Of a stretch of DNA of 64,000 nt, positions 1-64,000 are shown one piece after another. The DNA is taken from contig JARWIR010000003.1 in assembly GCA_029959085.1 (NCBI GenBank), forward strand, positions 35,885,505-35,949,504, given 5' to 3'. Below the pieces are notes generated by a model. The model did not search any database. It saw nothing but the letters and a program-made list of their open reading frames with translations, and was not told the DNA's origin. This DNA is from Nemophila menziesii. Lineage: Eukaryota; Streptophyta; Magnoliopsida; Boraginales; Hydrophyllaceae. A program made the position numbers and the translations under genes. Each line of letters opens with the position of its first letter. Position 1 is the stretch's first letter.

Positions 1-583
1 AAAATAATCCTAAAATATTGGCCAGTGACTATTCAACATGTATATATATATATATGTATTACAACCCTGATCACTGAACTGGAGACGGTAACCTTCTTAT
101 GGATTCAGTGACAACAATAAATCCTATGCAACTTAGTTACACCCTGATCAGTGGACATGAACCCACGTCAAACATACCCACCACTAAGGACCCACTTTAT
201 TTACACCCATTTGATCAGTGGGCATAAACCGACACTAAACATACCCACAACTAAACTGGGTACACAAGACATACACAACTAAATATTCAATGGTTCGCTA
301 ATCATATTCCCGTTACTAATTAAAATTAATCACTACGTTCACTAAAATCCTAAGAATAGAATAACATATTTGTATTACGTAATTAAACATGCAGTGTTAA
401 TTCAAACTCCAACAGAAAAATAAAATATAAAAAAATTCTTGAATATCAATTGATAATCGTTTCATGAATAATAGAATGCTTTCCTCGGTAACTTACTAAC
501 TGAAGAGAGAAAGTGAGACTAGAAATCTATTCCAATAACTAATGTATAAAGTGGAAAGAGAGAATGTCATTTGTTTTAGAATA
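1..583. other. Gene-free AT-rich stretch
   Basis: No coding signal was recognised. There are loosely repeated phrases around CCCTGATCAGTGG and ACATACCCAC between about 60 and 280, and a short TA run near 41-55. It may be decayed repeat DNA. Confidence 0.4.
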
Positions 584-588
584 TGTAG

Positions 589-1048
589 TGTCCGTTTGGG
601 ATTGCTTTTCAAATTAATCACTTAAAGTGATTTTGGGCCTGTTCGGGATTGCTTTTTAAAATAATCACTTAAAGTGATTTTAGATCCATAGCAATATTTT
701 AGACTCTAAAAATCACTTTTAAAAAAAGAACTGGATTAGTGATTATTAAAATAATCACTTATAGTGATTTTAGATGTCAAAATATTTTTTAATATTTTTT
801 ACAAATATTTTAATTTTAATCAAAAAGCGCTTTTAGCTCCAAAATAATCAATCCTAAACGGGCACTTTATATCCGTAGCAATATTTTAGACTCTCAAAAT
901 CACTTTTAGGAAACGCACTAGATTAGTGATTATTAAAATAATCACTTAAAGTGATTTTAGATGTCAAAATATTTTTAATATTTTTCAAATAATTTAATTT
1001 TAATCAAAAAGTACTTTTAACTTTAAAATAATCAATCCCAAACGGCTC
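589..1048. mobile_element. Nested pair of related MITEs
   Basis: The outer ends read TGTCCGTTTGGGATTG on the left and CAATCCCAAACGGCTC on the right, an imperfect inverted repeat. TGTAG lies on both sides (584-588 and 1049-1053) and may be a 5-bp target duplication. A second member with ends GGGCCTGTTCGGGATTG and CAATCCTAAACGGGCAC occupies about 635-865 and splits the outer one. The inner body (about 685-850) and the outer right half (about 867-1030) are homologous, sharing GCAATATTTTAGACTCT and AATCACTTAAAGTGATTT. I read this as one MITE inserted into another of the same family. The superfamily is not assigned. Confidence 0.65.
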
Positions 1049-1448
1049 TGTAGAAGATTTGTATGATGATGCGATGGGTATAAAGTAGACAAAGGATAGG
1101 AAAATATAGTATATTAAAGGAAAGGAGAGGAAAGGAAAGTATTTAGTCTTGTTTGAATTGAGTAGAAAAGAAAGGATAGTATTAGTAAATAATTCTTTGA
1201 AACTTTGTGTTTGAATTCTATAAGTAATTGAAAGGAAGAGATTATTTTATAACTAAATTTAATATATTATAAATAGAACGTAAGGATAATAAATATATTT
1301 TATCGTTAAAACGAATTCCTTCCTTCTAATGATTCCAAATTATAGGGATAAGATATAAAGAATTAAAAAATATTCTTATAATTTTTTAGTAACCTATCCC
1401 TTTGAAATTTTATTATTAAAAAAAACTCTCATATCCTTAATAATTTCT
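1049..1448. other. AT-rich spacer, possibly one arm of a MITE split by the Mutator-like element
   Basis: No gene is seen. The phrase GTCTTGTTTGAATTGAG followed by a purine-rich AGAAAAGAAAGG stretch (about 1146-1176) resembles the reverse complement of the sequence just beyond the Mutator-like element (about 3613-3653). The two may be the arms of one older MITE. ATAATTTCT at 1440-1448 is the left target duplication of the Mutator-like element. Confidence 0.35.
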
Positions 1449-1767
1449 GGGTGAATTACCCAAGGGGTCTTGGGGACCATCTTAGAGCCATATAGGAACC
1501 AAGTGGATTCTCTGTTCTACTTAGAGGCCTCAAAATTGACAAATACCTTTACTACCTTTATAGTGTATATAAGACAAAAAAAATAGATTCTTCTCTCTCC
1601 TCCATTACCATTACTCTCTCTCCTCCATTGCCATTAATCTCTCTCCTCCTTTATCAATTTTTCTCTCTCCTCTGTCATTAACTATTAATAATTCCAGCTC
1701 CGACCTCCGACCACCGACCACCGCCGACCACCACCGACCACCGCCGACCACCACCGACCACCGCCAG

Positions 1768-2036
1768 ATAAAGTACTAAGCATGAAAAAGTACTGAGCAT
1801 AAAGTACTGAGCATGGAAAAAGTACTGAGCATAAAGTACTGAGCGTGAAAAAAGTACTGAGCATTAGAAAAATTGCTGATTATTTGAATTTTTTTTAATC
1901 GATAAAAGTGCTGAGCATGCTCGTTTAATCAATAAAAGTGCTGAGCATTTCTCGTATAATATACTGAGCATGCTCGTTTAATCAATAAAAGTGCTGAGCA
2001 TGCTCGTTTAATCAGTAAACGTACTGAGTATTTAGA
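1768..2036. repeat. Degenerate direct repeats of GTACTGAGCAT
   Basis: About eleven spaced copies of the phrase (G)TACTGAGCAT or GTGCTGAGCAT occur here, several followed by GCTCG. Further single copies occur at about 2716 and 3028, still inside the Mutator-like element. Spacing is irregular (about 14-40 bp). They are confined to the element and may be subterminal transposase-binding repeats; that role is an inference. Confidence 0.6.
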
Positions 2037-2250
2037 CAAAATTTATTAAGTTTAATACAAAAATCTACTTTACATACAAAAATTAAATTATTACATTATA
2101 ATTTAAAAAAAATACACAACTAAAATCAACAAAAAAGCTATTTTGGTGTATGCTCAATTAAAAAAAGAATTACAGAACTAAATTCAACAAAAGCATTGAC
2201 TTCTCAGTTCTCACCTACCAAAACAATTACAAATTAACTTACAACATTAT

Positions 2251-2674
2251 CTATGGAGAGGATTCAGATTCCAATTTCTTTAACACAAAACTAATCACAT
2301 CCCAATTAAACCCACGATATTGAAGCCATCGAACAAGCCTTGTTTTGCGTTTCTCTTTTGACACATCGTGACTTTTTAGCCATTGTTTTGAAGCTTGGAT
2401 TATAAGATGATCCATTGAAACCTTTGACATACCATATCCCCCTTCATTATCTTCACTTTCACCATCTTGAAAAACCACTTTTAAGGCTTTCTGTGTATCA
2501 ACTTTGCTTACTCCCTTCTCAAATAAAGCCTGATCCAAAAATGGTACTCCAATAAATTGCAAAACAATGATAACTAAAACAAACTTAAATTTAAAAAGAA
2601 AATAATTAATCTTACTTGCTTGATTCGATTGGGACCCCAACATGAAGAAGAACATCTTGATCGAGAATCGTGAC
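2251..2674 (-). pseudogene. Captured 3' fragment of a plant RecX-family gene
   Basis: Two minus-strand exons can be read. Exon a, 2674-2616, encodes SRSRCSSSCWGPNRIKQ and ends at a GT donor. Exon b, 2529-2251, starts ALFEKGVSKVDTQKA and ends LKKLESESSP before a stop. Joined in frame they match the C-terminal part of plant RecX-domain proteins, including WGPxRIKQALFxKGVS and the WLQYRGFxWxV motif near the end. RecX proteins in bacteria regulate RecA filaments; the plant members are poorly characterised. The 5' part of the gene is missing and the intron is kept, so the fragment was copied from genomic DNA rather than mRNA. It lies wholly inside the Mutator-like element. Whether it is transcribed is unknown. 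Family assignment is from recalled conserved motifs. Confidence 0.75.
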
Positions 2675-3612
2675 CTACAAAAAAGATACTATATGATCAA
2701 CACCAATAAGATATCACTGAGCATGGACTATGATTTACCTATGGAACAGAAGTAAATTCGCAAAAGCATTCCTAAATGTTCCACCAAAAAATCAATTCGA
2801 ACTATGTAAAAAACACAAGAAAATACCAATACTTGAAAAGAGAATCTTGATGAAAATACAAGAAGAAGAAGTGGTATCTTCTTCAATGAGACGAATGTAA
2901 GACAAAATGGTAAAGCATCAGTACCACTGCGCTTGCTGAAGTGTCGTTTTGCCCGTGCTGAAGTGCCAATCATCCTGAATAACGACCATGTATCATCCCG
3001 ATTTGCCCGTTCTGAAGTGCCGATTTACTGAGCATAGATGTGAAATTCGCAGGTATTCAACTCCGGCCAGATCTGGTCAGATTTCGTGTTCGACTGGAGT
3101 TCCTGAGCAGCCATGAACAACGCTCAAGATCTGACCATCAAACCATTGAGCTAAGCGACGCGAACCACCAACTCCGCAATAACAATCATATTTTCTGATC
3201 TGCAACGCCGCTGCACCAATCATCTTCTCCGATCTGCCACGCTGCTGCACCACCGCAAGCCGCTCGGAGCTCGAAGAAACCACCTACGAACTAGAGCTGC
3301 TCTTCCACCTACGAATCAACTCGCCGGAGTCTACTCTTGGAATGAAGCCATGAAGAATGAACCGTGAGATGGGAAAAAGTACGGAGGAGAGGGATTGAAA
3401 TTTTAGGGGTTTTAGAATTAATATCTGAAAAGAAAAGAATTAGTATATATAAGGGGGAAAAAATAAAAGAGAGGTAAAATAGTAATTGAATTTTTTGGGT
3501 ATAGTGTTAATTTATGGTTAAGGCCTTTAGTTAGAAGAGTTAATCCAAGGGGTCTTGTTAGGTCCCGGGGTGGTATGGTCAAGACCCCTTGGGTAATTTT
3601 CTCATAATTTCT

Positions 3613-3893
3613 TCCCTTCTTTTCTAATCTCTGCATCCAAATAAAGTCTTGTTTTTATGGGTTTTCACCTATTCTAGCTAAACACTAACTAATAATCTTA
3701 TATATGGGCCTAGTAGAGTTTCACCCCTTTCTGAGGCCTTGAAAGTTACCCACTTATCATAGTTGGGCTCAGCAGACATTAAACTCCAATAGCCACCCTT
3801 TCACTAATTGTAACCATTACTGAAAATCAGTATTTAATTTTTAATATAACAATATTTTGACTTCACTGAGTTGCAAGAGTAGAGTAGCTGAAA
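3613..3893 (+). promoter_or_regulatory. Short promoter and 5' leader region of the JmjC gene
   Basis: Only 281 bp separate the right target duplication of the Mutator-like element from the JmjC start codon. The stretch is AT-rich and contains no open reading frame I would support. No clear TATA box stands out. Any regulatory DNA further upstream has been moved at least 2.2 kb away by the insertion. Confidence 0.4.
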
Positions 3894-6730
3894 ATGGTGG
3901 AGGAGTCTCTGCGCATTCGTCGTTTCGATGAAATTCCATCGCCTGAAGACTTCGCTTCTCAAATTGAATCCAAAAACGTCCCCGCGGTAATACTCCGTTT
4001 CAGAACCACAACTCGTATATTCTTATGTATGTATATTCATATTCACAATCTCTCTTCTTTTTTTGGAAACAGGTTTTTAGTGGTTGCATAACGAATTGGA
4101 AGGCATTTTCTAAGTGGAACCCTTCTAATGGAGGCCTTGATTATTTGCAGGTTTTCTTTCTCTAAATGTAGCGGATTAATTGTATTTTAATTTTCAAGGC
4201 GACACTCTGTGTCTAACTCAATTTGTGACGTTTATTAAAGCTTAAATTAGTTTAGTTAACTCCACTGAAAGCATAAGATATCATGTGCATTTGGTTCAAT
4301 TGCACCGTTGGTTTTATTTAATTAGAAATAACCAATTATGCCCCTGCGTTTCACAAAGTAACTAATATGGTCATTAGGTGATGAATTGTAGAATTATTTA
4401 CTTTCAGCTGTTTAATCAATTTGTACTTTTTTGCTAATGTTTTGTGTGAAATATTATATGATTGGAAACTAGGAAGAAGTAGGCTCATCAATTGTGGAGG
4501 CTATGCTATCAAGATCAGCACCAGTTTTTAATGGCGATATTAGAAGCCACGAGAGGGTAAATATTTCATCACATCACAAAATAAAATTGTCATTGTATAC
4601 TTATGTATTCATTTTTTTCTGTATATTAATAAGGTACCATTTCCATTTTCTACATTTATTGGGTACTGTAAAGATCTTTCACACCCAGAAAAACACGAGC
4701 AAGCGGGACCAGAAGTAGAACAAACAAATCTTACTTCAGATGAAGCTCCTCAACAAATATATCTAGCACAGGTAAGGTCGCTATTACAACCTATTTTGCC
4801 TCAGTATAGTTTGTGATCTGTAAATTAAGTAACGATTACTCATAATTAGGTACCAATTTTGAATACGGAAAATGAAGAAAAAGTTCAATTGGGATGTCTA
4901 AGAGAAGACATTCAAACGGTGTGCACATGACTTTTCTACATTCTCTCTACAAATGTTTTGATTTATGAACCAATTTATTTGACTTTTACAGCCTTCATTT
5001 TTGGAAACAAAAAGTGTAGCTTCTATAAATCTATGGATGAACAGTTCTCAATCTAGATCAAACACTCACTATGATCCTCACCATAATCTTTTATGCATAG
5101 TTTCTGGATCTAAACAAGGTATAATATTCTCTGACTATGGGGTATATATATGTGTATATATATATACTAATCATATTTTATTTTCTTGTTCTGTGACAAT
5201 TTTCAGTTGTTTTATGGCCACCATCTTCAACTCCCTTTTTGTATCCACTGCCTTTATATGGGGAGGCCTCAAATCACAGGTAAGTTATCATATCATCATT
5301 TTGTTAAATAATTTCACTTTTAATTTCTAATTATATAATTTTAATTTCCTATAAATCGTTTTTTGGCAGTGCTGTTCCTATAGAAAAGAGAGACATATCT
5401 GTATATCCTAGGGCAAAACACTTAGATGAGTATTCCCAAAAGCTTACTCTTCATACTGGCGATGCTCTTTTCATTCCTGAAGGCTGGTAATATTACTTTT
5501 TTACTTCACCATGAAACCAAATTTACTTGACCATTTAGTTGACCTTTTACTTGTAATTGCATATTAGGTTTCACCAAGTTGATAGTGAATGTTTAACTAT
5601 TGCTGTTAATTTTTGGTGGCGATCAAATATGATGTCTAACATGGTTGATGATCATATGGATGCTTATTACCTTCGTAGAATAGTTAGAAGGTCTGTAATT
5701 TTATTCCATTTTGCAAATTAGTCCCTTTCAGATTATAAGCTAATCAATTCTTATATCCTTTTTACATATTTGGTATTTGATTGAAAACTCCAGATTAACT
5801 GAGAAAGAAATGGTAAGTAGCTTTCTTATTTATATTCACTTTTTAAGAAGAGACATTTTAGATAAGGTTTAAATTAATGTTTGTAATGTAATCAGGGCAG
5901 AATAGAATGCTACATACTTCTTCTTTAGATGAAATAGCTAAGTCTGACCAGACCTATAAAGAAAATACAGGTGATTTTAATTTTTTTTTTCCAGATATTT
6001 ACATAGTTATATCATGCAAAGAGAAGATAATATTAGATGGATTTTCTTTTAATCAGATAATGTTGAACCCTTTGGTCTTCAGAAACTCATATCATTGGTC
6101 CATGAACATGTGGATCAAATTGGATCAATTAGTTCAAGTACAGGAATTGAAAATAAGAAAGTTATGAACTTAGAAGATGATTCAATTGCGTATACTCTTT
6201 GGACTTTTAAGCCTCTTACTCTCCAAAATATCCTCCTTTCTTTGGCAGTGAGTTTACTGGACTTTTTATATTATTTTTTTACAATTAAAAGTGAGTTTTT
6301 TACTAATATAGTATTTGCATTTTGTAGGAAAATTTCCCAAGAACTTTAGAAGCTTTAATCATGCACTCACTCTCACCTGTAGGAGCAGAAGTTCTTACTC
6401 GGAAACTCGAGGAGATGGATCAACTTATTACTGAAGAAGATAGGTTTAATATTGATTCTCTTTCAAATATATATTTATGTATGTATGTATTCAAGGCTTT
6501 TATTATTTAAAACTGTGTAGAAATCAATTCTACCAAACATTTTACGGAGTATTTGATGATCAATTTGCTGCAATGGATGCACTTTTGAATGGGAAAGAGT
6601 CATTTGCACGTCAGGTACTCATTATATAGTTAATTGAAATTAGAACAATATAAATCTAAGATTGTAGTTGTTTTTTCTACTGTGTCAGGCATACAAGAAT
6701 GTGATGGATCAATATTTGGGAATTGATTAG
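3894..6730 (+). CDS. JMJ31: JMJ31-like JmjC-domain 2-oxoglutarate/Fe(II) oxygenase, 15 exons, 477 aa
   Basis: Fifteen GT-AG exons join without a stop: 3894-3986, 4073-4150, 4473-4556, 4634-4771, 4850-4918, 4992-5118, 5207-5279, 5370-5486, 5568-5690, 5794-5812, 5901-5970, 6057-6247, 6328-6443, 6521-6614 and 6689-6730. The first ATG gives MVEESLRIRRFDEIPSPEDF. The protein resembles the small plant JmjC proteins of the JMJ31 type, with NVPAVFSGCITNWKAFSKW near the N terminus. The iron-binding set is present: H180 and D182 in NTHYDPHH, and H262 in EGWFHQVDS. Such enzymes hydroxylate or demethylate protein or RNA substrates; the substrate here is not known. For the 19-bp exon 10 and the exon 11 acceptor (GGGCAG, not the earlier ATCAG) I chose the only sites that keep the frame. 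All catalytic residues are kept, so I consider it functional. The symbol is by recalled similarity to the Arabidopsis gene. Confidence 0.88.
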
Positions 6731-7554
6731 TTAGATTAACATAACATCTATTTTGTTATGTATCGTTCATTAATCATTACATCTATCTCTGTAATCTTGA
6801 ACCATTATGTACTTTTTATGAGCTGAGCTATCTTGAATATGTAAATGCTTCTTATATTGTTTGTATAAAGAAGCTCTGCTTTGGTGGATATGTAGCTGGT
6901 TGCAAATTTGTATAATTATTATTTAATTACACATTACTTGGTTGCAAGTTTGTTTAGTTTTCCGATTCGAATCGAGCTCGTATTATAACTAGTCAGCCTG
7001 GCTATCGGTTGTCCAGAACCAGTGCGCCGGACCGGTAATGCCGGGGTAGCGGCTCGGTTCTTCAAAAAAAAAAAAAAATGGATGTGAAAAACCGGTCTGA
7101 TAAGAACCGGTGTTTTGAGCTGTTTTTTTTTTTTTAATGGTAACCAAACCGGTGAAGGACCGGACCGAGACCGAAACCGGTAAACCGGTCCCTGTTAAAG
7201 GTCGGACATTTGATTTCTAGGACCGATAGCGGAGGACCAAATTTAATTTATTTGAGCTTGTTTGTTTAACTTCTAGAACAAATTTTTTTCAAGCTGAATT
7301 CAAATTATTCAGTAACAGTTTGTAGTTTGTTTATTTAATTGTTGAAGCAGAAATTTTATGAATAATTTGTATTGAATGGAATATGCTTCAAGAAGTATGA
7401 AATGTGATATTAATAAATAAATAAATAAATTATATAAAAAAACAAACAATGTTCTAGTTATGTAGTTAAATTTCACCTTATTAATATATTTATAAAAAAT
7501 TAAAATATTAATCTATTATTTAAAATTTAATAACGACATTTTTTAATTAAAGCA
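6731..7554. other. 3' UTR and spacer with an ACCGGT-rich patch
   Basis: The first 150-200 bp are probably the JmjC 3' UTR. Between about 6980 and 7210 the phrases ACCGG and CCGGT recur many times around two A/T homopolymer runs. This looks like a small decayed transposon, but I could not define its ends. No gene is seen. Confidence 0.4.
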
Positions 7555-7850
7555 AGCTTGAGTGACTACTGATAGTCGCTTATAGTCTATAAGAGATTGT
7601 CGCTAAATATGTGGAAGTTTACGACCACTAGGTGGTCGCTAAACCATCACACATTACTTGTCACTAAATCAATTAACGGTGGTTGCCAAAAAGTCAAGTA
7701 TTTGGCGACAATATTTTGAATCTTTTGTCGCCAAATTGAGCCTTTACCGACTATTTTGTAGTGAAGATACATTAGCGACCTAGAATAGTCGCTAAGAACA
7801 AAAACGATTAATAGCGACTACTGAATGTGTCTTTAGGGATTACATTTTTT
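7555..7850. repeat. Degenerate CACTA-like subterminal repeat cluster
   Basis: Many copies of TAGTCGCT, GTCGCTAAA and AGCGACTA in both orientations occur here, as in the subterminal arrays of the CACTA elements further right. TTTTGTAGTG at about 7756-7765 could be a decayed CACTA end. No coding piece or clean boundary is visible, so this is likely an old non-autonomous remnant. Confidence 0.45.
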
Positions 7851-8430
7851 GTCGTTAAAGGTCACATATGGAGTCTTGTTTATTAGTGGGGTTTGAACCT
7901 AAAAAATTTATAATCAGGTGATTCAGGTGTTTAACTATTCTGCCAATAGTCTGAAAATTTAAAAAATTACAGGCTGAAATCGTCTCTGCCTGTATTGTGC
8001 ATTTGGTTGGACAGAATGTTAATAATTTTTCTAGGCAAAGTTCTGTACTGAGTAATCGTTTACATCTTTCTTTGGGATAGATGTGCAGATCCTTGATCTG
8101 TGTCCATACCAAAATACTTTTTTCCTCTTCTTCAGGATATCATATGGTCTACAGTTAGTTGCATTATGAGATGAAAGAGCATCACTATTTGTCAATTCAG
8201 TTTGTTTTGGTAACTAGAGGATTGTGGCCTTTTGTTTTATTGTGTTTTGTTTTATCTTCTTCCTACTTTCGGCATGAGACCACCTAGCTTGTTTGTTTGT
8301 TCAAAGGTCACATGTATTTGTTGAGTTTTTTGTTTCTTGCATAGTGTTTCCTATTAAGCATTTATCCCTTCTCAAATGCTTGTCTGTCCCTATATATCAC
8401 AATAAATAAGCATCTATATAATACTACTGG

Positions 8431-8530
8431 TATATGTGGAGTATTTGACGATCAATCTATCCACCAAAAAGAAAAAAAGAAGATGATATTTGCTGCCATG
8501 GGTGAGCTTTTGGATGGGAAAGAGTCGTTC
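8431..8530 (+). pseudogene. Ghost copy of JMJ31-like exon 14
   Basis: GGAGTATTTGACGATCAAT followed, after about 30 bp of A-rich insertion, by TTTGCTGCCATGGGTGAGC and TTGGATGGGAAAGAGTC matches exon 14 of the gene upstream (6542-6606). The implied peptide GVFDDQ plus FAAMGELLDGKESF parallels GVFDDQFAAMDALLNGKESF. No other exon is recognisable nearby. AT-rich sequence after it (about 8650-8770) faintly resembles the gene's 3' UTR, such as CTGTAATCT and ATGTAAATGC. I read it as the remains of a tandem duplication whose middle was lost. Confidence 0.7.
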
Positions 8531-10841
8531 ATTCTTAGATGAATCATTTGACTACAAACCTTGTGAACGGTATTGGTCTTTTGGTTCTCCAATATACAAA
8601 TTAATTTCATAGTGGGATCTTATATTTTTGATTTGGTATTTATCTAAACATGTTAATTTATCACTGTAATCTACAATATGAGTTCCATAGTGTAATATAT
8701 GAGTGCCTTCTGGTATTCCTTCTTCCTAAGATATCTTAAATGTATACATGTTGAATGTAAATGCCAATGCTTTAATTTGCTAGTTGACGTGTGAAGTTGC
8801 TCCAAATTTTTTTTGATCATTTTAGAGTGTGTAGATATTTGAATAAATTTGGGCGTGAACTTGAAAGATTTAATATATGGAATTACCAAAATCAACCAAC
8901 ACCGAACTTGATAGTTAATGGATTTATAATAGTTGAATAATTATTGTCCGCCCCCAATAACATCTTAAGATAATTTAGTTTTCTTTTTGCTGGTTGTCTG
9001 AATGACATTTTTAAGCATGCATTAGGGCAATGTTTATAGCCCACCCAACACGCCTTAATGTATCAAGTAACTTCTAAATGTTAAAAGTTGCATGTATTTT
9101 TTTTTTAGTCAATATTAAAAAGTTGCATGTAGATGTCACTTGATATATGAGTAATGATATATACCAATCACTTTTAAATCAGTCAGGCTATACTTTTTTG
9201 TTTAATGCTATTTTTTGTATGTTTTGGAGTCAAATTATTCGCTGGGATGGGAACATTAAGAGGAGATCGAGCTGATAATTAGCTGAGGAATCTTAAGGAA
9301 CAAAGTTTGACGAATCAATTCTAGCTACAGTTGATATAAAAGATTATCCCCAACTAATGAAAACCTAAGAATCCCTCAGCATACGGATTTGTAGTGGTAA
9401 TAATTAGCATTGAAAGATTAAAGAAAAGGTAAAAAGTTGTTGTTCTACAGAAATGATATTCTCTGATAAAATATTAAGTAACAAGTCTTTTGGGAATTTT
9501 AGGAATGGTAGAGAATAGAAGAGAACCTTTTATGTTTATGTCTGGTTGAAATATTCTTCTCTCTTTTGGGTGTAGGCAAATGGGATGTAATTGTACCTTA
9601 AGCCTGCTGCTGCTGCAACTTACACACATTTACTACTTACTTCTACTTTCTAAAAGTTTGAATGAATATTCTTCTCCTATAATTCACCATTCCTTTTCCT
9701 TTCATTTATTCCGAGGCCCTTTTGATTCTTATCTCTTCTTCTCTTTTATCTTTTTAGATGATCATGAATATACTTGAATTTAATTTATGCCGTCCCCACA
9801 AGGTATGTGATTCTTTGCTTTTTCCATGTGCACAGTAATGCATAATCATAATCGACGAAAAATATCAATTTATAAATTTATAACAATTAATAATTACATA
9901 GGTCAATTAGAAGCAATACGATATGTAGTAGTCAGTCAACACTTCACAGAAAAGGGTATAGTGGTGACCACCTAGAGGAGTTGCATGCATGTTAAGGTGC
10001 GCCAACCAAAGGTTTGAGCATGGGGACGGCGGACACAGAATTTAAGAAAGAGTCCCCTCGGCAAAGAAGGTCGATACAAAATTCTCTAATCCCCAAACTT
10101 TCAAAGTTTATTCATCTGAGCATCTTTATCAACTAACCGCTGACCTTCAATTTTTTCTCTTTATATTTGGGGTTTTCTTATCCTTTTCTCTCTTTAATTT
10201 GCCATCTTTTTTTCTTTAGGTATTGTACCACTAAAAAAAACGGACCACCACTCACAATCTTTCTTTCTTATGCACACATAAACATAAGAGCATCAACTTA
10301 GCTACCTTTATGCTCACGCTTATTACAGGTTTTACAGCTTATTTTAAAAAGGTTAAGTTACTTTGAATTTACTATACCCTTTTAATATACTTAGTATCTT
10401 GGGAATGATGGTTCAGCAAGGCAAATTTTCTTTTTTGAAATTTAAGATAAAGAGTTTTACCATGAGTCCATATTATTCTTATCACGCCGTGTTTCTTTTC
10501 TATTGTAATATATGATTTATTGAATGAGAACTTAATTGTTTCTAAAAGGTCGTCAGTGAGGTTTTTTAACCTCAGGCATTATTCCAAGTACGAAAAGAAA
10601 TATGACGATGACATTTGGAAAGCTTGGTAAATTTTAGGCGAGCTTTGTCATTCTAATTGGTTGCATATTTTGAACAATTTTTCATGGTATATACTATTTA
10701 AGAGATAGAACAACGTAAAGATAATTTGACTTGTGCTTTATGGATAGTTATGGTACAAGTGGTCTGATCTTTAAATTGTAACGGAATATTATAAAGAATC
10801 ATGTTTTTTAATCTTTAACCCAACGTTAATCCGAAATATTG
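8531..10841. other. Intergenic, no gene recognised
   Basis: Short open frames occur but have no recognisable domain, codon pattern or splice structure. The stretch is AT-rich with pyrimidine tracts. Nothing else is supported. Confidence 0.4.
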
Positions 10842-11151
10842 CACTACAAGAAATAGTATCTTTAGCGGCTAAAAATTTAACACTAAAAATCTTAATTTTG
10901 CCGCTAATTAATCGTTATATGTCGTCTCTATAAGTTCCTCGCTAAGGATACATTTAGTAGCAAATTATTTGTTTTTGCCTCTATTAACTTTATCTTTAGC
11001 GGCAAATATTGCCGCTAAAAATATAATTAGAGGCCATTTTGGTTTTTAAAAATATCATTAAAGGCCATTTTGGTTTTTAAAAATATCATTAGAGGCCAAT
11101 TTAGTTGTTGCCGCAATAGCTTCCCCGCTAATGCTACTATTTCTTGTAGTG
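10842..11151. mobile_element. Non-autonomous CACTA element, 310 bp
   Basis: It begins CACTACAAGAAATAGTA and ends with the exact reverse complement TACTATTTCTTGTAGTG; the similarity continues inward to TTAGCGG with few mismatches. The 3-bp direct repeat TTG flanks it (10839-10841 and 11152-11154), as expected for CACTA transposons. GCCGCTAAA-type repeats in both orientations fill the subterminal parts. A 31-bp direct repeat containing GGCCATTTTGGTTTTTAAA occurs twice near 11031-11095. It has no coding capacity and must be moved by a transposase supplied elsewhere. Confidence 0.92.
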
Positions 11152-11389
11152 TTGATCAAAATAAAGTTACCAATACCGATGACGATGCATCATACCAAAT
11201 AGTCCGGAAAAATAAAATTGAATTGGATATGTGCACAAAAGAGATGCTAATATAGTTATATATTCTGAACTAGTAAAAGGATGTTTGTTTATATTTAATG
11301 AGATCTTAATTTGATTTATTAATACACTGGATCAATCAGACTGTTTGTTTTTCCTAGCCAATTCAGATCTGAATGCCTCTTAATTGGTA

Positions 11390-13711
11390 TGTTTCATGAA
11401 GATAACACAATATGAAAGTCAAAGTCTCTTCTACAACGTATCCCTCGGCTTTTGAACCCTCCGTCCTATCCGGGTTTCGTATGTATTCCTTTAACTTCTT
11501 CAAATATCGTTCAAACGGGTACATCCATCGCATCTGAACATGGCCACCTAATAAAGTTTCGTCGTATAAGTGTATAACCAGGTGGATCATTATATCGAAA
11601 GACGCGGGAGGCAAAATCATTTATAGTCTACACATAACTTCAATCACTCTCGCCTTACCCGATTCCAACTCTTTCCTACTGAGTTTTTTCTTACAGATGA
11701 CTCTGAACACGTTAGCTAACCCAATAATTGCATCGCCAATCGATTCATCTTCAATAAGCCCGGAGATACTAGACACGAAAGATACTGAATCATCACGTGA
11801 CAATCATAAGATTTCATTCCAATAATCTTTCCGTATCACTTCGAACATTATTTCTCAAACTAGATGCAAAACCATTGGGAAACTTCTGTTCCTTCAACTA
11901 GTCAAGAAATATTTTCCGCTTATCCGTTGACAACGTATACTTTGCTCGCTTTAATATCACTTTACCTCCTCTTGATATCAACCACAATTCTTTCCTGATG
12001 CCCATATTATTAAGATCCATTCATTCTTTCACGTTATCTTTGTTTATTTTACCATCAAGACCTGCAACGGTACCGAGAAAACTATCACACACATTTTTCT
12101 CGCAATGCATAACATCAATGTTATGTTTTAACAGATTTTTGGACCAATAAGGTAAACGATAAAAAATACTCTTTTTCTTCCAATTGTACTGACGAGTGAT
12201 GAGGACCAGTTTTCTTCGTCGTCTTGCCCCCAAAATCCTTGTGTTTACCAGGAATCATAATAGGCAACCTATCTAACTGTGTCTGAATGTCAGCCGAACT
12301 ATGTTTCCTCGGGGGGCCCTCAACCCTGTACTCAGATATGAAGTTTTGTTTTTTCTAAACCGATGTCTCGTAGGTAACCACAGTCTATAATCAAAGTATA
12401 CTACACATTTTTTCACCTTCTTCCAAGGAGTAGATACCATGCATTATGGGCATGCTAAGTAACCTTGACCCTGCCACTCTAACGTGTATGACCTAGCGGG
12501 GTAATCATTAGTCGTGGACAACAAAAAAACCCTTCATTGTAACTCTTTCTTCGTGTGATCATCATACATAAGGATCCATATTTCCCACAACTCTTCAACT
12601 CATCTATAACAGGGCGTAGAAAGACACCTATGTCCTTACCGGGTGATCAGGGACCGGGAATCAACAAACAAAGTTGAAATGTGGTTTCCTTCATGCATAC
12701 CCCTGGTGGAAAGTTGTACACGGTCAATATAGCTAGCCACATGCTATATGAGTTGTTCTGCATAGAGAACAGATAGAAACCATCCATACACATACCCAAG
12801 AATACATTCTGAGGTTCACTAGCAAACTCAAATGTAGCTCTACAAATCTCATCCAACTATCACCATAAACCAGATAACGCAACACATCTGGGACGATACT
12901 CTACCTGTACGGTGCCAAATCATATCTTCGGCAGTGTGTCTCGAAGCATAAATTCGCCGCAACCTCGCCGCTGTCAGAAAATCGGAGTTTCTTATGCGCT
13001 ACTTTCTGACCCTTCTTCGGGTACTATCTGGATTTACTACATACTGGACACTTGTCGAGGTATTTATTCTTCTTGTATAATAAAGCACAATCTTTCAAGC
13101 AAACTATATATAGTAATATACCCCACACCCACATTTTGTTGCACTCCTCGTAAGACTCGGGCAAGGTATGAGGTTTGGGCAACACGTGACACAACAATTC
13201 CAAAAGCTCGGTAAGTGATGTGTTAGCCTACTTATTCTTCACCTTCACGTGCATTAGCTTCACAATGAAATTTAATGAACTCATTACTGTACATCCAGGG
13301 TATAATTCAGTCTCCAATTCCTCGAACAAAGTTATGAAATTTCCACGCATTGAATTGTCCGAGTCTCTCATCTTAGTGTCACCCGAATGACCACCACCCT
13401 TGTAAGTGGTCTCAAATCATCATAGACATTCAACATTTCATTTTCTACATATTGAGTCTCGGAGATTTCTAAAATCTCACAATGCTTTGCCCAAATCTCA
13501 TACGTGGACAAAAACTCAAATTTTAGATGTGCCTTAACCTTTTGGACATTATAACGACGATTATTCAAACATTCATTACACGAACAAAACAAAGTACCGT
13601 TAAAATTCTCTTATTTTTGAACAAATGCAAGAAATTATTCTATCCCATTAACAAATCATGCGAAACACGATGAGCGGAGTTAATCCAAGTCTTATCAATA
13701 CCGGAAGCCAT
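11390..13711 (-). pseudogene. CACTA TnpD transposase remnant
   Basis: Reading from an ATG at 13711 (MASGIDKTWINSAHRVSHDL), the pieces appear in the usual TnpD order. First is a transposase-associated domain with CSCNECLNNRR (13590-13545). Then TNP2 core pieces: FASEPQNVFLGMCMDGF and the phrase ending LCLLIPGP (12856-12647), and HNIDVMHCEKNVCDSFLGT (12150-12060). Last is a DUF4218 piece with RWMYPFERYLKKLKEYIRNP (11560-11470). Stops and frameshifts separate them and the C terminus is lost. TnpD is the catalytic transposase of En/Spm-type CACTA elements; this copy cannot make it. Confidence 0.85.
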
Positions 13712-14109
13712 CGTCTACTAGCAATATAAACAACCACAACAATATAAATAAAACAAAATAAATATTTGTGCATTTCATTCTCATACAAAGCAATACTATA
13801 AAAATAACACATGTTTCTAATAACCTAATCATTCTATATCACATTAAATACACAATTATAATCAAATAAAACAATTTTTTAAGAAGTTTTAATTAAGAAA
13901 AAATACCTAATTTTGGCCAAATTTGGTTGGAGAAAGTGAGAATTGAGTAGGTCGCACTTCGTTGATTGACCCCGGAAAGCTTTTACATGTGTTGGATAAC
14001 ATTTGATGATGTTAGTGGGAAAAAGTTGGTAGGGTTTTGAGAGAATTGTGGGAAAGATATAAATTTTGGGGTATTTTTGTTTCAAAACGCAACTTACTGT
14101 CATAAATAC

Positions 14110-14452
14110 GCTAAAGTCATTAGCAACCACATCATGTAATCGCTAAAGAGGGAGATGTAGTCGCTATTATGTAACAACTGTGACTACAAAAGTAGTCGGC
14201 AATGAAAACCCATCTTTCGCGACTACATTTAACCGTATAAAAAAAGAATTAACAAACATACTAGCGACTACTATTAGAAGAGTAACGACTACATGCTGTA
14301 GTCGCGAGAAAACATATCCGCGACTACTCGTGTAGTCGCAAATGAGTTGTATGTAGTCGTAAATAACATGTAGTCGGAAAGATGTATCATTTACTACTAA
14401 ACAAATGTAGTTGCGAATGGTTTGGTCGCTAAAGAACCGATCTGCAGTAGTG
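14110..14452. repeat. Subterminal repeat array of CACTA-1
   Basis: More than ten copies of TAGTCGC, GCGACTAC or TGTAGTCG occur in both orientations up to the terminal CACTACTGCAGA. In En/Spm elements such arrays bind TnpA and bring the ends together; that role is inferred by family. Confidence 0.7.
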
Positions 14453-17366
14453 ATTGAGATAAATATCTATGCTAAGAGAAAAAGAATGCATTGTGTACAA
14501 CATCTCTCCCCTAAACGTAATTATAATACAACACTGTATAATTTGACATATTTAGTATGAGTAATAAATAGTACGACTTCAAATAGATGAACATTTCATT
14601 CGTATCACATGGAGAAAAGTGTTTGATGAATTACATCCATAAGCTTATATGAAGTATTTCATAAACTTTTTAGGTAAACTAAATTACATCTACTATCCGA
14701 GACTATGTCTAATCAATAAATTTAATTCATTATGTGTAATACAACATACTACATTATATACAAAGTATCACTTGTAGCACACTTGTTTCACAACTGTAAA
14801 ACTTTCACATACAAGTGAAATTAAAAAAAACTGTTTTACCTATGTCGTTTCATTGATGGCCAGTCAGTTTATATAGATATTTTAGTAGGGAAAAATCTAA
14901 TGCTTTCATTACTACAGTAATAGCTCTCGCATATGTTAGATTTTATCATGATCAACTTTTAGTTTAGTTTCAATAAATTGTAGTAGTAATATAATTTATT
15001 GATATCTCAATATATAATCAAGTTACTGATATTCAATATGAGTATTATAGTTCTTAATTAGAAATACTACTTGATATTTATAAGATGTCAAAAAGTCTCA
15101 TAAATAGCAACTTGATCATGTTGCTTCTCCTTTTGCTATATTTGGAACGAAAACCTATCGCGCTTTAAGCATACAATAGTCTTATTTTAATATATATCTA
15201 TTTTGAGACATAAATTTAAGCATGAGTATTAACAATTGGTATTTGTGACTTAATCACTGTAACTTCACAATAATTTTGCAAATTCATAATATTCAATCAT
15301 TTGAATGATTGTGAGATGATCAATATAAATAAGGCATTATTATATTCTAGTTTTCTTTTTATAAAATTCTCTAAAATGTATTCTCAGATTTCAGTTTTAC
15401 GCGATAGTGGAGCATTTGTAATGTAAATTGTGCAATTAAAATATTTTTAGCAATAAAATTTTCCGTCCTTGATCAATATGGAGTATTTATTACGAATAAT
15501 TGCCATAGCAAATCGTCATAGACGATCCAATAACTGGTAGAATCTTTTCATTCCTTTGAATTTGTCTTGAGAAATAGTCGATTCGATGTCAATATTATTG
15601 GGATGATTTGATAATAATTCTTTCTTGAGCATAAAAATCATATCGTTAGGTAAAAAGTATGTCAATTACAAATCATCTAATAAAATATAATAGTCATTGA
15701 TTGAAAATAATCACATAGACATTGTCAAACAAATGATTCAGTTATAAATACTAATCATGATATATAAATATAACAAAAATATCGATATACTAAGGTCCTC
15801 ACCCCCTATTTGTTTTGTATAGAATAATAATTTTAGGACATTATGAACGCCATTATCAATGTTTTGATCTGCTACCCTAAAGACTATATTTTGATTGAGG
15901 ATCGGTAACAAAACAACATGCCTAATTTTATGATAAAGCTGTGATTGGTAGTTTAATTTGCAAGTTTAAGGATATATGAAAACAATGGAAAAGATGTAGA
16001 AGATAGCCCATGATAGTTGATAAAGAGAAGAATATGAGAGCAAAAAAGATAAAGATTGAGTGAGAGTTTAGAAGATGAAGAATGGGTGCTTCAAATACGA
16101 TGCTTGGAGAGCAAAGAGAATAAATGTGATAAATAAGAGATTGGATGATAAAGAAAATAATGAAAACAAAGTACCAAACCTCCGAAGAGATAAAAGGTGA
16201 AATGCATAAGGTGGTTAGTTGAAGAAAACAAAGAAGGATGAGATGACTGGACATCTAGAATAAAAAACTAGGCAAAATGACTAAACATATTATATATTGA
16301 ATTCAAGAAGTCAAGACTGGACCTCCAAAGCAAGACTATGCAAATGCCAAAGCCTATTTAAAAATGGCGTTGAGAAAAACCAAAGTCCAGACCTCCAAAG
16401 CTAGAACTAGGCAAAATGGCTTACCTTTTTGGAGAAGGGATTTGAGAATATGAAGATCGGATAGTTAGAGAAAATTCATCAGAAGCCCCATATACTTTAT
16501 CATCAGGATTTAAGATCTGATCCCAAGTGTATTGGCACATATTTTGAGACTGTATATTGATAGAGCATGCAAATCACACCATCATCAGCCTCAAAAAAAC
16601 ACTCGACTTGAGGATACAAACAAAAACACAACATTACAACAGAGATGCGTATATATCGACATAAGAGGAGAAGAGATTGGAATAATGAATTAAAAAATGG
16701 GAAGAGTAGATAATTTTGTACCTATTCTGGGTGACCGATCAAGGAGATTTTATCTTAGTACTTATGAGAATATAGATGAAGGTCCGGGGATCCTCTCGCT
16801 TCTCATAGCCTTCTTAAACCTGACACTATCTTAGGACCAAAGGGAGGTGCGCTTCTGATGGAACTTCGAAACTCAACATTAGCATTTTCCTATCGAGGAT
16901 TACTTCACCGGAGGAGCTATGGAGACTTAAGCTAACTATATAATAAATACATCCATTTTAGAGAGAGAAAGATTTTTTCTAGAGAGTACCCAACGTCTCG
17001 ATTCTATCCTCAGGCGACTGGCCTAAAACGGAGGTCTAATCTCACTTTTCTTTAGTTGTTTGCATTCTTCATCCAATCGTAATACTACATCATCGGCTTT
17101 GTATCGTCCGGGTTCCTTTGAGTTAGGCTGAGTATCAACGTCATATTTTGTCTCATCAATGAATTTGTGAAATAAATATCCTTCATCAAGATGTGATCTA
17201 AAGGTATTCACCAATTCTGTCTTTTTGATTTGATACGAGCCTGAAGGATTATGTCAGGTTTCACTTTGATGTTCACACTATATTTTAGGAGCGCACCTCT
17301 AGGAGGATGTCAACATCAAGTAGCTGGTTGCCAAAGCTCTGTTGGATTTTGAACATTTCTATCTCT
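14453..17366. other. Intergenic, AT-rich, no gene recognised
   Basis: Only short unconvincing frames occur. Between about 16250 and 16430 a phrase containing CCTCCAAAGC and CTAGGCAAAATG is repeated twice. A minus-strand frame at 17214-17023 (63 aa) has a protein-like composition but no domain I know. Confidence 0.4.
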
Positions 17367-17555
17367 CTATATTTCCGAGGGTATGTAAGATTATGGATAC
17401 CTCTAATTGGCGAGGCTACATTGTCCTTATGGATAATTCTAATTGCCGAGGCTACGTCGATATTATGGGTAACTTTGATTTCTGTGGCTACTTCAGTCTT
17501 ACGATTTACTTTAATTTACAAAGCTACGCATCCTACGATAATTATAATTGCCTAC
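17367..17555 (+). repeat. 36-bp degenerate tandem repeat (12-codon period)
   Basis: About five copies, each built around AATT..CGAGGCTAC and ending near TTATGGATAA. Because 36 is divisible by three, two forward frames stay open across the array. One reads LIGEATLSLWII, LIAEATSILWVT, LISVATSVLRFT in succession. The copies have diverged at many positions. No family is recognised, and I see no good evidence that it is translated. Confidence 0.55.
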
Positions 17556-17569
17556 GAATAACTCTGATT

Positions 17570-18450
17570 GTTGAGTATCGTCTCCCAAGGTGTGATAAAA
17601 TATCATTAACAAACACGCAACTCGAGAGAGCTAACTACAACAAGTGTACATATAGTCAATAAGTAATAAATTAAGTATGTAAAGAGTATTGTCTCCACAG
17701 GGACTATGAAGGTTAATTATTGAATAGTGTTCTTAAAGAGTGTTTTAGAATGCGTTGCAACTATAAGATAAAAGATAAATATTTGTTTTATTAATAGAAT
17801 GCAATAACAATAAATTAACAAAGAAATAAAGATTAAACTACTTAATTAAGAAATAAAATAACTAAAGAGAAAAGACGAGAGTATAGCTAAAAAACCGCAA
17901 ACAATCCCCACTAGTATTGATTTCATGTTTCATTGATTAAGGGTGAATTGGTAATTATGCAATAGTCGAGATTCTAACTTTTTCCTAACTCTCGTCTGGA
18001 TAACTTAGGAAGCTACTTCAACACTACTAGGGGACTCGGGTGAGGTGAACCTACGAAATGACCGATAAATAAAAATATTATAACCCTATCAACTATCCGG
18101 TTAGGCAAACCCGTCAGGATCATTACCCTACACCGGACGATTAAATATCATTTTCAGCAACGAACCCCCTGTTAGGGTGACAATCCTAATTACTAAGTGT
18201 AGTCCTATAATTGTCCAAAGCAAGGGCGGAATTATATGGCAAATAAATAAGCAAATCATGGAGAATAACAATATAATTTAAATATGTTTTATCCTAAATT
18301 AAAAAAAAAACAAAAATAAATAACTAGGGTTCATACATAATAGCGATGCTCAAGCTATGAGAATTTAATAATAAAATAAATAAAATCAAAGGATATAAGT
18401 ACAAGAATGATGTTTAGAACAAGAAACTAATACCAAATTACACTAAGATT
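17570..18450 (-). mobile_element. Probable LTR remnant (minus orientation), ends not defined
   Basis: Read on the minus strand, the sequence has phrases typical of the 3' part of long gypsy-type LTRs: a CCTGACGGG-like stretch, CATAGTCCCTGTGGAGAC, and TGTACACTTGTTG. The clear solo LTR at 60241-61835 has the same layout (GACCCTGGCGGG, GTCCCTGAGATCG, GTACACTTGCGG). I could not find matching TG...CA ends or a target duplication, and no retroviral-type protein domain lies next to it. Confidence 0.45.
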
Positions 18451-18526
18451 GATGGCAGAACGGTGTAGAAGTGGTGCAGTAGGGCTCCAACTTCTATTTA
18501 TCTCCAACTTCTATTTATCTCCTTCC

Positions 18527-18665
<139 letters not shown>

Positions 18666-20000
18666 AGACTCTTCTAATCTTCTAAAAGTGAATAATGACC
18701 CTTTATAATGATAAAAACTAATATTTAAAGGTCCAATTACGTTTTATGGGTTTTAGACCTCTTTTAAGTGACAAAACGTTAAGTAAGATACAAAAAATGC
18801 ATAAAATTCATTTCTAATATCAAAATGATAATACTATAACATTTAAGGAAGAAACAAAAAACAGTGATACCTATTTTTTTTAAACAAAACAATTACAAAG
18901 TTAAAGTCTTAAAAGAATTTTAATTTTTAAAAGATATCCAAGCAGTATCACGAACTAAGAAAGATCTCCATGGTTGAACCTCATTTCCATGGCCTCGATA
19001 GAGATCCAAGGAGAGAGAAGATCCAACAGAGTTCCACAAAGAACGAAGCTTCGACAGAGATCCAAACAAAACAAAGCTGATTCATGCGATCAACACATTT
19101 CTTCTTCGCGAGGCAAAGAAATCGACTGTTATAATGGAGAAGTTCTGTTGCTTCCATGGATCTTCACAATTGCCATGGATAGTTGATCGACAAGGCTGTT
19201 AAATGCCTGCAAAAATGTCTCCTCTGATAGAAATCCATGGTTTGATTGAAGAATTTATGTGAAAATTTGAATATTTATGAGATCTCCATGGCTGCAATAT
19301 CTCCATGGCTACGAGATCTACATGGTCGTCGTCTTGCCGCCTTATAGAACAAACAAGAATATGATTTAGAGTAGGGTGGAGAGATGGGAGAGATTTAAGG
19401 TTTGTAGGTAGGTTTATGATTTATGTGTGTATTTATTTAGTCTATATAGTGGGTAGAATTCATTTGAGGGTATAACAGGTAATGTGAAAATAGGCTTACA
19501 TCTTATAATTGGTCTTACATAAGAAGAGTGAATTGGGTGAGGGTGCTTGGGTCTTGAGGAGGGTTTTTTAATTCCCGTTCGATGTAAATCTCTACTTTTT
19601 ATTGTCCGTATAGATAAAATTCTAATAAATATTTTCTTTAAAATAATTAAGGGTGATTGACTTAAAAGATTAAAAGACATGAATTTTCCCAAGGATTCCA
19701 CCATTATTGATAGGTTGAGAAACATTCACGTTCAATTAGAATCAAAATCCTAACCCATTTATGACCTACACACTCTATCATAGCAAACACAACAAAATAT
19801 TCAGGGAACACACGTTATATGAAAACATTTAATACACCAACATTCACATATATATGGATGATTATCATGTTCAAATTAAGCAACATTAACGAGAAATTAA
19901 GGAAGCGTTATTAGGCAGCAAAAAAAACAATAAAACAAATCACTATCAAATAATTTATTAATGAAAAAAACTCCATTGATGTTGGCAAACTACATTGATG
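18666..20000. other. Gene-free stretch with recurring CCATGG
   Basis: Between about 18968 and 19325 the phrase CTCCATGG or TCCATGG occurs repeatedly, with GAGATCCAA and GAGATCT nearby. A 70-codon plus-strand frame (18974-19186) has no recognisable domain. It could be the interior of a non-autonomous transposon, but no ends were found. Confidence 0.35.
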
Positions 20001-20009
20001 TTTATCTCA

Positions 20010-20330
20010 TACCCCATTCACAAAGATGCACAATCCATTCGTAAAGACGAAAACTCCATCCATGTTCAAGCCTCATTAATGTTCATCTAACAACTCATTT
20101 ATAAAGGCGAACAACTAATCATAAACAAAACAACCTATTCGTGAAAGACGGATAACCCATTCAAAAACACTCATAACCCATTTAAAAACACGCAAAACCC
20201 ATACAAAAACACGCACAACCTATTCATAAAAAACAAACAACTCATTAAAAAATACGCACAATTCGTTTGTAAAAAACACAACCCATTCGTAAAAGGTGAA
20301 CATCTGATTCGTAAAATGCACATCCCACCA
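20010..20330. repeat. Degenerate tandem repeat, about 22-25 bp period
   Basis: Roughly a dozen diverged copies of AACCCATTCGTAAAAACACG follow each other. Typical variants are AACCCATTTAAAAACACGC and AACCTATTCATAAAAAAC. No coding role is seen. Confidence 0.6.
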
Positions 20331-20648
20331 CACCACCAAGTTTGTAAGCTCGAAGTTTAAATTCATGACTGATTAAACCTATGAGTTCGATTTTGGTGAT
20401 TTGAAATTAAAATTTTAATGGAAGATAGATTCGACCTTGAGAATGTCATGAAAAATCTTTGAAACGTGATTTGTTTTTATAATTTTGAAGATATAATATA
20501 CTGATATTTTTTTTTTGGTCGGAAAATGTGAAGCAAGGGTAAATTAAGAACTATTTGCTAATAAAAAATATCTATTTTTTTAGAAGAAATAAATTCTGAA
20601 CTCTAAAAAGATTATTTTAAAGTTGTGAAACTTTTAAATCAACAACCC

Positions 20649-20651
<3 letters not shown>

Positions 20652-20698
<47 letters not shown>
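20652..20698. repeat. (TA)n microsatellite
   Basis: An uninterrupted TA dinucleotide run of about 46 bp. Confidence 0.95.
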
Positions 20699-20702
<4 letters not shown>

Positions 20703-21899
20703 CACTATTTTCATACTTCTGATTCCTCATTGTTTTTTCTCTCCTTAATTCAATTCGAATAAAATTCAGTTTTTCTTCCTTAATATTTTCACTTACTTTT
20801 TTTACTAAAATAATACTCCTTAATTCAAACATATGTCTCAAGAGATTGATAACATGATTTAAATCAAATGAATTGAAAAGTTAAATCTATTTTTTTAATT
20901 GCATATTTATATTAATTAAATGTTAATCAGGTATAAACATTTAAATTGGTCTTCTTGATTTGGGCGAAAACTCTCCATTTTTCTTGGATTGTTATGGATA
21001 ACATAATAAAAGAAGAGATCGCACTAGTATTTCAATATAATAGAGACCGCTATATGCATCCTTTTTTATTATATGTTGTTATGCAATTGGTGAGTATTAG
21101 TATCAAAACTCCCATTCTTCCATTTTCATTTCAAGAGACATGCATATTTCGAAGAGGTTATAAAGTCCTCCAAAGGACTACCTTTTCTCTTATGAACCTA
21201 TTCTTGTCATATTCGTTGCTCTTATAAAGCATATTCCCTTTCCATCAATAAATCTAATTATTTTTGTAATAATATCAAATATTATCCAAATCACATTATT
21301 ATTTTATTACTTTATGATAAATTAAGAAGAGATAAATTATACATTAACGTATTTAATTTTTTACTGGAGTAAAAAAACTCCAAATCTAAAATGACCCTGA
21401 GATGTATTAAAATTTAAAAAATACATCTAAAGAATAATATAAAAATAACATAATTTAATATAAGTCAATATCTAATATTATATATTCTTATTCTTATTAT
21501 TAATTCATATGACAAATTTTAGCAGCTATTTTTCTTAATTTTTATGGATGTAGAGTTATCTTTATTGTTAAAACATCTGAATTATTTGTGAAAAATAAGA
21601 TGTAAAATTAATTAAGAACATTCTCATAAACAAAAAGGATAAAGTCAGTATTTTTTTAAAGTTAACCAGTTTTAGCTCTCTCAACTGTTTTCATAAGCTA
21701 AATAAGTGTATAAATGAAATACACCTTAAGAAACCAGTAAATTCAAATACTCAATTTGTATTGCAACTTATGAAGAGGATGAGAACGATTGGAATACAAA
21801 GATACTCGACGATATTATTTCAGCGCCGATAATCTTAGAGATCTTACAACACTTTTTTTACAATGAGAGTGGCTAGATCAATTCATCTAGATTCATTCC

Positions 21900-22946
21900 A
21901 AAATAGTTACTTACTCCACTAAGATGGGTATTACCTTCTCTCCGGACATAACATGACAATTAGGCCTCAAACCTCAACAACTAATGAATGTTAAGATTCC
22001 GGGTTGTGGAGTTTAGTATGGAAATCAATTGTATCAATGAAGATACATATTTTTGGATGGAAATGTTGTAAGAATGCGCTACCAACAAAGACTAATCTAC
22101 GAAACCAAAAGTATACGCGTGATGATTGTAGTTATTGGTGTTCGGATACCGTGGAATATGTAGAACATCTATTAGTATTTTACCAGTTAGTAGTCAAATT
22201 TTGGCGGGTCAACGCTGTAAATAAGAATTAATAGTTATATGTTAGATAACATTACCGGGTGGATAATGAAGATTATCACACGTAAATGGATGGTGGATGG
22301 AATGTTGGGATGGTTACAGTGTATATTTTATTGATGTCATGGAATATTTGGAAGACAAAAATAAAGAGCTGCCAAGAAAAACATGTAGTAAAATGGATGC
22401 GGTTAACCGATCGACTTAGAAGATGTTCACTAAGTTATTTGGACAAGACTGGTCTACAAGTAATCATGACCACATAGAGGCTACATATAGATTTGTTAAT
22501 AACAGACCCATATATTGCTATGTGCCATGCCATTTTTGTGTGACAAGTCATTTACGGAAAAATGGGATCTTACGGGGATCGTATATGTGGTGGAAGTTCA
22601 TAAGATAAATCAAAAGAGGACATATATATATATATAGGTAAAAAACTATGCGACGTTGTCCGCCATTGAAGGGGAGACACGTGTTGTGATTTACATGACA
22701 AAGCTCTCCGAAATGTACGAAAGTACAAATAATTTTATTTTCTCTGATAACCTTGGCGTAGTTCATTATATTAGGGATTTGTCAGTAGTAAGGTGGATTA
22801 TCCAGCTATTGCTTAGGTGGATCACAGAGGTGGCAAAATGTTTCTACCCTGCTACATTCCATCACTTTCTGAGAACTCTGAATTATAGGGCTGACACAAT
22901 TGAAAATTTGAATAGACGAAGGGTCATAGGGCGAATCTCCACATAG
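21900..22946 (+). pseudogene. 3' remnant of an L1-type LINE (zf-RVT and RNase H region)
   Basis: Plus-strand pieces in shifting frames match the C-terminal end of plant LINE ORF2. First is the reverse-transcriptase zinc-binding region at 22004-22231 (VWKSIVSMKIHIFGWK, KNALPTKTNL, then a Cys pair and VEHLLVFYQ). Next is a Trp-rich linker at 22286-22477. Last is an RNase H-like piece at 22656-22946 with FSDNLGVVHYIRD and LNYRADTIENLNRRR. The RT and endonuclease domains are absent. It is on the opposite strand to the LINE at 52559-58942 and clearly diverged from it. Confidence 0.75.
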
Positions 22947-22949
22947 AGT

Positions 22950-24057
22950 ACTTCTTATCTGTTTTCTCGATTAGGAATTGATAGTAGTATAAATAATATT
23001 CATATTGCATAATAATTTTTTAGAAAATAAAAAAGAATTCCACCTTAGAAAAAACAACGTGGAATACTAAAAATTATTAACCATATATCTTGCTTTATTT
23101 GCCGACGGTAAAATTTCGATCCTACGAGTAACTTTGTACACACATTTGGAAATATAAGTGTTGGATTTTTTCTTACAAATTATAAGGAGGATAGACATTT
23201 TGTGGAATCCAATAAGAGAGTTGTTATAGGCCTAAACTTTTTAAATAAAATGTTCAATTTTTATTGGATTCCAAAATCGAATTTTTTTTCTTTAAGTAAT
23301 TGGGTTTTCTATGTTGGTCTTAAGCACAAGTAAATAATATATTGGGATTTAAAATTGAATTTTAATCAATCATGTAATTTATGGTGAAGCGATGTCATCT
23401 CATGTGAGTCTTAGATAAAATCAATGTGAGGAGGCAAGAAGAAAAAAAATCCTAATCAATATTTGATTCCATTATTTTAATAATTATTCTATTAGAAAGA
23501 TCCTTTCATCAGGTATGCATCACATATCAACGGAAGATATGGATTTTTATTAGGGGACCAAGAGTTCCTATGCCCCAAAACTTTTTGTTGGGATTTTTTT
23601 TGGAATTTTTACAAAGGACCAAATGAGGGGTTAAATGTTTTTTGATGATATATAAGGCATTCTAAAAATATAATTAAGAGTTACAATCCATCTTTTTAAA
23701 ACCCTATACTTAACCCAAAGCTTCGCCTTTATCAAGCTTTTATATAGTTGACCAAAAAAAATCTCCTGTATGAACTACCTCATCTTCTAGATTTGGTGCT
23801 ACACCATATGTAAATATGTTCATCATAAAATGATAGTATAAATATATAAGCAAGATCAAATTGAACAACAATTTCATAAACAAAGACTTGCAAGTTTTAA
23901 AACCAACAGAAAATCTAAATTAGGACACCGCCCTAGAAGAACAACAACAACATTGAACTAAGATCTTTTTCTAATAAATGAAAGGTAAACTAAAGGTACT
24001 CCTTGACTTTGTTGTTCTTCCCCATAAAAAACAACTCCAATTTTCTTTCATCTTGTT
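22950..24057. other. Spacer downstream of the IDD gene
   Basis: AT-rich sequence with no recognised gene. The part next to 24057 is probably the 3' UTR of the minus-strand IDD gene. Confidence 0.4.
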
Positions 24058-26186
24058 TCAAAAATCACCCCATGAGTCTGAATCAGCGGGTGTAGGTGGC
24101 TCATCAAATCCAGATGTTGAATAGTCTCTATCATATGCAACTTTAGCATTACCAGCAGTACTCCTAGTCCCACTCCCAGTAGAAAACCCTAGCCCTTGAT
24201 TTCCACCATGATTGAAATGTCTACTTCCATTGTTAATTCTAGTTGATCCACCCTGACCAACACTGGTTGATTCAATCTGACCAAACTTCTCTCCGTTCAG
24301 CCCTAGAAAATTCCGGGTCACCCCCTCATTGTTCCACGAAAACTTGGTATAGCTTGATGGGACACCATTCATAGCTCCAAAATGGGTAATTGGCATTGTG
24401 GTGTCCGTTGGAGCAATGGTAGCAGGGGGGTGGTTTGGGATAGCAGTAAATTGATTCATGTAAGGTGATATTGCAGATGGATTCATCTGAATTGGTGGAG
24501 ATGGAGTTGAATTTTGAAAGAGAGATGGAGAGCCTGAGATATATCCCTGGTTCAAGCTAGGGTTAGGGTTAGGGTTGGTATCATGTGTTTGATCATAAGT
24601 GGCGAAAGTATAGTCAATTGGAAGCTGGTGGTGGAGGTGGTGAGCATTTTCATAGTAGGAAAAGCTTGGTGGTGGATTTTCAGGGAACTGGGTGAAAGGT
24701 GGGATATTGGTAGGTTGATTTGGTAAAGTTGTTAAACCCGAGTTGGCTGACAATCTAGCACCCTCTTCAGCTAACGCCTCACAAAAACCTCGATGGTTCA
24801 CAAAACTATCTTTCCTGTCAATAGAAATAGTTTAATATTATTTACATTATATCATTGTAAATAAATATATATAGAGAGTACACAATTTCAATCTTGGTTT
24901 TTACTATAATACATCATATTAATAAACGTTGTGATTTACCTTTGTAGTTTTCGGTCGGTTCTAAATTAAAAGACGACATGTAAAACTTTATGTTAATCGT
25001 ACTTCAATTTTTTCTTTATCACTTGGTAGTTCGAGATAAGTCTTAAACAACACCCAATAAGATGCTTAGTTTTTGTCAAACCGTGACGTTGTTCATCTAT
25101 TAATTAATTCAAAATTGTTATCCCGCCTTTATTACCAACGACCCCACTTCAAGTAATAAATTTTTTTTTGATTTTTTTTAATTTTTTTTCATAAACACAA
25201 AAACATTTTTAAATAAACTAAAATAATAATATTATGTGCGTAAGTACGTTTTGGACATGAATGAAGGGTGAAAACCGAAAAAAAGAATCAATTCACATAA
25301 ATAAAAAAAATTAAATACTAAATTTTATATTTTTGGCAGGATGATCAAGAAAGGATTAATTCACAGTAGCTTAAGATTTCATCGGCTTTCATGATGGATG
25401 ATATTAAAAATTTCATAGAATTTCCAAACATGAAATACTTAAACCGCTCTAAATGTGAAGTTGGGTATAAAACATATACAAAACTAAAACTCCCTTGCAT
25501 GCAATTCCTATAACTTCAATTAAAGATGACAGAAAGGGAAAAATTACCTGGCGAATTCAAGTCCGCAGTCGCATGTATACTGCCTTGATCCGCAGGTCTT
25601 TAGATGTGCCTTGAGATCCGAATGGACTGCATATGCTTTCGGGCATCTGTCGCATCGCCATTTTTTTTCCCCATGTTTTCTGCAAAAGTGTTTTTTAATG
25701 CCTGTCAGATCCCCCAAAGCTCTAGCTGGATCGTGATGCACGCAAGAGGGTATAGGGCATACGAAGACTTTTTTCTTGTTCTCGGGGGATTTTTGTTTCA
25801 ATTTATAGGGCAAACTGTGCCCTCTTCGGTGAAGCTGTAAATTCTGATCTCGTTGAAAGCCTTTGTTGCAAATGTCGCAGATATACCTGTTTGTAGTCAT
25901 CAAGCTCACTGGCGTAAGTGCTATGACCTCAACGTCCGTCAAGTCTGCATATACATATAAAGAGTGACGTCAAGAGTTAATTCACACTAAAAACTATACA
26001 AAGAGACTGAGAGAGAGCTAGGTTACCGGGATGTGCAGGTGGGCCCCTTTTTTTTCTAATTCTCTGGGGAACTTGTTGTGGCGACTGCTGTGCCGGAGGT
26101 GGCGGCGGCGGCTGAGTTGTAAACATTTGGACCATCGAACTGACACTGGAAAGGGAGTCAGAAGGAGAGATTGCATTGGCATACAT
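24058..26186 (-). CDS. IDD: INDETERMINATE DOMAIN (IDD) zinc-finger transcription factor, intact, 437 aa
   Basis: Three minus-strand exons join in frame: 26186-26027, 25944-25548 and 24814-24058. A basic stretch RIRKKRG (42-48) precedes the fingers and may be a nuclear signal. The ID domain has four fingers: C76, C79, H92, H96; C116, C121, H139, H144; C151, C154, H167, C171; and C178, C180, H193, C197. The second C2HC finger is completed only by exon 3. Family hallmarks CNKGFQRDQNLQLHRRGH, ALGDLTGIKKHFCRKHGE and FCEALAEEGARLS are present. A C-terminal TRNFLGL (352-358) matches the conserved IDD TRDFLG motif. Some usual residues are changed, for example LPYKLKQ for LPWKLKQ, so it is a divergent member. 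IDD proteins are nuclear regulators of development, often partners of GRAS proteins; its targets are unknown. Exons 1 and 2 lie in copy A of the 10.4-kb duplication, and exon 3 is single. Confidence 0.92.
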
Positions 26187-29100
26187 GTTGCTCAGATTTG
26201 CTCAGATGTATGTGTCTGATACATGAAATATTCTGTTTACCTTGAATTTATAACCATTATGGAGACGATAGCATTAATTTCAGCAGGTGAATTTGCCCCT
26301 TAATTTGGGCAACTACATTCACACAGTCAATCGGCTGTCGTAGAAATATTCAAGCTTATGTAAGCTTGACTTGTATTCAATGTGTGTTGAAATTAATGGG
26401 GAAAAAATAAGAATTTCAAGACATTTACGAATCAATATTTTCTAATTTTCCTTTGAGCCCAGAAAATAAATAAGATGTTAATATATTCTTTCCCTAGTTT
26501 AGACACTTCTGACTATATATCTAATAATTATCTAGCTATGGGTGTGTGTAGGTCTATCTATATACGAGTCGAAAAGGAAGGGGGCTGAGTATACGAGGAC
26601 ATTATCAATTAGTTGACAATGATGTATATAGGATGTTATGATTACAATCAGACTAAAGAAAAAGGGTCTGCTATAACATGTGGAATTTTCAAAATTATAA
26701 TTAATAATAAAGGCCAATAAAGAAAAGCTTTCAATTTAAAGATTTTTAAGTAATCAGTTTCTTAGAATAACATATTTAAATTTTATAGTACCTTGTAAAA
26801 TTATTAAGTAAATGTAATGTAGGTAAATGTGTGAAATTCTTTATATAAAAAATTATAAGTTTCTATATCATTTTGTAAGATTCCTGGCTACTTACATATT
26901 TGAATAGTTTTAGGATAAAATCTTAAATTTAATTAACATACATGATGATATCAACTCTCGTATCAAAGTTGTGTTGACCCGCAAAACATTCAATTCACAC
27001 CGTCTTTCGAGGCTTTGGTCGTTCGTCTTAATATCAATTCGTGTAACCCTTACGATCAAAACCGTATTCACACTAGAAAAAACTGAATAAATGCATTTTT
27101 CTCCTCAATAAACTCTGAATTTTAATATTAATAAAATTACAAAATACTCGTCAAACACTAATTTTTTTTATTAGGATAACATAACTTCAAACTCATTATT
27201 AATAACACTAGGTCTTACTTAGTACCTTTTCCACTAATATTATTATTGTTCTTTTTAACGGGGTTTTTTAAATTCAGATGTGTACACTTTGTGTATTCTT
27301 TTTAATCCTGTTATAAAACACCCAAATTACAAGAGAACCTTGATTTGAATAAAATGGTTATATTAAAAGACGGGGTTAGAAAAAAAGATAAGCTCGAAAA
27401 GCTTAATAAAGCCTTAAAGACAAAGTGCTTTAAAAATTAGTCTCTTCAAACCCTTTATCTAGAACCCCCGTATGGTATCATTATTGCAAAATCATTGACT
27501 TAAAATTATATTGCAAACATAAACACCAAAGACAAAAAGAGTTTTCATTGGTTTAGATTACATTCAAAAGTTAATGGATTTTTAACTCGTATTGGCTATT
27601 TAATTTATTAGTCTCAAAGTCTTTAATTCCCTTCTTGATCTAGAGGGCTCATTTTGACTAAGAAAAATACAAGTGTTTCATATGATATTTTATCAATTAT
27701 TAAATTGTTTAAATTTTGTTCAAACTCGTGTGTATATATAAAAATTGGAAAATTCTTCCATCAAATATTGGAGTAATACATATACCTCATGTTTTAAACT
27801 TACAAAAGTAACTAACTAATTAATCTATAATAACACGTGTTTTGTTATAATAATTAATGGATGTGATGTGATGTGAATTTTTTTATTTTGATAATTAGTT
27901 TAATTATTGACACCAAAAGTCTTTCAAACCAATTTCTATTGCAATTGTAGTTGAACATCCATTCTGACCAAATAATTAAAAAATAAAATAATTTTGTACA
28001 ACCATGGCTAACTTGAATTTCAAGTGAGCCGAAATACTCCCTAATGAATAAAAAGAAAATGGAAAATTCAAATGAAATAATTAAAAGGTTATTATGTTTG
28101 ATAATATTATTCAACAGTATTTCATCTGAATTCATTGATTAATATCTAGAATATTTGCAACTTTCTTGATTTAATTATTATAAATGTATTTGTATTACAT
28201 TTCTATCTCTTTCGTCTATACCATTGTTATCACATCATCTTGTATTACGTATCCATCTCTTTCATATATGCCATTGATATCTCATCATCAAGTAGATCAT
28301 GAAACCCCACCCCGGGATCTTACGTGAAATTCTCTTTTCTTTGCTTTATTACTACTACTTTTGCATATTCATAACCTGAATCCAAAGTCATTTCTATATG
28401 AATTGAATATCTGCTTTGACCAAGTATATATCCTATTGAACTATTATAAAACCTAAATATTAGCTGAGATAAGGGTTGCAAATTGAAATAAAAAAATATT
28501 TTGATCTTAGAACTAATAAAGTGGAGTCCAAAATTAACTATCATTGAATGTATAATACCTATTACAGTCAATAAATGAAAAAAGGAAATTGGAAAAATAG
28601 CCCATAAGATCCTTATCTTTTAACACCATACTCGAATCTGAATATGAAATGATTTTTAAAGATAAAAATGTAATCTGAATATGAAATAATTTATAAAAAC
28701 AAACATTTTAAACCCTATTTTTTTAGTTTATATCTTGATTAATATTTAGTTAATCTTGTAGCATTATTAATTTTTAATTTTTTTGTCAAATCAAATCACA
28801 TTTGGAAGAATCAATCTAAATATAATGTCATTTCCGATAACAATATTATAGTCATATACTACCTTCAATTCTTTATAAATAATTAATTTTGTAATGTTTT
28901 TACCACCTGAGCTACAGGCATCCACCCACCCATTATCTTGGTCCGAAGAAGACGAGTTTGAACGTGAAAAACTCTTCATAAAATGAAAAGAAAAGTTTAT
29001 TAAGGCTTTGAACATCTCGAGCACGAGATGATTCCTGAATATGTTTTTGAGTTTTCTTCTCCAGATGAAACTAGGAGATCTTGAATAGATTTTAGGTGTA

Positions 29101-29320
29101 ATGAGAAAATAAATCTACTTTTTTTTTTGACGAATCTAACAGTAAGAAATCACAACGAGTCCTCATGGTTTCATAGATCAAGATTCTACAATAAAATATT
29201 TTACAATTAATTATTCATTTGATTTTTTCTGTACAACATATATGGAAGGTGAGTTTAAACTATATAATGAATGGTGGTGTGCAAAAAGATTGAGTATATC
29301 TCTCAATCAAACCCACTTAG
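26187..29320 (-). promoter_or_regulatory. IDD upstream region, copy A
   Basis: About 3.1 kb of AT-rich DNA between the IDD start codon and the CACTA-2 left end. No gene is seen; short minus-strand frames (28135-27854, 28571-28320, 29024-28791) have no recognisable domain. A perfect hairpin TCAAGCTTA-TG-TAAGCTTGA lies at 26350-26369, about 165 bp before the ATG and probably in the promoter or leader. TGTATTACxTxTCTATCTCTTTCxT-like phrases repeat twice near 28187-28270. Confidence 0.5.
26350..26369. repeat. Perfect 9-bp inverted repeat upstream of IDD
   Basis: TCAAGCTTA and TAAGCTTGA separated by TG. The same hairpin occurs in copy B at 36780-36799. Its function is unknown. Confidence 0.7.
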
Positions 29321-29323
29321 CAC

Positions 29324-29775
29324 CACTACAGCAGGTCGCTGATCTACCCACGACAACTGTCGTCGGTAAAAAGGCCAATTTCGTCGGTAAATATGTTTAC
29401 CGACGACAACTCGTCGGTAAGCTGTCGTCCCTAGAAGTTGGTCGGTAAAATCGCCCTTGCCGACGACGGTTTTGGCTCCTCGTCGATAACCCAACATCTT
29501 TTACCGACGACTCTCGCCTCGTCGGTAAACATTAGCATACCGACAACGGCCTGGCTGGTCGCCGGTAAGACGCACTACTTTACCGACAACCATTGTTGTC
29601 GGTAAATAAATTAATTACCGACAACACGGTCGTCGGTATCCTAGTATTTAAATCTTTTTTTTTGATTTTAAATAACTTGCCGACAACTTTAATTACTTGA
29701 ATGTCGTCGGCAAATGTTATTTTTTATTTTTTTTTAAAAATCTTTACCGACGACATTCTTGACATGAATGTCGTC
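29324..29775. repeat. CACTA-2 left subterminal array, copy A
   Basis: About twenty copies of TACCGACGAC or GTCGTCGGTAAA, full or partial, occur in both orientations between the terminus and about 29775. They are followed by a long T-rich stretch. In En/Spm elements such repeats are TnpA-binding sites. Confidence 0.8.
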
Positions 29776-30275
29776 GGTATTGTGATTATTTATTTTTTTT
29801 AATTTTTTTTTTAAATTTAATTTTTTTTAATTTTTTTTAATTTAATTTTTTTTAATTTTAATTTTTATTTAAATTGGTTTTTCGATTTTTTATAAATTAA
29901 TATACTATGAAATTTTGAATATAAATAGAAATCATGGATTATATTCATAAAAGATAAATAAACCCGGGTAGTCAAACCCCGGGCAATAAAGTCAAACCCC
30001 GAGCAATAAAGTCAAAATATTACATAAAAACTTAATAAAAGTAAAAAATATAAACTTAAATAAAATAAAAGTCTTAAACATAATAAAATGAAAGTCAATC
30101 ACGGGCCCCATAGATCTTCTCCTCGATCACTATCTTCATCTTCATCTTCTTCTTCAGCGGAGACCGGAGAGAGACCGTTTTTTTCACGAGATTCATTGAG
30201 GCCTTTGAGCAACTTCGTCAAAAAATCATCGGACCTAGAGGAGCTCGGTGGAGCATCGTCATCCGGCATAGGAGG

Positions 30276-31663
30276 TTATCCTTGGACTGCGCGGAGCTCG
30301 TTCATCCCGTCGAATATCCGCTGTAACTTTCTCGCGTTCTTCTTTGCGGTCTCGTCCGAAACAGGCGGCTTCGGGTCCTTCTTTTTCTTGAAGACAGCTC
30401 CGATCGAAGGGATCCAGTGTCTACTCTTAGCCGGTTTCATCACCTCCTGAACCGTCTCCTTCAACGCTCCTATCTGCTCCTCCACTGGAACATCCTCAGC
30501 CGATTGGGACCCCGTCTCGATAACCCGCTCCTTAAGTTTCTCCCGATAAACTCCCTGTAGTAAAATTTCAAATAAATAATTAATAAAACTAACAAAGAAA
30601 TAAATTTAAAGTTAAATAAAAACTTACACTAGCCTGCTCCCATCTATCATCGACCCATTTGCCTTTCGCCCCATCATAGCCCAAGTACTCGAAGTATCCG
30701 ACCATCTGTGGAAGTGGGACCTCCTCTTGGGTCTGCTCGTCTATATAGCTCAGGGGCTCCTTCGTATTAACCTTCAGCTTACCCTATAAAATATACATAA
30801 AAAATTATAATTATTAAAAAATTAAATTAAATAACTAATAAATTTTATTTTTACTTTAATAAATTATACCTCGATAATCTCGGGGTGGGTCTGGGTTTGG
30901 TTCCGAGAACCTGACTTGTTCGGCTTCTTCTGGTTCTGCCGATTCTTCTTATTAATCTCCGACTGAGCCTGTTACAATTCAACGTAAAAAATAAATAAAC
31001 AATAATTTAATAATAAAATAATTAAATTAAGATTTTACCTTCTTATTCGGGTTATGAAACATCTCAAGGGTCAGCTTCCAATCCTCGGGAAGCACATCAG
31101 GTGGACACTCATCCGAATCGCCATAATCGGCCTTCAAGTCATACTTCCACCGTCTGTAAGCAGCGGATTGAGACTGCGTCAGCTTCCCGCTAATAAAGTT
31201 TCAATCTCGGCGGGCCCTCCACTCCTCGAGGTTGAAGAACTCCTCGAGTTTTCCGAGGATCGTGGTCTTTAGTGCAGGCGACACAGCACTCCACGAGGGG
31301 TAGTAGGGCGGGACTGTTTCTCGAACCGCGAGACCCATCACTTGGGCCACGTGTTTCCCATATTCTCCGAATGGGTTCCACGTGTCGTCGAGGATACAAA
31401 AATCTACCGGAAGGGGCCCACCTAGCTTCTCCTTGGCATCGTTGGCGGTTTTGAGAGTCGAGACATTTCGGGGTCTCCTCTTTCGCTTAACTGTTTAAGA
31501 AAAGTATATTAATTAATTTAGTAATTTATATTAATTGAAAAATATAAATTAATTTATATTTACCAGGCGGCTGATTACAATCGTTCAAGTTCGGGGGTTG
31601 ATTCGGGTTCGGATCTTCACCGTTCCCGTCACCCCGGTGGTAGTTAGGCATCACTGCGGCCAT
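30276..31663 (-). pseudogene. CACTA-2 TnpA-like gene, copy A (one premature stop)
   Basis: Five minus-strand exons with GT-AG borders join in phase: 31663-31564, 31490-31039, 30968-30870, 30783-30628 and 30554-30276. Together they specify 362 codons. The start reads MAAVMPNYHRGDGNGEDPN. Typical features of plant Ptta/En/Spm TnpA-like proteins follow: WNPFGEYGKHVAQVMG, WKLTLEMFHNPNKK, AQSEINKKNRQNQKK and a C-terminal EEQIGALKETVQEVM coiled-coil-like segment. One in-frame TGA in exon 2 interrupts EEWRARRD and NFISGKLTQ; the frame stays open on both sides. The same TGA is in copy B, so it is older than the duplication. TnpA binds subterminal repeats and helps transposition; full-length protein cannot be made without read-through. 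Confidence 0.85.
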
Positions 31664-31679
31664 CTATAACTGAAATAAA

Positions 31680-32640
31680 ATTAATAAATTAGTTTTTTTT
31701 ACTATAAATTGTATTTTAGACCTTTTTTTATTAAAAATTACAAAAAACACACATATAAATTTTAAAAAAAATATATTTTTCATAGGTTTTAAATTGTATA
31801 TTATAAATTGCGTTTTAGTCCTCGTATTTTCAAAAATTACTAAAATACCCTAAAGTCCATAATATTTTTTTTGAAAGTTTTTTAATTTGTCATTTAGTCC
31901 TTATATCATATATATTTACATAAAATACCTAATTTGTCATTTAGTCCCTAAATTGCATTTTTAGTCCATAGAGTTTTCATATTTGCATAAAATACCCTAA
32001 ATTCTTTAAAAATGTAAAGTTTTTAAAATTGCATTTTATTCCCTAAATTGCATTTTTAGTCCCTAGAGTTTTCATATTTGCATAAAATACACTAAATTTC
32101 ATCAACATTGTCAAGTGTTTAACATACAAAAATTAACAAACAATCCTAAAACTTCTAAACATCAAAAATCATTACATCAAAATACATCAAAATACAAACC
32201 CTAATTTTTCTAAAAATTAACCAAAAAATCACGTTACATGGTATATTTAACAACAAAATACATATTCAGAATCTAAAATCTATCACAAAATCACGGAATT
32301 AACAAGAATTCCAATACAACATTAAAAAAAAATTTATAAATCAATTCGAAAATTAAAAAAAAATAGGTTTAGTCACGGATTTGTGGTACCTGTTACGTGG
32401 AGATTATGTTGAACATATCCAGCAATCCATGCCAAAAAAGAGTAGAGGAAAAACAAAAACAAAAAAATAGTTAGGATTTGATTTAGAAAATTGAAAAAAA
32501 TTTGAAGAAATGATTAAGTTTTGGCATGGAATCACTTACATTTGATGTTATAGGGGTGTTGGAATGGCTCGGAACAACTCATTCTTCCTCGGAATCGACT
32601 TTTTTGAGAGTGTTTTGATGTGTTTTTGTTACAGAAATGA
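31680..32640. other. Non-coding interval upstream of TnpA, copy A
   Basis: AT-rich DNA with diverged repeats of the type TTTAGTCCCTA...AATTGCATTTT and TATTTGCATAAAATAC. No gene is seen. The same kind of repeats (TAGTCC...TTTAAAATTG) occurs at the matching place in CACTA-3 (52440-52558 and 58956-59460), so the two elements share this layout. It may be an intron or leader of TnpA. Confidence 0.5.
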
Positions 32641-32659
32641 AGCTCGGTAGGGTTTAATA

Positions 32660-33000
32660 GATAAATTGTTTATCGACGACACGCCAAGTCGTCGGTAAAC
32701 AGGTCAAACACGTCGCTAAACGTGACACGCGTCAAACAGTCGTACGCACGACTGTTGCGTGTCCTGGTTTACCGACGAGACATTTTCGCAAGTCGTCGGT
32801 AAACCCTTGGGCGGGAAAAATGAACCGCCCATTTTGGCCAATAAAATTTGGAATTTCGTTTACCGACGACTCTCTATATTGAATATCGTCGTTCAAAATG
32901 TACCGACAACACTCTTGAATAGAATATCGTCGCTAAAAGTTTACCAACGACATTCAATTCAAGAATGTTGTCGGTAAACCTTCATTTTCGTCGGTAAACC
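32660..33000. repeat. CACTA-2 internal repeat array, copy A
   Basis: A third cluster of TTTACCGACGAC and GTCGTCGGTAAA in both orientations, lying inside the element about 1 kb upstream of the TnpA start codon. It uses the same motif as the two terminal arrays. By position it could let TnpA act on its own promoter; that is an inference. Confidence 0.75.
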
Positions 33001-33050
33001 TTTTTTTTTTCTTTAATTTTTTTTCCTTATTTATTTTCTTTTTTTATTCT

Positions 33051-34637
33051 GTTTAGTCAACAGTTAGGGTCAAACTTGAGTGTATGAGGTGTTTAGTCAA
33101 CAGTTACGGTCAAACTTGAGTGTTCGGGGTGTTTAGTCAACAGTTAAGGTCAAATGTTAGTGTTAGGGGTGTTTAGTCAATAGTTAGGGTCAAACTTGAG
33201 TGTTTGAAGTGTTTTAATCAACAGTTAGGGTCAAATGTTAGTGTTTGAGGTGTTTAGTCAACAGTTAGGGTCAAACTTGAGTGTATGAGGTGTTTAGTCA
33301 ACAGTTACGGTCAAACTTGAGTGTTCGGGGTGTTTAGTCAACAGTTAAGGTCAAATGTTAGTGTTTGAGGTGTTTAGTCAACAGTTAGGGTCAAACGTTA
33401 GTGTTTGAGGTGTTTAGTCAATAGTTAGGGTCAAACTTGAGTGATAGGGGTGTTTAGTCAACAGTTAGGGTCAAACTTGAGTGATAGGGGTGTTTAGTCA
33501 ACAGTTAGGGTCAAACTTGAGTGTTAGGGGTGTTTAGTCAATAGTTAGGGTCAAACTTGAGTGATAGGGGTGTTTAGTCAACATTTAGGGTCAAATGTTA
33601 GTGTTTGATGTGTTTAGTCAACAGTTAGGGTCAAACTTGAGTGATAGGTGTGTTTAGTCAACAGTTAGGGTCAAACTTGAGTGATAGGGGTGTTTAGTCA
33701 ACAGTTAGGGTCAAACTTGAGTGTTAGGGGTGTTTAGTCAATAGTTAGGGTCAAACTTGAGTGTTTGAAGTGTTTTAATCAACAGTTAGGGTCAAATGTT
33801 AGTGTTTGAGGTGTTTAGTCAACAGTTAGGGTCAAACTTGAGTGTATGAGGTGTTTAGGCAACAGTTACGGTCAAACTTGAGTGTTCGTGGGTGTTTAGT
33901 CAACAGTTAAGGTCAAATGTTAGTGTTTGAGGTGTTTAGTCAATAGTTAGGGTCAAACGTTAGTGTTTGAGGTGTTTAGTCAGTAGTTAGGGTCAAACTT
34001 GAGTGATAGGGGTGTTTAGTCAACAGTTAGGGTCAAACTTGAGTGATAGGGGTGTTTAGTCAACAGTTAGGGTCAAACTTGAGTGTTAGGGGTGTTTAGT
34101 CAATAGTTAGGGTCAAACTTGAGTGATAGGGGTGTTTAGTCAACATTTAGGGTCAAATGTTAGTGTTTGATGTGTTTAGTCAACAGTTAGGGTCAAACTT
34201 GAGTGATAGGGGTTTTTAGTCAACAGTTAGGGTCAAACTTGAGTGATAGGGGTGTTTAGTCAACAGTTAGGGTCAAACTTGAGTGTTAGGGGTGTTTAGT
34301 CAATAGTTAGGGTCAAACTTGAGTGTTTGAAGTGTTTTAATCAACAGTTAGGGTCAAATGTTAGTGTTTGAGGTGTTTAGTCAACAGTTAGGGTCAAACT
34401 TGAGTGTTTGAGGTGTTTAGTCGACAGTTAGGGTCAAACGTGAGTGATAGGGGTGTTTAGTCAACAGTTAGGGTCAAACTTGAGTGTTTGAGGTGTTTAG
34501 TTAACAGTTAGGGTCAAACTTGAGTGTTTGAGGTGTTTAGTCAACAGTTAGGGTCAAACGTGAGTGATAGGGGCGTTTAGTCAACAGTTAGGGTCAAACT
34601 TGAGTGTATGAGGTGTTTAGTCAACAGTTAGGGTCAA
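33051..34637. repeat. 40-bp minisatellite with two W-box cores per unit, copy A
   Basis: About 40 tandem units of 40 bp. A typical unit starts TGTTTAGTCAACAGTTAGGG and continues TCAAACTTGAGTGATAGGGG. On the minus strand almost every unit contains TTGACC and TTGACT (WRKY W-box cores) and TAACTG (a MYB-type core). Variant units (GTATGAGG, GTTCGGGG, GTTTGAAG, ATGTTAGTGTTTG) recur in the same order, showing higher-order amplification. It lies between the end of TnpD and the TnpA promoter side. Confidence 0.95.
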
Positions 34638-34733
34638 TCAATATCAGAATGCACTAAGACTAAAAAAAATACAAAATATCCTAATCAGTTTCATATCCAC
34701 TAATATCTATAGGTTCATCATCGCTATTAACCT

Positions 34734-36616
34734 CTATAGGTTCTTCTTCATCACCATATTCGTCCCACGTGTCGTCTTCGATTCCTGGTTTTCATCAATA
34801 ACCATTTCAAAAGCCATCTCAATACGAAAATGAGCGGGGTCAATCTCGATCTCCTCGGTAGTTGCCAAGTTCTCCGGTTCGGAAACCGTCTCAGTGTTAC
34901 ACAAAGGTATACTAATGGTCTCGTTGTTTGTAGATAGTGATTCCAAACCCCATAACTCGGGACTCCATCCGTGACGATCATTTATTTCCCAAACGGCTTT
35001 CCAACCCTTCATTGATTTCTTCGCACTAATCTCGTCAATGTAGAATACTTTCTTGGCTTGCGATGCTAAAATGTATGGTTCGTCTTCCCACTCAAAGTTT
35101 GTCTTGTTAATAAAGGTTACCCCATGTTCTGTCCTCGATTCAGCCATTTTGTACCATTTACAAACGAATAAGACAACTGAACACCCTTTAGTGTAATTAA
35201 CCTCCAATATTTTCACTAATTCTCCATAACATGGTCTATCTTTCCTGTCAATAGAAATAGTTTAATATTATTTACATTATATCATTGTAAATAAATATAT
35301 ATAGAGAGTACACAATTTCAATCTTGGTTTTTACTATAATACATCATATTAATAAACGTTGTGATTTACCTTTGTAGTTTTCGGTCGGTTCTAAATTAAA
35401 AGACGACATGTAAAACTTTATGTTAATCGTACTTCAATTTTTTCTTTATCACTTGGTAGTTCGAGATAAGTCTTAAACAACACCCAATAAGATGCTTAGT
35501 TTTTGTCAAACCGTGACGTTGTTCATCTATTAATTAATTCAAAATTGTTATCCCGCCTTTATTACCAACGACCCCACTTCAAGTAATAAATTTTTTTTTG
35601 ATTTTTTTTAATTTTTTTTCATAAACACAAAAACATTTTTAAATAAACTAAAATAATAATATTATGTGCGTAAGTACGTTTTGGACATGAATGAAGGGTG
35701 AAAACCGAAAAAAAGAATCAATTCACATAAATAAAAAAAATTAAATACTAAATTTTATATTTTTGGCAGGATGATCAAGAAAGGATTAATTCACAGTAGC
35801 TTAAGATTTCATCGGCTTTCATGATGGATGATATTAAAAATTTCATAGAATTTCCAAACATGAAATACTTAAACCGCTCTAAATGTGAAGTTGGGTATAA
35901 AACATATACAAAACTAAAACTCCCTTGCATGCAATTCCTATAACTTCAATTAAAGATGACAGAAAGGGAAAAATTACCTGGCGAATTCAAGTCCGCAGTC
36001 GCATGTATACTGCCTTGATCCGCAGGTCTTTAGATGTGCCTTGAGATCCGAATGGACTGCATATGCTTTCGGGCATCTGTCGCATCGCCATTTTTTTTCC
36101 CCATGTTTTCTGCAAAAGTGTTTTTTAATGCCTGTCAGATCCCCCAAAGCTCTAGCTGGATCGTGATGCACGCAAGAGGGTATAGGGCATACGAAGACTT
36201 TTTTCTTGTTCTCGGGGGATTTTTGTTTCAATTTATAGGGCAAACTGTGCCCTCTTCGGTGAAGCTGTAAATTCTGATCTCGTTGAAAGCCTTTGTTGCA
36301 AATGTCGCAGATATACCTGTTTGTAGTCATCAAGCTCACTGGCGTAAGTGCTATGACCTCAACGTCCGTCAAGTCTGCATATACATATAAAGAGTGACGT
36401 CAAGAGTTAATTCACACTAAAAACTATACAAAGAGACTGAGAGAGAGCTAGGTTACCGGGATGTGCAGGTGGGCCCCTTTTTTTTCTAATTCTCTGGGGA
36501 ACTTGTTGTGGCGACTGCTGTGCCGGAGGTGGCGGCGGCGGCTGAGTTGTAAACATTTGGACCATCGAACTGACACTGGAAAGGGAGTCAGAAGGAGAGA
36601 TTGCATTGGCATACAT
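34734..36616 (-). CDS. Chimeric IDD-DUF4216 gene made by the duplication junction, 355 aa
   Basis: Exons 1 and 2 are IDD copy B: 36616-36457 and 36374-35978. Intron 2 and its AG acceptor are kept. Exon 3 starts at 35244 with the first nine bases of IDD exon 3, then crosses the CTATCTT breakpoint and runs in frame to a stop at 34734. The join reads EFARKD then RPCYGELVKIL. Residues 1-188 are IDD: basic motif, fingers 1-3, and the Cys pair of finger 4, whose His and Cys are lost. Residues 189-355 are CACTA TnpD: a nearly whole DUF4216 domain (YGELVKILEVNY, LFVCKWYKM, FEWEDEPYILASQAKKVFYI) and an acidic tail. The last residues are out of the ancestral TnpD frame. The 3.1 kb upstream of the IDD start codon is duplicated with it, so it should be transcribed like IDD. 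Expression is not shown; an assembly artefact is possible. Confidence 0.8.
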
Positions 36617-39600
36617 GTTGCTCAGATTTGCTCAGATGTATGTGTCTGATACATGAAATATTCTGTTTACCTTGAATTTATAACCATTATGGAGACGATA
36701 GCATTAATTTCAGCAGGTGAATTTGCCCCTTAATTTGGGCAACTACATTCACACAGTCAATCGGCTGTCGTAGAAATATTCAAGCTTATGTAAGCTTGAC
36801 TTGTATTCAATGTGTGTTGAAATTAATGGGGAAAAAATAAGAATTTCAAGACATTTACGAATCAATATTTTCTAATTTTCCTTTGAGCCCAGAAAATAAA
36901 TAAGATGTTAATATATTCTTTCCCTAGTTTAGACACTTCTGACTATATATCTAATAATTATCTAGCTATGGGTGTGTGTAGGTCTATCTATATACGAGTC
37001 GAAAAGGAAGGGGGCTGAGTATACGAGGACATTATCAATTAGTTGACAATGATGTATATAGGATGTTATGATTACAATCAGACTAAAGAAAAAGGGTCTG
37101 CTATAACATGTGGAATTTTCAAAATTATAATTAATAATAAAGGCCAATAAAGAAAAGCTTTCAATTTAAAGATTTTTAAGTAATCAGTTTCTTAGAATAA
37201 CATATTTAAATTTTATAGTACCTTGTAAAATTATTAAGTAAATGTAATGTAGGTAAATGTGTGAAATTCTTTATATAAAAAATTATAAGTTTCTATATCA
37301 TTTTGTAAGATTCCTGGCTACTTACATATTTGAATAGTTTTAGGATAAAATCTTAAATTTAATTAACATACATGATGATATCAACTCTCGTATCAAAGTT
37401 GTGTTGACCCGCAAAACATTCAATTCACACCGTCTTTCGAGGCTTTGGTCGTTCGTCTTAATATCAATTCGTGTAACCCTTACGATCAAAACCGTATTCA
37501 CACTAGAAAAAACTGAATAAATGCATTTTTCTCCTCAATAAACTCTGAATTTTAATATTAATAAAATTACAAAATACTCGTCAAACACTAATTTTTTTTA
37601 TTAGGATAACATAACTTCAAACTCATTATTAATAACACTAGGTCTTACTTAGTACCTTTTCCACTAATATTATTATTGTTCTTTTTAACGGGGTTTTTTA
37701 AATTCAGATGTGTACACTTTGTGTATTCTTTTTAATCCTGTTATAAAACACCCAAATTACAAGAGAACCTTGATTTGAATAAAATGGTTATATTAAAAGA
37801 CGGGGTTAGAAAAAAAGATAAGCTCGAAAAGCTTAATAAAGCCTTAAAGACAAAGTGCTTTAAAAATTAGTCTCTTCAAACCCTTTATCTAGAACCCCCG
37901 TATGGTATCATTATTGCAAAATCATTGACTTAAAATTATATTGCAAACATAAACACCAAAGACAAAAAGAGTTTTCATTGGTTTAGATTACATTCAAAAG
38001 TTAATGGATTTTTAACTCGTATTGGCTATTTAATTTATTAGTCTCAAAGTCTTTAATTCCCTTCTTGATCTAGAGGGCTCATTTTGACTAAGAAAAATAC
38101 AAGTGTTTCATATGATATTTTATCAATTATTAAATTGTTTAAATTTTGTTCAAACTCGTGTGTATATATAAAAATTGGAAAATTCTTCCATCAAATATTG
38201 GAGTAATACATATACCTCATGTTTTAAACTTACAAAAGTAACTAACTAATTAATCTATAATAACACGTGTTTTGTTATAATAATTAATGGATGTGATGTG
38301 ATGTGAATTTTTTTATTTTGATAATTAGTTTAATTATTGACACCAAAAGTCTTTCAAACCAATTTCTATTGCAATTGTAGTTGAACATCCATTCTGACCA
38401 AATAATTAAAAAATAAAATAATTTTGTACAACCATGGCTAACTTGAATTTCAAGTGAGCCGAAATACTCCCTAATGAATAAAAAGAAAATGGAAAATTCA
38501 AATGAAATAATTAAAAGGTTATTATGTTTGATAATATTATTCAACAGTATTTCATCTGAATTCATTGATTAATATCTAGAATATTTGCAACTTTCTTGAT
38601 TTAATTATTATAAATGTATTTGTATTACATTTCTATCTCTTTCGTCTATACCATTGTTATCACATCATCTTGTATTACGTATCCATCTCTTTCATATATG
38701 CCATTGATATCTCATCATCAAGTAGATCATGAAACCCCACCCCGGGATCTTACGTGAAATTCTCTTTTCTTTGCTTTATTACTACTACTTTTGCATATTC
38801 ATAACCTGAATCCAAAGTCATTTCTATATGAATTGAATATCTGCTTTGACCAAGTATATATCCTATTGAACTATTATAAAACCTAAATATTAGCTGAGAT
38901 AAGGGTTGCAAATTGAAATAAAAAAATATTTTGATCTTAGAACTAATAAAGTGGAGTCCAAAATTAACTATCATTGAATGTATAATACCTATTACAGTCA
39001 ATAAATGAAAAAAGGAAATTGGAAAAATAGCCCATAAGATCCTTATCTTTTAACACCATACTCGAATCTGAATATGAAATGATTTTTAAAGATAAAAATG
39101 TAATCTGAATATGAAATAATTTATAAAAACAAACATTTTAAACCCTATTTTTTTAGTTTATATCTTGATTAATATTTAGTTAATCTTGTAGCATTATTAA
39201 TTTTTAATTTTTTTGTCAAATCAAATCACATTTGGAAGAATCAATCTAAATATAATGTCATTTCCGATAACAATATTATAGTCATATACTACCTTCAATT
39301 CTTTATAAATAATTAATTTTGTAATGTTTTTACCACCTGAGCTACAGGCATCCACCCACCCATTATCTTGGTCCGAAGAAGACGAGTTTGAACGTGAAAA
39401 ACTCTTCATAAAATGAAAAGAAAAGTTTATTAAGGCTTTGAACATCTCGAGCACGAGATGATTCCTGAATATGTTTTTGAGTTTTCTTCTCCAGATGAAA
39501 CTAGGAGATCTTGAATAGATTTTAGGTGTAATGAGAAAATAAATCTACTTTTTTTTTTGACGAATCTAACAGTAAGAAATCACAACGAGTCCTCATGGTT

Positions 39601-39750
39601 TCATAGATCAAGATTCTACAATAAAATATTTTACAATTAATTATTCATTTGATTTTTTCTGTACAACATATATGGAAGGTGAGTTTAAACTATATAATGA
39701 ATGGTGGTGTGCAAAAAGATTGAGTATATCTCTCAATCAAACCCACTTAG
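36617..39750 (-). promoter_or_regulatory. IDD upstream region, copy B (drives the chimera)
   Basis: Same sequence as 26187-29320, with no difference noticed. It ends at the left terminus of the complete CACTA-2. No gene is seen. If copy A drives IDD, this copy carries the same proximal elements. Confidence 0.5.
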
Positions 39751-39753
39751 CAC

Positions 39754-40206
39754 CACTACAGCAGGTCGCTGATCTACCCACGACAACTGTCGTCGGTAAA
39801 AAGGCCAATTTCGTCGGTAAATATGTTTACCGACGACAACTCGTCGGTAAGCTGTCGTCCCTAGAAGTTGGTCGGTAAAATCGCCCTTGCCGACGACGGT
39901 TTTGGCTCCTCGTCGATAACCCAACATCTTTTACCGACGACTCTCGCCTCGTCGGTAAACATTAGCATACCGACAACGGCCTGGCTGGTCGCCGGTAAGA
40001 CGCACTACTTTACCGACAACCATTGTTGTCGGTAAATAAATTAATTACCGACAACACGGTCGTCGGTATCCTAGTATTTAAATCTTTTTTTTTGATTTTA
40101 AATAACTTGCCGACAACTTTAATTACTTGAATGTCGTCGGCAAATGTTATTTTTTATTTTTTTTTAAAAATCTTTACCGACGACATTCTTGACATGAATG
40201 TCGTCG
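39754..40206. repeat. CACTA-2 left subterminal array, copy B
   Basis: Same array of TACCGACGAC and GTCGTCGGTAAA as at 29324-29775. No difference from copy A was noticed. Confidence 0.8.
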
Positions 40207-40706
40207 GTATTGTGATTATTTATTTTTTTTAATTTTTTTTTTAAATTTAATTTTTTTTAATTTTTTTTAATTTAATTTTTTTTAATTTTAATTTTTATTT
40301 AAATTGGTTTTTCGATTTTTTATAAATTAATATACTATGAAATTTTGAATATAAATAGAAATCATGGATTATATTCATAAAAAGATAAATAAACCCGGGT
40401 AGTCAAACCCCGGGCAATAAAGTCAAACCCCGAGCAATAAAGTCAAAATATTACATAAAAACTTAATAAAAGTAAAAAATATAAACTTAAATAAAATAAA
40501 AGTCTTAAACATAATAAAATGAAAGTCAATCACGGGCCCCATAGATCTTCTCCTCGATCACTATCTTCATCTTCATCTTCTTCTTCAGCGGAGACCGGAG
40601 AGAGACCGTTTTTTTCACGAGATTCATTGAGGCCTTTGAGCAACTTCGTCAAAAAATCATCGGACCTAGAGGAGCTCGGTGGAGCATCGTCATCCGGCAT
40701 AGGAGG

Positions 40707-42094
40707 TTATCCTTGGACTGCGCGGAGCTCGTTCATCCCGTCGAATATCCGCTGTAACTTTCTCGCGTTCTTCTTTGCGGTCTCGTCCGAAACAGGCGGC
40801 TTCGGGTCCTTCTTTTTCTTGAAGACAGCTCCGATCGAAGGGATCCAGTGTCTACTCTTAGCCGGTTTCATCACCTCCTGAACCGTCTCCTTCAACGCTC
40901 CTATCTGCTCCTCCACTGGAACATCCTCAGCCGATTGGGACCCCGTCTCGATAACCCGCTCCTTAAGTTTCTCCCGATAAACTCCCTGTAGTAAAATTTC
41001 AAATAAATAATTAATAAAACTAACAAAGAAATAAATTTAAAGTTAAATAAAAACTTACACTAGCCTGCTCCCATCTATCATCGACCCATTTGCCTTTCGC
41101 CCCATCATAGCCCAAGTACTCGAAGTATCCGACCATCTGTGGAAGTGGGACCTCCTCTTGGGTCTGCTCGTCTATATAGCTCAGGGGCTCCTTCGTATTA
41201 ACCTTCAGCTTACCCTATAAAATATACATAAAAAATTATAATTATTAAAAAATTAAATTAAATAACTAATAAATTTTATTTTTACTTTAATAAATTATAC
41301 CTCGATAATCTCGGGGTGGGTCTGGGTTTGGTTCCGAGAACCTGACTTGTTCGGCTTCTTCTGGTTCTGCCGATTCTTCTTATTAATCTCCGACTGAGCC
41401 TGTTACAATTCAACGTAAAAAATAAATAAACAATAATTTAATAATAAAATAATTAAATTAAGATTTTACCTTCTTATTCGGGTTATGAAACATCTCAAGG
41501 GTCAGCTTCCAATCCTCGGGAAGCACATCAGGTGGACACTCATCCGAATCGCCATAATCGGCCTTCAAGTCATACTTCCACCGTCTGTAAGCAGCGGATT
41601 GAGACTGCGTCAGCTTCCCGCTAATAAAGTTTCAATCTCGGCGGGCCCTCCACTCCTCGAGGTTGAAGAACTCCTCGAGTTTTCCGAGGATCGTGGTCTT
41701 TAGTGCAGGCGACACAGCACTCCACGAGGGGTAGTAGGGCGGGACTGTTTCTCGAACCGCGAGACCCATCACTTGGGCCACGTGTTTCCCATATTCTCCG
41801 AATGGGTTCCACGTGTCGTCGAGGATACAAAAATCTACCGGAAGGGGCCCACCTAGCTTCTCCTTGGCATCGTTGGCGGTTTTGAGAGTCGAGACATTTC
41901 GGGGTCTCCTCTTTCGCTTAACTGTTTAAGAAAAGTATATTAATTAATTTAGTAATTTATATTAATTGAAAAATATAAATTAATTTATATTTACCAGGCG
42001 GCTGATTACAATCGTTCAAGTTCGGGGGTTGATTCGGGTTCGGATCTTCACCGTTCCCGTCACCCCGGTGGTAGTTAGGCATCACTGCGGCCAT
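40707..42094 (-). pseudogene. CACTA-2 TnpA-like gene, copy B (same premature stop)
   Basis: Exons 42094-41995, 41921-41470, 41399-41301, 41214-41059 and 40985-40707 correspond one to one with copy A, and I noticed no coding difference. The shared in-frame TGA in exon 2 means both copies are equally disabled. In this copy the gene sits in an element with both termini. Confidence 0.85.
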
Positions 42095-43090
42095 CTATAA
42101 CTGAAATAAAATTAATAAATTAGTTTTTTTTACTATAAATTGTATTTTAGACCTTTTTTTATTAAAAATTACAAAAAACACACATATAAATTTTAAAAAA
42201 AATATATTTTTCATAGGTTTTAAATTGTATATTATAAATTGCGTTTTAGTCCTCGTATTTTCAAAAATTACTAAAATACCCTAAAGTCCATAATATTTTT
42301 TTTGAAAGTTTTTTAATTTGTCATTTAGTCCTTATATCATATATATTTACATAAAATACCTAATTTGTCATTTAGTCCCTAAATTGCATTTTTAGTCCAT
42401 AGAGTTTTCATATTTGCATAAAATACCCTAAATTCTTTAAAAATGTAAAGTTTTTAAAATTGCATTTTATTCCCTAAATTGCATTTTTAGTCCCTAGAGT
42501 TTTCATATTTGCATAAAATACACTAAATTTCATCAACATTGTCAAGTGTTTAACATACAAAAATTAACAAACAATCCTAAAACTTCTAAACATCAAAAAT
42601 CATTACATCAAAATACATCAAAATACAAACCCTAATTTTTCTAAAAATTAACCAAAAAATCACGTTACATGGTATATTTAACAACAAAATACATATTCAG
42701 AATCTAAAATCTATCACAAAATCACGGAATTAACAAGAATTCCAATACAACATTAAAAAAAAATTTATAAATCAATTCGAAAATTAAAAAAAAATAGGTT
42801 TAGTCACGGATTTGTGGTACCTGTTACGTGGAGATTATGTTGAACATATCCAGCAATCCATGCCAAAAAAGAGTAGAGGAAAAACAAAAACAAAAAAATA
42901 GTTAGGATTTGATTTAGAAAATTGAAAAAAATTTGAAGAAATGATTAAGTTTTGGCATGGAATCACTTACATTTGATGTTATAGGGGTGTTGGAATGGCT
43001 CGGAACAACTCATTCTTCCTCGGAATCGACTTTTTTGAGAGTGTTTTGATGTGTTTTTGTTACAGAAATGAAGCTCGGTAGGGTTTAATA

Positions 43091-43431
43091 GATAAATTGT
43101 TTATCGACGACACGCCAAGTCGTCGGTAAACAGGTCAAACACGTCGCTAAACGTGACACGCGTCAAACAGTCGTACGCACGACTGTTGCGTGTCCTGGTT
43201 TACCGACGAGACATTTTCGCAAGTCGTCGGTAAACCCTTGGGCGGGAAAAATGAACCGCCCATTTTGGCCAATAAAATTTGGAATTTCGTTTACCGACGA
43301 CTCTCTATATTGAATATCGTCGTTCAAAATGTACCGACAACACTCTTGAATAGAATATCGTCGCTAAAAGTTTACCAACGACATTCAATTCAAGAATGTT
43401 GTCGGTAAACCTTCATTTTCGTCGGTAAACC
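43091..43431. repeat. CACTA-2 internal repeat array, copy B
   Basis: Copy of the 32660-33000 cluster of ACCGACGAC repeats upstream of TnpA. Confidence 0.75.
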
Positions 43432-43481
43432 TTTTTTTTTTCTTTAATTTTTTTTCCTTATTTATTTTCTTTTTTTATTCT

Positions 43482-45068
43482 GTTTAGTCAACAGTTAGGG
43501 TCAAACTTGAGTGTATGAGGTGTTTAGTCAACAGTTACGGTCAAACTTGAGTGTTCGGGGTGTTTAGTCAACAGTTAAGGTCAAATGTTAGTGTTAGGGG
43601 TGTTTAGTCAATAGTTAGGGTCAAACTTGAGTGTTTGAAGTGTTTTAATCAACAGTTAGGGTCAAATGTTAGTGTTTGAGGTGTTTAGTCAACAGTTAGG
43701 GTCAAACTTGAGTGTATGAGGTGTTTAGTCAACAGTTACGGTCAAACTTGAGTGTTCGGGGTGTTTAGTCAACAGTTAAGGTCAAATGTTAGTGTTTGAG
43801 GTGTTTAGTCAACAGTTAGGGTCAAACGTTAGTGTTTGAGGTGTTTAGTCAATAGTTAGGGTCAAACTTGAGTGATAGGGGTGTTTAGTCAACAGTTAGG
43901 GTCAAACTTGAGTGATAGGGGTGTTTAGTCAACAGTTAGGGTCAAACTTGAGTGTTAGGGGTGTTTAGTCAATAGTTAGGGTCAAACTTGAGTGATAGGG
44001 GTGTTTAGTCAACATTTAGGGTCAAATGTTAGTGTTTGATGTGTTTAGTCAACAGTTAGGGTCAAACTTGAGTGATAGGTGTGTTTAGTCAACAGTTAGG
44101 GTCAAACTTGAGTGATAGGGGTGTTTAGTCAACAGTTAGGGTCAAACTTGAGTGTTAGGGGTGTTTAGTCAATAGTTAGGGTCAAACTTGAGTGTTTGAA
44201 GTGTTTTAATCAACAGTTAGGGTCAAATGTTAGTGTTTGAGGTGTTTAGTCAACAGTTAGGGTCAAACTTGAGTGTATGAGGTGTTTAGGCAATAGTTAC
44301 GGTCAAACTTGAGTGTTCGTGGGTGTTTAGTCAACAGTTAAGGTCAAATGTTAGTGTTTGAGGTGTTTAGTCAATAGTTAGGGTCAAACGTTAGTGTTTG
44401 AGGTGTTTAGTCAGTAGTTAGGGTCAAACTTGAGTGATAGGGGTGTTTAGTCAACAGTTAGGGTCAAACTTGAGTGATAGGGGTGTTTAGTCAACAGTTA
44501 GGGTCAAACTTGAGTGTTAGGGGTGTTTAGTCAATAGTTAGGGTCAAACTTGAGTGATAGGGGTGTTTAGTCAACATTTAGGGTCAAATGTTAGTGTTTG
44601 ATGTGTTTAGTCAACAGTTAGGGTCAAACTTGAGTGATAGGGGTTTTTAGTCAACAGTTAGGGTCAAACTTGAGTGATAGGGGTGTTTAGTCAACAGTTA
44701 GGGTCAAACTTGAGTGTTAGGGGTGTTTAGTCAATAGTTAGGGTCAAACTTGAGTGTTTGAAGTGTTTTAATCAACAGTTAGGGTCAAATGTTAGTGTTT
44801 GAGGTGTTTAGTCAACAGTTAGGGTCAAACTTGAGTGTTTGAGGTGTTTAGTCGACAGTTAGGGTCAAACGTGAGTGATAGGGGTGTTTAGTCAACAGTT
44901 AGGGTCAAACTTGAGTGTTTGAGGTGTTTAGTTAACAGTTAGGGTCAAACTTGAGTGTTTGAGGTGTTTAGTCAACAGTTAGGGTCAAACGTGAGTGATA
45001 GGGGCGTTTAGTCAACAGTTAGGGTCAAACTTGAGTGTATGAGGTGTTTAGTCAACAGTTAGGGTCAA
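43482..45068. repeat. 40-bp minisatellite with two W-box cores per unit, copy B
   Basis: Unit for unit the same as 33051-34637. One substitution (T44294 for C33863) was seen and no change in unit number. Confidence 0.95.
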
Positions 45069-45164
45069 TCAATATCAAAATGCACTAAGACTAAAAAAAA
45101 TACAAAATATCCTAATCAGTTTCATATCCACTAATATCTATAGGTTCATCATCGCTATTAACCT

Positions 45165-46168
45165 CTATAGGTTCTTCTTCATCACCATATTCGTCCCACG
45201 TGTCGTCTTCGATTCCTGGTTTTCATCAATAACCATTTCAAAAGCCATCTCAATACGAAAATGAGCGGGGTCAATCTCGATCTCCTCGGTAGTTGCCAAG
45301 TTCTCCGGTTCGGAAACCGTCTCAGTGTTACACAAAGGTATACTAATGGTCTCGTTGTTTGTAGATAGTGATTCCAAACCCCATAACTCGGGACTCCATC
45401 CGTGACGATCATTTATTTCCCAAACGGCTTTCCAACCCTTCATTGATTTCTTCGCACTAATCTCGTCAATGTAGAATACTTTCTTGGCTTGCGATGCTAA
45501 AATGTATGGTTCGTCTTCCCACTCAAAGTTTGTCGTGTTAATAAAGGTTACCCCATGTTCTGTCCTCGATTCAGCCATTTTGTACCATTTACAAACGAAT
45601 AAGACAACTGAACACCCTTTAGTGTAATTAACCTCCAATATTTTCACTAATTCTCCATAACATGGTCTATCTTCGTACGTGGTACAAACTCCGTAATCCG
45701 GATATATATATATTTATGGCAATGAAGTTCAATGAACTCATCGCTTTACAACCCGGATATAATTCTGTCTCCAATTCATTAAACAGTTTTTCGAAACTAC
45801 TTGGAATTTCTGCGTCTCTCATCTCGGTGTCACCCTGATGACCGCCAACATCGTAACTGTGTCTCACATCGTCATAAACCTCGGCAATTTCATTAACTAT
45901 ATTCGGAATAGGGTTTTCTTCGGGAACGACCGGCTGCTCACCGTGTTTTATCCAAACCCGATACGACTTCATAACCCCTTCATTATAAAGGTGGTTCGTA
46001 ACCGTCCGAGAGGCTAATCGACGATTATTTACAATAGTTACACGGGCAATAAATAAGATCTTTATATTTCGAATGTTGTTTTGCATATGCGATAAAATCC
46101 AAAACCCCAACAAGATAGTTAGGATCGAATAAATTCGTAGCATCCATCCAACTCTTATCCAAAGCCAT
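45165..46168 (-). pseudogene. CACTA-2 TnpD with the TNP2 core deleted
   Basis: From an ATG at 46168 the frame reads MALDKSWMDATNLFDPNYLV and reaches CPCNYC, the N-terminal transposase-associated domain. A frameshift near 46030 follows; the next frame continues NRRLASRTVTNHLYNEGVM. The text runs to FEKLFNELETELYPGCKAMS, the point where the TNP2 catalytic domain normally begins. It then jumps across a short TA run (about 45703-45713) to PDYGVCTTYEDRPCYGELVK, the start of DUF4216, in another frame. TNP2 and DUF4218 are both missing. DUF4216 spans about 45650-45390 and an acidic tail ends at 45165. No active transposase can be made. Confidence 0.85.
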
Positions 46169-46535
46169 CTCTTTACAACAATTTTAGATAACAAGACAAC
46201 TACATTCATATGAAAATAAAATAAATAATTATTACAACCCAATTGATAAAATGAAAAAAAATTACAACACAATGAATATAAATAACACAAATTACAAACC
46301 AATGGCTCGAATATAATTACAAACCAATAAATAAATAAATAAATAAAATTATATCATAATAAATAAATAAATAAAATTACAACACAATAAATATATAAAC
46401 AATTTCACATAAATAAATACACAAATACAAAAATATATGAAACATAATATATGAAATAAATGAATGTATGCATGATTTATACACAATATATAACAAGACA
46501 ATCAAAAAATATACAAAATAATAACCTATAGCAAC

Positions 46536-47468
46536 TAGGGATGGCAACGGATCGGATTATTGCAAAAAAAATTCAAAACCATGTCCATATCCATTTAATT
46601 TATCAAAAACCAAACCCTAACGGATTTAACCATCGGACTTACTTTTCAAAACCATATCCGAATAATTCGGATTCGGTTTTTTAAACGGTTTTTCGGATTT
46701 TAACCATAACCCGGCTCGCAAGGCGTCCCTCTCGCAGTAGGATTCCTAACATCGTCTCGCTCTTGTGACATGCCAAACTATAACTCTCTAAATATATTGA
46801 AAATATTGAAACAAGATCAGAAATACATGAAAAATCTCCAATATATAAAATATTTTATTGATCTTTAATTAAATAACGATTTTGTTACTTCTTTTGTTAA
46901 TTCTAATATTTAGAATTTAGTTTTGAGATATGAAAATACTTTTTTATCTCTATTACTATAAAATATACAAAAATAGATGATAATAAACGGGTTTTTGGTT
47001 ATTTGGTTTTATTTTTATCTAAAATTTTAACCATCGGTTACATTTTTCAAAACCATAACCTAACGGTTTTATCATGGTTTCATAATCTATTTTTAATCGG
47101 TTCAAGTTTTCATCGATTTTTATTTTAAACCATAACCATTTCCATCCTTATCTATAGTTGAGTTGAGACTTTTAGCCTTTTGATAATTAAAAATCAAAAA
47201 AAATATAAGAAAGATGGACTTCAAAATATAAAAATACGTGGATTTTAGCCTTTAGTAGATAAAATAAAATCAGATATATATATATATATAATGGATTTTC
47301 GGTTTTTCGGGTTTTTTTAATCTAAAACCATAACCTAACGGTTTTAACCATCAGTTTCACTTTTTAAAACCAAACCCTAACGGATTTAACCACGGTTACA
47401 TAATCGGTTTTTATTCGGTTCGGTAATCCGTCGGTTTCGGATTAAAATCGTGACCACTGCCATCCCTA
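46536..47468. mobile_element. Non-autonomous hAT element, 933 bp, inside CACTA-2
   Basis: Ends are TAGGGATGGCAACGG (left) and CCACTGCCATCCCTA (right), an inverted repeat with two mismatches. The 8-bp direct repeat ATAGCAAC flanks it (46528-46535 and 47469-47476), the size typical of hAT transposons. The interior is AT-rich with many CGGTTT and AACCATAACC phrases near both ends, and no transposase frame. It lies upstream of the TnpD start codon of CACTA-2, outside the duplicated segment. Confidence 0.9.
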
Positions 47469-47880
47469 ATAGCAACTAATACACAATTCAAAATTCATGC
47501 ATAAAAAAAAATTAAAAAGTTTGAAATTTTAAGAAAATACCTTGAATTGGTGGAAGAAATTGGATATTGATGATGAAGTCTCAACCTTGATAATGTAATA
47601 ATAAACCTAAACCCATAATATTGCAAGAATTACACCAAATATGATCATAATAAAAAAATAAAAAAATAAAAATCAAGAATTTACCTAATATTTGTAGATG
47701 AAATTGTGTGTTGATGATGCCCCACCTTGATTATAAGCTTCCAAATGGTTAGAGATGAATTGGAGAAGGTATTGCAAAAAATTTGAATGAGTTTGATTGA
47801 TGTTTTTAGGAGAAATTGGGAGAAAAAAATGGGGTTTTTGGGGTTTAAGGAGATAAAAATACAGACTGTCCATATATGCA

Positions 47881-48179
47881 CGTCAAATTTACCGACGACA
47901 CGTAAAGTCGTCGGTAAACGTAAAACGTCGTCGCTAAATTCTAGATTTTAGCAATGACTTTCCCACTTGTCGGTAACTTACCGACGATAATTCCAAGCAA
48001 AAAAAAAAAAAGATAACGACGGCGTTTCGTCATTTACCCACGAGACAAGTCGTCGGTAAATTACCGGCGAAAGATTTCTCGTGGGTAATTACCTGTCGTC
48101 GGTAAATAACAAAAGATTACCGACGACTTTGCGTATCGTCGGTAAACTGTCGTGGGTAAAACCCCGATCTGTAGTAGTG
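47881..48179. repeat. CACTA-2 right subterminal array
   Basis: About twelve ACCGACGAC or GTCGTCGGTAAA motifs in both orientations before the terminal CACTACTACAGATC. This is the 5' end of the element relative to its genes. Confidence 0.8.
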
Positions 48180-48182
48180 CAC

Positions 48183-49613
48183 TTTCTACAATTATTATTC
48201 ATAAGATTTTTGCATAGATTATTGAATGTCATATATTCGTCTTTCGGAGTGCTTGAGAACATGTAATGAAAGACAACGAAAAAGTGAAGAATGGGGATGA
48301 AATCGAGAGAGGTAAAAATAGAATTGGAAAGAGGTTAATTATTATTTTAATAATTTGACTAAAATCTAGAGAATTGTCAAAAAGCATTTTCATTGTTTAA
48401 TTTGAGATCGGTGATGTAAAGGGGAGAAGAAAAATATATATTAAAAAATAACAATGAATATGATTTTTACTTAAATAATCATGGATTAAAATAATAATAT
48501 AAAGATAAGAGTATATATACATTTTTACACTTTAACCATTCATTAATTACATACATTTTACATAGGACCAAAAGTTAAGATTAGAACTAACAATCGGCAA
48601 ATTGATAACACATGGACTAAACTGCATATATTTAAAGACTCATTCATGTTCAAGCACATTCTTAAAGGTAAAGGGTTATTACAACTTTATTAATATAAAT
48701 AAAAGAAGTATTCATTTATTGAAAGATTAGAGTTATAAAAAAATTAATATATTTAACTATATTTTTTATGAGAGTCATTTCATGTATGATGTATGTATTT
48801 AAGTATTGTTTTCGTGAGTACATTCTTCTAAGAACATTACATGCCGTATTCTTAAGAACCTGATATTTGCATTGAATACGTGTACTAACACTAATCTAAC
48901 AATTATTGTTTTTCTTTGATGATTTCATTTTCAATATTTAATGGGCCAATACTATACATTAATTATATACCCTTCACCCATAATATTGACTTTAATCAAT
49001 TTTTTTCAAGACTAGTATATGCGTGGGGTGGGGTAAAAGCGAGAAGAAAAATAAATAGCTTAAATGACAAAAGTGACTCAATAATTTATGATTTTAACTT
49101 GGACTAAAAGGACAATTCACATATGCGCATATACATATATTTTTACTCTTTGACCAAGGGTTAATTACATATATTTGTCCAAAAGTCATCATTCGAGATG
49201 GCGATGGAACAAATTGATAACATATGACCTAAAATGTCAATTTATAAAGATTGATTCATGTTTAAGCATAATGTTAAAAGATAATAGCCCTTACACAATA
49301 TTTTCCCTGTATAATGTAATAAAATATGTATAAAAGAGTATTCATTTATTAGAAGATTAGTATTGCAAAACAAGAATCTCATGTATTTAAATATTATTTT
49401 TGTTTTTTACATATATTTCAAGTGTTATTTTGTGAGTGTAGTTTTTTGTGAGAACATTAGGTGCCCTAACATTAAACATTCGACATTTCTATTGAATTAG
49501 TGTATATATTGCCACTAGTTTAGGGATTATTTTTTCTCGTTGATGATTCCACTCTTAGTATTTAATGGATCAATACTATACTTTAATTACATACCTTTCA
49601 TCCACAACATTGA
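48183..49613. repeat. Old tandem duplication in the IDD upstream flank (about 620-bp period)
   Basis: The stretch at about 48510-48990 is repeated, clearly diverged, at about 49130-49613. Shared phrases include TAATTACATA, AAGTATTCATTTATT or AGAGTATTCATTTATT, and CAATACTATAC followed by ATTGAC. The second copy ends exactly at the CACTA-3 terminus. No gene is recognised in the interval. Confidence 0.7.
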
Positions 49614-49639
49614 CACTGCTGCGTGAAGCACCACTCGTG

Positions 49640-50000
49640 ACGAAAATTGTCGTCGTTAGTGGTAAAAAAATTAGTCGCTAAAGAACGATTTTATCATTCG
49701 CGACTACATGTCGTCGCTGTTATATGGTCGCTAGAAATTCGTTGATAGAGATCATCAATTGCGACTACGACATGCTTTGTCTTTGCCAAAGTACAATGTA
49801 TATTTACGACGACAATTGTAGTCACAATTGATAGATTACTAGCGACTACATCTTGTAGTCGTTATTTACAATGCTTAGCGACTACATGTGTAGTCGCTAC
49901 AATCCTTTAATTTTGATGAATTTCTTTTGTAGTCCGTAATGACAGACTTATTTGACTACGTAAGTTCTATTATTTGCAACTATTTTGTAGTCGCAAATGA
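49640..50000. repeat. CACTA-3 subterminal array
   Basis: Repeats of GCGACTACAT, TGTAGTCGC and AGTCGCTA in both orientations, as in CACTA-1. Confidence 0.7.
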
Positions 50001-50185
50001 CATTTTTTAATTTTTTTCTTTTAATTATTTAAAACCAATATGAATAATGCATAAATAAGTGAAAACAACTTATACTAATGTATTAAAATAAAATAAACTC
50101 AACATTGATTATAATGAAAAGTCAAAATCGAACAAAAAGTCTAACATAAATATAAAATAGAGTCAAAAGGAATAGATAATCAAGT

Positions 50186-51950
50186 CTAGAAACAAACACC
50201 GTTCAAACAACTCAATATACCATGGATGAATAAACGTTCTTCTTCTTCTTCCTTAGTATCTTCCTCAACTCTTTCTCGACTACTAGATGTACCAGCTTGA
50301 GATGGACATGTTGGAGGGTTTTGTTGGATTGCAGTGAAAAGGGTTGATCCCGCTTTTTCCCTCATCTCATTAACATACCCCATCACCGTGGTAATATCGG
50401 CCATCGTGAAAGCAGGGGAGTGGGTGCTAGCAGTCAAAGTCGTGGATCGATTAGATGGAGGGACGTGTAGGGGCTGGCCCTGTGGAGTGCAAATTTCATT
50501 CAAGGATGCCATCATATCTCTCAAATTCTGATCATGGACGCGTGTTGGTGGACCAATTTTAGAAATGCATCTTTTCTTAGGAGGCGTCCCACTCTGGGTG
50601 CCCAACTCCTCGTCGATGGGACCATCCCTACCTTCTTTGATTCCTTAACATCATCTACTTGCTCCTTAAGCGTCAATGCGGGAATATGGAGCTTCAGATG
50701 ACCTAGACTAGGTCTGGGTGACTTTCTCTTTCATAGCTTCCCGAAGAGTTGCCTGTTACATTAAATAAATACATTTAAAGCATTTGTTTTTTAAAATATT
50801 TTAAATAATAAGTTTTTATACATAAATACTTACATTGGCCTTCTGGGATTTCTCGGTCCGCCACACCAGATTCTTTTCATCCCAACCTACGTGCTCGAAG
50901 AATCCACCTAGTGGTGGAATTGGGATCTACTGCTGTGTTTGCTCATCTGTGACCATGAACGATCTCGATGTGTGTTTCTTTAACTTACCCTAATCTATTC
51001 CATTCTACAGTCATTATTCTAAGTAATTGTATTACTTAAAAATATAATTTATAAAAAAATATGTATCTCGTAAATTATATCCCGCGTATGAGAATAATTT
51101 CTCGATCGCGCAACACTAGGTCACTTTTGCTTCTTTTAGTTATCCACGTTCGTCTTGTCTTGGTTCTGGAATATTTTAATTTAAATAGATTAATAACATA
51201 TAGAAAAATGATGTATTATAAATTAAAACTTTATTACCTTTCTCTTAGCTACATCCATATTCACTCAACTCTTTCTTCAATTTTCGTCACTCACATCATG
51301 TGGTTTCTTTCCCTTCATATAGTAGTACTTATTAACATAGTACATGAAGTATTTGTGTCATCTTCGCATGCTAGTATTAAGGTTTTTGGTTACGTTTTCC
51401 CAGTCCCCCTTTTGCCTTCAACCATCGATATTAAAAAATTCATATATTCAACAAAAGAAAGTTAGTCATCTTCTAGATTATACATAAATCAATGATTTAA
51501 AAATGAAGTTAAAATAATTATTACAGATAAGCGATGAATAACAGTCTGCTTCAAATTATCTGGGGCATCCTTCTAATTTTATAACATGGTCGGATTCGCT
51601 CCCTATTCCCGATGCTCACAATTTGAGATACATGCTTTCCATACTCACCCGTGGAATTCCACGTGTTGTTTAATATGAAAAGTCCACTGGTAATTTATCA
51701 CCTTAGGCATGTAAGGCCCTCAAAGTAGATTTTAGTAAGGCCTTTCCCCTGGGTCTTCACTTCCTCTTTTATGTTTTATAACACCTTGAATAAAGATGTA
51801 ATTGATAAAAAAAATTTAAAAAAAATGTATTTTGTATATCGGGAGGTGCGTTACAGTTGGCCAGTGACCGATGGGGTTGCGGGTATGATCAAGTCATCGT
51901 CATCCACCCGTGTGATCGAGCTATTGCATCAGCCATCTAATAGCAATCTG
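50186..51950 (-). pseudogene. CACTA-3 TnpA-like remnant
   Basis: The clearest piece is a 139-codon frame at 50605-50186 with KKRCISKIGPPTRVHDQN and ITTVMGYVNEMREKAGSTLF, a position and composition like the last TnpA exon, ending in an acidic stretch. Upstream pieces at about 50990-50840 (zinc-free W/H-rich text after ACTTACATTGGCC on the plus strand) and 51780-51520 resemble CACTA-2 TnpA exons in order and flanking splice-like sites, but are broken by stops and frameshifts. Confidence 0.6.
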
Positions 51951-52612
51951 AAATGTTAAATAAAAATAATAAAACATATAATGCAAAAAAATCCAAATTA
52001 AAACTAAATTACTGAATTACGTTGGAGAAAACATTACTTTTTAATAGTCACTAATATGTTACACCATGACATGTTCTTAGATGTTCTCCTACCCAAATAT
52101 CCAACATACTCACGATCATGACCTATGCACTGCAAACAAATCCTTCACTGGTATACTACTTGGTGTTTTTTTTATTAAAATTTCGCCTTTGAATACGAGG
52201 AGTCGATTGATTAGCAGAACTGTCGTGGAATAAATAATGGTGTGCTTCAAGTTTATACCCACGACGATCGTGGTGATAAGACACTTTTTACAAAGAAAAC
52301 CTACATGTGCCTAATCCATGGTTTGGGAGATGATTAGCAAACCTCTCGGTTAATGACCTCCTATTACCGAGCCTGGTAGGGGTATTGGGGACCCTGGTGC
52401 GCCTGTCATCTAAAGAAAAGTAGTGACAGTTAAGGACCTAAAACTATAAATAAATATTACATTGAGTCCCTATATTATTAAATAATTATCAAATCCCTAT
52501 ATAATATTACAATCAAGCCCGTACATAATAAATATTAAATTTACGTAAATAAATATAATTTTTTTTTTGTTCTAAACGCTTATATTAAACAAAACACAAG
52601 TTACAATATGTG

Positions 52613-55600
52613 TTAGCCTATCCCCATAGGGGACAAATCAAGGCTTAACAATTTAGCAAGCTTAGTTGGAAAGGGACTTGCACAAAAGTCATAAGACTCA
52701 CCTAAAGGCAAATTTTTGCAAGTCCAATCCGCTATTCTATTTCCATCTCTCTTAACAAAAGAAAAGGATGGATTACATAATTCGGAAACAAAATAAATAC
52801 TTCTAACTATGTTTGCAATACATGGAGAATTAAAGGGAAAATTGCTAACTAAAGGCTCCATGAGGTTAAGATTGTCATTTTCCACTATGCAATGAAAATT
52901 ATTGAGCTCCTTAGCCCATAGTCAGGCTTTCAAAACTCCCAATCCTTCGGCCTCCAAGCTATTATCAGCATTAATTCTCCATCCTTGGCATTTTAGCACT
53001 ACTCCTTTATAGTCCCTGGCAATACACGCAATATTGGAACCATTTTTAGTATAGGAAGCATCACAATTAATTTTTATAGAATTTCTAGGGGGAGGTATCC
53101 ATTTACTAGCTATCTTTTGATCTCGCAACTGTGAATTACATGTTGCATTAATCCTATGATTAGGTTGAATTATATTTCCCTTCAGTTTAGGATTAACATC
53201 ATGAGGGTTTTTAATACCTTTCTCAGCCTTGTTCTTATTTTTCGTTTGCTTTTCCCACATATTATCATTGCTTCTATTATTACCAACACATTCAAAACAT
53301 TCTTTCCAAATAGCCTCAGCTTTTCTTATAGTATTCATAGGGTCCAATTTTTTATTATTAAAAATACAAGCATTTCTATCCTTCCATATATGCCACGCCA
53401 AAATACATATCCTTTCAAAAGGATATATAAAGTCACTACTTGATTTTTTCAAATCATTTAATATATCATCCATCCATACATCCAATTTCTTGGAGTGGTT
53501 GCTGATTTTCAACGAGAGAGGTGAGGCTAACCATGTGGCTCGTGCCCAATCACAATCAAACAACATATGTTCCACATTCTCAACTTTTTTATTACAAATA
53601 TTGCATAAACTAGTATCTCTACATTTTCTTAAGTAAAGATTTTCTGAGGTTGGTAGCACATTTTTTATAGCCTTCCAAATAAATATTTTTATTTTGGGGG
53701 GTGTTTTCATGTTCCAAATAGCTTTCCAAACTAGAGGATTTGTGATATGCGAGGAGGATGGCTTGGATGGTTTCTTAATCTTATCTTCTTTAATTTTATC
53801 AGTTATCAAGTGATGATAGCATTTTTTAACTGTGAATAATCCATTAGGACTAAGGGTCCAAGTCAGTCTATCACTAATTTTAACAAGTGGTATAAAGGTT
53901 TTTATAATGATTTCATAATCACATTTATGAAAATTCTTTTTAACTTTTTCCAAATCCCATCTTCTTTCTCCAAGATAGAAAAACTCTTTTAACTTATTAA
54001 TATTGTATCCTTTGGTTTTATAACTTCTAATTTCGAGGAGAACCATATATCATTTTGAGGATTTATACTTTCTCCATCTCCAATTTTCCATTTTAGGTGG
54101 TTTTTTATTGCATCTCTTCCTATTATAAGACTTTTCTAACCCCAGGAAGATTTACTACCCAGTTTTGCATGGAGAAATGAACTATTTGGGAAATATTTCT
54201 CTTTTAGTATTTTATATAGAAGTGAGTCTTTTTTATCAAGTAGATTCCAAGCTTGTGTAGCAAGTAAAGCCACATTCATAGTGTTTAGGTCCCGAAAACC
54301 TAATCCTCCAATATATTTACTATAAGTTAAACTTTGCCAATTAGTCCAATGTATTCCTTTATTAGATTTATTTTCCCACCAAAATTTAGCTATCTTCTTA
54401 GTAAGCATTTCACATATTTTCTTTAGCAATAGGAAAGAGGACATAAAATAGTTTGGTATACTTTGTAAAACTGATTTAATAAGGATTTCTTTACCTGCTT
54501 CCGAAAGATAAAGATTTTTCCAATTTTGAGTTTTTTTAATAGCTTTCTCAATAAGGCAATTTAGTTCTTTCACTTTTGATCTACCCCAATCAGTGGGTAA
54601 ACCTAAATATGGGCCAAGGTTATTTGTAATGTGCATATTTACCCTAGAAGAAAATATGTGTTGAATATAGTGGGGAGTATTAGCACTAAATTTCACCCCA
54701 CATTTGTTTAAATTTAAAGTGAGTCCTGTAGAGAAACCAAACTTTGTAATAATGTCATTAAAACTATTTGTATCTTTGTGATTAGCTTTAAGAAAAAATA
54801 CACTGTCATCTGCAAATAAGAGATGAGTTAATGAGGGGCCATTTCTAGAAAGTTTAATGCCATCAAGTAGGTCATTATCAACTTTATTTTTAATCAAATC
54901 ATTCAAAGTCTGTGTTATAAGGCAGAAGATGAGAGGGGACAGTGGGTCCCCTTGTCTAAGACCCCTTTGGGGTTTGTTAAGTTTATTAGGCTGCCCATTG
55001 ATCAAAATTGAATATGAGACAGTGGTTATGCAATTCATAATCTTTTTAATCCATTTTGGGTCAAAACCGAGTTTTTCCATAAGTTGTTGTAGAAAGTCCC
55101 ACTCTACAAACTCATATGCTTTTTGTAAATCAGCTTTAATAATCATACTGTAATTTTTTGAGTTTCTTTTTTCTTTTAGATAAGTGCATACTTCATGAGT
55201 TATATAAGTGTTTTCTTGAATGCCTCTACCCGGGATAAAGGCAGTTTGTGTATCATCCACTATTGTATTTATAAATGGTTGGAGTCTATTGACTAATAGC
55301 CTCGCAATGATTTTGTAAATGAAGTTAGAGACACTTATAGGTCTATAATGCTTTATAGTACCAGGTTTTTGGATTTTTGGGATGAGTGAGATAAACGTGT
55401 GGTTTAAGTATTCAAGGCTACCATTATTATACCAAAAATCATTTATGATTTTTATAACATCCAATTTAATAATTCTCCAATAATTCTTATAAAAGAAGCC
55501 AGAGTAGCCATCTGGCCCTGGTGCTTTAAAGGCTCCTAGCTCAGAGACTGCCAACTCAACCTCTTTTATGAGAATAGGCTTTAGGAGAATATCATTCATA

Positions 55601-56880
55601 CTTTCAGTAACCTTAGGTTGGATAATATTTAATATAGGGTTAAAATTCCGAGGGCCTACAGAGTTATAAATATTATTAAAATAATCAAGAATATTTTGGT
55701 TAACCTCAGTTTAGTTATTTAACCAAATACCCTGATCATTCATGATGGAAGATATTTTATTAAAATATCTTCTTTCTTTAGTAGCAGCATGAAAAAATGC
55801 TGTATTTCTATCTCCTTTTTTTAACCAAGTTATTCTAGATCTAGCTGCCCAAAATTCTTCTTCAATTTTCCAAAGGGTCTCAATTTCTTTTACTATAAAA
55901 TTGTATTCATCTTTATCAGTATCTTTAAATGACTTACTATTGGTAATAGCTTTTAATTTCTCCATATATTGATCAATTTTTTGTTTGGTATTTCTAAATT
56001 TCCTTTTACTCCAAACAGTAAGGATTCTTTTGCACATATTAAGCTTAGTCAGTAGATTACCTTTAGATATAGACTTAATAGTATTTCTAGAGTTCCAAAC
56101 ATTTTCTATAATATTCAAGCATTCTTTTTCTTCTACCCAAAAATTTTCAAACTAGAATCTTTTATATTTCTTATAAGTGTTTTCCTCAAGATATAGTATT
56201 AGAGGGCTATGGTCAGAGCCTACAGCTGGTAGAGCATTGACCCAAGCATTTGGGAAAAGGTCTGACCATTTTTTATTATTCAGATTTCTATCAAGTAACA
56301 TTTTGATAAGTTTATCTTTATTTCTTCTATTAGACCATGTAAAGGCACAACCTTTATTGTCTAATTGCATAAGTTCAAGGTTTTTAATAAAGTTATTGAA
56401 CTTCTTCATATTTTTCTTGTTACAGATGTTTCCTCCAATTTTTTCATCTGAATTTCTAATAAGGTTGAAATCACCAATAAGGTTCCAAGCCAAATCATTA
56501 TTTGGTTTACATAATTTAATATTTTCAAGGCATAGGTCTTTATAATTCTCTAAAGGAGAGCCATAGACAAATGTTGAGACAAATTTAGTGCCATCTAATT
56601 TTTCAAATTCACAGCTAATAAAATTTTCGCATTTACTAAGAATTTTAATACTGTCTTTATTAATAGCAAAGATAGCCAAACCTCCACTTAAACCTAAGGG
56701 TTCAACAGTAGTGATAAGGGACATTCTTAATGGTTTTTCAAGTTTCTTAAGAACAGAGTAAGAGTTTTTAGTTTCAGAGAGAAAAATTACCTCTGGGTGA
56801 TATCTATTACGGATATCTAGAAGGGTCTGGACCGTCAGGGGTGTGCCAATCCCCTGAACGTTCCAGCTTAGGTGTATCAT
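52613..56880 (-). pseudogene. LINE ORF2: endonuclease, reverse transcriptase, zf-RVT, RNase H; disrupted
   Basis: From ATG at 56880 the endonuclease keeps its signature residues: LSWNVQGIG, FLSETKNS, IGDFN and VGSDHSPL. The RT region (55599-54136) has HYRPISVSNFIYKI, KADLQKAYEFVEW, GLRQGDPLSP and LLFADDSVFF. The zinc-binding region follows (WKAIWNMKTPPKIKIFIWKA, CNICNKKVENVEHMLFDC). Then comes RNase H (INCDASYTKNG ... FVKRDGNRIADW). In-frame stops occur at 56154 (TAG), 55713 (TAA), 54138 (TAG) and 52924 (TGA), and a frameshift near 54020. The protein would otherwise be about 1,400 residues. ORF2 replicates LINEs by target-primed reverse transcription; this copy is dead. Confidence 0.88.
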
Positions 56881-58691
56881 TGTAATTGGTGGGATTGATT
56901 ACGGTCAATCCCGCAAACCTCACCTTCTTCAGGTTGTTCTTCAGCCAAGAGTGAAATAGAGTTACCTTCAGGTTCCTTACTTGTTTCGACTCCATTTGTT
57001 ACTTGATTTTTATTAGTCGATCTTTGATTCCAAAGCTTAATACGTCTATTCTTTTCTGAGAAAGCTTTCTTCTCTTTTTGTCTTCTGCTTTTGTTAGATA
57101 GAGATATTCTAGCATCGAACATCTCTTCATTCTCACTTTCGTAATCAGTTGTAATGATTGGTGGTTTGGTATTAGTGTTTGCTTGTTCAGAGTTTTCAGA
57201 AGGTGAGAGAGGGTTATTAAGAGTGAGGTTAACATCGGATGTTTGGGTCTCATTTTGGTTGAGTGAGGGTGGTGTTGGGATGGTGGTTGTGGTGAATTGA
57301 GTTGTAGCGGTGAGGTTAGGGTTATCGATTGGAATCGGGGTAGATGAGAAGTGATTTGGGATTAGGTTAGAGGTTGGGGCTTGATTAGGGTCAGTATAGG
57401 GTGGGTTAGGGGTTGGGTTGATGAGTTGGGTGTTTAGTAATTGGGTTGCCCCGTTAAGCAATGGGCTCTTGTTATTTGAAGTTGGGTTTTTATAATCGGG
57501 TGTTGGGCCACCTCGATTAGGGCTTGGAAAAGACCCGAAGGATATATCGTTTATATCTATGGGCTTTGGAGAACTTACTAACTTTTGGGCCATAATTTGG
57601 GCCAGTTGAGTTAAATTATTTTCTTTTTCCAACATTTTGGCCCTTTTTTCTACTTTGTCTTCTTCTTCATAGCTGTCCGATAGAGTTGTACCATTCGTGC
57701 TCTTCTCTCCACCCTCAATAGTACCTTCGTCCTTTTGTCCTCTAAATTCAAAAATTGGTGGTGGGACGGTGTCCTTCATGTTGGTATCCGTTTGTGCTTG
57801 TACCTTGTTAACAGCGAATCTGATATTGCCGTTAATCCATTTGTTTGAACTCGGTGAGTTCTGTTTACCGAGTTTGTGATTCCAACTCGGCTTGAAGGTA
57901 ATCTTGCCTCCATTGTTGATTTTTCCGCCATTGATAACCTTTTTTGCTTTCATACTGTCGTTTGCTTTAAAAAAAGATGATGATTTCGATGGACCTCTAG
58001 TTGAGATTTTCATCCAATTTCCTAATTTTGGGGTTACTTTAGTGTTGTTACACATTGATTCCTCATGGTCAAAAAAACCACATCCGTAACAAACTTGCCC
58101 TATGTTTTCATACTTGAAAGTAATCCACGATTTTGTATTGTCTTCTTCAAAGTAATTAAAGCCCGCTATAAGTGGATTTTGTAAGTTCCAATCCACTCGG
58201 ACTTTTGTAATTGAGTGTTCATCGATTATCTGATTTTCTGGCAAAATAATAGCATGAACTTTTCCAATGTTTTCCATGTTTTTTCCTAAGCAATTTTCAG
58301 ATAATATACTTATGGGAGTACCTGTTAGTTGAATCCATAACGTTGTATGTGTTACTTTGTTGATTGTGTTTTTCTTAAACTCGTTAATGGCGAAATGTTT
58401 GCCAATAACAGTCCATGTCCTTTGCTCCCAAACTGTTTGTTGGTCTTTAGCATTCTTAAACTTAATAATCACTGAATTAGAGGCAAGCTTTTCTGTTTCA
58501 ACCTCTTCAGTAAGATTCCAATGCTTATTAATATGATTTTTTATGAAGATGAAATTGACAGGCTCTTTGTTAAGAAACCTAGCAATAAGCTTATATTCTT
58601 CCGCAATTTTATACTTTGGATTGCTTTCCGGAGTAATGGTGAGAGTACCATTTCCGGCGAGAGGATGATTTTTGGAGTAGAAATTCATCAT
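56877..58691 (-). CDS. LINE ORF1: nucleic-acid-binding Gag-like protein, 604 aa
   Basis: An uninterrupted frame from ATG at 58691 to TGA at 56877. Residues about 30-150 match the DUF4283 domain common in plant LINE ORF1. A CCHC zinc knuckle (CYGCGFFDHEESMC, residues 201-214) follows. The C-terminal half is low-complexity, rich in Pro, Asn and Thr, and ends in a basic segment. ORF1 proteins coat LINE RNA. Its stop overlaps the ORF2 start as ATGA (56880-56877), which suggests re-initiation. ORF1 is open although ORF2 has several stops, so decay is recent or ORF1 escaped by chance. Confidence 0.87.
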   Translation of the reverse strand: MMNFYSKNHPLAGNGTLTITPESNPKYKIAEEYKLIARFLNKEPVNFIFIKNHINKHWNLTEEVETEKLASNSVIIKFKNAKDQQTVWEQRTWTVIGKHFAINEFKKNTINKVTHTTLWIQLTGTPISILSENCLGKNMENIGKVHAIILPENQIIDEHSITKVRVDWNLQNPLIAGFNYFEEDNTKSWITFKYENIGQVCYGCGFFDHEESMCNNTKVTPKLGNWMKISTRGPSKSSSFFKANDSMKAKKVINGGKINNGGKITFKPSWNHKLGKQNSPSSNKWINGNIRFAVNKVQAQTDTNMKDTVPPPIFEFRGQKDEGTIEGGEKSTNGTTLSDSYEEEDKVEKRAKMLEKENNLTQLAQIMAQKLVSSPKPIDINDISFGSFPSPNRGGPTPDYKNPTSNNKSPLLNGATQLLNTQLINPTPNPPYTDPNQAPTSNLIPNHFSSTPIPIDNPNLTATTQFTTTTIPTPPSLNQNETQTSDVNLTLNNPLSPSENSEQANTNTKPPIITTDYESENEEMFDARISLSNKSRRQKEKKAFSEKNRRIKLWNQRSTNKNQVTNGVETSKEPEGNSISLLAEEQPEEGEVCGIDRNQSHQLQ

Positions 58692-58955
58692 TTCTAAAGA
58701 AAACTATGGGATAAACGAGAAAGGAACAGAGAGAGGGAGAGAGAGAAAGAATTTGAAGGAGAAAAGATGAGTTGGTAATTTTTAAGCTTATGATCTTAGT
58801 AGGAAAAGCTTAAGAAATCTATGGTAGTGTTGATTATGGAGGTGTTGGGCTATATCGGTGGTGGTGGTGTTGGTGATTTGGAGAGGAGAGAGAAGAGAGC
58901 ATATTGAAAAAGTTAACAAAACACAAAATGCTTAAAAAATAATAAATAAATACAA

Positions 58956-59990
58956 TACAAATTACACTCAATTCCCTATTTTTATAAATATTACATTTAG
59001 ACTAATAAAAAGTAAATTTAATAAATACTACTTTAAAGTCCCTATAATATGTAAAATTACTTAATGGTCCTTATATTATTTAAAATATCAATTAAATCCC
59101 TATATTATTTAAAAATACATAATAGTCCATATTTCATTTAAAATTGTAAATTAGTCATTTTATAATAAAATTGCACAATAGTCCTTATATTATTTAAAAA
59201 AATTGCAACTTAGTCATTGTTTCATTTAAAATTGAATAAGAGTCCTATGATTTTATAAAAAATTTGCAAAATATTCCTTGATTTATTAAAAATTGAAAAA
59301 TAATTTTCATTTTCCAAAAATTTCAAAATAGACCCTATGTCATTTAAAATTGCATAATAGTCCCTTTTAATTAAAAATTGCAAAATAGTCCTCAGTACAT
59401 TAAAAATTATGAAATAGTCCTTAAATTATTTAAAACATATATAGGCACATATTTCTTAAGATTACTTTCAAATTCAATACATCAACACACCAACGATTTT
59501 AAAAACTATTATAAACCCTAATTTTCTAAAACATTTTAAGTTTCTAATAATTTTTATTTTCAAATACACTAACAAGTTAAAATTTAATGTAATAAAAATC
59601 GAATTACTACTAAAAAACACCATAAACAATTCAGAGCTTTATATTTACAAAATAAACATAAAATTTAATAGCTAAAAATGAAATATTTTTTTTTTTTTGG
59701 ATAAAATTCATATCTTTTACGTGAATATTGATGTTTGATTATGGTACAAGCCATGCCATTAACAAACAATAATAACCAGAAAATAAAACATTTAGGTTAA
59801 TTTTTAGAACAATAAATGGATTAAAAGGTAAATAAACGGTTGAGTCATTACCTAAAGTATGTTAATGACGCAGATTAGCTCTCGAATTGGCTCGGAATGG
59901 TTGTGTTTATGAACCAGCTCTCGATTTTTAGTGTTGTATGTGATGAGTTATGGATAATGGCTAGATCGGCATGGATATGTAGTGGGATGT
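58956..59990. other. CACTA-3 interior, repeat-rich non-coding
   Basis: Diverged repeats of TAGTCCTTATATTATTTAAA and AAAATTGCAAAATAGTCC occupy about 58990-59450. This continues the stretch left of the LINE (52440-52558). From about 59700 to 59900, phrases such as GGTACAAGCCATGCCA and GGCTCGGAATGG match the region upstream of TnpA in CACTA-2. No gene is seen. Confidence 0.6.
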
Positions 59991-60200
59991 TATTTGTGAC
60001 TATATTTTTGTCGTTGCAGATGACCCTAAACGTAGTCGCGAATGTTTCGTCCAACTGACCACATGGAAAGCTAGACCGCCTCGATATTTGGAATTCGGTC
60101 TCTCACGATGAACGTGTTATTGATAAACATGATAGTAGTCACAAAAGATGTTAGGCGCAAAAGATGACCGCCCAATCCGATTTAATGAATTGTTTAATGC
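59990..60200. repeat. CACTA-3 internal repeat array (split by the solo LTR)
   Basis: GTAGTCGCGAATG, TTTTTGTCGTTGC and related motifs lie upstream of TnpA, the same place as the internal array in CACTA-2. The sequence resumes beyond the LTR (about 61841-61935, with TCTCGCAACGAC and GTAGTCGC). Confidence 0.55.
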
Positions 60201-60240
60201 TAGTTAACGCCGACAAAAATATTCGTGATTAACAATTAGT

Positions 60241-61835
60241 TGGTGTCTCCCTTTTTGTTCTAATTATATGCCCTTAGGAGACATCAAATTAGGTGATTAT
60301 TTGACTTATTTACTAGACTTTTAAGCTTATTTGGTTATATTACGATTTCTTCCCTTGGATTTGGATTATTTGTGTTTTCGAGCTTTTATGCGTTAATTCG
60401 TTTATTTTTAGTGTAAATTTCTTAGGTTTATGATTTGATGAAGTATCAAGACAAGGAGAAGAAATGAGAATTAAAGTCTTGGATTGAGCGTTGAAGCCAA
60501 TGGCGAGAATAATTGATTCGAAGAAGTAATTAGTGGGGAATGAAATCTGGAATGCTGTCACAAATCACTGTTTTTAAGCATCTTAGCCACTTATTCAGCC
60601 TTGGAGCATAAAATGAGATCAATAGAGCTTGAAGTCAGGCAAATTTTTCAAGTTGAACGAAGTGATTCCGAGTCCGGATGCAAAAGTTATAGCTGTTTTA
60701 GTAACAACTATACACCAGTTACGGGATTTCATTAAATGGATCGGGCTTTTATTCTAATTAACCTATTCTTTCTTTTTAAAATCCCAATACGTTTTTCTCA
60801 CTATAAAAAGGCTTTAGACTTCAGTTTTTAGATAGACAATACACATTAGAGAAAAAGCAACGCTTGAGAGAAGTAAGAGAAGCAAAAAGGAGAAAGAAAG
60901 CTGAAACTGGAGAATTATTTCTTCCAACAATCAGTCGTATCAATCCTATAATTAGGTTTTTCTATCTCTGTAATTCATTATGAACACTTTTTATTTTAAT
61001 TAAGTAGTTTTTAACATTAGCATGAGCTAAGTTCCTTAAGTGCTTGAGAATCGCATTAATGGGTTGGACCCTAATTTGTTGAATTTATGTTTTTGAATTT
61101 GGGGATTGATTAATTTAAATTGAATTGGGTAATTTTGTATTGACTATTATTTTTCATTTAAATAATGTCTTTGAAGTCATGAATCAAATATAGGAATTAG
61201 TAATTAAGCTATTCACTTAAGTGGCAAAGTGATCTCCTTGACGGGGGGTTTAATCACGGAACTAAATAATAGACGTAAGGTAGAAATTATTGACCCTGGC
61301 GGGCTTAGTTAACCTTATAGCCAATTAGGTAGAGTACTTGACCATTCGAAGGTGGATTATAATCACACTGATGGAGTTTGTAACACCTAAGAATAGCTCC
61401 TACGTCCACCCTGACGGGGGTTAGGAGATTATAGAATCCCGACTAGTACTTAATCCCGATTCATCCTTAAACAGAAACATTGATTTAATAGATTTAGGTG
61501 AAACCCTTGCGAAACTCAAGTACTTCTTTTAAATCTTTGCGTCCATTTATTTCTATTTACTTGTGTCTTATTTATTTGCATTAGCTAATTTAGTATTTTA
61601 TTTTATTTGCATCTTAGTCCTTAATCAAAAAAACAAAACAAATCTTTATATCATTTACTTTCCGCATCATATAACAATTATTCACACTTATTACATAACA
61701 TCGAAAGTCATATCCAATCCGTCCCTGAGATCGAAAACCCGTTTACCGGATATTACTTGGACGACCCGTACACTTGCGGTACGTGTCTTGCCTTTTTTTT
61801 AGGTGTGTTATTTTGGAACACACAAGGAGACACCA
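60241..61835 (+). mobile_element. Solo LTR, 1,595 bp, with 5-bp target duplication
   Basis: It begins TGGTGTCTCC and ends GGAGACACCA, a perfect 10-bp inverted repeat with TG...CA ends. TTAGT flanks both sides (60236-60240 and 61836-61840). A TATA box (TATAAAAAG at 60802) lies in the first half. Phrases such as GACCCTGGCGGG, GTCCCTGAGATCG and GTACACTTGCGG are usual in long gypsy-type LTRs. There is no primer-binding site or protein domain inside, so recombination between two LTRs has removed the body. It sits inside CACTA-3. Confidence 0.92.
60802..60810 (+). promoter_or_regulatory. TATA box of the solo LTR
   Basis: TATAAAAAG is a good TATA box about 560 bp into the LTR, the right kind of place for the U3/R boundary. 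It gives the orientation of the lost retrotransposon (plus strand). Confidence 0.6.
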
Positions 61836-62107
61836 TTAGTCTACAACGACGAGGTCCTAAACAAGAACTCGTTGTGGGAGACCCATAACTTTGGCGACCA
61901 TTTTGACTTCTCTCGCAACGACAGAGTAGTCGCATATACTAAAAAAGAATTTTTATTACTTTTTTTTATATAATAATGAACCGTTTTTTTAAACCTGTTA
62001 TAAATTAATATTCAATAACAAATAAGACAAAATTATAACCAAATCATCTAACAACGTCAATATTCCCATAAAAAACACTTAGTTTCAATACAAAACAAAA
62101 TGCTAAG

Positions 62108-64000
62108 TTATTTAGTTTTGTAACCATTTATATTTATATATTCATCATCATTATTAATGTTTATAGGTTCGTCCAATTGAACATCTACGTAAGCATCCCG
62201 TGTGTCGTCGTATATCTCCTCCTCATCGTCAATTATTGTATCATTTCCCAACGAAGATGAATCAACTTCTATCTCCTCACCAGTTGTCAAGCTTAATCGG
62301 GTCTAATCTGTGTCCGTGTTAACTAAAGGAATGGTGATCAGAATTGTGTTAATAGATACTGATTCTGTACCCCATAACTTGGGACTCTACCCGTTCCGAT
62401 CATTTACTTCCCACACGACTTTCCACCCCTATAGTGTTTTCCTTGCATTAATTTCATTGATGTAAAACACATTTTGGCTTGGGTGGCTAAAATGTAAGGC
62501 TCTTCTCTCCACTCAAAAGAAGTTGTTTTGATAATGGTTAAACCAGTGTTTGTATTCATAATTTTTGTGTTATACCACTTACACCCGAACAACACAATAT
62601 AACAACCACCATCAAATTTAACCTCCACAATCTTGACTAACTCACCGTAAAAAGGCACTCTATCTGTGATGGTACATACTTCGTAATCCTTAGTCACCAC
62701 TTTTTCTCTCTTTTCATGAGTAATCCATTCGACACCTTTCACAACACATGAATCGTATCTATATACCGGACCATGAGACATGTTTGACAATGAAATCATC
62801 TCAGGGGTAGGTAATGCATCATCAACCTCGTGCATTAAGTAGACCTACCAACAAGAACACTTAATAGTTTTAATATAGCCATGTTTATGTTAAAAATTAG
62901 ATGATATATACCTTCTCCATAAACTACTCCCGAAATATTTCTTGGTGAATCCTTTCTATATCAATAACTGGGACCGCTAGCGGTGACTTGTGTTCACTAC
63001 ATATAAAAAATAGTATAAACTTTTTTACAAGGTATATTAAAAAATATAAGTATTTATACTTACATCATGTGGTTGGATCTCGTCGCAGTTAAGGATAATG
63101 TACCAGTTTATTTTCTCCTTCTCTTTATGTGGCAAAGCACCAAACAGACATATTTTTACGTTTAGGGATCATCTCATTGTATGTACCAGGATCGTTTAAC
63201 TTTGTTCTTTCTTCTTGAAGATAACGCGAAATGAATATCAATGTCTCTTCCACAACGTACCCCTTGGTGGTCGAACCCTCCGGCCTGGCCGGGTTCCGAA
63301 TATACTCTTTTAACTTTAGCAAATACCTTTCAAATGGGTACATCCACCGCACTTGAACTGGACTACCTAACAATGCTTCGTCGTATAAGTGCAAGACTAG
63401 GTGGATCATTATGTCAAAGAAGGCAAGATAACCTCTAGCTTGCAGATAATTTCAATCACTCCAACCTTTTCTCGCTTCCAATTCTTTCCTACTTAGATTC
63501 ATTTTACAAACGACTCTGAACACGCTAGATAACCCAATTATCAAATCGTTCACAAATTTATCGTCTCTAAGACTAGGGATACTATCCACGAAAAGAAACC
63601 GTATCATTATGTGTCAGTCATGCGTATTCATTTTGATAATATTTCCCGTATCACCCTGGACGTTATTCCTCAAACTAGACGCTAAACCATCGGGAAACAT
63701 TTGCTCCTTTAAACAATCTAGAAAGGCACGTCTCTTATTCGGTGTTGATGCATACTTTGCGCGTTGTACCATCATTTATACCTCGGTTCGCGAACAACCA
63801 CAACCTTTTCCTGATGCCCCCATATCTTTTAGATTCATTATTGCTATAACATTATATTTTTAATTTTCCCATCAAGGCCTACCACTGTACCGAGCGGACT
63901 ATCACACACATTCTTCTCACAATGCATAACATCACTGTTATGTTTCAATAAAATGTTCGACTAATAAGGTAAACGATAAAAATACTCTTTATCTCTAATT
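62108..64000 (-). pseudogene. CACTA-3 TnpD remnant (C-terminal half, incomplete at window end)
   Basis: In minus-strand order the following can be read. TNP2 pieces near the window end (LLKHNSDVMHCEKNVCDS, about 63960-63880). A DUF4218 domain at 63409-63125 (MIHLVLHLYDEALLGS, RWMYPFERYLLKLKEYIRNP). Then a DUF4216 domain at 62835-62404 (FYGELVKIVEVKF, LFGCKWYN, FEWREEPYILATQAKM). Last is an acidic C terminus at 62290-62108. Frameshifts and stops separate the parts, so no active transposase is made. The N-terminal part would lie beyond 64000. Confidence 0.85.

Follow-up and report, generated by a model that had tools for sequence, protein, structure and literature searches.

In-frame fusion of an IDD zinc-finger gene to a CACTA transposase domain by a recent tandem duplication in Nemophila menziesii

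A head-to-tail tandem duplication in the plant Nemophila menziesii joins exon 3 of an IDD zinc-finger gene to a CACTA transposon. The join lies in the window analyzed here, a stretch of 64,000 nucleotides (assembly GCA_029959085.1, contig JARWIR010000003.1, forward-strand positions 35,885,505 to 35,949,504). We regard it as probable that a single break-repair event, using 7 bp of microhomology, left an in-frame IDD-DUF4216 gene between transposon termini, and that its protein would bind IDD targets without GRAS partners. Our strongest result is that the anatomy of a capture event, made by one microhomology join, can be seen here and dated.

When the window is aligned with itself, copy A (24806..35242) and copy B (35236..45673) of the 10,430-bp duplication form a single match of 10,438 columns with 99.96% identity, 3 mismatches and one gap. 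Copy A holds the IDD gene from the start of exon 3 upwards, the region upstream of the gene and the 3' part of the CACTA element. The two breakpoints have in common the 7-bp sequence CTATCTT (35236..35242). A shared run of at least 7 bases is found for 0.1% of random breakpoint pairs in the window, which corresponds to a chance of about 0.001.

The copies are separated by three substitutions and one 1-bp indel. At 35104/45535, copy B has the base of the transposon family (10 of 10 relatives), and copy A is derived. Copy A is also derived at 34647/45078, where the base of copy B is present in all nine informative relatives, which align loosely there. The third substitution lies at 33863/44294, and the indel is mixed across relatives (five like copy B, four like copy A and one uninformative). 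At a mutation rate of about 7e-9 per site per year, three substitutions would place the duplication at roughly 20,000 years ago, with a wide error.

All four differences fall in the transposon part of the duplication, which calls for caution because repeats are likelier to hold assembly errors. Nearly identical copies would also result if two haplotypes, or contigs that overlap, had been placed one after the other in the assembly, and one of the breakpoints does lie in a high-copy transposon. However, the window is free of N, the contig is 89 Mb long, and the join is a precise one at 7 bp of microhomology, with no gap. Such a join, we reason, is not predicted by overlap errors, and an assembly artefact appears improbable.

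The fused gene is read from the minus strand. Its exon 1 (36457..36616, with the start at 36616) and exon 2 (35978..36374, encoding zinc fingers 1 to 3 and the start of finger 4) are IDD sequence, whereas exon 3 (34734..35244) consists of nine bases of IDD exon 3 (35244-35236), then DUF4216 and a stop at 34734. The introns are GT/AG, as in the parent gene, and the frame is open through the 355 amino acids of the predicted protein. Exons, introns and reading frame therefore agree with a preliminary description of this DNA, which had proposed an in-frame fusion that passes from the first nine bases of exon 3 into codons of the transposon gene tnpD. The same description called the DUF4216 domain nearly whole; by Pfam it is in fact complete (residues 199-270, profile positions 1-73 of 73), and ten residues separate it from the last IDD residue, Asp188. 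The attribution to TnpD codons requires qualification. The join is in frame, but the last ~15 residues of the chimera are out of the native frame as a result of a frameshift in the window's CACTA element, and TnpD in that element is a remnant from which ~2.7 kb is deleted. The derived base at 35104 changes a threonine to lysine. As had also been proposed, the start codon and 3.1 kb of upstream DNA were duplicated too (36617..39753, minus strand; 3,137 bp, a length measured on the identical copy A).

In Pfam searches, the chimera retains finger 1 (PF00096, the general C2H2 model) and complete fingers 2 and 3 (PF22996 and PF22995). Finger 4 (PF22992) is reduced to profile positions 1-14 of 42, below the cut-off, and the SHR-binding motif of this finger is lost with it. 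Thus, the chimera shares its N-terminus and fingers 1 to 3 with BIRD/IDD transcription factors of the IDD12-like kind, but has DUF4216 where those proteins have the greater part of finger 4, the SHR motif and a C-terminal region. To our knowledge, DUF4216 has no known role. AlphaFold gave no usable model of the DUF4216 exon (mean pLDDT of 35). Protein searches for DUF4216 homologues and for known fusions returned none among the 48 and 125 proteins scored, under length limits that exclude full TnpD proteins and leave this negative with little weight, and a literature search found no described fusion of DUF4216 with a zinc finger or of an IDD protein with a transposase.

The parent of the fused gene lies on the minus strand, with exon 1 at 26027..26186 and exon 2 at 25548..25944 in copy A, and exon 3, encoding the rest of finger 4 and the C-terminal region, at 24058..24814. 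The claim that this gene remains whole in copy A is borne out by its open frame, GT/AG introns and 437 encoded residues, which include finger 4 and the C-terminal region. Pfam detects the four-finger ID domain of IDD/BIRD proteins in the parent. The closest database proteins are mostly named IDD12-like (best 120 of 5,174), and the top match among these 120 is from Actinidia, which is 48% identical across 82% of the query.

The genome (1.517 Gb, 361 contigs) was searched with the fused gene, and 40 of 1,988 candidates were scored. Eight of these matches carry IDD sequence, and the other 32, one of which is copy B, carry the DUF4216 piece only. The eight comprise the chimera, the parent, a gene at C200:35969042, on the contig that holds the window, and a tandem array of five at C2:29.65-29.78 Mb. 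All seven whole IDD genes, by which we mean the close ones recovered with the fused gene, given that more distant IDD genes would escape this list, have GT/AG introns and reading frames that stay open over 434-437 residues. When the parent is compared with each of the other six, dN/dS is 0.20-0.25 for the finger part and 0.38-0.42 for the whole coding region; in comparisons of the C200 paralogue with the C2 copies it is 0.29-0.32 for the finger part. The low values for the finger part indicate purifying selection on the fingers in the family of the parent. Within the C2 array, whose five copies differ by few substitutions, dN/dS scatters from 0.38 to 2.1, and some C2 pairs have values >1 in the C-terminal part.

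The transposon partner is a non-autonomous CACTA element of 8,426 bp on the minus strand (39754..48179), whose termini read CACTACAGCAGG and CTGTAGTAGTG and which has CAC at each flank. Its CACTA termini, 3-bp duplication and TnpD-type domains place it in the CACTA superfamily. A fragment of the same element, lacking the 5' part, is present in copy A (29324..35235, minus strand). On the copy B side, one minus-strand open frame (45165..45713) holds a remnant of the TnpD 3' exon with DUF4216, and another (45667..46353) holds a TnpD 5' remnant with part of Transpos_assoc (profile positions 44-74 of 74). Pfam gave no match to Transposase_21 in these two remnant frames.

Ten related copies of the element were fetched, including the 5' side for six. 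Six of the 10 share the 3' end of the window's element, and four of the six copies with a 5' side have both ends with matching 3-bp flanks (TGT, GCT, ATT and TAA). Compared with the six, the element in the window is without 2.6-2.9 kb of TnpD, a roughly 2.7-kb internal deletion. In one relative (L026), a TnpD frame that reaches into the missing stretch does contain Transposase_21. In all ten other copies, the stretch that directly precedes the DUF4216 part is undeleted, and the frameshift near the end of TnpD is lacking in all ten, as judged by frame or by DNA. The deletion is marked by 17 bp of TA-rich filler (45700..45716, minus strand); for its origin, the window offers just 12-base partial matches besides the site itself.

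Several other features of the window were observed. An array of a 40-bp minisatellite unit (about 40 copies) is present in copy A (33050..34637), about 100 bp downstream of the stop of the chimera, and in copy B (43481..45068). Each array contains 73 TTGAC[CT] motifs, where 200 base shuffles give 1.3 on average, and stretches of 9.6-9.9 kb around ten other copies of the family contain 9 to 84. We take TTGAC[CT] to be the W-box core recognized by WRKY proteins, and on motif counts of this kind the CACTA transposon may be a large WRKY-binding platform. The element also carries a nested, presumably hAT-like insertion of 933 bp (46536-47468), whose termini are TAGGGATGGC/GCCATCCCTA and whose 8-bp direct repeats are ATAGCAAC. 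Another TnpD fragment, from a different CACTA element, is found at 62404-62844, where a DUF4216-like stretch is 43% identical to the chimeric exon. At 52922-58703, on the minus strand, visual inspection suggests a non-LTR retrotransposon, with open frames that include stretches like a reverse transcriptase and a nuclease.

The order of events can be read from a paralogous block ~58.6-58.8 kb away, which derives from an older block duplication and is 75-87% identical by piece. In this block, the flanks of the element meet at a single CAC (...CCCACTTAG-CAC-TTTCTACAATT...; in a second reading, ...AATCAAACCCACTTAG-CAC-TTTCTACAATT...). The CACTA element thus inserted 3.1 kb upstream of the IDD gene, with CAC as the target duplication. 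The block is 82-85% identical to most of the region upstream of the chimera. Because the block has a single CAC and the tandem duplication repeats part of the element, the insertion came first and the tandem duplication later. The older duplication of the IDD locus pairs 20000-52000 with a stretch that extends to about 27.9 kb beyond the right end of the window.

The Pack-CACTA route of gene acquisition (Catoni et al. 2019), in the parts of PMC13317346 and PMC8903248 that describe it, involves two neighboring insertions with complementary terminal deletions. This route would leave a similar geometry of ends, with a 5'-truncated element beside a complete one and host DNA between them. However, the left termini at 29324 and 39754 lie in the same flanking DNA next to the same CAC, the whole 10.4 kb is repeated, and the host DNA between the elements duplicates the DNA to the left of the element in copy A. 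Two insertions would call for distinct target-site duplications at the two left termini, and the identities mean that one insertion was duplicated and that there were not two. Separate insertions were consequently rejected, and we judge the two-insertion route very improbable indeed.

What the single insertion and its duplication have produced is an outer unit of 18,856 bp (29324..48179), which has inverted CACTA termini, is flanked by CAC on the left (29321..29323) and on the right (48180..48182), and encloses the chimera together with its 3.1-kb upstream region. The left terminus comes from copy A and the right terminus from copy B. The position of one breakpoint within the element is what places the fused gene between the left terminus of copy A and the right terminus of copy B. 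The preliminary description had spoken of segmental duplication rather than transposon capture. The duplication is indeed segmental and recent, with three substitutions between its copies, but the opposition to capture does not hold, because the CACTA element provides one of the breakpoints and the fused gene was left between CACTA termini with matching CAC. As its anatomy is read here, the duplication is itself a capture event, made by one join and without transposition.

The outer unit has much in common with Pack-CACTA elements. Inverted CACTA termini are present at both ends, the target-site duplication is of 3 bp (CAC on both sides and a single CAC when empty), and host coding sequence lies within while its parent lies elsewhere. 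Among the 40 matches that were scored, out of 1,988 candidates, the chimeric junction has no second copy; it occurs once, a moved copy of the fused gene is absent, and movement as a unit is thus not seen in this set. In addition, the inner terminus at 39754 is intact, and for this reason we call the outer unit a precursor and not a member of the Pack-CACTA group. A transposase may prefer the inner element, because this left terminus remains. The outer unit might be mobile if a full CACTA transposase acted on the outer termini.

Set against Pack-CACTA elements as the cited descriptions present them, the locus is alike in that sequence of a host gene lies between CACTA termini, the flanks are of 3 bp, and a truncated element sits beside a complete one. 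It is unlike them in that it arose from one insertion and one microhomology duplication and not from two insertions with complementary deletions, the inner terminus is present, the junction was found once among the 40 matches scored, and the parent is 10 kb away. The soybean CACTA element Tgm-Express, in the portion of PMC1947982 that concerns it, likewise carries host gene fragments and allows new exon combinations; here, by comparison, the parent, the empty site and the join are all visible. The matches listed by a literature search on macrotransposons and tandem duplication were all unrelated.

A candidate sequence of steps can be proposed for the join. A break would have occurred in the TnpD remnant beside the TA-rich deletion scar, the 7-bp microhomology would have annealed to the sister chromatid within IDD exon 3, and the gap would have been filled by copying that ran back through the element. 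Alternative transposition at the element termini was rejected, because both breakpoints are away from the termini. Scar and duplication breakpoint are 26 bp apart, which has a probability of ~0.6% by coincidence if positions are uniform. This proximity suggests a fragile site, and the putative link between scar and breakpoint draws on the ten fetched copies. The same product could come from one microhomology join if two breaks on sister chromatids were joined unequally, with no template copied. End joining alone leaves the position of the scar unexplained, although a fragile TA-rich site could cover both, and we give this variant a real but less than even chance.

Template copying has a parallel in animals. 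The animal study PMC8277862, in the passages on mechanism, favors breaks inside an element that are repaired with nearby sequence at microhomologies. Its single-copy Pack-TIRs, attributed to gap filling without transposition, resemble the present locus in the internal breakpoint, the filler taken in cis, the join at microhomology and an insertion that preceded capture. The differences, as far as that account extends, are that ours is a plant CACTA element, that the copied stretch includes the end of the element and so gives a tandem duplication, and that a transposase exon is fused in frame. The locus fits the gap-filling idea in a plant CACTA element, where microhomology, cis filler and an internal breakpoint would point to template switching.

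Predictions for the protein follow from the position of the join. According to the structural review PMC5873383, fingers 1 to 3 bind DNA, the helix of finger 4 carries the SHR-binding motif R(K/R)DxxITHxAFCD, and DELLA and SCL3 bind the C-terminal region; PMC10298287 assigns DNA binding to fingers 2 and 3, and PMC7349898 assigns SHR contact to fingers 3 and 4. In the chimera, the join comes directly after RKD of the motif, and the IDD C-terminal region is gone. The protein is therefore predicted to be a DNA binder without either known GRAS-docking region. Two observations temper this prediction. Finger 3, which also touches SHR, is retained, and the motif of the parent, RKDSFVNHRGFCE, differs at four of the positions that R(K/R)DxxITHxAFCD specifies, which may have made SHR binding by the parent weak even before the fusion. 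If the duplicated IDD upstream region drove transcription of the chimera, its product would compete with the parent for DNA and would presumably be a weak dominant negative. The fullest version of our proposal, in which a single join without transposition created both an 18.9-kb Pack-CACTA precursor and an IDD repressor that is blind to GRAS proteins and competes with the parent, is offered tentatively and is doubtful as a whole.

The duplication could be real and the fused gene nevertheless a neutral by-product that is silenced or degraded and will decay. This possibility, for which we see an even chance, rivals the proposed action and not the proposed origin. The fused exon comes from a CACTA family whose DUF4216 stretch is present in the genome in at least 31 other, nearly identical copies. 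Such repetition would be expected to attract small-RNA silencing, which would be the most likely brake on the gene. The donor element carries a frameshift and a deletion. Any join keeps the frame in 1/3 of cases, and 225 of 7,426 sense-orientation join points in the element (3.0%) would add at least 100 in-frame residues; an open frame of this length is thus uncommon, yet not beyond chance. With only three substitutions, moreover, there has been no time for selection to show. Against decay, the fused gene has the same upstream region, splice sites and start codon as its parent, which belongs to a family under purifying selection, and no stop has arisen before 34734. The birth of a gene, which the preliminary description saw in this locus, is possible, and a silenced by-product is about as likely; the latter is compatible with the origin that we propose.

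How plant terminal-inverted-repeat transposons acquire host genes is an unsettled question. In the discussion of mechanism in PMC13317346, paired neighboring insertions are the route shown so far, and an undiscovered mechanism is allowed for, framed for unlinked genes. The present locus involves a linked gene, and it suggests a capture route that takes a single insertion and a single join. The parent gene, the empty site, the inserted element and the join that made the capture can all be seen together, and because the event is young (three substitutions in 10.4 kb), the join is unblurred. The position of the join, inside the SHR-binding motif of finger 4, gives a sharp prediction at the level of the protein. 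The locus likely shows how a transposon can trap a neighboring gene in one step, and it makes this simple capture route testable through tandem duplications that have exactly one breakpoint in a terminal-inverted-repeat element.
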